From contig CM075941.1 of NCBI GenBank assembly GCA_038030265.1, positions 40,238,164 to 40,302,163 on the forward strand: 64,000 bases of DNA, written 5' to 3'. The position numbers and the translations under genes are program-made. The notes under the pieces are model-generated. The model did not search any database. It had not been told where the DNA came from and was given only the letters and a program-made list of their open reading frames with translations. This DNA comes from Corythucha ciliata. Lineage: Eukaryota > Arthropoda > Insecta > Hemiptera > Tingidae. Numbering within the stretch: position 1 is the stretch's first letter; each line of letters opens with the position of its first letter. Shown here in pieces: positions 1 to 64,000 of the stretch.

Positions 1-382
1 TCGCCAGACGTTGCAGTGGGAAATGTTTAAGTCACGGCCAATCTCTCTCGTACTTAACGACGGATCTTCTTCCACTCTGTTGATAATTTCTTCCTCTACC
101 ACGGGATCCATCGTCCTTGGGCGGCCTGTATCGTTCGACGAGCTATTGAACTTACCTATTAAAAAAAACATTGGTAATAATGACCAATAACAAACCTGAC
201 TAACCACTTAAATTACCAATTTCACGCAATCTCTGGTGTATTAGCGAGAATGTAGTGTGGTGTGGAGTTACACGGTTCGGATATTTTTCGGCATAAATGC
301 GCACGGCTCTTAAAGAGTTGCAATCCGCGAGCCCATAAACGAGGTGCATGTCGGCCATCTCGTGAAATGAGTATCGAAACAT
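1..382 (-). CDS. DUF4817/HTH transposase-like protein, N-terminal part, runs off window edge
   Basis: Two exons on the minus strand. Exon 1 (382 down to about 200) encodes a YSxxExADMHxVYGxAxxNSxxA block with YPNR and LREIG motifs, the pattern of the DUF4817 domain common in insect mobile-element proteins. After a GTTAGT donor near 200 and an AATAG acceptor near 146 the frame continues through TGRPRT into a helix-turn-helix with STREIGRDLNIS and NVWR, typical of the DNA-binding half of such transposase-like proteins. The catalytic part would lie left of position 1. The start is the ATG at 382. The splice joins in frame, which supports the intron. Seen: motifs and splice signals. Inferred: membership of an insect DUF4817 element. 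Substrate and terminal repeats are unknown. Confidence 0.7.
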
Positions 383-602
383 TTCATCAAATGAACAAAG
401 AAATTACAAATGAAGTTGTGCAGAAAACGCAAAGAGAACAAAGGTACAAAGGTAGGAGAAGAGGTACAAAGGCTATCACAAAATCTAATGTAATTAAATG
501 TTCTACAAGAAGAAAAATCCTCTAAAACCAGAAATTCGAAGCACGAGCTGAACGTAGTAATCAGGTATACCTCACACCTGTGAGGTAATGATCACCTGAT
601 CA

Positions 603-2072
603 TTATGGAGTTAAAGGAAATCTAAATGGATAAGACTTCCAAGATTCGGAATCGAAGTGAAACGCACAGCTAATGACGATGCCATCAGCCCTAACGGGGT
701 GCTTGTCAACAGCACTTTGAAAAGCAGCACTTTTCCAGCAACGAACGAACTCCGCTAAAATATTTTTTGCCCGTGGACTCCAAGCGAGCAATGCGTTTCT
801 CCAATGAATCACAGTAAGAGAACTTCCTCAAAGTGTGATTCACGAACAACATAGTGTAATGTGATTCATTGATGTTGATGGGTAGAACCAACACATCATG
901 TTCAGGAATTGGCATGTTCATCAAACTTGATTTGCATTGCGTGTTAAGAAGATTCGAGCCAACAAAACAAGGGAGAGCATATGCAGTTTCACAAAGTTCA
1001 TGAATTTAGCATTGGACAGCTGCATCGATTACATCGTCAGCTAACCATTACCTAGGTCTCAGAGTTAAAATGTTTCGCAATGATACCACAGCTGTCCGTA
1101 GGGATCGTGTGATACATTTGAAAATGAAAGAGTTGAGGAACTTGTCTTCCATTTTTGCTAAATCTAAGCTCAAGTAGTACGTAGAGTCAATAACTACACC
1201 TGCCGAATTTGATTGCTTAATGACGGAATCAACCTCAGGGAAAACGTCCATTTGCTCAGTGGCTTGGACTACATGTTTCCTTTCGATAGTAGAAGTAGAG
1301 TCGGTTTTGACACCAATTTGGCTCATTTCTAACTTTTTAAGAAATTTAACCGTTTTGCTTTTTCGTGTCCCTCTTGCCCCACTTTTCCCCATCTTCTACA
1401 CCTTCCACTTCTTTAACTTTTGACGGCGAACCATGCTGCAATCATGGTCTGCGGGCCTATCTTGGGATAAGTGGTTTACCGTTTTCAGCTTTTTCTTGGG
1501 CTTCTGTGGCTTAGTGCAAGCCTTTGCGGGGATGTCGTGAGCAACGATTTTCATTTGAGAGTCTTTCAAGTCTTTCGTCAGGGATATAAATCTGTCTAAC
1601 CTAAGTTTAGTTTTTCTTTCGAGGACAGCCGTTTTAACTATATTGAAGTAGTCTTCAACAACCGCGTTACTTTCTCTCGAACGTCCATTTACGTTACATT
1701 GTATGAAGTCTGACCAGCACGGTGCCAGGTACATGTATTTTTTAAGAACGTAAACAAGAAATGAGGGATTGTAAAACTGATTAAATTCGCTCGAAGAGTC
1801 ACTGGTGTCAGAATAAACCAACAGCTGTGCCTTGTCCTTCACAACACAAGTTCTGCGGTAGAACATGTTCTTTTAGGGCATTGGAATCGTCGTTCGTATT
1901 GAATTGTTGTCTTCTTCAACATATTCTTCAACAGATTTGATTTAAAAAATGGTAGCGTCGTCGCGCCGAAATCCGAATAATCGAGTTTTGTCGTCGCATC
2001 GGGGAGATGCCGCATCACTGATGGCTCATGTATCGCCGCCGGTGGTATCCCTGTGTGAAATAATAAAGCCAA
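603..2072 (-). pseudogene. Ulp1-like (C48) protease gene of a transposon-type family, broken
   Basis: Several minus-strand frames read in order as one protein. The 1396-1866 segment has NAVVEDYFNIVK and LRLDRFISL, a pattern I associate with large insect transposon ORFs that end in a Ulp1 peptidase. Around 1040 a WLADDVIDA motif appears, then at 706-924 VLVLPININESHYTMLF and FSYCDSL, matching the substrate-binding, His and Asp regions of C48 SUMO-protease-like enzymes. The final Gln and Cys region near 650 is degraded: the expected Q-x-DCG pattern is not present. At least three frame changes and in-frame stops separate the pieces, so this is a pseudogene. Ulp1 domains occur in several eukaryotic DNA transposon groups; which one is unclear, and I see no terminal repeats. 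Confidence 0.6.
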
Positions 2073-3496
2073 AGGTTAGTGTGAGCACATTTAAACGTGG
2101 CAGTGGTGTCGGAAGGAGGCAAAACCACTTTAGTAAAGTGAGTGAAGTGAAGGAATATGGTTCTGTGAAAATAGGAATTAGGGGCTGGGGTTGATAAACC
2201 TCGGCCCCGCAACCTATTTTTGGCCTTTGGTGTAGTAGGCGGACGGCCGTAATGGCTAGAGGCTAGATTTAGGGGCCGCGGCGATTAGCCACGCGGCCCC
2301 TCAGCCTCTATTTGGATTTTTCTGAATATTATTTCACGCAGTTATAAAGTAAGTGATATACTTTATAAATATAAAACAGTATCAATTACCTATGACATAA
2401 TATATAATAAAATGTGAAACTCACGTCAGGTATTCCGCGTACTGCGTCAGGAGTTGCAGACAGTACGCGGCGTTCCTCGGATTGCTACCTTCCGCGGCGA
2501 ATCTTGGCCATCTCCGCTTTAAAAACGGTATCAAAATCGTTGAAACGCCGTACGCTTCTCACGGAGTAGGCTCTGCCCTTCGACTGTCCACCATCGTCGA
2601 GAAACTTTACGTAGATTTGTCGACGAGCTTTGACTACGAGTTATTTTTGCGATATGGCGTCGCCCCTCATATGGTACCGATACAAAGTCGCCGACAGATC
2701 TATTACAAACAAGAAGAAGAGAAGAGAAAAAGGACAATTTAGTGCGTGAGTTAAAAAATTTTGGACTACATTTCGAAAAACCGTTTCATGCTAAGAACGT
2801 TTTAAATTGGGGTATAAAGAGAGAGAGAAAGAGAGAGAGTGAGAGGGACAAAATGAAAGAAAGAAAGAAGAAAAAAAAAAAACTTACAGTGACTAAAGGA
2901 TCCCGCGACTGGCCTCGCTGCTTCGTCCTCAGTTGTCCCCGTGGATCCTGATGGGACGACGAACGTTGAGTTTTTTTGGAAATCAGCAGAACAAGGCGCA
3001 TTTCCATCCGGACTGGTGGCAGCATCCAAGATGCCAATATGGTCTATCTAGGGATATGGCAGAATCTTTGATGAGATCAATTGGTTCCCCTGAATAGTCG
3101 AAGACAAGGCATTTTTTGAGTTTTACTTGGCTCCAGCAGCTCAACGCGACACTTCGTTGCTTCTCTTCGGTAATCGGGAGGTTGTTTTGGATCTCTCGGG
3201 AGAAGGGAAATGCGGTCGCATATGACTCAACCGGATACGAGCAGTGTTTTTGCCAATATTCTATGCAAAAGGATTGTTTGAAGGAATTACAGGCTAAGTT
3301 ACCACGCCCCTGTCAATCGATGCTACTTTACACGCTATACTCCTCACCTTCTCAAGGCCCCCCTTGATGTCCAGAATAGGATGTCTGAAGCTCTTTGTTA
3401 AGCCCAGTAGCTCAAGGTTCATCGCAATTAGGTCATGGTCCTCCTCATCTCCAAGATGGAAGCAGAGAGTGTTTACCACCCGGTCGGCCTCTGAGG
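2073..3496. other. Stretch without a recognised gene
   Basis: Contains GC-rich imperfect palindromes at about 2184-2310 (ggggctgggg...ccccgc and gggccgcg...cgcggcccc), a GA-rich simple repeat at about 2816-2885 with an A-tract, and short open frames with no recognisable domain. The minus frame just left of the gypsy LTR (3294-3500) is open but I cannot assign it. Confidence 0.5.
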
Positions 3497-3500
3497 GGTC

Positions 3501-3933
3501 TGTGATGAAGCATCTAAACTGCACAGCAATGAAGCTCCTCCATATTATGGGGCAGGAAAAATCAAAAAGAGGACAGATGTGAAAAAAGAAAAGGGTCACT
3601 TCGTTTTGAATCGCGGGAGTGGAAAAAACTATCCTCGACATCAAAGCCAATTCAAGTCGACGACGTTACTACCCGCGGAAGTTATACGTTCTTATTGCTC
3701 ACGACGTGTTTGCGATTGTTTCAACAATCGAAGCGTACAAAGTCACCGAGATCCAACTCTCGAAGTTCTTCGTCCGGACCACCCGACACGATATCACTAC
3801 CTCTCCATCCTCAAGTTTTTCCATTTAAAATAAATATTCAAAAAATCACTGTAACTAATCAAAAACAATCTTTTCTTTCAGTTTATCCAAATTTTTTTTA
3901 AAAAATCAATAATTATAAAAAAAGGATAATACA
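3501..3933 (+). repeat. 5' LTR of the gypsy element
   Basis: 433 bp, TG...CA termini, followed two bases later by the primer binding site. Matches 16976-17408 over its full length with only a few substitutions and one poly-T/poly-A shift. Confidence 0.93.
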
Positions 3934-3935
3934 TT

Positions 3936-3953
3936 TGGCGCCTGAACATTAAG
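3936..3953 (+). promoter_or_regulatory. Primer binding site, tRNA-Lys type
   Basis: TGGCGCCTGAACA begins two bases after the LTR end. It resembles the tRNA-Lys3 complementary site TGGCGCCCGAACA used by many retroelements, with one mismatch. Position and sequence fix the 5' to 3' orientation of the element. Confidence 0.8.
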
Positions 3954-4223
3954 GACACGAAATGATCACACGTAACCGAACAACTATAAGTTGTGACAAA
4001 CAAATCGTAAATACTGCGTCTCAAACGGACTTAAATCAAGGTATGGATTCGAAATTAGAAATATTGTTTAATACTTTCGCTGATAGCATGACAAAACAAT
4101 GGGAACATTCTATAAATCAGCACCTATCCAGACACACTCAGGAGATTAACTCATATTTTGCTGATATGATCCTTCCCTGTCAGATTGTTGATGACCTTTC
4201 ATGTATTTTAAAAGAAACCAATA

Positions 4224-5521
4224 GTAGGGGAGCCCAAGAGGGGATTTCGGGATTTACTCAAGCGCGTCAGATTAACATACTGCGGATACCTTGTACCTAG
4301 TTGAGTATCTCCACGAAATATGAGCCCTATAAATGTGGCCGCCCGTCAAGGATAAAGCGTCAGATTAGTAAAGAAAAATTGATCATCAGACATTCTCGAG
4401 CGCGTCAGATTAAGGAAGTGGGAATTAATTACATGCTAAAAAGTCTATATTCCACTAATCTGACAATTTAATAGTGGCGCAAAAACGGAGGAGGTCTACA
4501 AACTTGTAAAAAAAAAAACGTCATCTTGACATTCTCGAGCGTGGCTACTTTTTTTTTTATTTTGAAGGGAATAATTCAAGGATAACGAAAAATATCTAAT
4601 CTGACGATTTCCATAAGCCGAAATAGAAAAAAATCGTCGATAAAGTTTAGTCATTATTCAACTCTTGGGACCAATTCAGTGAAACTTAGCGCCCACCCAT
4701 CTTGTGTGAAACATATGTTCCAATTCGGGAAGACGGGTGGATAGCGCCGGCGCTAAATTTTACTGAATAGGTTGCCATATGTGTTGAATAATAAAGTTTT
4801 TAAAAAAATTGCGCTTTTCTCTCTCATATCAGTTGAATAATGTTATCATTATTCAACTATTGTAGAAAAAGGTCCTTTACATCACAATTTCAGTTAACCT
4901 CAACTTACTCTTTCGAAAATGGTGCAGAAAACTAGGACTTAGGCACCAAATATAGGGCGAATTTTTTTAAAAAGTGTCAGATTAGGCGAATCCCTCCAGA
5001 TGATCGTCAGATTACTAGAGAGCACGTTTAGAACGTCAGTATGAAGCATATATATCTTAATCTGACGCGCTCGAGTATTTCAAAATGACGATTTTTTTTT
5101 GCCCATTCTGATAAGGGCCACGAGTTTGCGTCACCTCCAAATCGTCAGATTATTGAATGAGAGCTTATTTTAGGTTCACTTAACATTTCCTTAGAAAATC
5201 TGACGCGCTCGATTAATTTTTTTTTTTTTTCATTTTCAACCCTTACGTACGACCACCCCCACCATGCAAACTGTCAGATTAACATGCATACTTCAATAAA
5301 AATACGGAGACAATTGATGCTGTTAATATCTGACGCGCTCGAGAATGTCCATACAACAGTTTTTTTTTTTTACATTTTTGAAAGTCTATAGCCGCTCCCC
5401 CCACCGATGAAAAGGTGTGCATCATGTAGCAATTTTATCTTTTTATCATCTAAGCTTTGCAACCCAATAGGTCTCTACGACGCTCGAGTAAATCCCCATT
5501 TAGCATCGTGGGCTCCCCTAC
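4224..5521. mobile_element. Non-autonomous inverted-repeat element inserted in gag
   Basis: Starts GTAGGGGAGCCCA and ends TGGGCTCCCCTAC, a perfect 13-bp terminal inverted repeat. The homology then continues imperfectly inward (GGGATTT, TTTACTC, GAGCG). Both sides are flanked by TA, compatible with a TA target duplication, although the gag frames on the two sides do not join cleanly under that model. The interior has no coding frame. It is full of GTCAGATTA boxes and their complements TAATCTGAC, often extended to TCTGACGCGCTCGAG, plus a central hairpin near 4645-4795. Class is undetermined; Tc1/mariner-like is possible from the TA flank. Confidence 0.7.
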
Positions 5522-6678
5522 TACAACGAAATTTTGAGCCTCCATAAATCTCAATTCCAGCTTATTTTTGACGACTTAGTTACCATTAAACATGATATTC
5601 AAAAACTACACCTCGAACTAGGAAATTTTAAACATATGCTTAGAAACTTGACTTTAGACACAAACAATTTCAAAGAGATAGTTGACGAAGAATTTAATCA
5701 AATAGCGACGAAAATAAAATCAATTCAGATTGACAAGACGGTACCTGAGAAATTGGTGAAACCAAATTTTAAACAAATTGATAACTTGACCTTAGAAATT
5801 CATTCATTAAAAGCTAAACTGGAACAATTACAAACGGTATCAAATCATCCAAGACCATCTGACTTTGAAGTTCAAGTCAGTATGGATCAAAATAAAAAAT
5901 GTAGCCCCGAATTGAAACCTTACGTTCATTAATCTCTTAATTCGACTCCTTTGATATTTTCAAATTTCCGCAGACAGAAGCCAGGTCAATTTTTAGAATC
6001 GTTAGGTAATAAATACAAATTCTATGGTGATTATCCCTTAAAGGAGTTCTTATCATCACACTTTACTGGCGAAGCACAGGTCTGGTTTCTGCGATATGGT
6101 AGTACTTTTTCGTCTTTTAAGGATTTCGAAACAAAATTTAAAAAGGAATTCATGGATGAAAAATATCATTGCTATGTAACCCAATTATTATACAATGGGA
6201 AGTTCAATTACAATTTTAATACACCTCCTGATTTATACATCGCCAATATACTAATCCGACTTGAAGAAATTAATTTAAATCTACCGGAATTTAGTTTATT
6301 AAGAATTTTGGCCTCACATTTTGGAAATGATGTTTACCAGCACTCAATAATTAAAGATTACCAATCTGTGGATGAACTCTCAGAACATTTAAAAGATCTC
6401 TATAGAAATGGGTTGCTATCGCAGAATAAATTTCGTAGTCCAAATAAAACGAAACCGGAGGATTCTCAATCACGTCAGTTTAAACATAATCGGGACCCCA
6501 ATAAACCTAATAGGTATAACTCGCAGCCTAACAAAAATATTCATCATTTGAATAAGAATAAAACTTTTTATTCAACTTCCCGCAAAACATTTACTCCCTA
6601 TGAAAAACCTGACACTTTGTATAACCAAGAGCTGTATCAGTCACCAGATGATTATGAGGATGTTTCAACCTCGAGTAA

Positions 6679-6685
6679 AAAAAAC
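6679..6685 (+). promoter_or_regulatory. -1 ribosomal frameshift heptamer between gag and pol
   Basis: In the gag frame the codons are AGT AAA AAA AAC TAA. The heptamer A AAA AAC is a canonical X XXY YYZ slippery site placed directly before the gag stop. A one-base backward slip gives AAA AAA CTA ATT, which is exactly the open pol frame; the pol frame is closed by TAA at 6676-6678 just upstream. Whether a downstream pseudoknot exists was not tested. Confidence 0.75.
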
Positions 6686-8883
6686 TAATTCATAGCGAAA
6701 CGCAACAGTTAGAGGAACAATGTTTTAAAATAATTGATTCAGAACTATTACTTCAAGATGATAATCATAATTTAAAGCAAAAAAATAAATCTGAATGCCC
6801 TTTTATAGATATTTCATTTGAACATATATCAACAAAAGCACTGATTGATTCTGGTTCCCAAATCACTGCAATGAATTTAAAGTACTTCAAAGATAACATT
6901 GAAAATAAATTGTTCCACGAATGTTTACCTATGTGTAAAACAAGTATAACTGGTGCAGTTTCGCGAAAACCAATTTTTACTAATAAACAAATTTTGATAA
7001 ATACAAATTTCCAAGATACTATTATCCCTTTAATTTTCATTTTGATCCCTGACTTGAACAATGACATTATCATAGGCATTGATACCCTTAATTCACTAAA
7101 TGCATCGATTAATTTTCTCACTAACACTTTGATCTTACACTACCATGATATCACGATATCTCTCCCCACCAAACATAAAGGCATGTCTTTGCATCTAAAA
7201 TCAATAAATTATAATGTCCCTCACACTATTCCTCGGTCTTCTATTAATGTACAATGCAAAATCAACCGTAAAAATAGCATATCAATCGTTGATCAAATCA
7301 AGGAAACGGTGGAAAATTTATATAATTTTTTGCCTGCTGAAATATCAGTCAAACTAGAAAAGCTAATACAATATTATGCAACAATATTCAGGGAAGAAAT
7401 TGGTTTAATAAGCGGTTACACTCATGAAATTGTTGTTACTGACGATTCGCCATACAAATTGCCCTGCTATCCGATCAAGCCAACGTTATTACCAATGGCC
7501 AGAAAAGAAATTTATAAATGGTTAGACGAAGGAATTATAGAGCGTTCTGACAGCCCCTATTTGAACCCTATACTTTTCATTCCTAAAAAAGATCAAACAG
7601 TCCGTCCATGTCTGGATGCCCGATTTTTGAATCAAAGAACCATCCCCGAGTACGACTCTCCTAAGAAAATTGACGAAATATTCAAAGACCTCAGGGGATG
7701 TATTTTTTTTTCGGCAATAGATCTAAAATCAAGTTTCTTACAAGTTCCACTACACCCTAAATCTCGCCCATTTACTGCTTTTAAATTTGACGGAATTATT
7801 TATCATTTCACTAGGGTCCCGTTTGGCCTTCGCAATAGTTTACCAAGTCTGATCAAAAGTTTATCTTTAGTATTCACACCGGCCCTTAGAGACATATTTA
7901 AAATTTATGTAGATGATATAACAGTTGCATCAACCTCAGAGTCGGAACACTTGAAACATTTAGAGCTTTTATTTCAACAATGTGCTATACACAACGTAAC
8001 GTTAAACCTAAAAAAATGTAAGTTCTTCAATAACAATTTAAAAATATTAGGATATATAGTATCTAAAGATGGTATTTTTAAAGATCAAGACAAAGTTACT
8101 GCAATACGAGAGTTCCCCGCACCAACCAATGTAAAAAGATTAAAATCATTTCTCGGTTTGATTGGATTCTACTCACGGTTCACACCTAGGTTGTCTCAGA
8201 TTGCACTACCGTTATTTTATCTCTTGAAAACGACAAGCAAATGGCATTGGGGAGAGGTTCAAATGCAGGCATTTAACCACCTAAAAGAAGAACTTTGTAA
8301 AAGTGTAAATTTGTCTTTTCCATGTTTCAATCGTCCATTTTTTTTAGAATGTGATAGCTCCAACTTTGCAATGGGAAGTCAATTATTCCAATACGACGAT
8401 AACAATAAAGTATGCCCCTTGGGTTTTATGAGTAAAACATTCAGTAGTACAGAACTAAACTATACAATTACGGAAAAAGAGCTATTAGCCATTATAATGT
8501 CTGTTGAAAAATTTTATGACATAGTCGCAGGGTATGATATCGTAGTCAGGACTGACCATCAAGCTTTATTATTTTTGGAATCATGTAAGAATCCTACGCC
8601 CAGGTTAAGGAGATGGATGATGTTCCTTCAACCACTCAATTTAAAGTACGAATACATTTCTTCTAAGAATAATATAATTGCTGATCTTTTAAGTCGCAAT
8701 CCTATCTCAATAGATGAAAATCAACCTAATAATACAAGTTTTCGTGTAACTTCCATAAATTTCAATAATTTCAAAGACATTTTGAGTCAGTTAATTGGTG
8801 AACAAGACAAAGATAGGTATCTACAGTCAAAATTGAATAATAAACATTTTGTGAAACATGAAAATAAAATCAACGTAACATAA
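6679..8883 (+). CDS. pol: Gypsy pol copy A: protease, reverse transcriptase, RNase H (truncated by frameshift)
   Basis: Enters by -1 frameshift. The aspartic protease active site is ALIDSGS at about 6840-6860, with a second conserved block IIIGIDTL near 7070. The reverse transcriptase shows LPCYPIKP, FIPKKD, FSAIDLKSSFLQV, VPFGLRNS and the catalytic YVDD at about 7910. RNase H follows with FFLECDSS, TEKELLA, RTDHQALLF and ADLLSRN. Compared with copy B, four bases (ttat) are missing near 8871, so the frame ends at 8883 before integrase. Replicates the element RNA into cDNA inside particles. Confidence 0.9.
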   Translation, partial: KKLIHSETQQLEEQCFKIIDSELLLQDDNHNLKQKNKSECPFIDISFEHISTKALIDSGSQITAMNLKYFKDNIENKLFHECLPMCKTSITGAVSRKPIFTNKQILINTNFQDTIIPLIFILIPDLNNDIIIGIDTLNSLNASINFLTNTLILHYHDITISLPTKHKGMSLHLKSINYNVPHTIPRSSINVQCKINRKNSISIVDQIKETVENLYNFLPAEISVKLEKLIQYYATIFREEIGLISGYTHEIVVTDDSPYKLPCYPIKPTLLPMARKEIYKWLDEGIIERSDSPYLNPILFIPKKDQTVRPCLDARFLNQRTIPEYDSPKKIDEIFKDLRGCIFFSAIDLKSSFLQVPLHPKSRPFTAFKFDGIIYHFTRVPFGLRNSLPSLIKSLSLVFTPALRDIFKIYVDDITVASTSESEHLKHLELLFQQCAIHNVTLNLKKCKFFNNNLKILGYIVSKDGIFKDQDKVTAIREFPAPTNVKRLKSFLGLIGFYSRFTPRLSQIALPLFYLLKTTSKWHWGEVQMQAFNHLKEELCKSVNLSFPCFNRPFFLECDSSNFAMGSQLFQYDDNNKVCPLGFMSKTFSSTELNYTITEKELLAIIMSVEKFYDIVAGYDIVVRTDHQALLFLESCKNPTPRLRRWMMFLQPLNLKYEYISSKNNIIADLLSRNPISIDENQPNNTSFRVTSINFNNFKDILSQLIGEQDKDRYLQSKLNNKHFVKHENKINVT

Positions 8884-8884
8884 A

Positions 8885-9823
8885 AGACAAAAAATATAAG
8901 GTTTGTATTCCTGAAACCCTTCTTGTCCCGCTTTTAACTCGAATTCATGATCAATATTGCCATATCGGAACCCAAAAGTGTTTAAAATTATTTAACGAAA
9001 GTTTTTATAGTCGAAAAGCAAAACAAAATATAAAAATTATAATTAAAAATTGTTCTACTTGTCAATTTAAGAAACGAAGCAAATCAACCCCATGTGATAA
9101 CGAGATAATCCATTGCGACAGCACTTGGCACACAGTATCGATCGATCACATCGGTCCGTTGCCGACGGCTAAGTTCGGAAACAAGTACATCCTAACTTGC
9201 GTGGACAACCTTACCAAATTTACGATTCTTTTCCCTTGCCTTTCTACAACGACCAAGGAAACAATACAAAAAATTAAATATTTAATCAAAGAATATGGTA
9301 AACCAACACGTTTACTAACAGACAACGGACCTACATTTACGTCGAAACTTTGGAAAAATTTTCTTATACGGGAAAATATCATTCACAGACTAACGGCTGT
9401 ACACAGACCTCAGTCAAATTTAGCTGAAAGAGTAAACAAAGAAGTGATTAATTATTTGAGAATTTTGATAAACAAAAAACAAACAGTTTGGTTTTCTTTC
9501 TTACCGAAAATTCAGGACACTATTAACAAAACTTATCATGATACAATCAAATGCACACCTTACGAGGCTTTTTACAATAAATTACCTGAACGACCATGGG
9601 ATAAATTATTTATTCGCGTACCTAATTCACGACATATTCTCACAAGAGAACAACTTGATCATGTCTTACATTTACGCATTAAAAACTCCCGGGAGAGGAT
9701 TGCATACAAAATACCACATCGTACTTCCCTACAGGTTAAATTTAAATTGGGGGATTTGGTTCTTTTAATAAAAGACAGATATAGTGAGAAAAATAAAAAA
9801 ATATCAGCGAAATTATTAAATAT
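8885..9823 (+). pseudogene. pol: Gypsy pol copy A: integrase portion, 3' truncated
   Basis: After the 4-base deletion the integrase frame resumes. Visible are the zinc-binding HHCC domain (RIHDQYCHIGTQK ... CSTCQFK), then a DDE core with SIDHIGPLP, LLTDNGPTF and the ERVNKEV glutamate, and a C-terminal region that breaks at about 9823. There the sequence jumps back to the RT region. A short filler (about 9824-9836) separates the copies. Integrase inserts cDNA in host DNA; this copy lacks its last 40 or so residues and its link to RT. Confidence 0.85.
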
Positions 9824-9836
9824 ATCGCACCCTTAC

Positions 9837-10099
9837 TTCAAAAGATCAAACAGTCCGTCCATGTCTGGATGCCCGATTTTTGAATCAAAGAACCATCCCC
9901 GAGTACGACTCTCCTAAGAAAATTGACGAAATATTCAAAGACCTCAGGGGATGTATTTTTTTTTCGGCAATAGATCTAAAATCAAGTTTCTTACAAGTTC
10001 CACTACACCCTAAATCTCGCCCATTTACTGCTTTTAAATTTGACGGAATTATTTATCATTTCACTAGGGTCCCGTTTGGCCTTCGCAATAGTTTACCAG
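9837..10099 (+). pseudogene. Duplicated gypsy RT fragment (copy B, 5' part)
   Basis: Repeats positions 7589-7843 of copy A almost base for base (KKDQTVRPCLDA through FGLRNS). The open frame then runs into the 3' end of the LINE at about 10098. The next 280 bp of RT (including the YVDD box) are missing from copy B. Confidence 0.88.
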
Positions 10100-10410
10100 G
10101 ATTGTGCCTTCTTCCCGCCCTGGCTTGATGCCTTGAAAGGCACATAACCAGGATAAAGCCTGACATGACGGCCGGGAAGTGACCCGACACGTGCAAGTCC
10201 TGGTTATCCTCGCTCCACTCCCCGTCAGCCACACCAGCTGGTCAAGGCTGGTGCGTTACCGGTGTGGACCGCTTGGCGGTGGGGAGTTTTACAGGTGGTA
10301 AAGTAGGGGCGAGGAGAGATACCCGTTCGATGATCGTTGGTTGCTACCGGTGAGCTGTTTCTTGTTGTGCGTGATGGTGATCGTTGTTGGAGGTGTTGGT
10401 TCGCGGTTGT

Positions 10411-13400
10411 TTAATCGTTGGTATTCTGGGTATCTGGTGGTGATTGAGTTTGGCCGATGTTCGGGCCTGTTCCTCTGCGACTGCACCATGCGTTGGCGAA
10501 GCAGAGGAAGCGGCGAGCCGAGGTTTTACTAGCGACGAGAGTGCTGAGGTCGCTGGGGATTTGCCAACGAATTCGCTGAAGACGGTATAACGGACAGCGG
10601 AGAATTACATGCTCCGCTGTCTCGACCTCGCCCCCGCATGGGCAGTCAGGGCTGTCTCTACGGCGGTGGAAATGGAGCTTCTCGTTGAAGGATCCGTGGC
10701 CTGAGAGGAGTTGCACGGTAGGGTAACTCAGGAAGCACCACTTCCAGCGCAAACGCTCCTGTACATCAGGAATGATAGCGAAGGTGTGGCGTCCCGTTGC
10801 TGCTGTTGACCATTCGCGTTGCCATTCCTGGATGGCGGCACGATAACAGTCTTTCTTGTAGTCCGCCTCCGGAAGTGTCGTAGGAATGAGGTCAAGCCAA
10901 GGCGGCCTGGGCTGATCCGTTTGAAGGGCTCGCGCGCGGATGGCCGTGCGGACGTCAAGCTCCAGATCTAGGGGGAGGACACCCGCAAGTACATGGAGGG
11001 TCAGATGCGCTGTGGTCGTGTACGCTCGAAGAGTGGCCAGTAGGAAACGACGTTGTATGGTGCGCACTAGTCGCCGGTCAGCTGGCCGAGCTGAGGGCCA
11101 CCAGACGGCACATGCATATGAAATTTTCGGGACGAAAACCGCCCTGTAGTAGTGTAGGCGCTTCAAGAAGTTCGGCCCCCATCCCTTGCCCGAGATGCTT
11201 CGGAGGAAGTCGCAGCTGCTTTGAATTGTACGCGCAAGGTAAGACAAATGCTGCGTGGGCAGACCTGACCTCATGATGACGACACCTAGGTACCGGAAAG
11301 GGTGAATGATCGGCATGGTTGGGCCGTGCTCCGTTCGTATGTGCCGCTGGTTTGGGAAAAGTTGAACTCCTCTAAAGATCGTGAGTGACGACTTGGCGTA
11401 GCTGATATGAAGGCGACGGGAGGTGCACCAAGCCTCAATTAGTGCGTCAACACGCCGGAATTCCTGTCGGAATGTGTGATGGTCGTGCGCGGTTATCACC
11501 ACAGCCAAGTCGTCAACGAAGGCAGTTGCCAGTAGGCCTGCCGTCTCGAGCTCGTTCAAGAGTGGAGCAAAGCCCAAGGCCCACAGTAGGCATGCTGGTA
11601 CGGCCCCTTGGGGGCAGCCGCTGGAGAGTTCGCGTTTTACCGTGATGCCGTTGTCGGTCAGTTGTACTTGGCGGTCACTGAGGTAGCTGCGTAATAGGGC
11701 ATATATATTGGCTGGGACCCTGGCGGTTTTAATGTCGTGCAGGAGGGCTGGCCACCATACAGCGTTGAAGGCTCCAACGATGTCGTAGCATGCGACTGCT
11801 GTGATGCGGCGGTTGGTGGAGGCAGCAATTTGCTCACGTAGGTTTAGGATCGCATGCTCTGTGGAGCGTGTAGGAATCCCTCCGAACTGCCATCGATGGC
11901 AGGCCTCATATATTTCCGGAGTGAGACGGTTAACCAGGAGTCGCTCGAGTATTTTACCTTCGATGGAGATGAGGGAGATGGGTCGGTAGCTCGAGGGTTC
12001 ACTACGGTCGCGATCCGGATCTTTTAGAAGCAGACTGATGTTACTGGTTTTCCAGGGAGTCGGAAAGTATCCACTGTGGAGGCATTTGTTGTAGATGTTG
12101 GTGAGGGTCGCTATGGCAGTTTGGGGAAGGTGGCGCAGCATGTGACCCTCTATTCTGGATGGACCAGGGGCTTTCTTCAGCGGGACATTGGCAAGGACCG
12201 CTGTGACCTCGTCCGTCGTCCAAGGTGGAGCGTTGGGTGTTGTTGGTGGGGTTGCGATGTCTTCCCGAATTCGACTATCCAGGGCCGTATCCCGTGAGGG
12301 GTCGTCCGCAGGGAAGAGCGCCTCAAGGAGAGCACGAAGCGTGGTGTGTACATCCCGGGTGTTGGCTACAGCCGCTAGTAGAGATTTTGGCCCGAATTTA
12401 CCGCGGTGGAGGTTGTAGGGGAGGCTCCACGGGTTGGCAGCCAGCTCCTCGGTGACAAAGCCCCTCCACGCTCGGCGCTTCTCCCTGCGGACAAGTTTTT
12501 TGAAGGCGCGACGTTGGGTTGTGTAGGCCAGGTGGGCTGCTAGGCGGTCTTCCCGATCCCTTTGGGAGATTCTCCGTCGGAGGCGCCGTGTCTTCATTCG
12601 TTCCTCTTCTAGTGTGGCTGTCCACCATGGTGCAGCTAGGGTCGTTGTTAGCGCTTTTCGTGGGATCGCACGGTGGGCAGCTCGATGAATGATTGCCACC
12701 ATGTCGCTGATTTGTACATCAACCGTGTCATCCACATGCTCATCGGCTAGTGTGAATAATTGCGTAATGTCACGTTCAATATGGGCCTGGTATGCCGGCC
12801 AGTTGGCGGAGGCATAGTCATAGCGTCTTGGTGGGCCCTTGGCTCGTAGGGGGTTAGGTCCTCCTGGAAGGATTGTCGATTTGATGAACATGTGGTCCGA
12901 CGTAGTGATAGTGTCAGCGATTGTCCATTGGACAGGAGAGCGTAGAGTGGAGACGGTCAGGTCAATATAGCTGTCGCCATGGGGTCCGTTGAACGTGGGG
13001 CCCAATGAGGGGTCATTATGTATCTCCACATCATAGGCCTGGAACAGTGAGAGGAGTCGCTGGCCTCTCGCATCGGTACGGGGGGAGCCCCACTCAAGTC
13101 CCCATGCGTTGAAGTCTCCCAGCAGCAATACCCGAGGGAACGCTCGAAGAAGCTCCTCGATCTGGGCCAGGATGTCGGTTTCGTGTGTCGATGGTGGGGG
13201 TATGTAAATTGATGCAACGACAAGGTCCTTGAACACGGCTGCCGTCACGTATTGAGAAGAGTATTGGGGAAGGAAAAGCGCGGCGATGTTGGGTGACGTG
13301 ACGACAAGGGCCGTTTGTTGGTCGGCACCGAAGATCGGGGGAGAAATCCGGCATCGCGAGCCTAGCGAGGGCGCCGCCGTCACAGAGTGGTGGCGGGGAA

Positions 13401-13560
13401 CCTCCTGCAGCGCGACAATGTCCAGGTTGAGTTCGGGGATGGAGCAACGGAGTTCTTCCCAGGCCGCGCGTTGTCTAGCCAGATTGATCTGTCCTAGACG
13501 TAGTGTGGTCAGTTGATTGGGACAGTTGGGACGGTGGCTGTTGGGAAGGGTACTATCCAT
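10411..13560 (-). CDS. LINE ORF2: endonuclease and reverse transcriptase
   Basis: 1049 residues, uninterrupted. Residues 1-220 form an APE-type endonuclease (LRLGQINLARQR, DIVALQEVP, LLGDFNAWG, SYIDLTVS, SDHM). The RT domain follows with APGPSRIEGHML, NISLLLKDPD, SYRPISLISIEGK, a QFGGIPTRSTEHA block, QGAVPACLLWALGF and the catalytic FVDDLAVV. The C-terminus holds a CPCGGEVETAEHVILRC CCHC-type motif. Length and order match R1/I-group LINEs, which nick target DNA and copy their RNA at the break. ORF2 starts at ATG 13560, overlapping the ORF1 stop, as in elements using coupled translation. Being intact it could still be active if an ORF1 protein is supplied by another copy. Confidence 0.92.
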   Translation of the reverse strand: MDSTLPNSHRPNCPNQLTTLRLGQINLARQRAAWEELRCSIPELNLDIVALQEVPRHHSVTAAPSLGSRCRISPPIFGADQQTALVVTSPNIAALFLPQYSSQYVTAAVFKDLVVASIYIPPPSTHETDILAQIEELLRAFPRVLLLGDFNAWGLEWGSPRTDARGQRLLSLFQAYDVEIHNDPSLGPTFNGPHGDSYIDLTVSTLRSPVQWTIADTITTSDHMFIKSTILPGGPNPLRAKGPPRRYDYASANWPAYQAHIERDITQLFTLADEHVDDTVDVQISDMVAIIHRAAHRAIPRKALTTTLAAPWWTATLEEERMKTRRLRRRISQRDREDRLAAHLAYTTQRRAFKKLVRREKRRAWRGFVTEELAANPWSLPYNLHRGKFGPKSLLAAVANTRDVHTTLRALLEALFPADDPSRDTALDSRIREDIATPPTTPNAPPWTTDEVTAVLANVPLKKAPGPSRIEGHMLRHLPQTAIATLTNIYNKCLHSGYFPTPWKTSNISLLLKDPDRDRSEPSSYRPISLISIEGKILERLLVNRLTPEIYEACHRWQFGGIPTRSTEHAILNLREQIAASTNRRITAVACYDIVGAFNAVWWPALLHDIKTARVPANIYALLRSYLSDRQVQLTDNGITVKRELSSGCPQGAVPACLLWALGFAPLLNELETAGLLATAFVDDLAVVITAHDHHTFRQEFRRVDALIEAWCTSRRLHISYAKSSLTIFRGVQLFPNQRHIRTEHGPTMPIIHPFRYLGVVIMRSGLPTQHLSYLARTIQSSCDFLRSISGKGWGPNFLKRLHYYRAVFVPKISYACAVWWPSARPADRRLVRTIQRRFLLATLRAYTTTAHLTLHVLAGVLPLDLELDVRTAIRARALQTDQPRPPWLDLIPTTLPEADYKKDCYRAAIQEWQREWSTAATGRHTFAIIPDVQERLRWKWCFLSYPTVQLLSGHGSFNEKLHFHRRRDSPDCPCGGEVETAEHVILRCPLYRLQRIRWQIPSDLSTLVASKTSARRFLCFANAWCSRRGTGPNIGQTQSPPDTQNTND

Positions 13561-14917
13561 GATGTTCGTGTGTGTCCATAGCCGTGTCCGATGACTGGGT
13601 GAGTGAAGTGTCGGCGGGTGTTGTGGATTGGTTGGGTTCGATTTGCCCGGTGTTCGCGGGTTCCGCCGTGCCGTAGTCGGTGTGCCTCACTGCCTGCCTC
13701 GTCGCTGCAATTAGTGAGGGGCACCGGTGGTCCCTCGTATGGTGGGTGGTGTCTTCGCGGTTTTCCCGAGTGCAGTTGATGCATTTAGGTGGTTGTGACT
13801 TGTTGGGGCAAGCCCCGAAATCATGGCCCGAGCCGGAGCACCAGCCGCAGATGCACTGTTCGCGTTTGAGGGGGCATGTCGCCGTCGAGTGCCGGAACCC
13901 GTGGCACCTATAGCATCTGGAGGCCTCGATGAGGTCGCGCGGCCTAACGTACATCCAGGGCTGTATTTCCAGGCGTTCCTTCGTCATTATGATATGTCTG
14001 GCGGTAGGAGTGACCTGGACGACGCGGGTGACAGTGCCTGAGCTGGTGACGGGAGTGGTCTTTGGAAAAAGGGGCACGATGTCTGCCGCTGGGATCTCAG
14101 GGCAGTTCTCCGCGATCGCCGCTTTAAGTTGGTCCGGGGACCATTCTCGCGGAACTTCTGGGATGAGGAGTCGAGGAAGCAGTCCCGGGAGTGAGGTAAC
14201 TTTGAGACCAGCTTGTGCCAGTGCCGGGGAAGCCACTAGCTTGGTTTTATCTTCCGCGGTTGCCAATTTGAGGATAACACCACCGGCTCTAGTGATCTGG
14301 GTTCCCACGATATTGATCCCTATTGACCTGGCCGTGGGGAGGGTCGAGAGCACCTCCGTGATTTTCGCTGTGGGGTCCGTTGGTTTCAGCATCAGCTCGG
14401 TGCTGGATTGTGATTTGGGTACCGGGCCGCTGTTGTTTTTGATGTTCACCCGAGCTGATTGGATCGTGCGTTCCACGGATTTGGTACGCGGCGTGGCCAC
14501 TTTCTGTGCGAAAGTCACTGGTGCTCTTGGGCCCGAGCGGGATCTGGTACGGGCACTTCTAGGTGGGGGCGGGGCTAGCTGCTCCGCCGCCATCAGAGGA
14601 GTTGGGCCTTGGGCAGGGGGTTGGTTGGTCGGGAGGGCCCTCCTGATCTCCGGGAGGACAATATCCCGGATCGCAGTCGAGATTTGGGTTCGGATCTCGT
14701 CTGCGATCTCCTGACGCGTGAAGGGGGCAGACGGGGTTGGAAACGCTGGGGGTGTTGCCGCTGGGCCACGGTTGGGTGGGAAAGCCGTGGCCGTGGCTGC
14801 CTCCACGAGATATAAGAGTGCGTCGACCTGTTGGGTCATGAGGTGGCGGTGTTGAAGGTTCCCGCTGTGGATCTCGTGTAGGAGGTCGTCCCTGATGGTA
14901 TGGGCACCTCTGAGACT
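13553..14917 (-). CDS. LINE ORF1: gag-like zinc-knuckle RNA-binding protein, 5' truncated
   Basis: Open from the 5' truncation to the stop at 13553. The C-terminal third has three clustered CCHC-type knuckles (CYRCHGFRHSTATC, CGWCSGSGHDFGAC, CINC...H), typical of R1-clade ORF1 proteins that coat LINE RNA. The N-terminal half is Pro/Thr/Ala-rich. The first ATG left in frame is at 14839, but the second LINE copy at 28.0 kb shows that the natural start lies further upstream and is lost here. Confidence 0.85.
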   Translation of the reverse strand, partial: SLRGAHTIRDDLLHEIHSGNLQHRHLMTQQVDALLYLVEAATATAFPPNRGPAATPPAFPTPSAPFTRQEIADEIRTQISTAIRDIVLPEIRRALPTNQPPAQGPTPLMAAEQLAPPPPRSARTRSRSGPRAPVTFAQKVATPRTKSVERTIQSARVNIKNNSGPVPKSQSSTELMLKPTDPTAKITEVLSTLPTARSIGINIVGTQITRAGGVILKLATAEDKTKLVASPALAQAGLKVTSLPGLLPRLLIPEVPREWSPDQLKAAIAENCPEIPAADIVPLFPKTTPVTSSGTVTRVVQVTPTARHIIMTKERLEIQPWMYVRPRDLIEASRCYRCHGFRHSTATCPLKREQCICGWCSGSGHDFGACPNKSQPPKCINCTRENREDTTHHTRDHRCPSLIAATRQAVRHTDYGTAEPANTGQIEPNQSTTPADTSLTQSSDTAMDTHEHHG

Positions 14918-14924
14918 CTACCAA

Positions 14925-15023
14925 TGTAATAAAAAAAATAAAAATAAATAAATAAAAATAAGTAATAAAAATAAATAAAAAAAAAATAAAAAAAAAAATA
15001 AATAAATAAAAAAATAAAAAAAA
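14925..15023. repeat. AAAT-rich simple repeat at the LINE 5' junction
   Basis: About 100 bp of (A)nT runs framed by two copies of CCAATGTAA, one of which is gypsy sequence corresponding to 8127-8135. It sits where 280 bp of gypsy RT are missing, so it marks a repaired or slipped junction that predates or accompanied the LINE insertion. Confidence 0.8.
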
Positions 15024-16841
15024 CCAATGTAAAAAGATTAAAATCATTTCTCGGTTTGATTGGATTCTACTCACGGTTCACACCCAGGTTGTCTCAGATT
15101 GCACTACCGTTATTTTATCTCTTGAAAACGACAAGCAAATGGCATTGAAATGCAGGCATTTAACCACCTAAAAGAAGAACTTTGTAAAAGTGTAAATTTG
15201 TCTTTTCCATGTTTCAATCGTCCATTTTTTTTAGAATGTGATAGCTCCAACTTTGCAATGGGAAGTCAATTATTCCAATACGACGATAACAATAAAGTAT
15301 GCCCCTTGGGTTTTATGAGTAAAACATTCAGTAGTACAGAACTAAACTATACAATTACGGAAAAAGAGCTATTAGCCATTATAATGTCTGTTAAAAAATT
15401 TTATGACATAGTCGCAGGGTATGATATCGTAGTCAGGACTGACCATCAAGCTTTATTATTTTTGGAATCATGTAAGAATCCTACGCCCAGGTTAAGGAGA
15501 TGGATGATGTTCCTTCAACCACTCAATTTAAAGTACGAATACATTTCTTCTAAGAATAATATAATTGCTGATCTTTTAAGTCGCAATCCTATCTCAATAG
15601 ATGAAAATCAACCTAATAATACAAGTTTTCGTGTAACTTCCATAAATTTCAATAATTTCAAAGACATTTTGAGTCAGTTAATTGGTGAACAAGACAAAGA
15701 TAGGTATCTACAGTCAAAATTGAATAATAAACATTTTGTGAAACATGAAAATAAAATTTATCAACGTAACATAAAAGACAAAAAATATAAGGTTTGTATT
15801 CCTGAAACCCTTCTTGTCCCGCTTTTAACTCGAATTCATGATCAATATTGCCATATCGGAACCCAAAAGTGTTTAAAATTATTTAACGAAAGTTTTTATA
15901 GTCGAAAAGCAAAACAAAATATAAAAATTATAATTAAAAATTGTTCTACTTGTCAATTTAAGAAACGAAGCAAATCAACCCCATGTGATAACGAGATAAT
16001 CCATTGCGACAGCACTTGGCACACAGTATCGATCGATCACATCGGTCCGTTGCCGACGGCTAAGTTCGGAAACAAGTACATCCTAACTTGCGTGGACAAC
16101 CTTACCAAATTTACGATTCTTTTCCCTTGCCTTTCTACAACGACCAAGGAAACAATACAAAAAATTAAATATTTAATCAAAGAATATGGTAAACCAACAC
16201 GTTTACTAACAGACAACGGACCTACATTTACGTCGAAACTTTGGAAAAATTTTCTTATACGGGAAAATATCATTCACAGACTAACGGCTGTACACAGACC
16301 TCAGTCAAATTTAGCTGAAAGAGTAAACAAAGAAGTGATTAATTATTTGAGAATTTTGATAAACAAAAAACAAACAGTTTGGTTTTCTTTCTTACCGAAA
16401 ATTCAGGATACTATTAACAAAACTTATCATGATACAATCAAATGCACACCTTACGAGGCTTTTTACAATAAATTACCTGAACGACCATGGGATAAATTAT
16501 TTATTCGCGTACCTAATTCACGACATATTCTCACAAGAGAACAACTTGATCATGTCTTACATTTACGCATTAAAAACTCCCGGGAGAGGATTGCATACAA
16601 AATACCACATCGTACTTCCCCACAGGTTAAATTTAAATTGGGGGATTTGGTTCTTTTAATAAAAGACAGATATAGTGAGAAAAATAAAAAAATATCAGCG
16701 AAATTATTAAATATATATGACGGTCCATACAGAATTAAAGAAATTCTGGGTAAACACACATATTTATTAGAAGACACTACAAAAAATAAACTTAGAGGCA
16801 TCTTCCATGCCACTGCTTTAAAAACATTCAACCAAATGTAA
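15024..16841 (+). CDS. pol: Gypsy pol copy B: RNase H and complete integrase
   Basis: Matches copy A from 8126 onwards but lacks a dozen bases near 15147 (tggcattg|aaatgcag), so the continuous frame begins at 15150. From there it is open for 563 residues: RNase H (FFLECDSS, TEKELLA, DHQALLF), zinc-binding HHCC, DDE integrase core (SIDHIGPLP, LLTDNGPTF, ERVNKEV) and a complete C-terminal part with YDGPYRIKEI and a stop at 16841. It retains the 4 bases missing in copy A, so this is the better integrase copy. It lacks an upstream RT because of the LINE insertion. Confidence 0.88.
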
Positions 16842-16961
16842 TTATTCTTCAGAATTATTAGATATTCTTGTTACTCTTATGAAAAGATTCTTAATTGTTT
16901 TTGATAAATATTTCAACAATAATAAAAAAAAACTTGCCACTCCCATCATTTTTTTTTTCTT

Positions 16962-16975
16962 TGAGGAGGGGGTAA
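16962..16975 (+). promoter_or_regulatory. Polypurine tract of the gypsy element
   Basis: Purine-rich GAGGAGGGGGTAA immediately before the 3' LTR, the expected place for plus-strand priming. Confidence 0.75.
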
Positions 16976-17408
16976 TGTGATGAAGCATCTAAACTGCACA
17001 GCAATGAAGCTCCTCCATATTATGGGGCAGGAAAAATCAAAAAGAGGACAGATGTGAAAAAAGAAAAGGGTCACTTCGTTTTGAATCGCGGGAGTGGAAA
17101 AAACTATCCTCGACATCAAAGCCAATTCAAGTCGACGACGTTACTACCCGCGGAAGTTATACGTTCTTATTGCTCACGACGTGTTTGCGATTGTTTCAAC
17201 AATCGAAGCGTACAAAGTCACCGAGATCCAACTCTCGAAGTTTTTCGTCGGGACCACCCGACACTATATCACTACCTCTCCATCCTCAAGTTTTTCCATT
17301 TAAAATAAATATTCAAAAAATCACTGTAACTAATCAAAAACAATCTTTTCTTTCAGTTTATCCAAATTTTTTTAAAAAAATCAATAATTATAAAAAAAGG
17401 ATAATACA
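16976..17408 (+). repeat. 3' LTR of the gypsy element
   Basis: 433 bp, same termini as the 5' LTR, followed by the GGTC target duplication at 17409-17412. Confidence 0.93.
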
Positions 17409-17412
17409 GGTC

Positions 17413-18594
17413 TTCCATGCCAATACCTCACCCACATCCCCTTACCCATCAAGATTCCTTCACCACTTCACCCTGTCGTGGTTAGTGAGTAGAGAAGAGA
17501 AATGAACTGGATTTTTGTCAGCCTCTCCTAGCAGAAAACTTAGGAACTTCATTCTTTATTTCTCTCCATTTTACGATCACAGCTCTTTCATTTCACTTAC
17601 AGAAATTGTAAATTGAATAATTTAAAGCAAATAAATGTTACGTACAAAGAAATTTAGGAAACAGACAAGAAAAAATGTAGGATTTTTAGCGAAGAAATAA
17701 ACGGATTTTACTAATTTGTAATATTTCTTATTTAATAAATTTATCATTTTTTGATGGGGGTTCTTACAGGTGAGGCTCAGCCTCACTTGCTCCACCTGGC
17801 GAGCCGCCCCTGATATAAAGCTGTGTGGCAGGAGATTGGACCTTCTACACCCAGGCAAGACAGATGGTACCAGTGCCTGTACGAGTGACACATTACTTGT
17901 TTCTCTCCTGGATTTTGATGACAGTATTGAAAATGGCAAATTGTACTACTTTCGTCCCAGTGTTTCACAACGACGACGGTCAAGTAGCCAATGGTTGAAG
18001 AAGAATATATTTCTACTTTGGGAGTGAAATGCAAATTTATCCTGGGAGTTTGTGTTACATCGAATTGTAATTTTCCTATTCGCGATGTCCTTTGTAGCAC
18101 ATGCAGGTGGATTGTTAATGTAGTGCATAATTTTACTTGAAATTCTTTTTCGGTAATTTAACATATAATTAACATATAATAACTCTAACTAATATAAATA
18201 ACATATAACTCATGCCTGCTTTGAACGGTTGTTGATTTGCATAGGACTCTAAAAATTGGGTAGAACGGGTGTAAAATAACGAGGGCCTTGCTCTTTGATT
18301 TTTGGTGAAATATTTTTATTTCATTTTTTGAATTTTCAATTTGAACAAGTCTAAAATAATTTTATTTTTGTGCGGAGTTATTTACACATTTTGGTAAAGT
18401 ATACCAGGATTCTTTGTGGACTTATCCTTTGAGAATAACGTTTGGCACTTTTAGTTCTTTACTTTCCCCCACACATGTTGTACAAATGTACAAACAAAAT
18501 CAAACCATTAGCGTCATAGTGATGCACACGTAAAGTTCGATTTCTATACACGTCATGCTTTTATGATTTTTACATTATTTATTTAAATTTGAAA
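17413..18594. other. AT-rich stretch without a recognised gene
   Basis: A minus frame at 17783-18100 has a few Cys and His in a loosely PHD-like spacing (C...MCHSYRHWYHLSCLGV), which may be a fragment of a mobile-element protein, but it is too short and diverged to assign. The rest shows nothing I can identify. Confidence 0.4.
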
Positions 18595-18599
18595 TTAAC

Positions 18600-18790
18600 T
18601 CACGCAAAAAAACTTTTCGTACGGTGTTTTGGAGACTCGAACTAGACGGTCTCCAACAGGTATGGGTGGCTTAGTTCCAACTAGCTCTATGTAGCATTTC
18701 AGACAGTAATTTTTTTTGAATATGTCGTCTTCTCCTTCATAAGACGATGTAGGCAAGGGTCTTAGTGAGTAATATAAAATGTGGCACTGG
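18600..18790 (-). pseudogene. Relict copy of the Polinton small zinc-ribbon-like gene
   Basis: Near-identical at DNA and protein level to 52925-53105 inside the Polinton (shared motifs CHILYYSLRPLPT, NYCLKCYIELVG, PPIPVGDRLVRVS). Only the central part is present; the C-terminal CNNC half is missing. With the OB-like relict at 20.7 kb it marks a decayed second Polinton right half. Confidence 0.7.
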
Positions 18791-19292
18791 ATAGGGCCGG
18801 TAATATGAGCAAGAAGATGGACGTCGACGAATATTAAAAATAGGTAAAGAATCCCGCTTAAGCTGATACCATACGGCGAGGTATAGAAGTTTATCAAGCG
18901 GTTTCCTGAAGTCCACCGCTTCTAAGCAAATCAAATCCAACTGATCGTGCTCATAATCTGAGTCTTGAGGTGAAAAATCCTAAAAAAAAACGACCCCCTA
19001 AAAAGAAAAACACCCCTAAATGGAAAAAACCAAATAAAAATAATGAAATGCCGGAGGCCCACCAATCACTGAACCCCTTAACAACCCTAAAAAGAAAATG
19101 GAGACTTCAACGAATGACAATATTTCTTCGATGCATTTAGGAAGACAAAGCCCATAAATTGATAAAAGTACCTAATTAATAAAACAATTATCAAGCTATA
19201 TGTATGTGGTTACACTTGCGCATAAATATGGCTTCGTTTTTTCGCCTGGGAGTAAAGAGTGGCCAATGTCAAGTTCTGCAATGAATGAGGCT

Positions 19293-19429
19293 TGTAGCGG
19301 CCAGTAGCCGTCGCATTGTTTACTACTATTTTAATTGTTTTTTCTTTAAAAAATCAGATGAATAAAATCAGAGAGTTTTAGTTTTTTGGTTTTTAAAAAG
19401 TCGTATTTTGTCTGAGATCATATTCCACA
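19293..19429 (+). repeat. Short gypsy LTR, plus orientation
   Basis: 137 bp, TG...CA, inverted partner at 20282-20418. Shared sequence runs about 6 bases beyond the LTR end (ATAATT), then changes abruptly into reversed gag. Confidence 0.85.
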
Positions 19430-19432
19430 ATA

Positions 19433-20254
19433 ATTTCTCGAGATTTTCGTCGCTGATGACGAGAGTTATCGGGCATTTTGTCCAGCCAGAGAGTTTTTAG
19501 AGCTCTGTCTGTGACATCATTCCCAGCGAGAGTCTTCATGCGACTGAGAAACTGAAACTGACTTGGTTTTTCATCGCCAAATTCCAAGTTGGACATTAAG
19601 CGTCGGATACGCTGTTCTTCGCTTTCCCGAAAGGTTTTTAGGAGCCTGTCTTTGGCTGCCGAGTATTTATCGTGCCTTGGCGATTGAATGATGTCCCAAA
19701 TATTTTCAATTATTGCGGGCTCGACCTGAGCGACGAGATAATGAACCGTGTAACCGTGTAAAACCGGCGTACCTTAATTTTGTACTCTTTCGGTGAATAG
19801 ATCTATTAATCCAATTAAGTACTCACGTATGTAGTTAGACCAGTTGAAGTTGCTTGAATTAGATATACGGACAAGCAACTTAATTTTCCTGGTCAACTCG
19901 GGAGGAATAGTTCCTGTTCCTTTTAGGAAGTTGAAACTCCCCTGTCCTTCTTCAATTGCAACTATGCGCGCAATTTGTGCAAGGTAACGGATGCCGTAAG
20001 AGTTAGACATCCTGGGCTATGTCAGGTACGACATATTTGATAAACTTGAAATCACGTTCCCAGTTGGCGAATTTGCGTTATGCTATTGCATAGTCGAAGC
20101 AATACTTAGCGACTTCGTCCCACAATAACAAGTATAAAAATTCCTCCTTTCTGGAAAGAGAAACCGGAAATATGGTTTTATCAAGTTGAAGCGCAGTTTG
20201 CGATAAATCGTATAACGAGCGAAGGCTTCTTTCTCCAGCTTCGCCGTAGGACAT
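19433..20254 (-). pseudogene. Gypsy gag fragment, degraded
   Basis: Starts at ATG 20254 right after the primer binding site. Stops and frame changes break it near 20080, 20010 and 19770. The last piece (about 19760-19433) has the insect gypsy gag signature: IWDIIQSP, LKTFRESEEQRIRRLMSNLEFGDEKPSQF and LKTLWLDKMPDN. It runs directly into the inverted LTR at 19432. Confidence 0.8.
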
Positions 20255-20258
20255 GGTT

Positions 20259-20276
20259 ATCACGTCGGGGTCACCA
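20259..20276 (-). promoter_or_regulatory. Primer binding site of the short-LTR gypsy
   Basis: On the minus strand TGGTGACCCCGACGTGAT follows the LTR; this form is familiar from insect gypsy elements. Confidence 0.75.
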
Positions 20277-20281
20277 ATTAT

Positions 20282-20418
20282 TGTGGAATATGATCTCAGA
20301 CAAAATACGACTTTTTAAAAACCAAAAAACTAAAACTCTCTGATTTTATTCATCTGATTTTTTAAAGAAAAAACAATTAAAATAGTTGTAAACAATGCGA
20401 CGGCTACTGGCCGCTACA
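20282..20418 (-). repeat. Short gypsy LTR, minus orientation (5' LTR)
   Basis: 137 bp. Read on the minus strand it ends TTCCACA, followed by a 5-base spacer and the primer binding site, so this is the functional 5' LTR of the gag fragment. Confidence 0.87.
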
Positions 20419-20639
20419 GGCTGCAACGGAATCTCGCGCCACTACAAAAGTATCGGGTCTTGTGTGCGATGAATTTATAGAAATTAAACGGAAACGGTTA
20501 AAAAAAAGCAAACAAAACTGACCCCTTTGTCTCAAAACGTGTGTGGTTTATCTGATAATAATATTAACCCTTTCCTGTCCTAGTTTTTATATACTTATTT
20601 TTCCCATGACTTTGGTGAAGAGTAAGTCGAGTACAACAT

Positions 20640-21110
20640 TATTTTTTTAACTTAGTATATAACAATGTATATTTATTACACGACGTACGATTATTAATTG
20701 GTTATATCCATTACGAATTCAACAGCGTGTGATCACCCACACTTCCCTCGATAAATCAGGTATTTTGAGGGAAGCTGATTAAAAATGTTGATTTCTTCGG
20801 CTCCCATGGCTTCCACCAACCTGGTCGGGAGGTAGACCGTCCTGACAAAGCCTGCTACCCGTATTTGTGCTGTTACGTTATGTCCATACGTCTCGTGCTC
20901 TCCTAGCCTTAGTTTTATAATCGGTTACTCGTGTCCCTCCTCCAATTCGGAAAGACGGATGACTGGTGAATTTGCAGTTTCATTCACCCTTGGAAATTCC
21001 GAGAGATCTGGAATTAATTCAAAATAACAAAATTCTTATGAAATGTTCCTAGGTGTACTTAAAAAAATCATAATTTGACTAAGGGAATGTCGAGAAAAGC
21101 AAATGGGCAA
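20640..21110 (-). pseudogene. Relict copy of the Polinton SELEEGHEY small-protein gene
   Basis: Aligns along its whole length with 55005-55455 in the Polinton, including the intron acceptor (TTCCAG at about 21012). The exon reads NSPVIRLSELEEGHE, then a TAA replaces the Tyr codon, and a second stop comes at GKCG*. The upstream exon is not found. It lies in the same order and orientation relative to the 18.6-kb relict as in the intact element. Confidence 0.75.
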
Positions 21111-21515
21111 AACGCTATGCTCGCTCAATTTGACCTCTAAAAGTGAAACGCTTGATTGCACATCCTGAAGGGCTTTTTGCAATGCTGTGATATTCCGCTC
21201 GTGCTGAACTTTCTGATCATTTATAAAAGACTTAATCTCGCTTAATTGACGATCGAGATCAGTTCGTATTTCATCATTGATACTATTTTGAGTGAGAGCC
21301 AGGGCTCGGGAAAGTTTATCGAAACGTCCGTCCAAATCCCTGTCCTGAACATTTGATTGAGACATGCTACCGTCTTCGTCCCCCCCGACTAAACTTTCCT
21401 CCTCGTCTTCCGAACCATTTTCAATAACGTTTAAAGACGGATTTCTAGACAATGCCGGTGGTTTATCAACGGTCCCCCCGCTGCGGAGTTCAGTTTTTGA
21501 TAGTAATGCCTCCAT
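21036..21515 (-). CDS. Coiled-coil protein of unknown function
   Basis: 159 residues from ATG 21515. Acidic, Ser-rich first half (ENGSEDEEESLVGGDEDG) followed by heptad-like helices (DRDLDGRFDKLSRALALTQ through LQDVQSSVSLLEVKLSEHS), suggesting a coiled coil. The last 25 or so codons run into the relict Polinton segment, so the original C-terminus is probably lost. It may be the head of a gag-like or transposon protein. No known family recognised. Confidence 0.4.
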   Translation of the reverse strand: MEALLSKTELRSGGTVDKPPALSRNPSLNVIENGSEDEEESLVGGDEDGSMSQSNVQDRDLDGRFDKLSRALALTQNSINDEIRTDLDRQLSEIKSFINDQKVQHERNITALQKALQDVQSSVSLLEVKLSEHSVLPICFSRHSLSQIMIFLSTPRNIS

Positions 21516-22023
21516 ATGAGAGAGGGAAAAAAATCTTTAACCCTAGAATGGAAGACATGTTAGGTAGTTGTGAAACCGAAGATATGAGTAAATTTCACTC
21601 ACGATCAATTTAAAAGCTACAAATCTTCTCTAATTTGCTTTTAGGGGATGTAGGATGAACATCCACGTTCAGAAAACGCAATCAACTGTTTATTGAACCA
21701 AATTAAACATTGTTTTATAAAAAACATTCATAAATAAATTCTCTATTTTTTGACGCGAACGTAGCGCGACGAACGTAAATTACCATCACATTACTTAGGC
21801 AGCTTTGTTTTTCACAATGTATTGAACACTTCAAATCTGTCTCTGAATAAGTTTTAGCATAATGACTATCTGACTATCTATCTATCGTCAAAATGACTAG
21901 GTAAGCAATAAATAACGTTACAAAATGAGACTTACTGCAATATCACAGCTTGTCCAAATACCAGGAAATTTAAATCAACATAATTTGTCATAAAAAATTA
22001 AATAGGCTTATAATCTTTTAGAA
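21516..22023. other. AT-rich spacer, no gene seen
   Basis: Lies between the coiled-coil frame and the piggyBac C-terminus. It would hold the 3' end and inverted repeat of the piggyBac element, which I could not fix. Confidence 0.4.
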
Positions 22024-23550
22024 TTATTTCGGAGCAGCACAGTCTTCACATGTCTTGACTTGATGGGTTCCACATATGGGTTTCTTGCATTTAGTACAAA
22101 ATGTAGTAGTGTAGCGTCGTAATTGGTAATTACAAAAAGCGCAGTACTTCTTTTTCATTGGCCCAGTGGAGGAAGAAGAAATGGCTTCAGTTGGTTGGTT
22201 CAAAGTCTGCAGGATACCAATTCGGAGATTTTTTTGCATTCTTACATTGCTTTCCATTTTGAAATCTTCCACTTTTCTGTCAGCTGATCATAAAGCTTGA
22301 TCATAAAATCAAGACGAGTCAAAGGTTTTTTGCTGTCAGCTTTCTTGTTCCGTTTATTTTTTGCTTTTTCAATCGGATTTTTTCTTTTATTCATTCCTCC
22401 TGTGGATCTTGTAGGAATGTTCATTTGCCCATTGTTCTCATTCTCCATCTGTGTTCGGTAGAAGTTGTGTTTGTATACCACTAATGCATTGACGCACGCT
22501 ATGTTGAGGATGTTGAAAAAAAAGCACAACGGCCATCGTTTTGTTTTCCTGTTGCAACTCATAGTGGAGCAAAGCTGATCAAGCGAATCCACAGCACCTT
22601 TTGTGGCGTTGTACACATGAATCATAGATGGTTTTTTTGAAACAGGATGATGATCGGCCTGATCATGTTGTGAAGAAACCAAACAAACCATTTTATTAGC
22701 TTTAGGTTTGTAACTCACTGCAGTCATATCCTCATGGTGGAGGAATAGTGATGATCCAACTTTTCTTCGCTTGAAATTTTTGTCGACAAACTCTGTAGGA
22801 AGTTCTCTCTTGTTTTTACGACGTACCAACTGCAGTTAATCCGTCTTCTCGAAGCAGCTTGGAAACCAAAGGAATACTGGTAAACCAGTTGTCAAAGGTA
22901 ACAGATCGGTGAGAATTTTTTATGGACATTGTCAGTTTGTCAACATAAAATGCTGCGGATGAACCGTCTGGGGCAGTACCTTTTCCTTTGTATACAAGGG
23001 CATCAATCATGTATTTTGTTGCAACGTCGCACATCATAACTATCTTGATTCCATATTTCGTAGGCTTCTGTGGCATATACATTCGAAAGGGGCATTTCCC
23101 TCTGAAACCCACGAGTTGCTCATCGATGGTGACATATGAGCCTGGCTTGTAGTGCTGTTTACAATGGTCGACAAACATTTCCCAAATGTTTGTGATTGGG
23201 GCAAGTCTATCTACTGATTGGCGTTCTCCCCTCGTCCCTTTATTGTCAAACCTGAGGCACCTCAACAGAAATTCAAATCTTTTCACAGACATCGCACTTC
23301 GATACCTTTCACCACAATGAGAAGGGTCGAATAAGATGTTTGTAGTCAAGTGGTTGTCCTTTTTAGCGGCAGCACAAATAAGCAATCCAAGCAGAGCTTT
23401 AAGTTCTTCGAGTGATTCTAAATCGGCAACTGTTCGGTCTTTTTGATTTTTATATTTAGGGCGATACGCGGCAGCTTCCTCATTTGTGTGCTGTTTGATT
23501 ATTTCCAACATTTCATCAGTCAAGAATAAGTCAAAGACACTTTGGAACAT
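22024..23550 (-). pseudogene. piggyBac transposase, two frameshifts
   Basis: Three overlapping frames give one transposase. 22816-23550 has the DDE-core aspartates of the family in TIDEQLVGFRG, MMCDVATKYMID and RSVTFDNWFTS. After a frameshift near 22822, 22242-22829 carries GAVDSLDQLCSTMSCNRKTKRWP, with the fourth conserved Asp. After another near 22262, 22024-22272 ends in the C-terminal cysteine-rich domain (CAFCNYQ, CTKCKKPICGTH, CEDC) that binds the terminal repeats. The acidic N-terminus is missing. It would cut and paste at TTAA; two frameshifts disable it. Confidence 0.88.
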
Positions 23551-23908
23551 TCAGCTCTCCTCCACCACCACCCCCTATTTCCTTCCCACTATCCACTTGT
23601 GTGCCTTCTCTTTATACAATTACTTTAAAGGGTAGTGCAGACAAGGTGTTCAACCAAACACTGTGATATTTATCTAGTCTGACTCAAATTTCATGTAAGT
23701 TGTTGAGTTTTTTAAGTTTTTTAATTTATTTTATTTTATTTTAAACTTAGGAATGTAGTTAATCCCCCCCCCCCTTCGTTCAGTTTGTAGGTTTGATTAA
23801 CACTCTAAGCCTCTAAGAAGGTGAAAAGCTTTTGTTAAATATAATAAACAAAACTTCGTTGGGAGACAACATCGTTTTATTTCATCGTTGACGAACCCAA
23901 CAACACCA
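23551..23908. other. Spacer between piggyBac and the second LINE
   Basis: AT-rich with a C-run near 23766. No gene seen. Confidence 0.4.
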
Positions 23909-24212
23909 GGTTTGTGCCTTCTTCCGGCTCTGGCTTGATGCCTTTTCAGGCACATGAGGCACATGACCAGAAGGTGTCGGGGTGCACGATCCGGAAGTGA
24001 CCCGGCACGTGCAATTCCTGGTTATCCTCGTCTCACTCCCTGTCAGCCGTGCCAGCTGGTCAAAGCTGACACGTTACCGGTGTGGACCGCTTGGCGGTGG
24101 GGAGTTTTACTGGTGTAGTGTGAGACGAGGAGTGTTACCTGAGATAACTTGTTGCGCGATGTTACCGGCGAACTGTTACGCGAGACACACGCGGTGGGGG
24201 AAGGTGATTAAG

Positions 24213-25655
24213 TCACGGCGGGAGGGTGTGGACGCGGTGTTGAAGGCGCCTGGTCGTCAGTGCTCTGGGTATCCTCGTCAGAGGGAGCAGCAGCGTTTGA
24301 TGAGGCTGGCGGCTGGAAGTGTTGCGGTGGTCGTGCAAGGGCAGCTGACGTACCACGTATTCGGCTCCATGCATTGGCAAATGCCATGAACCGGCGTGCT
24401 GCAGCACGGGTGTTGACGAGGTTGTGTGGTGCCTGTGGTATTCTCCAGCGTGCGCGAATCTCGGCGTATATTGGGCAGCTCCAGATGACATGAGCTGCAT
24501 CCTCCTCAGCTCGTTGGTCACAGGGGCAGAGCGGGTCATCGCGGCACCTGTGGAAGGCGAGCTTGGCATTGAAATTGCCATGCCCGGAGAGTAATAGGAC
24601 TGCAGGGTAGTTGGGTCGGAGGTGTGTCCACTTGAGTCTCGCTTGGACCGATGGTATAATGGCATGGGTGTGGCGCCCAGTTGTCGCGTTGGTCCATTCG
24701 GTTTGCCATGCTAAGGTGGCTGCGGTGCGGCACTGTTCCGCGTACTTGGTGTCATCCAGGTCGAGTGGAACGGCTTGTAGATATACGGAGGGCGGTAAAT
24801 GTCTGCAGCAAGCGCCTTCGCCCTGCAGGACGCGTTAATGTCGAGTTCGAGGTCAAGGGGCAGTACCCCAGCCAAAACGTGGAGGGTGGCGTGAGCGGTG
24901 GTAGTGTATGCCCTGAGGGTTACTAGCAGGAACTGTCGCTGTATCGTCCTTAGTTTTCGTCTGTCGCTCGGTTTAGCCTGGGGCCACCACACGACACACG
25001 CATACGCAATGCGGGGCAGGAAGATGGTTTTGTAGTACCGGAGTCGGGTAAGGAAGGACGCTCCCCATCCCTATCCAGAGATGCTTCGCACAAATGAACA
25101 GGTGTCGCTGATGGTGGAAGCGAGGTGGGCGAGATGAAGGGATGGCCGTGGGTCTCGTGTGAGGACGATCCCCAGGTAAGTGACGGCGGTCGTGATGCTG
25201 AGGCGTTGTTGGTTGTGGGGCAGGGCTATGTACCGCTGGCGAGGGAAAAGAGAGGTCCCTCGATAGAGACTGAGATGGGATTTCTCATACGCGATAGTGA
25301 GTCGGTTCTGGTGACACCAGGTGGATGTGATTTCATCCACTCGTCGGACCTGTTGGCGAAAGTGGTGGTGGTCTCTCGCGGAGAGGACAACTGCGAGGTC
25401 GTCTACGTAGGCGACCGCGGAGTAGCCAGCGGCTTCGATGAGGCGTAGGAGCGGGGCGAATACAAGTCCCCATGCGAGGCAGGCGGTGACCGCACCCTGG
25501 GGGCAGCCACCTGTAATTTGATGGGTGACCGAAGTTGGTCCACTCGTGAGTGTGACACTGCGGTCCGCGAAGTAGTCTCGCAGAAGGCCATATAAGTTAC
25601 AGGGGATATCGCTCTGACGGAAGGCTTGGAGCAGGGCCGGCCACCAAACAGAGTT
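24213..25655 (-). pseudogene. LINE ORF2, RT to C-terminus remnant
   Basis: Minus-strand fragments in different frames: NSVWWPALLQAF near 25650, QGAVTACLAWGLVFAPLL, the YVDDLAVVL catalytic box near 25400, then 25071-25340 and 24711-24992 (VWWPQAKPSDRRKLRTIQRQFLLVTLRAYTT), and the C-terminal CPCD..EED zinc region near 24530. Same order as in ORF2 at 10.4-13.5 kb, with stops and frameshifts. Confidence 0.82.
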
Positions 25656-26330
25656 AATTTTTTTTTTTTTAAATTAGCATTTATTCTTTTATAATTGCAT
25701 CATAACACAATCAACTTTCCATATACCAAATGCAACAGTTCCCTTTAAGAAAAATATTGAGCTGGGAACTTCCCCTAGCCTTCTCTTTGACATCATCCCA
25801 TGTTTTTCCTCTAACTATCATCGCCGAGTCATCAGCAAAACAAATCACTTCCCCGTCTATGTTCCTCGTAAATACACCATTACAATATATAATGTATAGT
25901 AAAGGGGCAAGGACTGTGCCTTGAGGTACAGCATATTGAAATGAACATGGTTCACTAAGACAGTCACCAATTTTTACTCTTTGTTTACGGTTCGAAAGAT
26001 AGCTTTTTACCCATCTTATAAAATTTGGGTGAAAATTCTGAGATATTAAAGTCTGAACAAGGTTTGTGTGCGGTACAGTATCAAAAGCTTTCGTCATGTC
26101 CTTGAATACTACTAGTACTTTTTCTCCCGCGTCTAGGGCTAACGTGATTTTTTCCACTAAGCACATGATTGCATCCAGGGTGCTTTTACCCTTTTGGAAT
26201 CCAAATTGATTTTCATGAATAATGTTTTGATTATTCATGAAGTCCAAAAGATAGATTTTCAATGCTTTTTCGATGATTTTTGTAATATTTGATAACAACG
26301 AGATTGATCTATAGTTATTGATTGATTGGA
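25656..26330 (-). mobile_element. 5'-truncated LINE of another clade inside the second LINE
   Basis: On the minus strand it starts within RT (INNYRSISLLSNITKIIEKAL), continues through NQFGFQKGKSTLDAI, DMTKAFDTVPH, PQGTVLAPLLYIIY and ICFADDSAMIV, and ends in a poly-A of 15 or so (poly-T at 25656-25670 on the plus strand). The motif set is Jockey/CR1-like and clearly different from the host LINE. The poly-A and 5' truncation are typical of retroposition. Confidence 0.8.
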
Positions 26331-26619
26331 CTCGGACCACCGTGACGAAGTTTGAAGAGTGTTCCGGGAGAAAGGTTGCATCAATGGATGGTCGGAGGAC
26401 GATGATTGCGGTTGCTTGATTCTGTACTATCTGGGGTGGGGCGATGCGCGTTCCAGCGCCAAAGGAGGGAGATGGTGTGGGGAACCGTGGTAGTTCCTGG
26501 ACGGCCATGACATCGACGTTCGGGGAGATGAGGGTTTGACGGAGATCGTCCCAGGTTAGCCGTTGTTTCGCGAGGGTGAGGTGTGGTTGCGGTCTTGTGT
26601 CCGGTGATGTGCTACTCAT
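25711..26619 (-). pseudogene. Chimeric open frame: LINE endonuclease head fused to foreign RT
   Basis: 302 codons uninterrupted. Residues 1-95 or so are the start of the host LINE ORF2 (LAKQRLTWDDLRQ, DVMAVQELPRF, SSNFVTVVRV); the rest is the inserted LINE's RT, joined in frame at about 26330. The endonuclease is only half present (no GDFN or SDH blocks), so the product is unlikely to retrotranspose. Fortuitous fusion is the simplest reading. Confidence 0.75.
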
Positions 26620-28157
26620 GGGCAGCGGCTATGTCCATCGCGGTGTTAGAGGGTTGTGTTTCATCTGCATTTTGCTCGGTGGCTGGGGGGCTCGCTATGC
26701 CATAATCTGTATGGCGGACAGCTTGTTGCGTTGCTGCAATCAAGGACGGGCATCTGTGGTCACGGGTGTGGTGGGCGGTGTTCTCGCGCCGCTCCTTCAC
26801 GCAGTTTATACACCTGGGAGGTCCCGCTTTGTTGGGGCACGATTTGTAGTCATGCCCAGATTTCGAGCAGTATCCACATATCATCTCGTCTCGTGGTATC
26901 GGGCATGTCGCCGTTGTGTGACGGAAGCCGTGGCATCTGAAGCAGCGCGACGCTTCTATTAGGTCCCGGGGAGTGACGCATACCCAGGGTTCCAATTCTA
27001 TTTTCCCTTCGCTCATGATCGTGTGGCGCGCTGCTGGTGTCACCTGTACTACTCGCGTCACCTAGCCGGAGGTGGTAGTAGGAGTCACTTTGGGGAAGAG
27101 CGGGGTTACGTCCGTGGGTTGTATGCTCGGGTTTCTGGCGATTATGGCTTGGCGTAGCTGGTCCGGTGTCCAGTGACTCGGTACTTCTGGTATCAGTATT
27201 CGGGGCAAGAGTCCTGGCAGTGCCATAGCTCTCAGGCCAGCGGCTTGGAGCGCAGGGGATGCCAGGAGTTTTTGCTTGTCTTCAGGTGTTTTGAACTTGA
27301 TAATAATGCCGCCAGCTCGGGTGATTTGGGTTCCCGCAGGGGTAACACCAAGGGATGCCGCGGAGGGCAGTTTGTTCAGTAGATCGCCGATTTTTGTCGT
27401 GGTTTCCTGTGGTTTCAGCATAACTTGCGTGCTTATCTCGGCTTTCGCGACAGGTCCACTGGTGGCCTTAACGTTGGCGTGGGCTCGAGCAACGGTGCGT
27501 TCCAAGGAGGGGATGCGAGGGGCCGCTGCTACTCGTGCAAATGTGGTTCGCGATGGGCGTTGTGGTGGGGCTGGTTGGTCCAGTGACATCAAAGGGGTTG
27601 GGCTCGGGTTGGGGGGTTGGTTTGTCGGGAGGATCTTTTTTATCGCGGTTAGGACCAGCTCCTGGATCGCGGTTGCAATTTGAGAGCGGATCTCACTCGC
27701 GATCTCCTCCCGCGTGGCCAGTGTGGCGGTTGCTGTGGACGCGGAGGGTGCTGCGGCTGGGCCACGGTTCGGGGGAAAGGCCGTGGCCGCCTCTACCAGG
27801 TATAGCAAAGCATCTACCTGCTGGGTGATGAGGTGGCGGCGATTGAAGTGCCCGTTGTAGATCGCGTGGAGTAGGTCGTCTCGGATAGTATGAGCGCCCC
27901 TGAGACTCGCGGGTATTCCTGTTTCCTTGAAGAACGTAGCCGACTGATAGGCAATGTATTGCGCGGGGGTAGTGGTGTCGTCGGCGGGGTTTGCACTGGA
28001 GGTGGAGGCGAACATGGAGGGTGGAGCCGGTTGAGGCGGTGGTGACGGGGGAGTGCTGGGCTTTTCAGCCGGGCGTTTGAGGGTCGGTGATTTGGGGTTC
28101 GCTATGATGTCTTCTCGTCTGACGAAAACAAGGTTCTTCAGGGAGGTCGCCTTTTAA
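26612..28157 (-). pseudogene. LINE ORF1, interrupted by one stop codon
   Basis: Same gag-like protein as 13553-14917: NPADDTTTPAQYIAYQSATFF head, Pro-rich linker, then three zinc knuckles (CFRCHGFRHTTATC, CGYCSKSGHDYKSC, CINC). A single in-frame TAG at 27063-27061 splits it where the other copy reads SGTVTRVV. Upstream of the ATG at 28015 the frame stays open and basic to about 28157, so the natural start may lie further 5'. Confidence 0.83.
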
Positions 28158-28160
28158 GGC

Positions 28161-28839
28161 TTATTAGTGCGCGGAGGGGGGGGGGTGATTTAGGCATATT
28201 GAAGGTAGAGGGATGTGGTATATACCACTATGATCAGGGTTGAAAAATAAAATGTTCAGGGGGCGGGTGGGTAAGTCCGAGGGGTGATGGGGTGGTGAAG
28301 GGGTGAACTTGCCCGAGAGAAAAATAGGGGGGTTACTCCCTCCTGGGGGGGTAAAAATTCGACGGGGGCAAGGGGGTCGGGGGGGGCAAGTACACGTGTA
28401 CTTGTTGTTGTCCTGTGATACACGTCACTGGGGGAAGAGACACTTAGAAAATTCCAATGCACTATCTGGCAACACCGCAATGGAAACTTTTACGAGTTTT
28501 CAAGTTATTTAATTTTGAAACAATGTATTCCCTATGGGGGAGCTTCAAAAATTAATAAGTCCGGAACGGCTCGATCGATTTTAAAAATTTTGTATACAAA
28601 AGTTTCGTCTCTGAGAGTACTATTTTTTAAAACGATAAAAAATGAAAATCACTCACCCGTTGACTCAGCAAGAGCGGAACCTTCTGATGGCCAGGGGGGT
28701 AATCCGAAAATTCTGAAATGCCAAAAATCAGACGGTTTCACGGCGAAAAACCCGACACTTTGTTTCACTAACTTGGAGAGCTCACGGAGCGCGACGCTTA
28801 CTCTTCCGAGGTTGGAGAACGACTACCCAACAACACCGC
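28161..28839. other. Spacer with G-runs, no gene seen
   Basis: Contains G-runs at about 28178-28187 and 28340-28390. No domain found on either strand. Confidence 0.4.
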
Positions 28840-29259
28840 CCTTCACTCATACATGATGAACCAAAACCTTTTTCAGTCCACACCACCCATCCTCCCCACC
28901 GGCGGCATCGATGAACAGTTCCCTCTTCTTCTTCTTCTGTGCCAACACAACAATTATTCCACCATGCCGCCAACGCACGTAAACCTCAACGCCCCCGCCC
29001 CAGCTTACCGCACCTGTACTCAACTCATACACTGCCATCTGACTGAACGGCCGTCGCCCGACCACTCATGTACCCTAAGTATTCCCATAACTCCCAACTC
29101 GTCGACGGTAGCCGAGTGGCTAGCGCTGTCGTCTCCCGACCTCATGGCAACGGGACCGATCCTTCTCGCCGTCAAAAAAATTTTCTCCACCATCAATCCC
29201 ACTCTTTTTCATGCCACCACCGCGCGCCGCCGTTGGAAGCCGCCTTTCCTCTATCTACT
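28840..29259 (-). repeat. Solitary Polinton terminal inverted repeat inside a piggyBac gene
   Basis: The right edge reads CTATCTACT at 29251-29259, identical to the Polinton terminus. The whole stretch aligns with the left repeat 41659-42060 (reverse complement), including GTAGCCGAGTGG and the segment encoding MAVYELSTGAVSWGGG. It cuts a piggyBac frame exactly after the codons AAA TAT GGC. No matching left end is visible nearby, so this is a solo or truncated Polinton. Confidence 0.85.
28847..29032 (-). pseudogene. N-terminal remnant of the Polinton terminal-repeat gene (MAVYEL family)
   Basis: ATG at about 29038. The peptide has MAVYELSTGAVSWGGG, VEVYVRWRHGGIIVVLA and RELFIDA, nearly identical to the start of the 41885-42385 gene. 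Differences are few and mostly conservative. The frame ends soon after GLKKVLVH because the element is truncated. Confidence 0.65.
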
Positions 29260-29459
29260 GCCATATTTTGCTGGCTTCGAAGGAATATACTGGACGAAGC
29301 TGCAACGCCCTCGTAATTCTTCTTAGCAGCACTCGACGAAAGAGTCGAACAACTCTCTCTGATTGGAGCTAATTTGTCGGTTTCTCTTCGAGCTTGTCGT
29401 GATGCTCTCTCGTCAAAACGCATACACCTGATCAGGAACAAAAATGGACGGTAGCTCAT
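29260..29459 (-). pseudogene. piggyBac transposase fragment (second family)
   Basis: MSYRPFLFLIRCMRFDERASR...DKLAPIRE is the classic piggyBac block before the catalytic core. A shifted frame then reads RCSFVQYIPSKPAKYG, the block after the first catalytic Asp; the intervening core is deleted. It ends at the Polinton repeat. Confidence 0.8.
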
Positions 29460-29891
29460 TGCTGCTCACAAAATATCCCGCAGCTCTTCAACTTTGGTGT
29501 GGTGACGTTTTGTCTCGGAGACGACTGTCGCATGACTTTGTGATGTGCTAAGATGCTAAGAGTCGTCATTGCTGGTGAAAAGGGAGTTTTTTGTTGTTGT
29601 GTGGAAGGGGTTTCTGAACAAAGCGAATCCCTCCCCTCCCCTAATTAATTGGAATGGGTTTACCAATAATCTAGGTCTTGACGAAACTCAAATTTAATTC
29701 TCTTGATAACAAAAGCTATCAACAACCAAGCGCTGCTAGTCTTATATACTTACTTCAAATTACTAAATCAAAGAAGCTTCTTCCTCTCGAGGCTGCTGAA
29801 CCGTCCTTCAATGTTTTTTTTTTCTTCACGAAAATAATTTGTGGCGTTCAAGCTTGGGAGTTTGACAAAAAAAAAAATTATTTACTAATGA
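29460..29891. other. Spacer, no gene seen
   Basis: AT-rich with poly-T near 29815 and poly-A near 29868. It may hold the 3' end of the neighbouring piggyBac element. Confidence 0.35.
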
Positions 29892-31335
29892 TCAATACTT
29901 GCCAATTCGATGCGCTGATATGTCTTCATCCATTCGGTCAGTTCCTCCCATAAATTTGTTGTACGTCGCAATCATTCGCGGTTGGCTTATCGTGATATTT
30001 TTTCTTTCTTTACGACAACATCGTTTGACTGGTTGGAGAGGATGAATGTCATAGGCGGTTGAAGCCATGGAAATAACGTTGTTGTCCATCCATTTGGCAT
30101 ACATGATCCCGTCCGTTCTTTCAATTGTCGAAAAAAATTCTCCCCTATTTTTCTTTTTTAGATGTTCTTTGGAGAGAAGTGGACAATCTTTAGGTATTCT
30201 ATTCTCCCTTATTGTGCCTGTACCTTGATATCCACGCTCTTTCAAGTGGCGAAGAAGATTAGCACCTGTAAAAAATAAAAATCAGTCACAGTTAAAATAA
30301 TAAACTGGAAAATAGTTCTCACCAGTAAAAAGGTTGTCAAAAAATAATGAGTATGGCAGATTTTTCTTTTCGTTCGGAAGTTCATCCAACAAGTTTATAA
30401 GGGGTGCTGCAGCTTTCCCAAAGCAGGCTTCATATGACGACGTTCCACTCGGATTTTTTCCCTGATAGAAGTCGAAATTTACGAGGTAACCGTCAATGGT
30501 GTTCAAGCACCACGCTTTATAACAGAATCTTATCGGTTTGTTCCGTATGAATTGTTTGCATGGATGCCTGCCGTAATATTTTATCATGAATTCGTCGAAA
30601 TCAAGGTGCTCTGATGGTTGAAAGTGCGCGAGAAATTTATTTTTTAGCATGTCGGAAAACGGGCGAATTTTGAAAAACTTGTCGTTGGGATTGAGTTCAG
30701 TATTGTCCGCGAGATGGAGAAATCTGAAAATTTGGAGGAAGCGGTCTCTTCTCATAGCAGAAGAAACCATGTTGTTTCTAACATCCTCGAATGTCTCCCA
30801 ATACAGTCTTTTATTAGGCACTTGGCAATAACCGGAAAGAAAAAGAATTGCTACAAAACAACGCTTTTCGGAAACACATATTTCGGGAATTTGACAATTT
30901 TGCTGTGTAGCGTAACGTGTTGTCTCGCGAATGACATGGCCGATTTCATCGTCACTAATAAACATTTCGAAAAAATCCACTGTACTCCTCCCCACATAAT
31001 TCGATCCTTCATACGTGGAAAATTTGTCGGATTTTATGAGAGTTAGGTCGCCATCTACATACTTCCTTTTTCGAGGGTTACATAAATTTTCCACATCCTG
31101 AGGTGCTGAATGATTATAATCTCGAATTTCGGCGTCAGCTCTTAACTGATTCTTCGATAAATTGTCAAGCAGGGCACCTTCGTCTTCATCTCCCGAGTCC
31201 TCGTCAGTTAGCACCGTAGGTTCAGGCGGAGCGACGTAAATATCGGCGTTATCAACATCGTCGTCGGAATCAGGGCTTTCTAATATGTGAGCGACTTCTT
31301 CCAAAGTTAGGGAATCTTTGAATTTAACGTTCGCC
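29892..31335 (-). CDS. piggyBac-type transposase with one intron, C-terminus truncated
   Basis: Third piggyBac family. Exon from about 31335 (acceptor TTTTTTTCAG) to 30323 encodes an acidic N-terminus ([13 protein letters not shown]), then [54 protein letters not shown] and [11 protein letters not shown] 57-bp GT-AG intron (30266-30322) joins in frame to [40 protein letters not shown] and [18 protein letters not shown], where a stop cuts the usual C-terminus. A further 5' exon is implied by the acceptor. Resembles PGBD3-like transposases. Without the C-terminal domain it is probably inactive. Confidence 0.8.
30266..30322 (-). other. Intron in piggyBac transposase
   Basis: Minus-strand GTGAGA donor after TTTACTG and TTTTTTACAG acceptor before GTGCTAATC. 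Removal restores the family motif [10 protein letters not shown]. Confidence 0.8.
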
Positions 31336-31523
31336 CTGAAAAAAAGAACATAAATATGAAGTGACAAACGGACGTGCCCCCAATAAATGAACCGAGCAAA
31401 ATCAAAAGCTATGAAAGCATTAGAGCCTAGCGTGCCATATATGGTACATTGACGTTTGTAGCGAAATACGACCACGGGGAAACAACTCACAAGCACATTA
31501 GTTGTTCCCTTGCCTAGCTCCAC

Positions 31524-32095
31524 ATCTTAACTTTTCAAACTATGAGCTTTGAAACTATGCTGGTTCATTTACAATCAAATTTTATTACTTACCAAATGTG
31601 AGCTGACGTATCAATTACACCCCTTTCTTTGGCCATCTATTTCGCCATAAAATGACCGTATAACAAGAGTCCAACGGCACTCACAATCTAAAACCACTCA
31701 TGAAAATACAAAATATCTCATTTCAAATGATAACTGATAACGCACAATCGATCGATCGCTTTTAATCTCGAGCTTTTTATCGTTACATAAATGGTGCGCT
31801 AGGCGTTGGAGGGTTAAGCAACACTAAAGAAATGAAAGAAGCTGATAACGATCGTCATTTTTACTTTCATTTTGTATAAGAAGGTGACAACTTACTAAAG
31901 GATCTTTGTCACGATCGTTAATAGACATTGTCTCTTGTTTTTTATTACTTTTCTCACTACGGAACATTATTTTTAGCTTTGCAGATTTCCCTAACTTAAC
32001 AGGAGTGGAATTGGCATCTGTTCTACATATTATGTAGTTGGGACAAAATTCTCAAAAACTGTATCTTTCATCTTATCCATAAGTGGTCGCAATTT
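31524..32095. other. AT-rich spacer, no gene seen
   Basis: May hold the upstream exon and promoter of the piggyBac gene to its left and the 3' end of the fragment to its right; neither could be fixed. Confidence 0.35.
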
Positions 32096-32447
32096 CTAGA
32101 TTTTATCACGTGGATCAATCTTTGTATTGTCAGCGAAATGAATATACTTTTTACTAGTCCGCCTCATTGCGTTCGATACCAAATTATTTTTTAGATCTGG
32201 ATGTGAGTCCCAATACAAGCGCATCGAAGGTGGAGGTGCAGAACTAGACAAAATAATCATTCCGATCAAGCCGAAAAAGCATTTTATTTCCTCCTCGTTA
32301 GTGATGTTTGGATCTTCGTCGTTTTTGAATAAGGCATATTTCCATGTTTCCGATGCGACGGCTTCCTGCCTTGCACAATATCTGAAACTGTTGACCTTGA
32401 ATATCCCTAATGACACTGGCTTTGTTGTCTGTTGGTTGAGTTTTTCT
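32096..32447 (-). pseudogene. piggyBac-type transposase fragment, cut by assembly gap
   Basis: Contains TNEEEIKCFFGLIGMIILSSS, MRLYWDSHPDLKNNLVSNAMRR and KKYIHFADNTKIDPRDK, the N-terminal half of a piggyBac transposase. It differs from both neighbours in sequence. The remainder probably lies elsewhere or is lost; its 5' part would lie in the gap. Confidence 0.75.
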
Positions 32448-32947
32448 NNNNNNNNNNNNNNNNNNNNNNNNNNNNNNNNNNNNNNNNNNNNNNNNNNNNN
32501 NNNNNNNNNNNNNNNNNNNNNNNNNNNNNNNNNNNNNNNNNNNNNNNNNNNNNNNNNNNNNNNNNNNNNNNNNNNNNNNNNNNNNNNNNNNNNNNNNNNN
32601 NNNNNNNNNNNNNNNNNNNNNNNNNNNNNNNNNNNNNNNNNNNNNNNNNNNNNNNNNNNNNNNNNNNNNNNNNNNNNNNNNNNNNNNNNNNNNNNNNNNN
32701 NNNNNNNNNNNNNNNNNNNNNNNNNNNNNNNNNNNNNNNNNNNNNNNNNNNNNNNNNNNNNNNNNNNNNNNNNNNNNNNNNNNNNNNNNNNNNNNNNNNN
32801 NNNNNNNNNNNNNNNNNNNNNNNNNNNNNNNNNNNNNNNNNNNNNNNNNNNNNNNNNNNNNNNNNNNNNNNNNNNNNNNNNNNNNNNNNNNNNNNNNNNN
32901 NNNNNNNNNNNNNNNNNNNNNNNNNNNNNNNNNNNNNNNNNNNNNNN
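32448..32947. other. Assembly gap (500 N)
   Basis: Exactly 500 ambiguous bases, so its true length is unknown. Frames drawn across it have no meaning. Confidence 0.99.
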
Positions 32948-33187
32948 AGTGGGTGAGAAAGCTGAAGCCGCGTTGGATAGAGCTGAAGACCTGGTTTTCA
33001 GCCAAACCTACTTGCTCTAAATAGGGAAAAGACCGAGTTTATGGACTTCAGATCCACCATCGGTGACGAGAGACGCTCCGTTAAATTCTTGGGCTTGCAT
33101 ATCGACGACTGCCTCGTTTGGGATCGGCATTGTTCATTTTTGTCTAAGAACCTGTCGAAAGTGTTGCCTGTCAAAAATGCACTCAAT
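32948..33187 (+). pseudogene. LINE reverse transcriptase C-terminal fragment
   Basis: Plus-strand frames read EAALDRAEDL then, after a shift, LNREKTEFMDF, VKFLGLHIDDCLVWDRH and LSKNLSKV. This is the thumb-side block that follows the YADD box in Jockey-like RTs (LN..KT..M.F, VKFLG..ID..L.W..H). The catalytic part would lie in the gap. Confidence 0.65.
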
Positions 33188-33436
33188 TGATGCGTGCGTG
33201 GTAGTCAGGTACAAAATTCCTTAAAAACACTCCACCCTCCCATAAATCGAGAGACCCCTATTTTACAAGCAACCGTATTTCCCCTCGAAAAACGGTTATT
33301 TCCCACTTTTGTACTGCACTTGGTTTTTTTTTCTTCAAAAGTGACGGTAGTTTATAAATCTAACAAAAATGTCCTACTAAAGCGAAATTGATATTCACAA
33401 TCGTCAAACGCTCCGAGAAATGGGTCGCTTGATTAA

Positions 33437-34027
33437 ACCTCCAAAATTGTAAGTGGGGCTTGACTTTTTTAAAGTTTAACGCTAATACCTACTAGTTTGT
33501 TTGTTTTATAAAGTTCGTATTTATTTGTTTTACTTGCCGATAGTGGAGACTTCACTAATATCATGGAGTAATATAATAATAAAAAAAAATAATAACGATA
33601 TCAACTAAGATGAACCTTCGAAAATAAACCTTGTGAAACACTTGTTTCACAAAGCATCGTAGCGTTGCGGGTTCCGCATCTCGCGATTGTCTAGGACCCG
33701 CAACGCACTGGTGCTTTGTGAAACAAGCGTTCGAACAGTTTATTTTGGCAGGACCAACTTAGTAGATCATATCATTATTATTAAATTTCATTATATTATT
33801 ATTCTATGTTTAAATGCAGTCTAAATTATACAATCTTTATAAAACAAACAACTAGCATTTAGCGTTAAACTTTAATCAAGTCTGCCCTCTTACTCTGTAA
33901 CTCCTAACACGTGCATTAGCGAAATCAACTAGCCGAATAATTGAAAATAATCAGCTGAAATATTTTGCTAACGCACGCGTTAAGATTTGCAGAATAAGGG
34001 GGCAGGCCCACTTTCAATTTTGGAGGT
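33437..34027. mobile_element. Palindromic 591-bp MITE with TTAA flanks
   Basis: Starts ACCTCCAAAATTG and ends CAATTTTGGAGGT, flanked on both sides by TTAA (33433-33436 and 34028-34031). Inverted similarity continues inward (TTTAACGCTAA, TAGTTGTTTGTTTTATAAAG) to a central palindrome at about 33636-33730 (CTTGTTTCACAAAGC, GCGTTGCGGGT). No coding frame. TTAA duplication is the hallmark of piggyBac-type mobilisation, and piggyBac transposase relics are abundant nearby, but those are inferences. Confidence 0.75.
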
Positions 34028-34793
34028 TTAATTGCACAATTTGCAGTGTTATTTGGATCATTCGTGGGGGGGGGGGGTTCATGATGGTGTGCGACGCCTT
34101 GTTCTTCTCTACATGTATGAGAGTAAATAATACTTGCACTCTAACAAGTTGGCAGTTTACATAAATTTTAATTGAGTTTGTACAAGACTTAATGCACACA
34201 ATTTTTTTCTTAATTATTGTAATACATATCTTCAAAATGTGCCTTACTGCATTTCTGAGAACATTAAACATAACTTTGGAAGATTTTAAGTATACATAAT
34301 TATGCAGGCTCCTTAGGGGGCAGGACGTGTAGACCCGAAACATTGAGTTTCTTAAATCAGACGCGTTACGCAGGTAAATTAGCGCACTTTTGTCATTTTC
34401 CAATGTACTCGATCATATAAGAAGCTCGCGTCTCATTTTTGCGCTCCAACGTTCAGAAGACGGTTTAAGTGAGTAATGAGTTCCCAACGGTAATTATAGA
34501 GGCCGTTCCGGTGCCACTGTTGTATACAGTGGCTTCATAAAGACAGTGAGGACATTCGGGAGGCACCGCCATCTTGTTTCAAGAGTTCCGTGCCCCTATG
34601 GGGGAAATGTATATGAAACAGTGGCTTTGCTCATATTTCCATTTTTTTTATTTTTATAAAAATATAAAAAATGGATATACAAAATATATATATTTTTTTA
34701 AACGCGTTTTTGGCCCGATAATTATTTTTCCACAATTGCTAACTAATCAAAGAATAAAAAAAAAGATTCTCCTTAAATAAAAGGCTTGTTAAG
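34028..34793. other. AT-rich stretch, no gene seen
   Basis: Contains a run of 13 or so G near 34065 and A/T-rich tracts. No domain seen. Confidence 0.35.
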
Positions 34794-35240
34794 AATGGGG
34801 AACTTGCATGAATCTCAGATTGGGTAGAAAAGCATATCGGTGATTTGACCCGTGAACTGAAGGATAACAACGGAAGTTGCAACCCGATTGGTGCGTTTTA
34901 AGATTTTTAAAAAAGGTTCAAAGTTCTTCAGAAGAGGATGGATGGTGCGAGGGGAAATGACGTAAATACTTACTTGTGAAGCATTTGAGGGAACTCTAAA
35001 ATTGTTTGTTTACAAATAACATGAAAAATGTCCCCCCATTAAACTCGTCTAACCCTCTCTTCCCCGCATCATCCATTTCAATAAGTAAGTTTTTACGTAA
35101 TCGAACCCCCACTCAAAATTTTTAAAAATTCCCTTATAAAACATCCTTGACTTATTTCAAAGTTTAATGTGAGCAATAGACTTGTGGAAGAGCCCTCTTT
35201 AAGCAACACCAACTTTTGAAAAATGTGCAAGTTCCCCATT
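34794..35240. mobile_element. Candidate MITE with AATGGGGAACTTGCA inverted ends
   Basis: Left end AATGGGGAACTTGCA and right end TGCAAGTTCCCCATT form a 15-bp inverted repeat 447 bp apart. Inside, GGATGGATG...ACGTAAA.ACTTACTT and its complement add a second inverted segment. No clear target duplication and no coding frame. Confidence 0.5.
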
Positions 35241-35306
35241 AGTGAATTGTGAAGTGACAGTTAGCCATGCAGTAACGCTCACTTTGTACAATCCGTTCAT
35301 ACCTAA

Positions 35307-35447
35307 AGCCCTGTTCACACGATGCAATGTTTGAAGTTAGATTGCATGCTGGTTTTTTAAAAACACATGTTCCTTGGTAGTAACCGGATGTTTTTAAAAA
35401 TCCAGCAAGCAATTTAGCTTCAAACATTGCATCGTGTGAACAGGGCT
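35307..35447. mobile_element. Foldback MITE, 141 bp, TAA flanks
   Basis: Arms AGCCCTGTTCACACGATGCAATG... are inverted over about 50 bp with few mismatches and flanked by TAA on both sides. A 3-bp TWA duplication suggests PIF/Harbinger-type mobilisation; that assignment is inferred. Confidence 0.7.
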
Positions 35448-35802
35448 TAAGTCGGCCAACTTAGTTGAATTAGTTTTATAGCATTGATGCAAAGTGGTAG
35501 CCGAATTAACACCAAATAAACAGCACTTTATTAAATTGCACGATAAACGGAGTAAGAGAAAAGAATCACATCTCGACTTAACCAGGGCAAGAACAATAGT
35601 AAAACCCGACAAAGAAGATGGCCCCGGATAGCTGTTTTGGCGCGCACAAAGCCATTTAGGCGCGAAATATAAATTTATCACAAGCATAAGGAGTATAATT
35701 ATACAGAAAACGAAACTTCCGTTTCCGACGAGTTCCACGAAGTTCCGTGAAACCATTTTGTTGTATGCACTGCCACTTGTATGCTTATATACTACAAGCA
35801 GA

Positions 35803-36094
35803 TCACCGAATACGTACATAATTCTTTCTTTTCATTGTCTCCCCAAGCTTATGCTGCACCTATTATTTCAATTACTAAAGAATAGAAAAACATAATTGGT
35901 AAACGTACCTCGATCACTCCCTCGACAAGTAGGCGATCGGTTTGCACCGCCGCCTCTGCCGTCTCCACCGTCTGAGTGGCCCGATCCTATTTCCGAGTAA
36001 TGCGCGTTAGTTTCAACATGTAAAGTTTTCCTACGCTATAACTCACAATCGCGATGGTACCATTGATAACGATTCGAACATTAATCTCGGTCAT
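35803..36094 (-). CDS. Candidate three-exon small gene, unknown
   Basis: ATG at 36094 opens 16 codons to a GTGAGT donor (36046). An ATAG acceptor leads to exon 2 (35986-35909, 26 codons, TVETAEAAVQTDRLLVEGVIE) ending at GTACGT, and a further ATAG acceptor to exon 3 (35859-35803) with a stop. All joins are in frame with introns of 60 and 49 bp. The product would be about 61 residues and has no domain I recognise. Small size means the fit could be chance. Confidence 0.3.
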
Positions 36095-36361
36095 GATCTA
36101 CTCGCTTCTCCGTTCCGCGATTGTTCTCATTTATACGAAATTTTTCGATGAAAAAAGTAGGGCCTTATTGCCAAATTAATGTCCAAAGTAATGTCCAAGC
36201 TTAGAGACCAAAATACTATGGGACACCATGTCAAAGGCTTTTAGTCAAGGTTGTGCAGTTGGGGAAATATTCTCATGACCTGGGGCGAGTGAGCCTTTAA
36301 AGTATTGGGCGCCTGTGTAGACGGCCATCCCACAGTGGGATAGACTCTCTCGCGTGAGACT

Positions 36362-37614
36362 TCAAGGCGTTACTGGAACGTCTACAGCTCGCGTGGCTCC
36401 TAGCGGTGCTTCAGGGCACAGATACATAGTCTGTGAGTTGGATCCGCTCGTTCCCAAATTGCTGATGGTTAATTCTGAGAACTTAAACGTTGTACTTTTA
36501 CTCAGAACAGTAGAAACGGATCGGAGGAGCGCGTTGTTAAAGGTCGCGTTATCGACGTTGGAAGGAAAATTGTTAACCGTAATCCGCCCTGACTGGATTA
36601 AGGTTTTCGCTTCTGGCCTGCGAATGCCTAGTGGGGCATAGCCCAGTAGATTGGGCGTGGCTTCTAAGAGCTCAGTTGATAGGAGGGACGGATATTCGTT
36701 TACCTCGTTGGTCAGGACCATACGTACGGCCTGGCTTAGGACGCCAAAACATGTGATTTCCTCATATAAGTTATGACTTTAAGCGTCGATGGGGCTAAAA
36801 AAGCCTCCAAAACCTCCGACTTCTTGTACCGGTAATGTGGAAAAGGTCGGCCATATATGTGACTCCAATTTCGTCTGGAGACTGCCGTACGCTTTCAGGT
36901 AAGAAAGGAGGGGAGCAGGGATTGCAAATGGACCTATGTCCGCGATTTCGAGAATCAACTGCTCAGCGGAGGTTAGAGCTTCGCCATTAGCCTTGCGTAA
37001 GTATTATATACCCGATTATTATTCCATGGGCATGCGCCACTCGAAACGTATACCTACATCTCATTTGCCCCCTCGTTAGTTGGTCATGAGCTTCTTACAA
37101 TTATACATCTCACCTCATGAAGGCGTTTTCTTCTTACTCTGTCCTCCCTCATACATAACAGTAAGTCCAAGGCTCGAATCCAAAACAATGCTGTCGAATA
37201 GTAGTCCAGGACTTCGGGGGTCACTAAACGCACGACCGTCGGTTCTTTGCCGGTGTACTGGCGATGCATATCTCTTGATACCTCTATGAGGTTAAGAGCT
37301 GCGGGTGTGAAGGTGACGTCGGGTGTATCCTCTGTTAACCCTTGATTGACAGCAAATTGCGTCATGTCTTTCATGGACTCATCGCGTGACGGCGTGGGAT
37401 TGCTGGATATGTGAGTTGCCGGTGACAACCTGGGAGGGGGGCCTCTTCGTTGTGGCCCTGGACCTCTAGGTCCAGGGTTGTCCGAGGGGGCGGCCCTCAG
37501 CAGCTGGTGCTGCCTGGACAGGCTCTGCGGCCTGCTGCTGCCGTTCGCCCCGGTGTAGATTGGGAGCGCGCGGATTACGCTGGCTGGGTAATAACCTCTC
37601 AGTTGATCTGCCAT
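36362..37614 (-). pseudogene. Capsid/nucleoprotein-like endogenous viral gene, unassigned
   Basis: Begins with ATG 37614, open to 37084. It has a Pro/Arg/Gly-rich N-terminal arm, then TPEVLDYYSTALFWIRALDLLL. A shifted frame around 36990-36780 continues LTSAEQLILEIADIGPFAIP and LESHIWPTFSTLP, and 36721-36362 finishes with LLGYAPLGIRRPEAKTLIQSG and an all-beta-looking C-terminus. At least two disruptions. Lies on the same strand just downstream of the flavivirus-like NS3. Size (about 410 codons) and basic arm suit a virus coat protein; partiti-like or segmented flavi-like origins are both possible and neither is shown. Confidence 0.4.
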
Positions 37615-37863
37615 GGTACAGTCGAGCGTGGAACGACAGTGGGGGGAATGAATTTAAAAAAAGAAAATTCAAAATAATGAAAATAAAAGAAAGAAAAGGA
37701 AAATAAAGTTGCGGGAAAGCTAATAATGGTGAGGATGCTGGTTATGCACAATAGTCATCAATTTAACGCGAGAACTTCTCGACCCTAATTCGCGAACGTA
37801 CTCAGCGTATTGTCCCATTTGCATACTTTACATTTAGATATAGGCAACAATCTTATCAATAAA

Positions 37864-39400
37864 TCAAGTTTGCCTTGTTTGGCTACGTAAATTAAAAATA
37901 TTCGCACATCCGAATTTCTTGCCGAAATCGACGACGACGTCAAGCTCTGACACGTTGACGCCACACTCGGCTATCTCCGTGGAAAAGATTAATTTTCGGT
38001 CTAGGTTCGCAAGGCACGGATAAGCACTGTCAAACGTTTTCCGTGAGAGGAGGATCGGGTCCTCCTTTGAGAATTTTTTGATTAGGGCTTGAGCCTCCCT
38101 TCCCTCCAATCCCGGGAGGAACACTAAAACTCTTTTCTGACGCTCCAATTCAAGTTCGATGGCGGCGACAAGGTCTCTCTCAGTCGGGCAGAGTGAAGTT
38201 GCGAATCTCAAAATTACTGCCGTCGTCCTCCTTTCCGTCTAGGGTGGCGGAAAGCTCGTAGACTTCCACCCCTCCTCAGACATGTACCTGGCGTAGTCTC
38301 TTAGTAGTATCGTCGCGGGGTCATTAAAGTGAGCTTCATCTATTATTATAGCCCCCAGATTGGACGTGGCTCTGGCCCCGGTAACTAACATCCTCAGGGC
38401 GGAGGCGTGGGCGGCAACCTGCACCTGGGCCATCTCGTTCCTGTCAGCACGGTTCCCCTTCACGTTGAAGCCCACTGGGTGAGTCCTGGCCAAGGACTTG
38501 AAAATTTCGTGACAAACGACTCTAGTGGGGCCTGTGACGAGGATCTTCTTGCCTTTCAGGGCTTCTTTGGCCACTGGGGCAGGGAGTTCCTTCCATGTTT
38601 TGCCCGAACCAGGTGCAGTGACTATCTGGTGGATCCTCTTGTCAGTATCAACCGGCGCGGGAGTGGGAGTTAAATTAGAGAACTCAACCGCCTCGTCGTG
38701 TTCACGGACGTATCTCCCCGCAAGACCTGCCAAATGCAACATGCTGTTCCTTGTTACGTGTACTGGCGATCCAGACTCACCAGGCTTCGTTACTCCAACC
38801 CACGCCAAAACGTTATTGACTCTTTCATAATCGAAAGGAGCGGAGTACGAAACTCTGGCTTCATCCGTTTCGACGTTAACGTAAATTGAGTCGCCCGCCT
38901 CCACCCTGGTGATCGCCGGAGGCCCGCCGTAAGTAACTATATCTTCGAAAGAGTCCATTAGGTAAGGCTTAAGCTGCGTCTTTCCGTACGAAATGGGGGT
39001 TCCGGGGCAAACGTGATAAGGAACGTGAAAAACCCCCGAGTGAACGACCCCAATACCGGATGTTATTGGTATCCCAAACAGCAACCTGTCTACGCAGTAC
39101 ACTCCCTCACGTAAGGTAAAATTCAACCTATTCGGCTGCACGGTCCGAGGTGTTTCGTTAAGTACCAAGCAGTGACAGCGAGTACGAGAGCAGTGGGTCC
39201 AGTAGTTGCGCCGACGAAGGCGGCTATGATTATTAAGACTCCATTTCGAAATTGAGACGAGATAATAAGAAATTTGTCCACCACTTTCTCAGCCGGGATC
39301 GAGGGACGGTTGGCTATCGGTACTGGTGCTACCGAAACGTCCGGTTCTCTAAGGAAGCGAGCCTTGGTTTCGAACCCAAGGTGGCGAACTGGGGGCGGGA
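37864..39400 (-). pseudogene. Endogenous flavivirus-like NS3 serine protease-helicase
   Basis: Read on the minus strand. A hydrophobic NS2B-like segment (GVLIIIAAFVGATTG...) lies near 39250-39190. After a frame change near 39165 the 39168-38239 frame has the chymotrypsin-fold triad (His in PYHV, Asp in EDIVTYGG, Ser in GESGSP), then helicase motif I APGSGKT, Ia GPTRVV and II DEAHFNDPA. Motif III (ELSATLDG) follows in another frame, then 38211-37864 has VLVFLPG and motif V-like STEIAECGVNV. The order is that of flavivirus and jingmenvirus NS3. At least three frameshifts and the loss of the far C-terminus show a non-functional genomic fossil of an RNA virus. No reverse-transcription hallmark such as poly-A is seen. 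Confidence 0.82.
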
Positions 39401-39984
39401 ACGAGGGGTGCTAACTCCATAAAGTTTGCAGTTCCGGAAAAATAACTAAATCAAGAAAAAAAAATGTGCGTAGATGATGGAATAATGGATGAAAGGTAGT
39501 AATTAACTCCCCCCCCCTCATAGTACAAGTTATGCAAAGAGCATACGGTCTCGAGTAATATTCGGAATCTAACCATACATTGGTTATACCGTAGCTCATC
39601 CAGTCATCATCAGAAGAGGAGGAGGAGGGAACCGAAGATGAGGATAGACGTATTTATTAAAAACAATATGTTTACAGATTAGCACTAGCTCGATTGGCTC
39701 AACGAGTAACCCAGAGTCATCGGCAATGGACTCTGATTCTTTAAGCCTAGACTAAAACTAATAATACTACTACTAAGAAAAATAATGATAATAAACCCTA
39801 CACCAAACAATATATATATTAAAAAAGAACATATTGGTCTCAAACTATAATCAACCCTATACCAAAAACTATTTACATTAAAAAAAAAAATTATCTCGCA
39901 ACTAAATCGAGTAAGTTGCATTTTTTATCCTTTCCCTTGTAAATAAGGGAAAGGGAAGGCGCTGTGTTGTATTCTCTTATTTCC
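39401..39984. other. AT-rich stretch, no gene seen
   Basis: Between the two viral fossils. No domain on either strand. Confidence 0.35.
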
Positions 39985-40838
39985 TCATCCGTGAGTGCCC
40001 CGGACATCCTCCGGGGCAACTATACAATACATGCGACTTGGTGCGTTGGTGCTAAAGACGATGGAGGGGGGGTTGGCCCTCCTCTGCGTCATCTTCATAA
40101 TTATACTTACATTCAAATTCCAAATACAAATGGACGTGAGATTCTGAATACTTGCCACTAATACCTCCTTCAGAGAAAACAGCAAACGACGACGTAGCAA
40201 AATTATAGAATCAACAATATCAACCTTAAGATCACGGTCGACTGTAACATGTCCTAACCTGAGAGTCAATATATACTTATTACTAATCTTCTTCCTCCCC
40301 ACCCTTGAAGAACCGGTTGAATCACGAATCGCGGACGCAGCGAGAGTTGTTCTAACCGCTGCGTCGTCCGCAATCGAGTTGAGATCAAGCGAGGTCAAAG
40401 GTAGAACTCCACAATTTTTTCTCTGAATCAAAAATTATTTATTACAAAAACTTTTTAACGTGATCAATTGAAAGTTTGCTCATAATATACAGGCCTCACA
40501 TAAGTAAACAAATCATGCAAATAAAAATCTTCCTCTCTAAATACAAAACCATAATCAGTTAATTGCTGGAGTCGCAGAGATGTGACACCAAGTCCATTAT
40601 AAAAGACACAACTATCTTGCTCAGATATAGCGTTGCGGAAAATTCCTCCCCTGCAGTGCTGAGGCAAGGACAACCTGAGTGAATAACGATAGCTTCTTGT
40701 ACGACGGAAACGTCTTCGCGTAGAATAAGGTCGTCTAGAGCCTGAGTAACCCGCTCGCATCGTTCGACGTACTCGGCCCTTTTTGCGAGACAACATTGAT
40801 TTCCCGCGGGATGACCGACGGCGTCCATTGAATCCCAT
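39985..40838 (-). pseudogene. CRESS-DNA-virus-like capsid gene, endogenous
   Basis: ATG 40838 opens a frame whose first 55 residues are Arg/Lys/Ser-rich (GRRRSSRGK, RRPYSTRRRFRRTRSYR), the DNA-binding arm typical of small circular ssDNA virus coat proteins. It stops at 40464. A second frame (40431-39985) continues with SNKYILTLRLGHVTVDRDLKVDIV and ends MYCIVAPEDVRGTHG, compatible with a beta-rich capsid body. One frame change separates them. The gene overlaps the tail of the Rep fragment at 40839-40911. Assignment rests on the basic arm and the Rep neighbour. Confidence 0.5.
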
Positions 40839-40911
40839 GGTTCGGCGTCACAAGCGTTAGTCTGGCAAGATAATATTCATCACATACATTTTCATCAGAA
40901 GTAAATATTAC
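40839..40911 (-). pseudogene. Endogenous CRESS-like Rep, C-terminal part beyond the MULE
   Basis: The minus-strand frame after the MULE target duplication reads VIFTSDENVCDEYYLARL. VIFTS is the helicase C motif (usually followed by Asn). It continues the Rep fragment at 58125-58475, which stops at FRGLVI, so the two were one gene before the MULE inserted. Confidence 0.6.
40904..40911. repeat. Left target duplication of the MULE
   Basis: AATATTAC, repeated at 58125-58132. Confidence 0.75.
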
Positions 40912-41025
40912 GAGCGTAGGTAAAATGCGGACAAGTTAATCCGTTGAGCTCGTTGGAGGTTGGTTTCGCATAGGTGAAATGCGGACAATTCTGTACTAGT
41001 AAAATGCGGACAGAAAATGTTTCAG
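40912..41025. repeat. Left terminal region of the MULE with three AAATGCGGAC boxes
   Basis: Boxes at about 40920, 40973 and 41000, mirrored by three GTCCGC(A/T)TTT boxes at 58029-58116. Likely transposase binding sites. Confidence 0.65.
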
Positions 41026-41107
41026 AAAAGGTGGACAAGGATGTATAATGTTCAGATGTATTTATGCACAAGGTAAATTTCCCTGACGTCAGAATAATTG
41101 AAATAGA

Positions 41108-41658
41108 TCAACTTAATGTAGGAAGGTTTAAGGCACTCATTATCTTGACCAGCTCCACACTCGTGATTCTGCCGTTTGTAAAATCATCGATTCCAGTTGT
41201 CATGATGTGGACGCGGCGTCGAGTGGCTTTGTTCGGTCGGCGTACAGGTTGGTGTGTCGATCTCATACGCATGTACGTTTCTATTTGAATTTTCTGAAGC
41301 CCAGAGACGAATTGAAACACGTTGGGGTGGACGGTAGAAATGAAGTCGTGTAAGTGGCTGTGGAAGCTTTCGAGAGCGTTGTTGCTGAGCGTATGTTGAA
41401 GAGAGGGAGTCATTTCTGCCCAAACAGTTGCTGGGAAAAGAGCGTAGTCCTCGATATAGGTATCTACTATGAAGTCGGCAAATTTCGTTAATTTGTTCGA
41501 ATGAGGAATAAACGCCATGAGTTCCACGAAGCAGTTTAGCACTTCAGAAGGCTCCAAAAAAGGAAGTCCGAAGATCAATCTAATCCAGTTACCTATATCA
41601 CTATTCGGGTCTTTGTAATCAGACACAAGCCCGAGTTTCTGTACTTTCCGAAACCATG
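41108..41658 (-). pseudogene. MULE transposase, C-terminal part
   Basis: Starts directly at the Polinton edge with WFRKVQKLGLVSDY, the conserved block after the third catalytic region of FLYWCH-MULE transposases. Then come IFGLPFLEPSEV, a conserved Trp/Asn pattern (SNNALESFHSHLH) and the usual C-terminal helix region. Stops at 41108. About 220 residues of the catalytic core that should precede it are absent. Confidence 0.75.
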
Positions 41659-42130
41659 AGTAGATAGGAAAGGCCGGTTCCAGAGGTGGCGCATGGTGGC
41701 GACATGAAAAAGAGAGGGTTTGATGGTGGAGCGGTGAAAAATTTTTTGTGTACGGCGAGTGGGATCGATCCGGTTGGTATGAGGTTGGGAGACGAGAGCG
41801 CTATCCACTCGGCTACCGTCGACGAGTTGATAGTTGTGGGAATACTTGGGGTAGATGAGTGTAGGGTCGACGAGGTTCAGTCAGATGGCGGTGTATGAGT
41901 TGAGTACAGGTGCGCTAAGCTGGGGTGGGGGCGTTGAGGTTTATGTGCGTTGGCGGCCTGGTGGAATAATTGTTGTGTTGGCGAAGAAGAAGAGGGAACT
42001 GTTCATCGATGCCGGCGGCGGCGGTGAGGATGGGTGGGATGGACTGAAAAAGGTTTTGGTGGATTTAGCTTGGATGAGGGGGGTGGAGCGGAGTGAACAT
42101 GACGTGGTTTTATTTAGATCGAGTACAGTA
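41659..42130. repeat. Left terminal inverted repeat of the Polinton
   Basis: About 470 bp. Near-identical to the right repeat for the outer 220 bp, then with a replaced block, then similar again to about GATCGAGTAC. It overlaps the 5' part of the MAVYEL gene. Confidence 0.88.
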
Positions 42131-42385
42131 ACTGCAGTCCTGGTGAATGATCGCCGCCGGAGAACTGTTGTGACAGCGGGAGGGAAGAGGCAGCGCGTGT
42201 TGGTCAAACTTTATGAGACGAGCCCCTGGGATGTGGAGGTGGACTACTACAACATACCGCAGTGGAATGAAATTTCCTTCAGCAGAGATGACGTTGAGGG
42301 AATTGTTAAGATACTTCCCAAGATTGATGGAGCTGTTGATTTGTTGACAAGATTGTTAAAGGAAAATATAGACAATTCGCTCTAA
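41885..42385 (+). CDS. Polinton terminal-repeat gene, possible PC4-like ssDNA-binding protein
   Basis: 166 residues from ATG 41885; a longer frame starts at 41855. MAVYELSTGALSWGGG is followed by VEVYVRWRPGGIIVVLAKKKRELFIDA, then a second half with TVTAVLVNDRRRRTVVTAGG, VKLYETSPWDVEVDYYNIPQWNEISFSRDDVEGIVKIL and IDGAVDLLTRLL. Two beta-rich blocks each ending in a helix recall the PC4/p15 ssDNA-binding fold; this is a structural guess from pattern. The first half lies in the terminal repeat, and the solo repeat at 28.9 kb keeps the same peptide. It converges tail-to-tail with the integrase at 42386. Confidence 0.6.
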   Translation: MAVYELSTGALSWGGGVEVYVRWRPGGIIVVLAKKKRELFIDAGGGGEDGWDGLKKVLVDLAWMRGVERSEHDVVLFRSSTVTAVLVNDRRRRTVVTAGGKRQRVLVKLYETSPWDVEVDYYNIPQWNEISFSRDDVEGIVKILPKIDGAVDLLTRLLKENIDNSL

Positions 42386-43333
42386 TCACAATAAGCTCTC
42401 TTTATTCAACCACTCCTTCTCCTTAAATCCTAAATACTTTACATACACTCTGTTCTTTTTTTTATCATTTTTTAAAATTCTCTCAATTAGGTACATATCA
42501 TCGTGTTTAACCGCTTGAAGTTCCTGTTGATAGAAACATCCTGCAATGGGGTTCCCTCTCTTATCAACTAATGAGTATGTGATTGGTGAAGTATGGTTTA
42601 CTTTAGCGACATGAAATATATCCGGCGTCCACGAGGCGGTGTAGCCTTTATCAAAGACAGTTTTCATCTTGGAAATGCGAACTGGATCACCCTTGGAGAA
42701 AACTTTCTTATTGTTGCCCACCGTGAGATTGTTTGTAGTGGCGGAAGTTGAGGACAAAGCTTTAGAAACGAGTCTTTCGTTGGCTTTATTAACCTCCGAT
42801 GGTTTCATCTTAATAGAACGATGGAGCGTGTTGTTATAATCATGAAGAAGACTATCCAGAAAGGGGAGATATGAGTAACTGCCCCTGTAGTGAAATTCTC
42901 TCCACATTTTTGTTTTCAGTGTTCGATTAAAACGCTCTACGAAGGCGCATTTTATGGGAGAATGTGTCGAATAATGATTGATTCCCCATTTCTTCATGAG
43001 ATCTTTGAATGAGGAGTTGTAGAATTCTTTCCCTTTATCGGATTGAACGTTCGCAGGTGGATAGGAACTTTTTTTCAATACCGATGCCATTGCATCTGTC
43101 ACATCCTTCGCAGATTTCGTCTTGATAGGTACAGCCCAAGCGAATTTTGAGAATCCATCGATGATCGTTAGTATGTATCGATTTCCTTTGTTAAATTTTG
43201 CGTACGGAATCATTTCTACTAGGTCTATTTGCCATAAGTCACCAATTCCATGCACTTCGGTTTTCCTACGAGGATAGTGCACTCTCGCAGGTTTCAACAA
43301 TTCATCCACAATGTCACGTTTAACATCACGCAT
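42386..43333 (-). CDS. Polinton retroviral-type integrase
   Basis: 315 residues, intact. The rve core shows catalytic D37 (WQIDLVEM), D99 (VQSDKGKEF) and E133 (FVERFNRTLK). The C-terminus carries a basic SH3-like region (KVFSKGDPVRISK) and a chromo-like tail (YLIERILKND...VKYLGFKEKEW). The usual N-terminal zinc domain is short or absent. This enzyme inserts the element via its AG...CT ends. Its start is 8 bases from the end of the next gene, in the same orientation. Confidence 0.9.
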   Translation of the reverse strand: MRDVKRDIVDELLKPARVHYPRRKTEVHGIGDLWQIDLVEMIPYAKFNKGNRYILTIIDGFSKFAWAVPIKTKSAKDVTDAMASVLKKSSYPPANVQSDKGKEFYNSSFKDLMKKWGINHYSTHSPIKCAFVERFNRTLKTKMWREFHYRGSYSYLPFLDSLLHDYNNTLHRSIKMKPSEVNKANERLVSKALSSTSATTNNLTVGNNKKVFSKGDPVRISKMKTVFDKGYTASWTPDIFHVAKVNHTSPITYSLVDKRGNPIAGCFYQQELQAVKHDDMYLIERILKNDKKKNRVYVKYLGFKEKEWLNKESLL

Positions 43334-43341
43334 TGTCTTAG

Positions 43342-44547
43342 TTAGTAAATGTGGCCAGCTTCTCGAAGTTCTTCCACGATTGAATTAATCTCAGTTATAT
43401 GACCTTCGTGACCGCTGCCGTATGATGCGTAGAGTAATCGAAGACGATTGATGAGTTCATTAGGATCGTCCCAGTAAGAATAAGAAGTAGGTTCGGAAGG
43501 CAACAAATTATAAGATGTATCGACGCCGGATCCTACGTGTGCTAATGTGTTTTTAGCCAAAATGTTTCTGTACTTGGAGTTTCCAGTTATCAAACGACCA
43601 TTATTGGCATAACCCTGACGGCTAGCATTGGTTTTGTCAATAATTTCTCGATAATTCTTGACGTCATCTTGTGTATAGTTAGAAGGTTCCTTGAGGAATA
43701 GAAGCTCATAGAGACCAGATGTACCATTGTATGGTCTATTGTCAACATAGATATTACTATGGTCGAAAGTAAGTTTTCCTCTTCCAATCATAACCGACCC
43801 ATTTGTTGCGACTTTTGGGCCATAAATTTTGTCCAAACGACCCGATAGAAATCCATGATCGCCACTAATAAGAGCTTGAATGAAAGGATGTGCATGGGAG
43901 CTGAACTGTGACATTGATTGAAGTTCCTTCCCTTGATCTGCTCTTGAAGCAGTGCGCATCGATCTTGCACCGTCACCAGCATTATTTTCCTCAGCTTTTT
44001 GTGAGAAACCTCCGTCATCGATTAATTGTTTCTTTTTCAATAAACTGGTTTCATGCTTCTTCGCTGACGTTGGTAAGGTTGAGGTTCTGGCGGTTGCCAG
44101 CGGAGTAGATGTCGTTAAAAGTGGCACCTCAATTTCCGGTTCCGAAAATGATTCAAATGTTTCCTTCTTCCATACGTTTTCATTTTCTCCCTCGTCACCG
44201 TCATGATGCTCGAGAGAAATGCGGGAGGTGTCCAACTTCACACTATTTTCCAAGTTAGTTTTTTGTTTTTTGATTTGAGAAATGCGGGAGGTGTCCAACT
44301 TCACACTATTTTCCAAGTTAGTTTTTTGTTTTTTGATTTTTTTATGTTTAGCGATTGCTTTTAAAGGCTCAATTACTGGTTGGAGCGTTTTACTAATGAG
44401 TGCCGCTTGGAAATCTTCGTTGCTTTTTAAGTCTCTAAATTTTCTTTTCAGCGACTCCTTCGCCTTGACGACGCTGCTTAGTACGCTCGTCATGTTGTGA
44501 GAACGATGATTAAAACTCCGCAGGAGCGGCTCATCCTTTTTATTCAT
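43342..44547 (-). CDS. Polinton-conserved protein of unknown function
   Basis: 401 residues. Basic, coiled N-terminal half with a tandem in-frame repeat of 21 residues (IKKQKTNLENSVKLDTSRIS twice, DNA 44214-44339). Acidic middle (HHDGDEGENENV). The conserved C-terminal domain contains GPKVATNGSVMIG, NIYVDNRPYNGTSGLYELLF and YREIIDKTNA, which I recall as a recurrent domain of unknown function in arthropod Polintons. Sits between integrase and ATPase; its start overlaps the ATPase stop (AATGAATGA). Confidence 0.75.
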   Translation of the reverse strand: MNKKDEPLLRSFNHRSHNMTSVLSSVVKAKESLKRKFRDLKSNEDFQAALISKTLQPVIEPLKAIAKHKKIKKQKTNLENSVKLDTSRISQIKKQKTNLENSVKLDTSRISLEHHDGDEGENENVWKKETFESFSEPEIEVPLLTTSTPLATARTSTLPTSAKKHETSLLKKKQLIDDGGFSQKAEENNAGDGARSMRTASRADQGKELQSMSQFSSHAHPFIQALISGDHGFLSGRLDKIYGPKVATNGSVMIGRGKLTFDHSNIYVDNRPYNGTSGLYELLFLKEPSNYTQDDVKNYREIIDKTNASRQGYANNGRLITGNSKYRNILAKNTLAHVGSGVDTSYNLLPSEPTSYSYWDDPNELINRLRLLYASYGSGHEGHITEINSIVEELREAGHIY

Positions 44548-45258
44548 TCATTTTGCTTTGTTACTACTATGAATTCATCCAATTTTTTCCTATATCGGCC
44601 ATTATTCAAAGAACTGTCCTTATCTATTACTAAGAACCCATATTTATCAGTATTCCAACACTTTGCACACAAATATTTAAACTTCGCAAAACTCATATCA
44701 GCTCCAACGTGCTCATTGTATACATATGTGCTGGAGATTCAGATCATCTTGGCGGAAAATGGCTATGAAATTTGTGTTATCACGAATTAACTGTTTAGGA
44801 ACTCGAGTGAATGTTTGGGCTAAATAGAAACAATCCACTTGGTGATGTCGCCCCCTCGTGAAGTAGTCGCGCATTGTGTCTTGAGATGATGTGATGACGT
44901 CATCAAAAATCATTATTGAGAGAGGTCGTGCGCTTTCTGGGGGTAAAACTTCATCTTTATCCGTAAACTCATGGTATTTGATTTGGGGAATGCTCTCCAT
45001 GACGCGTCTAAGATAAATATATGCTGGCTGATTAAGCGTTTTGCTGTAAACGTAGACATTTTTGAACTTGAGACCATTCTTGTGTAATAAAAGCGTCAAC
45101 ATCAAATTGGTTTTCCCACAATTGCTCGGACCGCAAAAAACCGCTCGGATGGTGTTCGGTAACAAAGGGCTATGTCTGGGGGATGATGGTTTTGTGCCGA
45201 TCCCATTAGCCCGTAAAGGTGTAACAGCGAGGGACAACTCATGTTTACGAGTTTTCAT
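44548..45258 (-). pseudogene. Polinton genome-packaging ATPase, one frameshift
   Basis: ATG 45258. Walker A GPSNCGKT (residues 43-50), Walker B SIMIFDDV (114-121) and YLAQTFTRVPKQLIRDN, as in FtsK/HerA-type packaging ATPases of Polintons and adenovirus-like viruses. The frame ends at 44713, but sequence in a neighbouring frame continues with HVGADMSFAKFKYLCAKCW and a typical C-terminus to 44548. So a small indel near 44728 removes the last 55 or so residues. It drives DNA into the capsid. Confidence 0.83.
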
Positions 45259-45366
45259 GTTTACCCAAAATGGTTTCTTTTAGTCAACTAGAGGGGTTGT
45301 TGGAGCAGCTGCTCAATATATAAGTGGGAGAATAAGCGTAAAAGTAGGCATTAATACGGGGAAAAT

Positions 45367-46233
45367 ATGCAGCGACGGTGTAAAAGAAGAGAAGTCACCG
45401 GCAAAGGATTAGTCAATTCGATCATCTCCAATATACCGTTTGAATTACACTTGCCCACCTACCAATATTGTGGACCGGGAACTCATTTAGAGAAACGATT
45501 AGCTCGAGGCGATCCGGGTAAAAACCCGTTGGACCAAGCTTGCAAATCTCATGATATAGCCTATTCGAAGAGTAAAGATATAGCGTCACGTCACGCAGCA
45601 GACCTTCAGTTAGCGGACAGAGCTTGGGAACGTGTGACCTCAAAAGACGCCGATATTGGTGAGAAGGCAGCCGCGTGGCTTGTTACGAACGCCATGAAAA
45701 CGAAAGTGAAATTAGGAGCAGGAGTCAAACGCAGACAACGAAGTGTAGACCAAAAGGTGGCCCGACCACCCACCTACATTCCTTTTAGTCAGATCATGAG
45801 AGTCGCTCGACTGAGGAAAAATAAAAGAGACGTTGAAAAAGGAAATTCCTTGCTGGATCAAGCTAAAAAGTCCATAAAACAATCTACGAATTATTTGCGA
45901 AAGGTGAATAAAGGAAAAAGGAAAAACGGTTACGCCGTGAAAATTCCTAGAGTTCTGCCTATTCCTCAGCAAACGAAGACATGGGAAGGGGGATTTCTAC
46001 CATTTTTACTCCCGTTAATCTCCGGACTATCGGCAATCGGAAGTCTAGCCGGGGGAGCGGCAGCCGTCGCAAAAGCGGTGAATGCTTCCCGATCGGCTCT
46101 ACAAGAATTGGAGGAGAGCAAGCGGCGCAATCAATCCTCGGAAATACCCGAACAAAAAATAGGCGCCGGCATGTTTTTAAAACCATATCGAAAAGGTTAC
46201 GGCATCTTCCTGAGGCCCTACGGAAAATCTTAA
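45367..46233 (+). CDS. Polinton minor capsid protein with phospholipase A2 domain
   Basis: 288 residues. A PLA2 motif at residues 34-66 shows the calcium loop YCGPGT and catalytic CKSHDIAYS, as in parvovirus VP1 unique regions and some Polinton capsid proteins, where it helps breach the endosome. The middle is basic. The C-terminus has a Gly/Ala-rich hydrophobic helix (LLPLISGLSAIGSLAGGAAAVAKAV) and GAGMFLKPY repeats typical of small-virus minor capsid proteins. First gene of the rightward capsid cluster, divergent from the ATPase. Confidence 0.82.
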   Translation: MQRRCKRREVTGKGLVNSIISNIPFELHLPTYQYCGPGTHLEKRLARGDPGKNPLDQACKSHDIAYSKSKDIASRHAADLQLADRAWERVTSKDADIGEKAAAWLVTNAMKTKVKLGAGVKRRQRSVDQKVARPPTYIPFSQIMRVARLRKNKRDVEKGNSLLDQAKKSIKQSTNYLRKVNKGKRKNGYAVKIPRVLPIPQQTKTWEGGFLPFLLPLISGLSAIGSLAGGAAAVAKAVNASRSALQELEESKRRNQSSEIPEQKIGAGMFLKPYRKGYGIFLRPYGKS

Positions 46234-46646
46234 ACGCTTTGCCTAATCGACCACTGACAGATAAAGAATTGTTTAATGCCGCGAATCCCATTCTAGGTGA
46301 GGTGGGGTTTCAAGGTGTATTCATGAGTGATTCCTTACCCTCATGGCGTCGCCGCCACCACCGTTTCGGGAAGAAACAAAACGAGTGTGCTATAGTTAAT
46401 TTGGATAAATCTAGCGGTTCCGGGACGCATTGGGTCGCATTTTCGAAGCGCGGCAATGTTGTGAAGTACTTTGACAGTTTCGGTCTCCCTCCCCCACCAG
46501 CGATAATTCACTACCTTCGCGAACGGGGGAGCGAATTTATTTACTATTTCCGCGAAAAAATGCAACAGGACGACTGCTGGCACTGTGGGCACTACTGTCT
46601 GGAGTTTTTATTTAATGAGGCTTTTCCCTCATTCTACTCTCACTAG
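46225..46646 (+). CDS. Polinton adenovirus-type maturation cysteine protease
   Basis: The frame is open from 45981 but the conserved body starts near 46225 (PLTDKELFNAANPIL). Catalytic His in GTHWVAF, Asp in YFDSFGLPPP, Gln/Cys region in QQDDCWHCGHYCLEFL. This is the adenain/Ulp1 fold used to process capsid precursors. The overlap of open frames with the PLA2 gene end makes the exact start unsure: no ATG lies at the expected place. Confidence 0.85.
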
Positions 46647-46652
46647 CTCACC

Positions 46653-47348
46653 ATGTCTCACATAGTGATTCTCTCAGGGAAGACGTCAGAACTATCATCG
46701 GATTTTTTCCCACCACTAAAGCTCGATGAATCTGCAGACTACAGTATAGGACTGATAAGCTTCCAATCATTTTACACCATTCCAAATGTTGAAGCAGGCG
46801 TCAATAATGAATTTAACTTCGATGGTGGAACAATTTATATCCCAACTGGCACCTATGAAGTGAAGGATATAGCCGATTATATTCAGGAGAGTTTGAGAGA
46901 AATGTTCCCCGAACACAAACTACGCTTGGAAGCCGACTTGACAACAATGCGTGTGAAATTAAAAGCTAACTTCGTCATCAATATGGGTCACCCGCGCTCT
47001 ATTGGAAAACTTCTAGGTTTCGGACCATCCAGATATTTGTTGGAAAGTGATAACGAGCACACGAGTGATACAGCCTTGAATATACACGGATTTAATGCAA
47101 TCAACATTGAGTGCAATGTGGTGAGCGGAGCATTTCAGAACGGTCGAGCCAGCCACACCATTCACACTTTCTTTCCAACAGTCGCTCCTGGCTATAAGCT
47201 TATCGAATTAGCCAACCCTGTATTGTATTTAAGTTTAAATACTCACATAATAACTAACATTACTGTGAGAATTGTGAATGAGAACGGATCTTTGCTATCT
47301 TTTCTTGACGACGTCATTACTGTACGGCTGCATATTAAAAAAGAGTAA
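46653..47348 (+). CDS. Polinton penton-like minor capsid protein
   Basis: 231 residues from ATG 46653, 4 bases after the protease stop. Begins MSHIVILSGKTSELSSDFFPPLKLDES and is beta-rich throughout, with LLGFGPSRYLL in the middle. Position between protease and MCP and the sequence style match the single-jelly-roll penton protein of Polintons. Intact. Confidence 0.75.
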   Translation: MSHIVILSGKTSELSSDFFPPLKLDESADYSIGLISFQSFYTIPNVEAGVNNEFNFDGGTIYIPTGTYEVKDIADYIQESLREMFPEHKLRLEADLTTMRVKLKANFVINMGHPRSIGKLLGFGPSRYLLESDNEHTSDTALNIHGFNAINIECNVVSGAFQNGRASHTIHTFFPTVAPGYKLIELANPVLYLSLNTHIITNITVRIVNENGSLLSFLDDVITVRLHIKKE

Positions 47349-47353
47349 AGCTA

Positions 47354-47536
47354 ATGGGTTTGGATTTTACCCCTACATCGAGAGAGCAGTATAACTTTGA
47401 AAATAATAAAAACAAGTCGCACTTGTTTGCTCCCTCCAACATCCCTGGAAGAAGTCATCATCACCTCCGCATTACACCAAAGAATATTAAATTTTTAAAA
47501 AGTCTTGGCTATAACGTGAGGGCACAAAGAAAGTGA
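47354..47536 (+). CDS. Small Polinton capsid-cluster protein
   Basis: 60 residues, 3 bases after the previous stop. The C-terminus LRITPKNIKFLKSLGYNV is a motif I associate with short proteins in this position of insect Polintons. Role unknown; tight spacing suggests co-expression with penton and MCP. Confidence 0.55.
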   Translation: MGLDFTPTSREQYNFENNKNKSHLFAPSNIPGRSHHHLRITPKNIKFLKSLGYNVRAQRK

Positions 47537-47542
47537 GAAGAA

Positions 47543-48782
47543 ATGACGGGCAACATACTATCGATTAGTGAGGGATTCAGTTTCAACGATGATATCGAGC
47601 GATATGAGGAGCGCCAATATGATTCTTTTAATACGTCATATGATAATAGCGATGAGGTACGAATTGTTATGTACCAAAGGGACACAATTACCTTGCCAAG
47701 CCGAAGTTACCTTCACATAGAAGGATCATTGACTAAGGCCGACGAAACTACTAGAGCGAAACTAATTAATAACGCATTCGCTTTCTTATTCGAATCAATA
47801 CGCTATGAGATCCATTTGTACCGAAGTGGACTCGGTGCGAAATCCTGGGATTGTTAGCACGTTAAAAACGTACGCTTCATTATCCACAACTGACTTACTT
47901 GCGCTGGGAAATGCAGGCTGGGCCACTCCAAGTATTGAGGAAAATGGGGTTGCGAAGATTGTGATGGATTCGAAGGAAGAATACTTCAACGTGTATTTAC
48001 CCCTAAAACTTCTCATGGGGTTCTTTGAGGATTATGGAAAAGTCTTGGTCAATGTTAAACAGGAACTGATCTTGTTAAGATCGAGTTTAGACAAGAACTC
48101 GTTAGTTGCGTCGGAAAATTCAAACAACGCCATCATTAACTTATCAAAAGTTTCATGGATTGTTCCACACATTACCGTTTCGGATAAGAGGAAAATCAGT
48201 CTATACCGCACAATAGAGAGCGGTAAGCCATTGTATTTACCGTTCCGGACATGGGAACTCCATGAGTACCCAAATTTGCCAACATCAGACAAATTTACTT
48301 GGCAAGTAAAAACATCGTCTAACTTGGAGAAACCGCGTTTTATTCTTATCGCTCTACAGACTGCTCGAAAAAATGATATAACTAAAAATATGTCCGTATT
48401 CGATCCTTGTGATATTTGTGATGTTAAAGTGTTCCTCAATGATCAAGTATTTCCATACCAAGATATGAATCTAGACTTCAATAAGAACAAAATTGCCCCT
48501 TTGTATGAAAAATACCTACAGTTCCAAACAAGCTACTATTATGGAACATCATCTCAACGCTGGTCGGAGCCGCTTTTGTCGCGCACCTTCTTTCAATCAT
48601 CACCCATTTTCATAATAGATTGCTCCCACCAGAGAGAGCCAGTTCAAGAAGCGACTGTCGACATCAGACTTGAATTTAGAGCAACAAAGGCTATATCTGC
48701 CCAATCGACTTGTTATTGCATCCTGATTCATGATACTATATTAGAGTACACCCCGCTAACTGGAGCGATCAAGAGGCATTGA
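47543..48782 (+). pseudogene. Polinton major capsid protein (double jelly roll), one frameshift
   Basis: Two overlapping frames, 47543-47857 and 47805-48782, form one protein of about 410 residues; a one-base indel near 47812 separates them. Motifs NSDEVRI, LPSRSYLHIEGSL, NAFAFLFESIRYEI, LLGFFEDYGKVL, PFRTWELHEYP, EKPRFILIALQT and FIIDCS recur in the MCPs at 59-60 and 63-64 kb. The MCP builds the icosahedral shell. Confidence 0.83.
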
Positions 48783-48931
48783 TGTTACAAATGACTACGG
48801 ACTTGATCGAACCTGCTGAAGGAAACGGTTTGGAGACCCAATGCATTAGAGGAAAATAATTTTAGATCTATAATTTTGGTCAAATAAAAGCTGTATTTAT
48901 TCCTTCATTATATTTGTTTTTTCCTTTACAA

Positions 48932-51900
48932 TTAATTTTCTATTACAATGTTTTTGTATGCTGTTGTGTCTACATTATTTTCTGATATAATACGTTTATC
49001 ATCGAGCCCACATAAGGTTTTTTTATTTATTTTGTAAGTGTTAAGCTCATGATTCTTAGAACGTATAGAATACATTACACTATACATATTACAATCATTA
49101 TGGCTAGCATTAAATAAAGTATCGTAGTAATCCTGGAATGTAATATTTTTATTTATTACTGTTTTTCCGACCCCTTTAGCTTTCTTTATTTCACTACCTC
49201 CATCTACCAATATTGAGTACATTTTAGCTCGCAGGCCAATGTACTCACTTATCGGGACCCCTGCAGTTTCGTCTTTAAATTTTCCTATCACTTTTTTATT
49301 CATTGTTGAGTAACATGGATGTGAATGATTATAATTTGATGTGTCCAAGTAATCTTTCAAAAAATTCCTCATGTCATCATAAACATCTTTAGTAGTGACC
49401 TCATAAAGGAAACTATCAGTGTCCATATATAGCAAGTGTAATAGTGACGGATTGTACAATTTCAGCATCACGTTGTAGTGAAAGTCATACATTAATGTTT
49501 TGGAGATTTCAAGAATGGAAAACCCGACATAAATTGGGCGGTTAAAAATAATATTTTCTTTTTCTAGTATTACCCCAACAATATTTTCGTCGTATATTAT
49601 ACGGTCTTTAAAACTAGGACGATTCACTAACTTTTGTAGCCTGCGTTCAGAAGCCACAAGGTGCATGTCCATTCTCTTACGTAAATTTTCCATAGTTTTT
49701 CCGAAGACGGAATTTACCATTAGTTTAAAAAAATCCCGCTCAAAGTCATTTCTAGCAAGCTTTCGCTTCTCAGCATTTATTTCTACGTACGGCTTCAACC
49801 ATGGTGACTGTTTAAACGACAATATACGATGCACTTTGCTAACTTTCAAACCTAGTTGAATGGCCTGTTTCAAATTTCTATAGTGCACCACATAATGCGA
49901 TTTGTCCGTCAAGTCCGCAATTAGTTTTTTACAAGTTCCCCTACTTCCAGGAGGAATTTTTGATTCAGGAAGGGGTGGAAATTCATCTAGGTAATCATAT
50001 AGAGTTGGATCAACACGTACGTCTACTTCAAAAATGTAGCCTGTGTCAGAGTCATCGGGAATTAGCTGAACATCGATATTAATATCCTCCTCCCACTTAA
50101 AGTCATGTGAGGGTAATGCGTTACACCCCATTGCCCACCCGTAGAGGCTCGTCACGTCTAAAAAGAGCAAATATTTATGTTCTTCTTCCGGGTTATAAGT
50201 TTTTGTCACATATGGGTTATTTGCTTTTGAATGACGCTTAATACAGTTTGTAATTCCCCCTCTCATACCTTTCTCAATGAAAAGTATCTGATCATAATTC
50301 GTTAGTAAGTCGAGTTTAACTCCAGTGGTGAGAAGCATAGAATCAGACGCTAGACCCGGAACTGTAAAATACCAAGCAGGATCAAGCTGATAAACTCTCT
50401 GACACAAGTTCCTAAACTGTTCAAAGATATCACATAACAGGTATACATCAGTTTTTAAGTAAAGTTCCATGTACTGACGGAGGGTTTGAATATTAAATGT
50501 GTCCCACACGGTTTTTGCGTGGAGATAATCATCAATTGATAACTCCTCTTGAGTCAAATCATTAAAAAAATGTTCACGCTTCGGCAGACATTTTTCTTCT
50601 AATTTACTCCAATCATCCATATATGAATATGGGTAAACACCTTTGCGAAGAAGTAAGCTTCTTTCAGATCTTTCAGGAAATGCCTGAGTCATTTCTGGAA
50701 ATTCCGTCAAGGTCTTTGCTAGTTTCGCGATGCTCTGGGGTAAAAATCTGAATGAATCTAAAAATCGAACAGACATTTTCTTACAGGTCTTAAACTTTTT
50801 GCTAAAACTTATATATTTTTCTTCCGTATTAGGTATCACATGAATGTCACCTTCATCAATACCGAGTTTTTTTACTATTGGATGAGAATCATACCCGCTT
50901 AAATTGTGAAAGTATACAGGAATGAATGATGGTAAGGTATAATTGAGATTACATGATTGATGCGCCGCGCATTGGAAGGCTCCAGTTAAGTGGCAATGAT
51001 GGTGCACCTTAATTTCATTCAGACTAAATGGTTGTTCACAAATACCGCACTGAGGGGCTTTCAGAAAATTAATGTTTTCCACATGTGTAAGAGGACTCAT
51101 TGGTATAATTTTTTGGTATAGCTTTTCTACATCGGAGCTCAACTCAGCAAGATATAGCATTAATTTTTCGACAGCATCCTGTCCTGTGTAAATCCACGGG
51201 GGCCTATTGAAAATATGCTCAGGTAGAGAAGTTTTAACAACAACTCCCACAGAACATATTTCATGTTTATGGATTTTATCACTCCATGGTTTACCTGGAG
51301 AATTGTGAGCGGTATGAATGGGAATTAGCAAAGCCTCAAAGTCGGCATAGACAACTATCGGGACTCTCTGTTTATGCTTATGATTCTCAAAACAGACGAA
51401 TGTTTTATCTTTCCCTACTATCGGCACCTCCACACGACAGGGGGCATGTGCGGAACACAGCCGGATGTGTTCTTTTAAGCGCTCTTCCCCCGTCTTTCCA
51501 TAAATGTCTTTTCTTGTAGAACGATATGTCTTAAAACATCTTCGACAAATTGATACTTTTGACTCAGGATCGAGCTGGCTGGCAACTAATCTAGATAGAT
51601 CTTTAATTAAACTAAAATGGGTGGTATCGTCTTTTTTCTGGTATAATAGGTCAAAGTGTTGCACAACGTCTGATTTTGCCGATATGCGAACCGGGTAGAC
51701 TTTACTCTTTTCGTTTAGGGCATAAACATTACAACTGATCTGGTTTAATTTTTCAAATTTGCTAATCTGATTTAAAGTCACGGGGAAAGTCAAATCTCGG
51801 AAGCTATAAGTATGTTGAAGGTTATCATAAGAGGAAATTGAAACATCATTCGGTCTTCTGAGCAAAGACGAAAGTATCGCATACTTGAAACATTCGTTAT

Positions 51901-52642
51901 TGTCGTTCTTCAAGTTCACCACCGCGTTTCGATTAGCGATATACTTTGGAAGCGGAATGTAGCTAGCCCCTTTGAGCGGGTTGTACTTCGAAATTCTAAC
52001 AATTAAGCCATCAACTCTTGACAGTGACCAGTTAGAGCCCTTAGTTTGGAATTCGTCCTGTTCATTTAACATTTTTGTATAACATTTACCCACATATTCT
52101 TCAAGGTCAGAACTATCGTCTAATGTTTCCGCCTTCGTTTTGAAATTTGCATCAGTACAGCCCCCCTCAATCGGTTTTTCATAGAAACATTCTAGCATAA
52201 AGCTCGACTTGATATTTTTGAACTCTTCGATATTTTCTTTGAGCAAATTGTATACTTTTTTATAAACCGAACCAAGAAATAATTTCGGTTCCGTAAAGTT
52301 GTGAATGTTTTTCAAATACATATCCCTAACAGCCCCTTTAAACGCTAATCGAACCATCCCAACTTCATCAGCTATCATAGCAGATCTACTTCGTTTACTT
52401 CCACTAGGTCCCGCTTGATCCATTTTACGTTTTTCCCCACCCATCTCTACTTGTTTTGAACCGCTACAGAACTTCTCGTGTTTTTTCATAACATCCATCC
52501 TTCCGAATGTCTTTTCACACTTGGAACACTTAAACTTGACCTTATCGACACACTGTAAAACGTGTCTTCTAAAGTTTTTTCTATTTATACTAGTCTTACA
52601 TTTTGGACATTCGGAAGTCTTTTCTTTCGCTGCATCAGCCAT
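48932..52642 (-). CDS. polB: Polinton protein-primed family B DNA polymerase
   Basis: 1236 residues, intact. Two N-terminal C2H2-like fingers (CPKCKTSINRKNFRRHVLQC, CSKCEKTFGRMDVMKKHEKFC). A YFHNLSGYDSH block (exonuclease region), motif A DVTSLYGWAMG (about residue 830), motif B KLMVNSVFGKTMEN (about 975) and motif C MDTDSF (about 1073). Size and motifs fit protein-primed PolB of Polintons, which replicates the linear element from its terminal repeats. It converges with the capsid cluster. Confidence 0.93.
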   Translation of the reverse strand: MADAAKEKTSECPKCKTSINRKNFRRHVLQCVDKVKFKCSKCEKTFGRMDVMKKHEKFCSGSKQVEMGGEKRKMDQAGPSGSKRSRSAMIADEVGMVRLAFKGAVRDMYLKNIHNFTEPKLFLGSVYKKVYNLLKENIEEFKNIKSSFMLECFYEKPIEGGCTDANFKTKAETLDDSSDLEEYVGKCYTKMLNEQDEFQTKGSNWSLSRVDGLIVRISKYNPLKGASYIPLPKYIANRNAVVNLKNDNNECFKYAILSSLLRRPNDVSISSYDNLQHTYSFRDLTFPVTLNQISKFEKLNQISCNVYALNEKSKVYPVRISAKSDVVQHFDLLYQKKDDTTHFSLIKDLSRLVASQLDPESKVSICRRCFKTYRSTRKDIYGKTGEERLKEHIRLCSAHAPCRVEVPIVGKDKTFVCFENHKHKQRVPIVVYADFEALLIPIHTAHNSPGKPWSDKIHKHEICSVGVVVKTSLPEHIFNRPPWIYTGQDAVEKLMLYLAELSSDVEKLYQKIIPMSPLTHVENINFLKAPQCGICEQPFSLNEIKVHHHCHLTGAFQCAAHQSCNLNYTLPSFIPVYFHNLSGYDSHPIVKKLGIDEGDIHVIPNTEEKYISFSKKFKTCKKMSVRFLDSFRFLPQSIAKLAKTLTEFPEMTQAFPERSERSLLLRKGVYPYSYMDDWSKLEEKCLPKREHFFNDLTQEELSIDDYLHAKTVWDTFNIQTLRQYMELYLKTDVYLLCDIFEQFRNLCQRVYQLDPAWYFTVPGLASDSMLLTTGVKLDLLTNYDQILFIEKGMRGGITNCIKRHSKANNPYVTKTYNPEEEHKYLLFLDVTSLYGWAMGCNALPSHDFKWEEDINIDVQLIPDDSDTGYIFEVDVRVDPTLYDYLDEFPPLPESKIPPGSRGTCKKLIADLTDKSHYVVHYRNLKQAIQLGLKVSKVHRILSFKQSPWLKPYVEINAEKRKLARNDFERDFFKLMVNSVFGKTMENLRKRMDMHLVASERRLQKLVNRPSFKDRIIYDENIVGVILEKENIIFNRPIYVGFSILEISKTLMYDFHYNVMLKLYNPSLLHLLYMDTDSFLYEVTTKDVYDDMRNFLKDYLDTSNYNHSHPCYSTMNKKVIGKFKDETAGVPISEYIGLRAKMYSILVDGGSEIKKAKGVGKTVINKNITFQDYYDTLFNASHNDCNMYSVMYSIRSKNHELNTYKINKKTLCGLDDKRIISENNVDTTAYKNIVIEN

Positions 52643-52779
52643 CTTTCCTTGATCTCAGGACCGTTGTATGTATAGTTGCTAATTCAAATTGCTTCATTCA
52701 AGGCACATCATTAGAGACTCGTCTCCAAAGTGAAATAATGCCTATATAAAATGAAGAGTACAATACATTATCATCAAGG

Positions 52780-53217
52780 CTAATTGTTCAAGTACTCAAA
52801 GCAAATTGGTTTTACCTGTAAAACACAGTTGTTGCACCAGTAGTAACGATTTCGAACCACCTGCCGCACCACCCAGCCTTCCTCACCTCGCCTTACGGAT
52901 AAGATTTTCTCCGTCTTTTTCCAAAAAAACTTTTCGTACGGTGTTTTGGAGACTCGAACTAGACGATCTCCAACAGGTATGGGTGGCTTAGTTCCAACAA
53001 GCTCTATGTAGCATTTCAGGCAGTAATTATCTTTGAATATGTCGTCTTCTCCTTCATAAGACCATGTAGGCAAGGGTCTTAGTGAGTAATATAAAATGTG
53101 GCAGGGGGGGGGGAATTGAATCATATATTCATGGAGAGGAGACGCTACACTACACTTGCGTTGCGTGTTGAATGGAAATCGCCATATGTTTTTTGGAAAA
53201 ATATAAAACATATTCAT
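52780..53217 (-). CDS. Polinton accessory protein with paired CxxC motifs
   Basis: 145 codons open from 53217. The conserved part begins near CHILYYSLRPLPTWSYEGEDD. NYCLKCYIELVG and YYWCNNCVLQ give two CxxC pairs, a possible zinc ribbon. A relict copy at 18.6 kb keeps the middle segment. It lies head-to-head with the metalloproteinase gene and 137 bp upstream of PolB, so a shared promoter region is possible. No named family recognised. Confidence 0.55.
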   Translation of the reverse strand: MNMFYIFPKNIWRFPFNTQRKCSVASPLHEYMIQFPPPCHILYYSLRPLPTWSYEGEDDIFKDNYCLKCYIELVGTKPPIPVGDRLVRVSKTPYEKFFWKKTEKILSVRRGEEGWVVRQVVRNRYYWCNNCVLQVKPICFEYLNN

Positions 53218-53253
53218 CTCATTTGAGTTTATCCAGTCTTAATTTATCGATCA

Positions 53254-54831
53254 ATGCGTGCAGTTGTTTTTTTCTTATTGGTGCTTGAATGGGAAAGCAC
53301 TCTGGGTGATGCGTACCCTCTCAGAGTGAGCAAGTACCTTCAAACGTTTGGCTACCTGCCCAGCGACAAGAATGACTCATCAAAATCAAACACATACTAT
53401 GGAAAAGACATTTTGCATGAGGCTCTCACTTCTTTTCAAGAGACTTTTAATATTAAAGCAGATGGAGAACTAAATAATGATACAATGCTGATGATGGATA
53501 AGCCAAGGTGTGGCGTGCCGGACAATTTTGAATTGTTCCTGTCCTCACGAGACATTCGTTGGAGTAAAAGGACTTTGAAGTGGTACGTGATGGGAGAGGA
53601 TGCTGTTCTACAAATGGCCCTTGTACAGGCTGCATTTAATACATGGGCTCGATATGCAAATTTGAAATTTATACGTTCTCGAAACGACCCCGACATAGTC
53701 ATTTCCATGGAACGCTTGCAACACTATACTCTGAAATCTAAAGGCGCACAATTGTGCTCCACGGTATTTGATGGTCCGGGCGCTATTTTAGCCCACGCTC
53801 AATTTCCACACGTCAATTCAACTTCGATGCTGGAAATACATGTTGATAGTGATGATAACTGGTCTTTTAGCCGCCGTACACCCATTGGAGATGATCTCGT
53901 ATCTTACTACTGGGTAATCCTCCACGAAATCGGACACGCTTTAGGTTTAAGGCATGACAGCCAGCACGCTGAATCTATTATGTATCCATATGTTCCCCAC
54001 TTCGACTCGGAAACTGATTTGATCAATGCTACTCTTATTCCAACTGACGTTGAGGCTATTCAATATTTGTATGGTCCACCCATCAGCAATCCTCCTGAAG
54101 TTACTAGCAATGTTCCGACTCTTGAAACCTCAACACAACGTTCAATTAGCACAAGCGTTAATAAAAATGTATGTCACTTGCTGCGTGAAAAAATTATTGA
54201 AAACTACTTGGTTGTGAATGAAAATTTGTTTGTTTTTCATAAAAAACTCGTTTGGGTAATTCCTCTGTCGAAATCGATAAGAAGTGAGCGTCATCTCACA
54301 GATGCTAAGATTATTACCGAATGGTTACCGTTTCTGAATAGTGAATTCACTCATGTTAAATCTATTTACCAGCGTCCTAATGGTAATGTAATTCTCTTTG
54401 ACAATAGTCGTGCGTACGAGTTTACATACCCAGGGCTACAATTCTTGAATGAAAGTGACGTCAACAAGGATTCATTTGCCTCAATCTCCTCAAATATTGT
54501 GTCCGCTATTCATACCAATAAGGGGAAAACCCTATTTTTCACCAATGATTCATATGTTTACGAATTTAACGAATGTAGCAATTCCGCCTTCCTTCAAGGA
54601 ACACATTTCAAACTTTTCAACGGCGTGCCTGCCAATATTGTGGGGGGATTCAAGGGTGTTAACGGTCTTATTTACTTCATCGATTCTTCTCATCAGCTTC
54701 ATGAGTACAATGAATTTTTAAACACCGGGTCTATCGCGAGTCATCAAAGCCCTCTTAAGGTTTTCAATATAGGTTGTGGCAATCGTTCATATATCAATCA
54801 AATTTTTGAACTCTTGGATAAGATAATGTGA
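53254..54831 (+). CDS. Matrix metalloproteinase, full length, Polinton cargo
   Basis: 525 residues, single exon, intact. Signal peptide at residues 1-19 (MRAVVFFLLVLEWES); peptidoglycan-binding-like prodomain with SFQETFNIKADGELNNDTMLMM; cysteine switch KPRCGVPD (83-90) that keeps the zymogen latent; a basic RWSKR site before LKWYVMG; catalytic zinc site HEIGHALGLRH (224-234) with Met-turn SIMYPYV (241-247); Thr/Ser linker; C-terminal hemopexin-like repeats (about 295-525) closed by a Cys at each end. This is the layout of secreted animal MMPs that cut extracellular matrix. Host MMP genes normally have introns; this one has none and sits between PolB and other Polinton genes, inside the terminal repeats. 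Probably captured from a host mRNA or another virus. Confidence 0.93.
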   Translation: MRAVVFFLLVLEWESTLGDAYPLRVSKYLQTFGYLPSDKNDSSKSNTYYGKDILHEALTSFQETFNIKADGELNNDTMLMMDKPRCGVPDNFELFLSSRDIRWSKRTLKWYVMGEDAVLQMALVQAAFNTWARYANLKFIRSRNDPDIVISMERLQHYTLKSKGAQLCSTVFDGPGAILAHAQFPHVNSTSMLEIHVDSDDNWSFSRRTPIGDDLVSYYWVILHEIGHALGLRHDSQHAESIMYPYVPHFDSETDLINATLIPTDVEAIQYLYGPPISNPPEVTSNVPTLETSTQRSISTSVNKNVCHLLREKIIENYLVVNENLFVFHKKLVWVIPLSKSIRSERHLTDAKIITEWLPFLNSEFTHVKSIYQRPNGNVILFDNSRAYEFTYPGLQFLNESDVNKDSFASISSNIVSAIHTNKGKTLFFTNDSYVYEFNECSNSAFLQGTHFKLFNGVPANIVGGFKGVNGLIYFIDSSHQLHEYNEFLNTGSIASHQSPLKVFNIGCGNRSYINQIFELLDKIM

Positions 54832-55039
54832 GGAAGCCCCTCGTGAAGTGTGAGAATAAAATAATGAATAAATATGATTTGAACAAACGTACGTTTTTGA
54901 AATATATTTCTCGCTTTTTTTAACATATAAGGGAATATAAAAGCGCATTTCGCTTCGAATATGATTTAAAGTAATTCTCTACATTATTATTTGTTTTATC
55001 AATGTATAATATATTTACTACGAAACACGACGTACTAAT

Positions 55040-55679
55040 TTAATTAGTTATATCCATGATAAATTCGACAGCGTGTGATCGCCCACACTTCCCTCGATAA
55101 ACCAGGAATTTCGAGGGAAGCTGATTGAAAAGGTTCACTTCGTCCGCTCCCATGGCTTCCACCAATCTGGTCGGGAGGTAGACCGTCCTGACGACGTCTG
55201 CGACCCGTATTTGGGCTGTGATGTTTTGCCCATAAGTCTCGTGCTCTCCGAGCCGTAGTTTTATGATGGGGTACTCATGTCCCTCCTCCAACTCGGAGAG
55301 ACGAATGAGTGGTGAATTGGCCGTTTCATTTACCCTACGAAGAAATTCCGCGAGATCTGGAATTAATGCAAAATAACAAAAATTTTTATGAAATGTTCCT
55401 AGGTGTACTTTAGAAAATCATAATTTGACTAAGGGAATGTTGAGAAAAAGCAAATAAAAGAACATCCAATTTTTTCAAACTATGGGAGCCCGTATTAATA
55501 ATCGCCGCTGAAACTGAGTATTTGCTATTTCAATTCAAAAAACCAACGCAATAATTATAACAACCGATTTGGAACAGCTTAACATTTACTCAGCTTGACT
55601 GACGACTATGAACAAGGCCCAAGTACCAGAATAATATTGTTGTGTACTCACCCAAGTTTGATGAAGTTTCGGATGGCAT
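55040..55679 (-). CDS. Polinton accessory small protein (SELEEGHEY family), one intron
   Basis: Exon 1 55679-55652 starts MPSETSSNL. GTGAGT donor at 55651, acceptor TTCCAG at 55357, exon 2 55356-55040. The spliced product is about 114 residues with ETANSPLIRLSELEEGHEYPI, GQNITAQIRVADVV and YLPTRLVEAM. The LSELEEGxEYPI plus beta-strand pattern suggests an OB-like nucleic-acid-binding fold, an inference only. A relict with two stops at 20.7 kb has the same acceptor. Confidence 0.65.
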
Positions 55680-55861
55680 TGTTTCGCTGGCGATACTCGT
55701 TGACAAACTTAGTTCCCACTTCACTTCTCAGAGCCTTTATATACAACGTTCCAATATCGCCTAACCAAAATTTCCGTTTCTAGAATATTCGCCCTAAACC
55801 ACACATCCTATCAAGTTTTTTTTCTCTCTGGTGATTCCTTTTTTCGAACAAATTAGTAGAA

Positions 55862-56205
55862 GTCATTAAAAATTATTTGAGTAGTACATTCTTTTATTTT
55901 ATTTATGACCGTCGAGGGATATCTCCTTCTTTATTTTTACGGATAAGGAGAACTTTTTCACTCATTATTCTAATTGACAAAATTTTTGAGAGTTTCGTGA
56001 ATGTTAATAATTGCAAGTCAATTAATTTGAGTAGTACATATCTCCTTCTTTATTTTTACGGATAAGGAGAGCTTTTTCACTCATTATTCTAATTGACTCA
56101 CTCATTATTCTAATTGACAAAATTTTTAAGAGTTTCATGAATGTTATTAATTGCAAGTCATTAAAAATTATTTGAGTAGTACATTCTTTTATTTTATTTA
56201 TGGTC
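55862..56205. repeat. AT-rich direct repeats
   Basis: Blocks containing ATCTCCTTCTTTATTTTTACGG and TTTTTCACTCATTATTCTAATTGA recur two to three times, with a further copy of TTATTTGAGTAGTACATTC at both ends. No coding content. Confidence 0.75.
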
Positions 56206-56287
56206 CCTTAAAAATTAATAGAAGTATCAGGACAGATGAAGTAGGGTGAATAAATGAGTCTATCTTGTTTCATGAAATCATGCTAAC

Positions 56288-56982
56288 TCACATTTTTTTA
56301 TTGTCATAATAAGTTTGATCTAGCCATTTGATTACAATGTCCTTAATCTTATCTACATAGTAGCAATTACAAGGCCCGTCAATTTCCCGCTCGTAGGGAG
56401 GTGGATCTCTGTAGATACATGGATCATAGTGTCCTCGGCAGTTTTTCGCGGTGTGAACTGTAGATGAGGCATCGTATAAACGAAGAACAGCGTTGTGTAG
56501 GGCAATATAATTCTCATCTTCCAAGTATTTTTCAAAGTTGTGAGACTTCACAACTTCTTGCCATTCGATAGCAATGTCAAGGGGGGTAAATGGTCTACTA
56601 ACAAAAAAAAAAAATAACCGCTCAATTTTACAAGAGAAAAAAGAGAGGTTGATAAATATTACCCGTCATTCGGCGCGATGAGATTCAAATATTTAATCAC
56701 ATCTAGTTTATACCAGTTCACGGTGTAGCAGAAACACCTGTCATCTTCCTTGCTCACAGGTAGTTCGTTCTCCTTTAGCTGACTGTAAGTGCAAGAAGAG
56801 TAGTGCCTCGAATTTTTCTTTTCACCGCTAACCGATTTAGACGCCTCCAAGTATCGCAGGACAGCTTCATGAATTTTAACATAATTGATGTAGTAAGTCA
56901 GATTGGATTGCTCGGACAAATACTTTTGGAAGTCCACCGAATCGAAAACTCTTTTAATTTCAGGAACAACTCCAACGTTCAT
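56288..56982 (-). CDS. Polinton accessory protein with two tandem copies of a Cys-containing domain
   Basis: Exon 1 56982-56663, intron of 65 bp (GTAATA donor at 56662, GTTAG acceptor at 56598), exon 2 56597-56288, spliced in frame to about 209 residues. Each exon encodes one copy of a domain with FxKYL, Y..LH.AVLR...AS, HY..C.Y, a CxCY pair and a VIK.L end, so the gene arose by internal duplication matched to exons. Rightmost gene before the terminal repeat. No known family recognised; Cys pattern suggests metal binding or disulfides. Confidence 0.6.
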
Positions 56983-57094
56983 GGTTGTTGAGGATAGTCA
57001 AACTGATTAATATTTATTATTATTATCCTGATTTATAGGAAAATTTACGGAAATATAAAAAATGAGTTATTACAACTATCATTCACTTGGACCA

Positions 57095-57504
57095 CAGTTT
57101 CCGTACTCGACCCCTCATCATCTTCACTCCGCTCCAACACCCCTCATCTTACCAAAACCTTTTTCAGTCCACCCCACACATCCTCCCCACCGCCGGCATC
57201 GATGAACTCATACCAACCAGATCGATCCCACTCGCCGTCAACAAAAATTTTTTTTCATCGCTCCACCATCAAACCCATCTGACTGAACCTCGTCGACCCT
57301 ACACTCATCTACCCCAAGTATTCCCACAACTATCAACTCGTCGACGGTAGCCGAGTGGATAGCGCTCTCGTCTCCCAACCTCATACCAACCGGATCGATC
57401 CCACTCGCCGTACACAAAAAATTTTTCACCGCTCCACCATCAAACCCTCTCTTTTTCATGTCGCCACCATGCGCCACCTCTGGAACCGGCCTTTCCTATC
57501 TACT
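57095..57504. repeat. Right terminal inverted repeat of the Polinton
   Basis: About 410 bp. The block matching 41885-41990 is missing and replaced by a partial duplicate of ACCAACCAGATCGATCCCAC sequence, so the MAVYEL start codon exists only at the left end. Confidence 0.85.
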
Positions 57505-57934
57505 GTCGGCGGTTCCGGATATTTTGGGTAATCAGGGTTTTATCATTTCTGTATACCCTACGAAATTCTTGGGGGACATCATCAAGTGCTGCATGAAAAA
57601 TCTTAGACGGCCTATTACTCACGTCCTCCATAGCTTTGCGTTTAGCAGCACTGCTCACCACTTGTCTATTTATTTTGGCGGGATCCTCTTCGTGGCAGTG
57701 AATCGAAACTTCTTCCAAGATATGTGTAGAATTTCCATATGTATACAGTTTTGCGTTGCATTTTTTGTAAGTACATGCCCAATACCAACGCCCATCACTG
57801 AGTTCTTTTTTTTTGCGGTACCTATTCACTCCCTTCACGATCACTGGGTTGCCTTTTTGGCTACAAGAAAGAAACGTACTCATCGCGAGATCGATCACTT
57901 TGAAACTAACACGAACATTACGTAATGCCATCAT
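57505..57934 (-). pseudogene. MULE transposase, N-terminal FLYWCH part
   Basis: ATG 57934. A FLYWCH zinc finger at about residues 24-85 (KGNPVIVKGVNRYRKKK, RWYWACTYKKCNAKL, HCHEED) is followed by RKAMEDVSNRPSKI and VPQEFRRVYRNDKTLI. It ends at IRNRR exactly at the Polinton edge (57504). FLYWCH-MULE proteins continue here with the catalytic core, which is missing on both sides of the Polinton. Confidence 0.8.
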
Positions 57935-58028
57935 TGATTGTAGTGGATAGGAACTGCAACAAAGTACAAAGATTGTCAGATTCAGTCAGGTTGTTTGAAC
58001 AAGTGTGGGAAACTGACATGACAGACTC

Positions 58029-58124
58029 GTCCGCATTTTAACGTACATGTTTCAAAAACAACGTCCGCTTTTTAATGTTTACTTTCAGGGATTAACAACT
58101 TACGTCCGCAATTTACTGACTCCC
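58029..58124. repeat. Right terminal region of the MULE with three GTCCGC boxes
   Basis: Mirror of 40912-41025; see the MULE entry. Outer edge followed by the AATATTAC duplication at 58125-58132. Confidence 0.65.
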
Positions 58125-58475
58125 AATATTACAAGTCCTCTGAACTTCATAACAACCGGTTCCTTATATAACTCCTTTATAACTATAGACTCCCCTTCTA
58201 ACAGGTTTTTTAACAAAACAGAATCAATTTTAGACAACTCAACATCATTACAAAGAATGACCATGTGATGCTCTTTTAAACCTGCGAAATAATGCCCACC
58301 ACCGGAATCAAAAACAACTTCTTCACAATATTTAATCAATAACCTAACAAAATAAGTTTTACCGCAATTAGGAGGACAACATATATACAAATGTTTCTTT
58401 TTATGATACCACTCAGTAGAAACATGACTACAATAAAAATCATAAGCATCAAATGCCCAACTACCATATATGCTT
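58125..58475 (-). pseudogene. Endogenous CRESS-like Rep helicase fragment
   Basis: Superfamily 3 helicase features: Walker A CPPNCGKT, a Walker B-like MVILCND, then FKLRG-like FRGLVI where the MULE cuts the C motif. The gene continues at 40839-40911. The 5' part with the rolling-circle endonuclease is absent: at about 58475 the sequence switches to the end of the neighbouring FKPP gene. Rep initiates rolling-circle replication of small circular ssDNA viruses. A parvovirus-type helicase is an alternative, but the adjacent basic-arm capsid gene favours CRESS. Confidence 0.6.
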
Positions 58476-58901
58476 AAGTCCGTCGACCTCGTTGAGGTCG
58501 ATGAGTTCACAGTTGCTGAGATCGATTCGTTGCTGGAGAAATCGAATCTTTTCGGGCCCCTTCACGTAGAGGCGGTTGAACGGAGCAAGGTAGGTCCTCA
58601 GGACCTCGTTGAGGAGATTGTACGGCACAACACCCTCGTCCCACCCGAGCCCGTGGTGCTTAGCGCTCAGGTAGTTGTTCTGTTCCAGCGAGGCCGCGGG
58701 TGAGTGACGGGCAGGTGATGGCGGCTTGAACAGCCAGTGGCCCGAAGCTCGGCTCTCCAGGTCAATTATTGCCAGCTCCTTGACGATGAAACCACTGCCG
58801 CCGCCGCTCCCTTTGCAGTTGCAGTTGCAATGGCGAGGTCCATGGAATGCGTGAAAGCCCACGACGGCAGAGTGGGCTGATGAAGAGGTGGACAAGTCCA
58901 T
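58461..58901 (-). CDS. FKPP-motif protein of unknown function, copy 1
   Basis: ATG 58901, about 140 codons. The head AVVGFHAFHGPRHCNCNC is followed by a Gly/Ser loop, FIVKELAIIDLES, GHWLFKPPSPA and a NNYLSAKHHGLGWDEG block, then a LYVKGPEKIRFLQQ region. I recall similar KELAI/HWLFKPP proteins as a widespread, unnamed family in insect genomes linked to virus-like elements; an RNase H or exonuclease-like fold is conceivable. The last few residues (LKHIW) come from the junction with the Rep fossil, so the natural C-terminus may be lost. Copy 2 at 62546-62869 is shorter. Confidence 0.6.
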   Translation of the reverse strand: MDLSTSSSAHSAVVGFHAFHGPRHCNCNCKGSGGGSGFIVKELAIIDLESRASGHWLFKPPSPARHSPAASLEQNNYLSAKHHGLGWDEGVVPYNLLNEVLRTYLAPFNRLYVKGPEKIRFLQQRIDLSNCELIDLNEVDGLKHIW

Positions 58902-60015
58902 GGTAGGCGGCAGTCTAAGGTCTCAAGGACGGTCAGCCCCTCTTTTATACATTGTGGCGGCGCACAATGCCGGAGAGGGGGTGATAGCTGACCAGTTTAT
59001 CGTGAATAACGAGACAGAAGGCCGTCGTGTTCGCCGGAAAGTTATTTTTTCCTTATGAAGACGTGAGTGAATCGAATTGTCGAGAGCAGTCAATTACAAA
59101 CAGGGGACCGATGTCGATGAATTCTTGCAGCGTCAAGAGAGGGGATTTGCCGTCCGAGTCGTAGAATGAGTCGGCGAAACGAGCGTACATATCGTATAGC
59201 TCTGCAATGCGTAATTTGTCAAAGTCGAGGTTCAGGTTGTCATACGGATAGCTCTCGCTTCCAATAAACAGCTTCATATTGGTCAGGGCGCATGCGTCGA
59301 ATCCAGCCGCGTTACTCACCAGACTGTTGGCGCGATCTGTCTGAAATCCAACCAGTACAAAGCGGGGTTTTTCCATCTGCGAGACAGTGCGCAGCGTCCA
59401 AGTTTGTTGGCTGGTCTTTGGCAGTGACGGATAGGTGTACAGACTCCACGACCTGAATGGAACGTGAATCGGCGGATCCGATTCGACGCGGGAGAGAAGA
59501 CGTAATTTCTGGGCGTCTCCCACCGGGAAAACTTGGGATGCGAGAAAACTCAACCTTGAGGTCGGGCAGAACCGCACCGGCGGCTGGGGCAGCAGCGGCA
59601 ATCCGTTTAAACATGTTTTTTTCATTGTTGGCTCGAAGCAGAATCAGCTCGAGGCGAACGTGGGCCATTATCTTGCGGTAGTCCTCGGCGAATCCCAAGA
59701 GTGAGCGTAGAGGAATGCTGGCGCAAAAATCGCCAGTAGTTGCATTGCCGATTGGATTGGGCACCCTGCTCGCAGGCATGGTCCACCCGGCCACACCCAG
59801 ACGATCCCCTTTGTCGAAGCTGGCATAACCCTTCACTGTACTCGCGAATCCACACTGCTTGGTCTGGTCAATTTCCACACCATTCACTACGAGGCGAATC
59901 TCCTCAAACGCGTAGGCAATTGCATTGGTGGTCAGAGTGTAGTCAGCATTCAGATTGGTGATTTTGCCCTCGACGTACGTATAGCTCTCCGAGGGTAGCA
60001 CGTAAATGTTGCTCT
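58645..60015. repeat. Tandem duplication unit A (FKPP plus MCP)
   Basis: Matches 62605-64000 in the same orientation, period close to 3.96-3.99 kb, with scattered substitutions and one 25-base deletion in this copy. The intervening 60.0-62.6 kb holds the other cluster genes. Confidence 0.88.
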
Positions 60016-60262
60016 GTTGAAACGGGATGCGCACTTCGTCCGAATTGCCATACTGCGCTGCTGAGGCGAACGCCTGGTGCGTATGGTAGGTGATCGATGT
60101 GATACTGTTGTCATACACAAGGGGAGTACCCTTAATGTCCAGGGTGTTAAGGTCAGAGCCGGCCAAGGTCAGGCGTTCGGCGGGCATAAGACAGGCGTTG
60201 AACAGACCTTCGCGATGGTGGGATAGTTCAAGGTCAATACCCGGAAAGTCCGCCACCACCAC
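59053..60262 (-). pseudogene. Diverged Polinton-type major capsid protein, copy 1, frameshifted
   Basis: Frames 60262-59312 and 59625-59053 combine to one MCP. NSDEVRI, VLPSESYTYVEGKI, NAIAYAFEEIRL, LLGFAEDYRKIM, VPFRSWSLYTYPSLP, EKPRFVLVGFQT, SYPYDNLNLDFD and FVIDCS align with the Polinton MCP at 47.5-48.8 kb, with clearly lower identity and much higher GC. The frame changes near 59522 (CCCAAGTTTTCCC). About 25 bases near the 3' end are missing compared with copy 2. The true start is unclear: the conserved region begins at TLDIKG, about 55 codons into the frame. Confidence 0.82.
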
Positions 60263-60392
60263 TCCCTCTCGGACATGAGATTCATGCCAGAGTACCCGTC
60301 AGCATCCACAAGCCATCTCCTGGCATGGTGCGTAAGGGAAGTGGGGAGATGCGTTCCAAAGCTGTATATTTTAGACATCAAGGCTCTGCGCT

Positions 60393-60629
60393 TCACATGT
60401 GTTTGGAGGTGATGTTGCTCTCCCCAGGTTCAGGAACTGTGTAGAGCAACCCCAATTCCGTTGTTATTATTTGCGACGGTTTCGTGCTTCCATGTAGGAG
60501 GCTTTCGATGAAGAAATCCAGGTCCGCTTTGGTGACATGTACTCTCCCCATGTCCGTCGCACTCCGTATCGTCAATTGTGTCATGCACTGACCAAATTTT
60601 GGATGTCTCGAGCCAGTAATTATGATCAC
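60393..60629 (-). pseudogene. Short paralogue of the 61664-62533 protein
   Basis: Residues match the head of the larger protein: MIIITGSRHP, LTIRSATDMGRVHV, QIITTELGLLYTVPE, then a stop after SKHM where the paralogue continues for about 200 residues. A TTTTTGTTTCAG acceptor-like site precedes it in both copies. Possibly a truncated duplicate. Confidence 0.5.
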
Positions 60630-60684
60630 TCATTGGTTAGACAACTGAAACAAAAAGTTTCCCCCTCTGTTAGTACCCCTCGCC

Positions 60685-61449
60685 TTGTCAAACTCTTTCG
60701 AGAGTAACCGATCGAGGCCTGGTCATGAAATAACCGAATTTGTTCCTGTGTCGGCTATATGGGAGGTTAAAACTCGAATTGTTATTCGTTCGTATACTAA
60801 TGAAATGTTTCCGTTGTATAATGCATTGGGACCGGGTGATTGGGTGTTGTATCGTAATGACTATGTGTCTGTTGTACGTGAGATATACGGTAATACTCAA
60901 TTCCGTATGACACCGCGTGGTCCTCCTGAGTTTAAAAAGAAAAGCGACGATGAGGTGAATAAGATGAATCCGGCGGATAAGAAAGCCTATCAGGAAGCGG
61001 AAAAAAAATATAAGAGTGTGATTGGAAGACCGTATAATTATTGGAGAGTGTTTGCTCCGCAACATCGTCCTGGGCATGACTTGGAATTAACCGATTTTGT
61101 TTCACCCGAGGCACAGACAGTGGCAGCAAACATAGTCAAGACGTTGTTCAGGACGGGTCAAGTTGCGGGAAGCTCTGGGAAGAGGAAGTGTGAGATGTGT
61201 TATTTATTTTGCCCTTTGGTGAAGTATAATTATTAGTAATGTTGTTTTCCTTTGTTTGTCCGTGTTAATAGAGCGGCGACATCTTCTGACGAGGATTCGA
61301 CTGAAGTTTATGAGTTTAAATCGAGCAGTGAACGAACTGATGATGCTGCTGGAAGAAGACAAGAGGATGCACAACCAGTTGGAGGAAAGAAGAAGAAAAC
61401 AAAACAAAAGCAAGCCGCTTCGAATCTAATTCCTAATAGAGAGTTATAA
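60685..61449 (+). CDS. Two-exon protein of unknown function
   Basis: Exon 1 (from about 60685; no clear ATG at the head, first ATG at 60805) encodes EFVPVSAIWEVKTRIVIRSYTNEMFPLYNALGPGDWVLYRNDY, a basic NYWRVFAPQHRPG region and SGKRK. A GTGTGA donor near 61191 and a TTAATAG acceptor near 61271 join in frame to an acidic-to-basic tail (SSDEDSTEVYEF, GKKKKTKQKQ) ending at 61449. It could be a virus structural or DNA-binding protein. No family recognised. Lies head-to-head with the 60393 fragment. Confidence 0.45.
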
Positions 61450-61663
61450 TAGAACTCTTTTATTGTGATAAATATAGTTATGTTTGTACAGTACTACAGT
61501 TTGTGCTTATTTATTTATTCCACGTTTTATGTTTGTGCATTTAATGCATAATTGAATTAAAGAATAATATAAAATGAACAAATACACCATTATTAAAAGT
61601 AAAGAATACTGGAGTGTGAAAGTGAGGTGTAGAGTGAGTGTGTGTGAAGGTGTGTTGTAGAGT

Positions 61664-62533
61664 TTACCGGTTGATGAGGTCCTCTATTATGTTGTCAGGG
61701 AATGGATCTAATATTGCTGTAGGCAGTATGTTGTTGATTATAGTCCATGGACATGGGTGGTTTAGTGGTGCATCGAATCTATAGCAGGCGTGTTTTCTGT
61801 CGTTGTTAATGCCAATCCGAACCCAGCTAGTTCGAGATTGGCATGTTGGCATGTCTTTTATTTTATTATAGGAAGGTGTGATTACGGGTAAGTCATCGCC
61901 AACTATGACATACCGCGTGTATTGAGGTAGTGCGTTGATACAAATTTCGACTCCGTATAACTGGTCGAGGAGGTGCTGCTGGATGACGGCTGTCCAACGG
62001 CCGTTGTTGTCAACCAACAACATCTCATCGCCCTCTGTCATGGCGGCTATAATCAGTGTTTTGTACTCAAGGGATAAAGGACGAGCAACCGGGTTTCGTG
62101 TGTGTAAATGTGCTGTGTACATGTATCTGAGAATGGCCATGGCCTTAACCATTGAACAACATCGTGGATATTCTTGTTCGGTACACAGTAAGTTGGTGTC
62201 GATGAGCGGATTTTCGAATGTTGTTACTTTGTTTGTCCATAGATTCTTCGATACGACGCAGTGGCTCCCTTCCTCAGGTAGTATATACATGATTCCCATC
62301 TCCGTTGTCAGTATGTGGCACGGATGATCGGGCCCACCCATCATATATTCCACCAAATCTTCCACGTGGTTGTCGCCGCAGGTGTGAAACCTTCCCATGT
62401 CCATTCCACTGCGGATGGTTAGCACTGAGGAGCAGCGTCCGTTGCGAGGAGCTCGCGATGTAGTAATTATCATTACCCACGCTGTTTCTAACTGAAAAAA
62501 ACAAATAGTTACCCCTCGGTTAGTACCCCTCAC
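61664..62533 (-). CDS. Unknown protein with paralogue at 60.4 kb
   Basis: 289 codons; the coding part probably begins at a splice acceptor (TTTTTTTCAG at about 62493) with LETAWVMIITTSRAP. Conserved with the short paralogue: LTIRSGMDMGRFH, HILTTEMGIMYILPEEG, SKNLW. The rest includes CSMVKAMAILRYMYTAHLH, EYKTLIIAAMTEGDEMLLVDNNGRW and RYVIVGDDLPVI. No transmembrane segment or known motif. Intact, stop at 61664. Confidence 0.5.
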   Translation of the reverse strand: MRGTNRGVTICFFQLETAWVMIITTSRAPRNGRCSSVLTIRSGMDMGRFHTCGDNHVEDLVEYMMGGPDHPCHILTTEMGIMYILPEEGSHCVVSKNLWTNKVTTFENPLIDTNLLCTEQEYPRCCSMVKAMAILRYMYTAHLHTRNPVARPLSLEYKTLIIAAMTEGDEMLLVDNNGRWTAVIQQHLLDQLYGVEICINALPQYTRYVIVGDDLPVITPSYNKIKDMPTCQSRTSWVRIGINNDRKHACYRFDAPLNHPCPWTIINNILPTAILDPFPDNIIEDLINR

Positions 62534-62584
62534 CTTGTCAAACTCTTATCGAGAGTAACGGATCGAAGCAAGGTTGCGACATGT

Positions 62585-62869
62585 GCGACACGCGAAAACC
62601 GCATGTCGCGGATGTCGCCCGTGGTGCTTGGCGCTCAGGTAGTCGTTCTGTTCCAGCGAGGCTGCGGGTGAGTGACGGGCAGGTGATGGCGGCTTGAACA
62701 GCCAGTGGCCCGAAGCTGGACTCTCCAGGTCAATTATTGCCAGCTCCTTGACGATGAAACCACTGCCGCCGCCGCTCCCTTTGCAGTTGCAGTTGCAATG
62801 GCGAGGTCCATGGAATGCGTGGAAGTCCACGACGGCAGAGTGGGCAGATGAGGAGGCGAACGAGTCCAT
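62585..62869 (-). pseudogene. FKPP-motif protein, copy 2, truncated
   Basis: Same protein as 58461-58901 for the first 82 residues (AVVDFHAFHGPRHCNCNC ... FKPPSPA ... YLSAKHHG). It then diverges at about 62620, the left limit of the tandem duplication. Confidence 0.7.
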
Positions 62870-64000
62870 GGTAGGCGGCAGTCTGAGGTCTCAAGGAGGG
62901 TCAGCCCCTCTTTTATACATTGTGGCGGCGCACAATACCGGAGAGGGGGTGATAGCTGACCAGTTTGTCGTGAATAATGAGACAGAAGGCCGTCGTGTTC
63001 GCCGGAAAGTTATTTTTTGCCTCAAATTCCAGCTTGATGTCAACGGGCGAAGACGTGACTGAATCGAATTGGCGCGAGCAGTCAATTATAAATAGGGGAC
63101 CGATGTCGATGAATTCTTGCAGCGTCAAGAGAGGGGATTTGCCGTCCGAGTCGTAGAATGAGTCGGCGAAACGAGCGTACATATCGTATAGCTCTGCAAT
63201 GCGTAATTTGTCAAAGTCGAGGTTCAGGTTGTCATACGGATAGCTCTCGCTTCCAATAAACAGCTTCATATTGGTCAGGGCGCATGCATCGAATCCAGCC
63301 GCGTTACTCACCAGACTGTTGGCGCGATCTGTCTGAAATCCAACCAGTACAAAGCGGGGTTTTTCCATCTGCGAGACAGTACGCAGCGTCCAAGTTTGTT
63401 GGCTGGTCTTTGGCAGTGACGGATAGGTGTACAGACTCCACGACCTGAATGGAACGTGAATGGGCGGATCCGATTCGACGCGGGAGAGAAGACGTAATTT
63501 CTGGGCGTCTCCCACCGGGAAAACTTGGGATGCGAGAAAACTCAACCTTGAGGTCGGGCAGAACCGCACCGGCGGCTGGGGCAGCAGCGGCAATCCGTTT
63601 AAACATGTTTTTTTCATTGTTGGCTCGAAGCAGAATCAGCTCGAGGCGAACGTGGGCCATTATCTTGCGGTAGTCCTCGGCGAATCCCAAGAGTGAGCGT
63701 AGAGGAATGCTGGCGCAAAAATCGCCAGTAGTTGCATTGACGATTGGATTGGGCACCCTGCTCGCAGGCATGGTCCACCCGGCCACACCCAGACGATCCC
63801 CTTTGTCGAAGCTGGCATAACCCTTCACTGTGCTCGCGAATCCACACTGCTTGGTCTGGTCAATTTCCACACCATTCACTTCGAGGCGAATCTCCTCAAA
63901 CGCGTAGGCAATTGCATTGGTGGTCAGAGTGTAGTCAGCATTCAGATTGGTGATTTTGCCCTCGACGTACGTATAGCTCTCCGAGGGTAGCACGTAAATG
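62605..64000. repeat. Tandem duplication unit B (FKPP plus MCP)
   Basis: Partner of 58645-60015; continues past the window edge. Confidence 0.88.
62913..64000 (-). pseudogene. Diverged major capsid protein, copy 2, runs off window edge
   Basis: Nearly identical to copy 1 over 59041-60010, including the same frame change (here near 63514). It keeps the full C-terminus: after FIIDCSRQFD it reads VDIKLEFEAKNNFPANTTAFCLIIHDKLVSYHPLSGIVRRH, which copy 1 has lost. The N-terminal part lies beyond 64000. Confidence 0.83.

Follow-up and report, generated by a model that had tools for sequence, protein, structure and literature searches.

A matrix metalloproteinase gene inside a Polinton/Maverick element of Corythucha ciliata and its possible role as an accessory gene

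Introduction

Matrix metalloproteinases (MMPs) are secreted zymogens that are freed by displacement of the switch cysteine and then cut matrix proteins. Among large insect DNA viruses, including Helicoverpa zea nudivirus 2, granuloviruses and ascoviruses, an MMP of the secreted type is present as an accessory gene on a dsDNA carrier. According to one report, every betabaculovirus sequenced by 2014 has an MMP, expression of a granulovirus MMP from a nucleopolyhedrovirus alters the melanisation of silkworm larvae, and the granulovirus enzyme is believed to contribute to virus spread (PMC4192325).

Protease cargo is also known from Mavericks. In nematodes, these elements carry and transfer the protease gene wosp, and a kinase gene, krma, is also among their cargo (PMC10680173). 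The locus described here resembles those elements in having a protease gene as cargo, whereas wosp belongs to another gene family, occurs in another host phylum and was found through toxin-antidote elements.

The present locus is located in a window of 64,000 nucleotides (the whole stretch of DNA analysed) from contig CM075941.1 of the C. ciliata assembly GCA_038030265.1. Its initial annotation knew of no MMP described as Polinton cargo, and this agrees with our full-text term searches, which were made partly by title, had the main adintovirus paper outside their scope, and returned no MMP or other metalloproteinase of Polintons or adintoviruses. In the text retrieved, the only match that combined Polinton with metalloproteinase refers to Poxviridae. 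Words starting with 'metallo' are absent from the main text of PMC8363768, which concerns Drosophila adintoviruses, and from that of PMC11071296 and PMC11071308. Within the reach of these searches, the new feature is an MMP as Polinton cargo, whereas MMPs in large insect viruses and protease cargo in Mavericks are already known.

Architecture of the element

The Polinton/Maverick element extends over positions 41659-57504 of the window and measures 15,846 bp from one terminal inverted repeat (TIR) to the other. The left TIR (41659-41888, plus strand) starts with AGTAGATAGG, is 230 nucleotides long and is 100% complementary to the right TIR (57275-57504, minus strand). Long TIRs of this kind, together with an rve integrase identified by profile and a type B DNA polymerase (PolB) of the protein-primed type identified by its homologues, are hallmarks of Polinton/Maverick elements. 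As in insect Polintons and adintoviruses, profile matches to an A32-like ATPase and a double-jelly-roll (DJR) capsid protein, both with apparently interrupted frames, and to a PLA2-like protein are also present, and the element differs from these relatives by the presence of the MMP gene.

The left part of the element contains genes on the minus strand. The integrase of 315 amino acids (42386-43333; PF00665, E = 8.8e-17) is followed by an ORF of 401 amino acids without a family match (43342-44547), which includes an exact 63-bp tandem duplication at 44214-44339. The next gene encodes the A32-like packaging ATPase (44713-45258; Pox_A32, E = 4.9e-7). Its frame is apparently broken before the C-terminal part and, as judged by eye, more coding-like sequence is present in another frame past the early stop. 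A scan of five proteins against PHROGs gave no matches besides a weak terminase match of this ATPase.

The next genes are located on the plus strand. The PLA2-like minor virion protein (45367-46233; PF08398, E = 1.4e-12) includes a stretch with weak resemblance to adenovirus pX (PF05829, E = 3.2e-4) that at 21 bits is under the cut-off of 25. An ORF at 45981-46646 bears a weak resemblance to the adenovirus endoprotease, a cysteine protease (Peptidase_C5, E = 0.061, below the cut-off), and an ORF of 231 amino acids at 46653-47348 has no family match and might encode a minor capsid protein, given its position. The DJR major capsid protein (47543-48782) is apparently split between overlapping ORFs at 47543-47857 and 47805-48782. 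The second of these covers positions 22-315 of the 316 in profile PF21738 (E = 1.9e-95), and the first, which has no family match, presumably encodes the N-terminal part of the protein. No match was obtained in a scan of IMG/VR with the capsid sequence. Because the capsid and ATPase frames, although matched by profile, both seem interrupted on visual inspection, this copy of the element is probably defective, barring sequencing errors.

PolB is a protein of 1236 amino acids encoded on the minus strand (48932-52642). Its own sequence has no match to PF03175, and a profile search of PDB with the PolB alignment found no polymerase, so that its identity rests on homologues. There are 138 of these at E <= 1e-60; among the 120 listed, four match PF03175, one is named as a DNA-directed DNA polymerase, and named insect proteins from Leptopilina, Nasonia, Ephemera, Euwallacea, Harmonia and Diabrotica are included. 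Scans of IMG/VR with PolB recovered two contigs of polinton-like viruses at 35-36% identity.

The 4.6-kb segment from PolB to the right terminus contains the MMP gene (53254-54831, plus strand). On the 5' side of this gene lies a divergently oriented ORF of 145 amino acids without a family match (ORF145; 52780-53217, minus strand). Its 3' neighbour is a segment with spliced-looking ORFs on the minus strand, namely an exon-like open segment at 55043-55417 without a Pfam match and two exon-like, cysteine-containing segments within 56291-56997, of which 56662-56997 was likewise unmatched in Pfam. By eye, these last segments near the right end of the element look like repeats of one cysteine-containing domain.

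A target-site duplication is the trace of an insertion rather than a part of the element proper. No 6-bp duplication is present at the ends of this element, where the outer hexamers are ACCATG on the left and GTCGGC on the right, and a duplication might have been lost through later rearrangement. The right end of the element adjoins an ORF that encodes a FLYWCH domain (E = 2.1e-6), and the ORF on the left flank has no Pfam match. We have the impression that these two ORFs might both belong to one broken gene of the FLYWCH/MULE type.

The metalloproteinase gene and its product

The MMP gene is an unbroken ORF of 525 codons, and its product was recognized by profile, motifs and predicted fold. 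The match to the Peptidase_M10 profile scores 97.4 bits (cut-off 24). The protein begins with a hydrophobic stretch at residue 1, followed by a prodomain, a catalytic domain (approximately residues 101-276), a hinge and a hemopexin-like domain (approximately 305-508) with its closing pair of cysteines. The cysteine switch PRCGVPD occupies residues 84-90 of the prodomain, which aligns with that of pro-stromelysin. This switch, the zinc site HEIGHALGLRH at residue 224 and the Met-turn SIMYP at residue 241 are characteristic of M10A peptidases. Structure prediction is consistent with folding as a zymogen with a hemopexin domain. No furin site is present in the protein.

These observations bear out the initial annotation in its central claim of a complete secreted-type MMP surrounded by perfect TIRs and situated between PolB and other genes of the element, and each of the motifs it listed was found. 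The putative signal peptide it proposed corresponds to a hydrophobic N-terminus as read from the sequence.

A TATAAA sequence that might serve as a promoter is found at 53202-53207 on the plus strand, 52 nucleotides 5' of the MMP start codon; on the opposite strand, the same nucleotides fall within the initial codons of ORF145. Two AATAAA sequences on the plus strand (54855-54872, starting at 54855 and 54867) are located 24 and 36 nucleotides past the stop codon and are putative polyadenylation signals. The gene was also considered as a processed pseudogene, and this reading is disfavoured because the frame has no break and, in the sequence read, no A-tract directly follows the gene.

Relatives of the metalloproteinase

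A search of approximately 5.8 billion proteins with the MMP as the single query returned 55 matches. The 15 closest (P0002-P0016, where P0001 is the MMP itself) have 28-36% identity, 60-100% coverage and scores of 182-330 bits. The next match in this single-sequence search, a fish MMP-20, scores 97 bits, well below the 182 bits of the lowest-scoring of these relatives. A search with the family profile returned 68 proteins at E <= 1e-10 and added no member of the usual length. In this second search the gap is blurred, since P0057, a protein of 982 amino acids named 'mmp20' from Pampus argenteus, reaches 384 bits compared to 381 for the fragment P0016; next come P0058 (970 amino acids) with 324 bits and P0018 with 271 bits.

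A tree was built from 37 sequences, comprising P0001-P0015 and 22 other matches; P0016, P0057 and P0058 are among those left out, and the sample is without insect Mmp1 and Mmp2 and without viral MMPs. The 15 family members form a single group on a branch supported at 100/100, within which the MMP of the window clusters with P0002-P0004 (support 100/99). Long branches are seen for P0018, P0027 and P0028, and the letter composition of P0011, P0014, P0015 and P0032 is unusual. Vertebrate secreted MMPs such as stromelysin, MMP-1 and MMP-20 differ from the protein described here in that they lie outside the family branch, and the best vertebrate match has 28% identity. Given the gap from 182 to 97 bits and the 100/100 branch, we conclude on sequence grounds that the MMP belongs to a distinct family.

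The cysteine-switch sequence RCGxxD is present in all 15 family members that cover the site (P0016 is partial), and HExxHxxGxxH is present in all 16. Across the 120 pairs, median identity is 40% for the catalytic domain and 34% for the hemopexin domain. The retention of both motifs at such divergence of the catalytic domain indicates, as far as alignments can, that the family is under long-term purifying selection.

No relative was found when IMG/VR was scanned with the MMP alone, and a scan with the family profile gave eight distant matches, none of which extends past query residue 274 to include a hemopexin part. Five of these eight loci (L001-L004 and L006) were inspected; the IMG/VR contig of L002 has a matrixin-like ORF at 3032-3724 and, at 11219-12019, encodes a second HExxHxxGxxH protein of 266 amino acids. 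In GTDB, the 80 loci listed of 95 all come from records with prokaryote titles, and some of the matches run past query residue 300.

When the predicted fold was compared to a library of viral structures, the best matches were MMPs of H. zea nudivirus 2 (E = 3.4e-28), granuloviruses (E = 4.0e-22), an ascovirus and an iridescent virus, followed by entomopoxvirus proteins. This predicted structural kinship agrees with the earlier remark that MMP-like genes occur in baculoviruses and other insect viruses, and the matches indicate that MMPs are found repeatedly across several families of insect DNA viruses. Identity over the alignments ranked 1-8 is 15-21%, in a comparison made by structure only. 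The carrier also differs, since here it is a 16-kb Polinton that bears an integrase.

Other copies of the element and alternative explanations

The reading that we favour, and consider somewhat probable, is that a Polinton (adintovirus-like) lineage carries the MMP as a working accessory gene. In its favour are the intact ORF with all parts of an MMP, its place within perfect TIRs among Polinton genes, a distinct family with conserved motifs, a GC content equal to that of the element, and the precedents of MMPs in insect DNA viruses and of wosp in nematode Mavericks. Among the points against it are that a single MMP-bearing copy is known and that this copy, with its capsid and ATPase frames apparently interrupted, might not make particles. 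The relic copy and the contig comparisons described below, the blurred score gap of the profile search and the lack of a target-site duplication also count against it.

The single copy and its apparent defects also favour the alternative of a one-off capture, in which an MMP from the host or from another virus was copied or inserted into a single Polinton copy and has been hitch-hiking without benefit. Further evidence on this point comes from a relic of this Polinton family elsewhere in the window, a decayed copy that is itself interrupted (18605-29259, plus strand). When 15 pieces of the element were compared to window positions 1-32400, four were matched, corresponding to both termini, ORF145 and the accessory segment at 55043-55417. 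The relic retains a piece of ORF145 (18605-18786, 96.7% identity), the stretch around the accessory segment (20632-21104, 84.7%) and the right terminus (28860-29259, 85.2%), in the same order and orientation as in the main copy. The MMP piece was unmatched in this region, and tblastn with the 16 family members found nothing there, which is consistent with a one-off capture. The matches flank the MMP interval on both sides, and within it lies other sequence whose reverse complement is present at both sides and which looks mobile-element-like by eye. Because the interval is filled in this way, the relic is uninformative on whether an MMP was ever present. The similar spacing of the flanking matches had raised the idea of a second MMP in the relic, which was rejected when tblastn with the 16 members found the known gene only. 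The difference in identity to the main copy between the ORF145 piece and the accessory stretch suggests a mosaic origin or constraint on ORF145.

Against a one-off capture, the 525 codons of the MMP gene have no frame break even though the capsid and ATPase genes seem broken, and TATA and AATAAA signals adjoin the gene. Since identity to the closest relative recovered is 36%, the gene is not a recent copy of any relative found. We regard a one-off capture as unlikely. The initial annotation had set its proposal against a processed host pseudogene confined to one copy and under relaxed selection. Relaxed selection disagrees with the purifying selection that the family appears to experience, whereas the relic without an MMP match leaves the restriction to one copy standing.

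It is also conceivable, and in our view quite unlikely, that the gene represents a lineage of insect host MMP paralogues that resides in genomes and from which the Polinton acquired its copy. The two named relatives among the 15 are annotated as host genes, both as 'collagenase 3-like', in the firefly Photinus pyralis and the planthopper Lycorma delicatula, and their contigs measure 71 and 404 Mb. Annotation pipelines also label genes of mobile elements as host genes, which weakens this argument. Moreover, the MMP gene lies strictly within identical TIRs, and the other 13 relatives, all from the source 'lgn' (taken to be Logan assemblies), are without any name.

A comparison of the lengths of the longest contigs found no length shared between the 15 MMP relatives and the 120 PolB relatives listed of 138, a result that weighs little either way. 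Likewise, the stretches searched of the two IMG/VR contigs with PolB matches (L009 and L010) gave no tblastn match to the 16 MMP family members.

An artefact of assembly or recombination that joined the MMP gene to Polinton ends is very improbable: the lack of a target-site duplication implies that the flanks of the element may have been rearranged, and the window does contain one run of 500 N (32448-32947, far from the gene), but the 230-bp TIRs are identical, no N run lies within the element, GC content is uniform (0.402 for the MMP gene compared to 0.400 for the whole element) and the layout is gene-dense.

A possible role in crossing tissue barriers

If the MMP is a working accessory gene of a Polinton lineage, its expression, secretion, activity, substrate and benefit to the element might be as follows, and we infer its carriage by other Polintons in the same way. 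The protein would be produced from the compact promoter and polyadenylation signals of its own gene and secreted as a zymogen that is kept inactive by the PRCGVPD cysteine switch. Because the protein lacks a furin site, activation would presumably take place outside the cell through another protease. The active enzyme might then cleave extracellular matrix, and the hemopexin propeller might assist in selecting or holding the substrate. As has been proposed for the MMPs of granuloviruses, progeny particles could thereby loosen or pass through the basal lamina that separates tissues. They might even reach the germ line, into which a Polinton has to integrate if it is to be inherited. By analogy with those viruses, crossing of the basal lamina appears to be the likeliest benefit of the MMP to the Polinton.

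A broader and more tentative possibility, to which we lend somewhat less credence, is that P0001-P0016 constitute a family of MMPs that is ancient, occurs throughout insects and is carried by Polintons, which retain it for passage across the basal lamina from soma to germ line or the reverse. Such a family would place a tissue-invasion gene in a group that is often still treated as transposons, and would be evidence for the spread of insect Polintons in the form of infectious virions. The MMP thus bears on the question whether Polintons travel as viruses from cell to cell and from host to host. An MMP acts only outside the cell, where a transposon confined to the cell interior should gain little from it, so that a conserved Polinton MMP would speak for a phase in which the element is infectious and crosses tissues. 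It would further document MMP capture by yet another lineage of insect DNA viruses and serve as a marker for active elements. The locus suggests that means of breaching tissue barriers may also be part of the gene content of Polintons.

Other virus-like sequences in the window

The window contains further virus-like sequences outside the element. A small element on the minus strand that encodes a DJR-like capsid protein is present twice, at 58100-60262 and 62546-63993 (PF21738, E = 5e-21 and 1.7e-22, respectively). Next to the first copy is a match to a helicase resembling papillomavirus E1 (E = 2.9e-6), and the element is possibly a small endogenous virus that combines a DJR-like capsid with an E1-like helicase. 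In addition, the minus strand at 38239-39168 carries the remnant of a flavivirus-like NS3 helicase (Flavi_DEAD, E = 2.7e-19), which represents an endogenous RNA-virus element.
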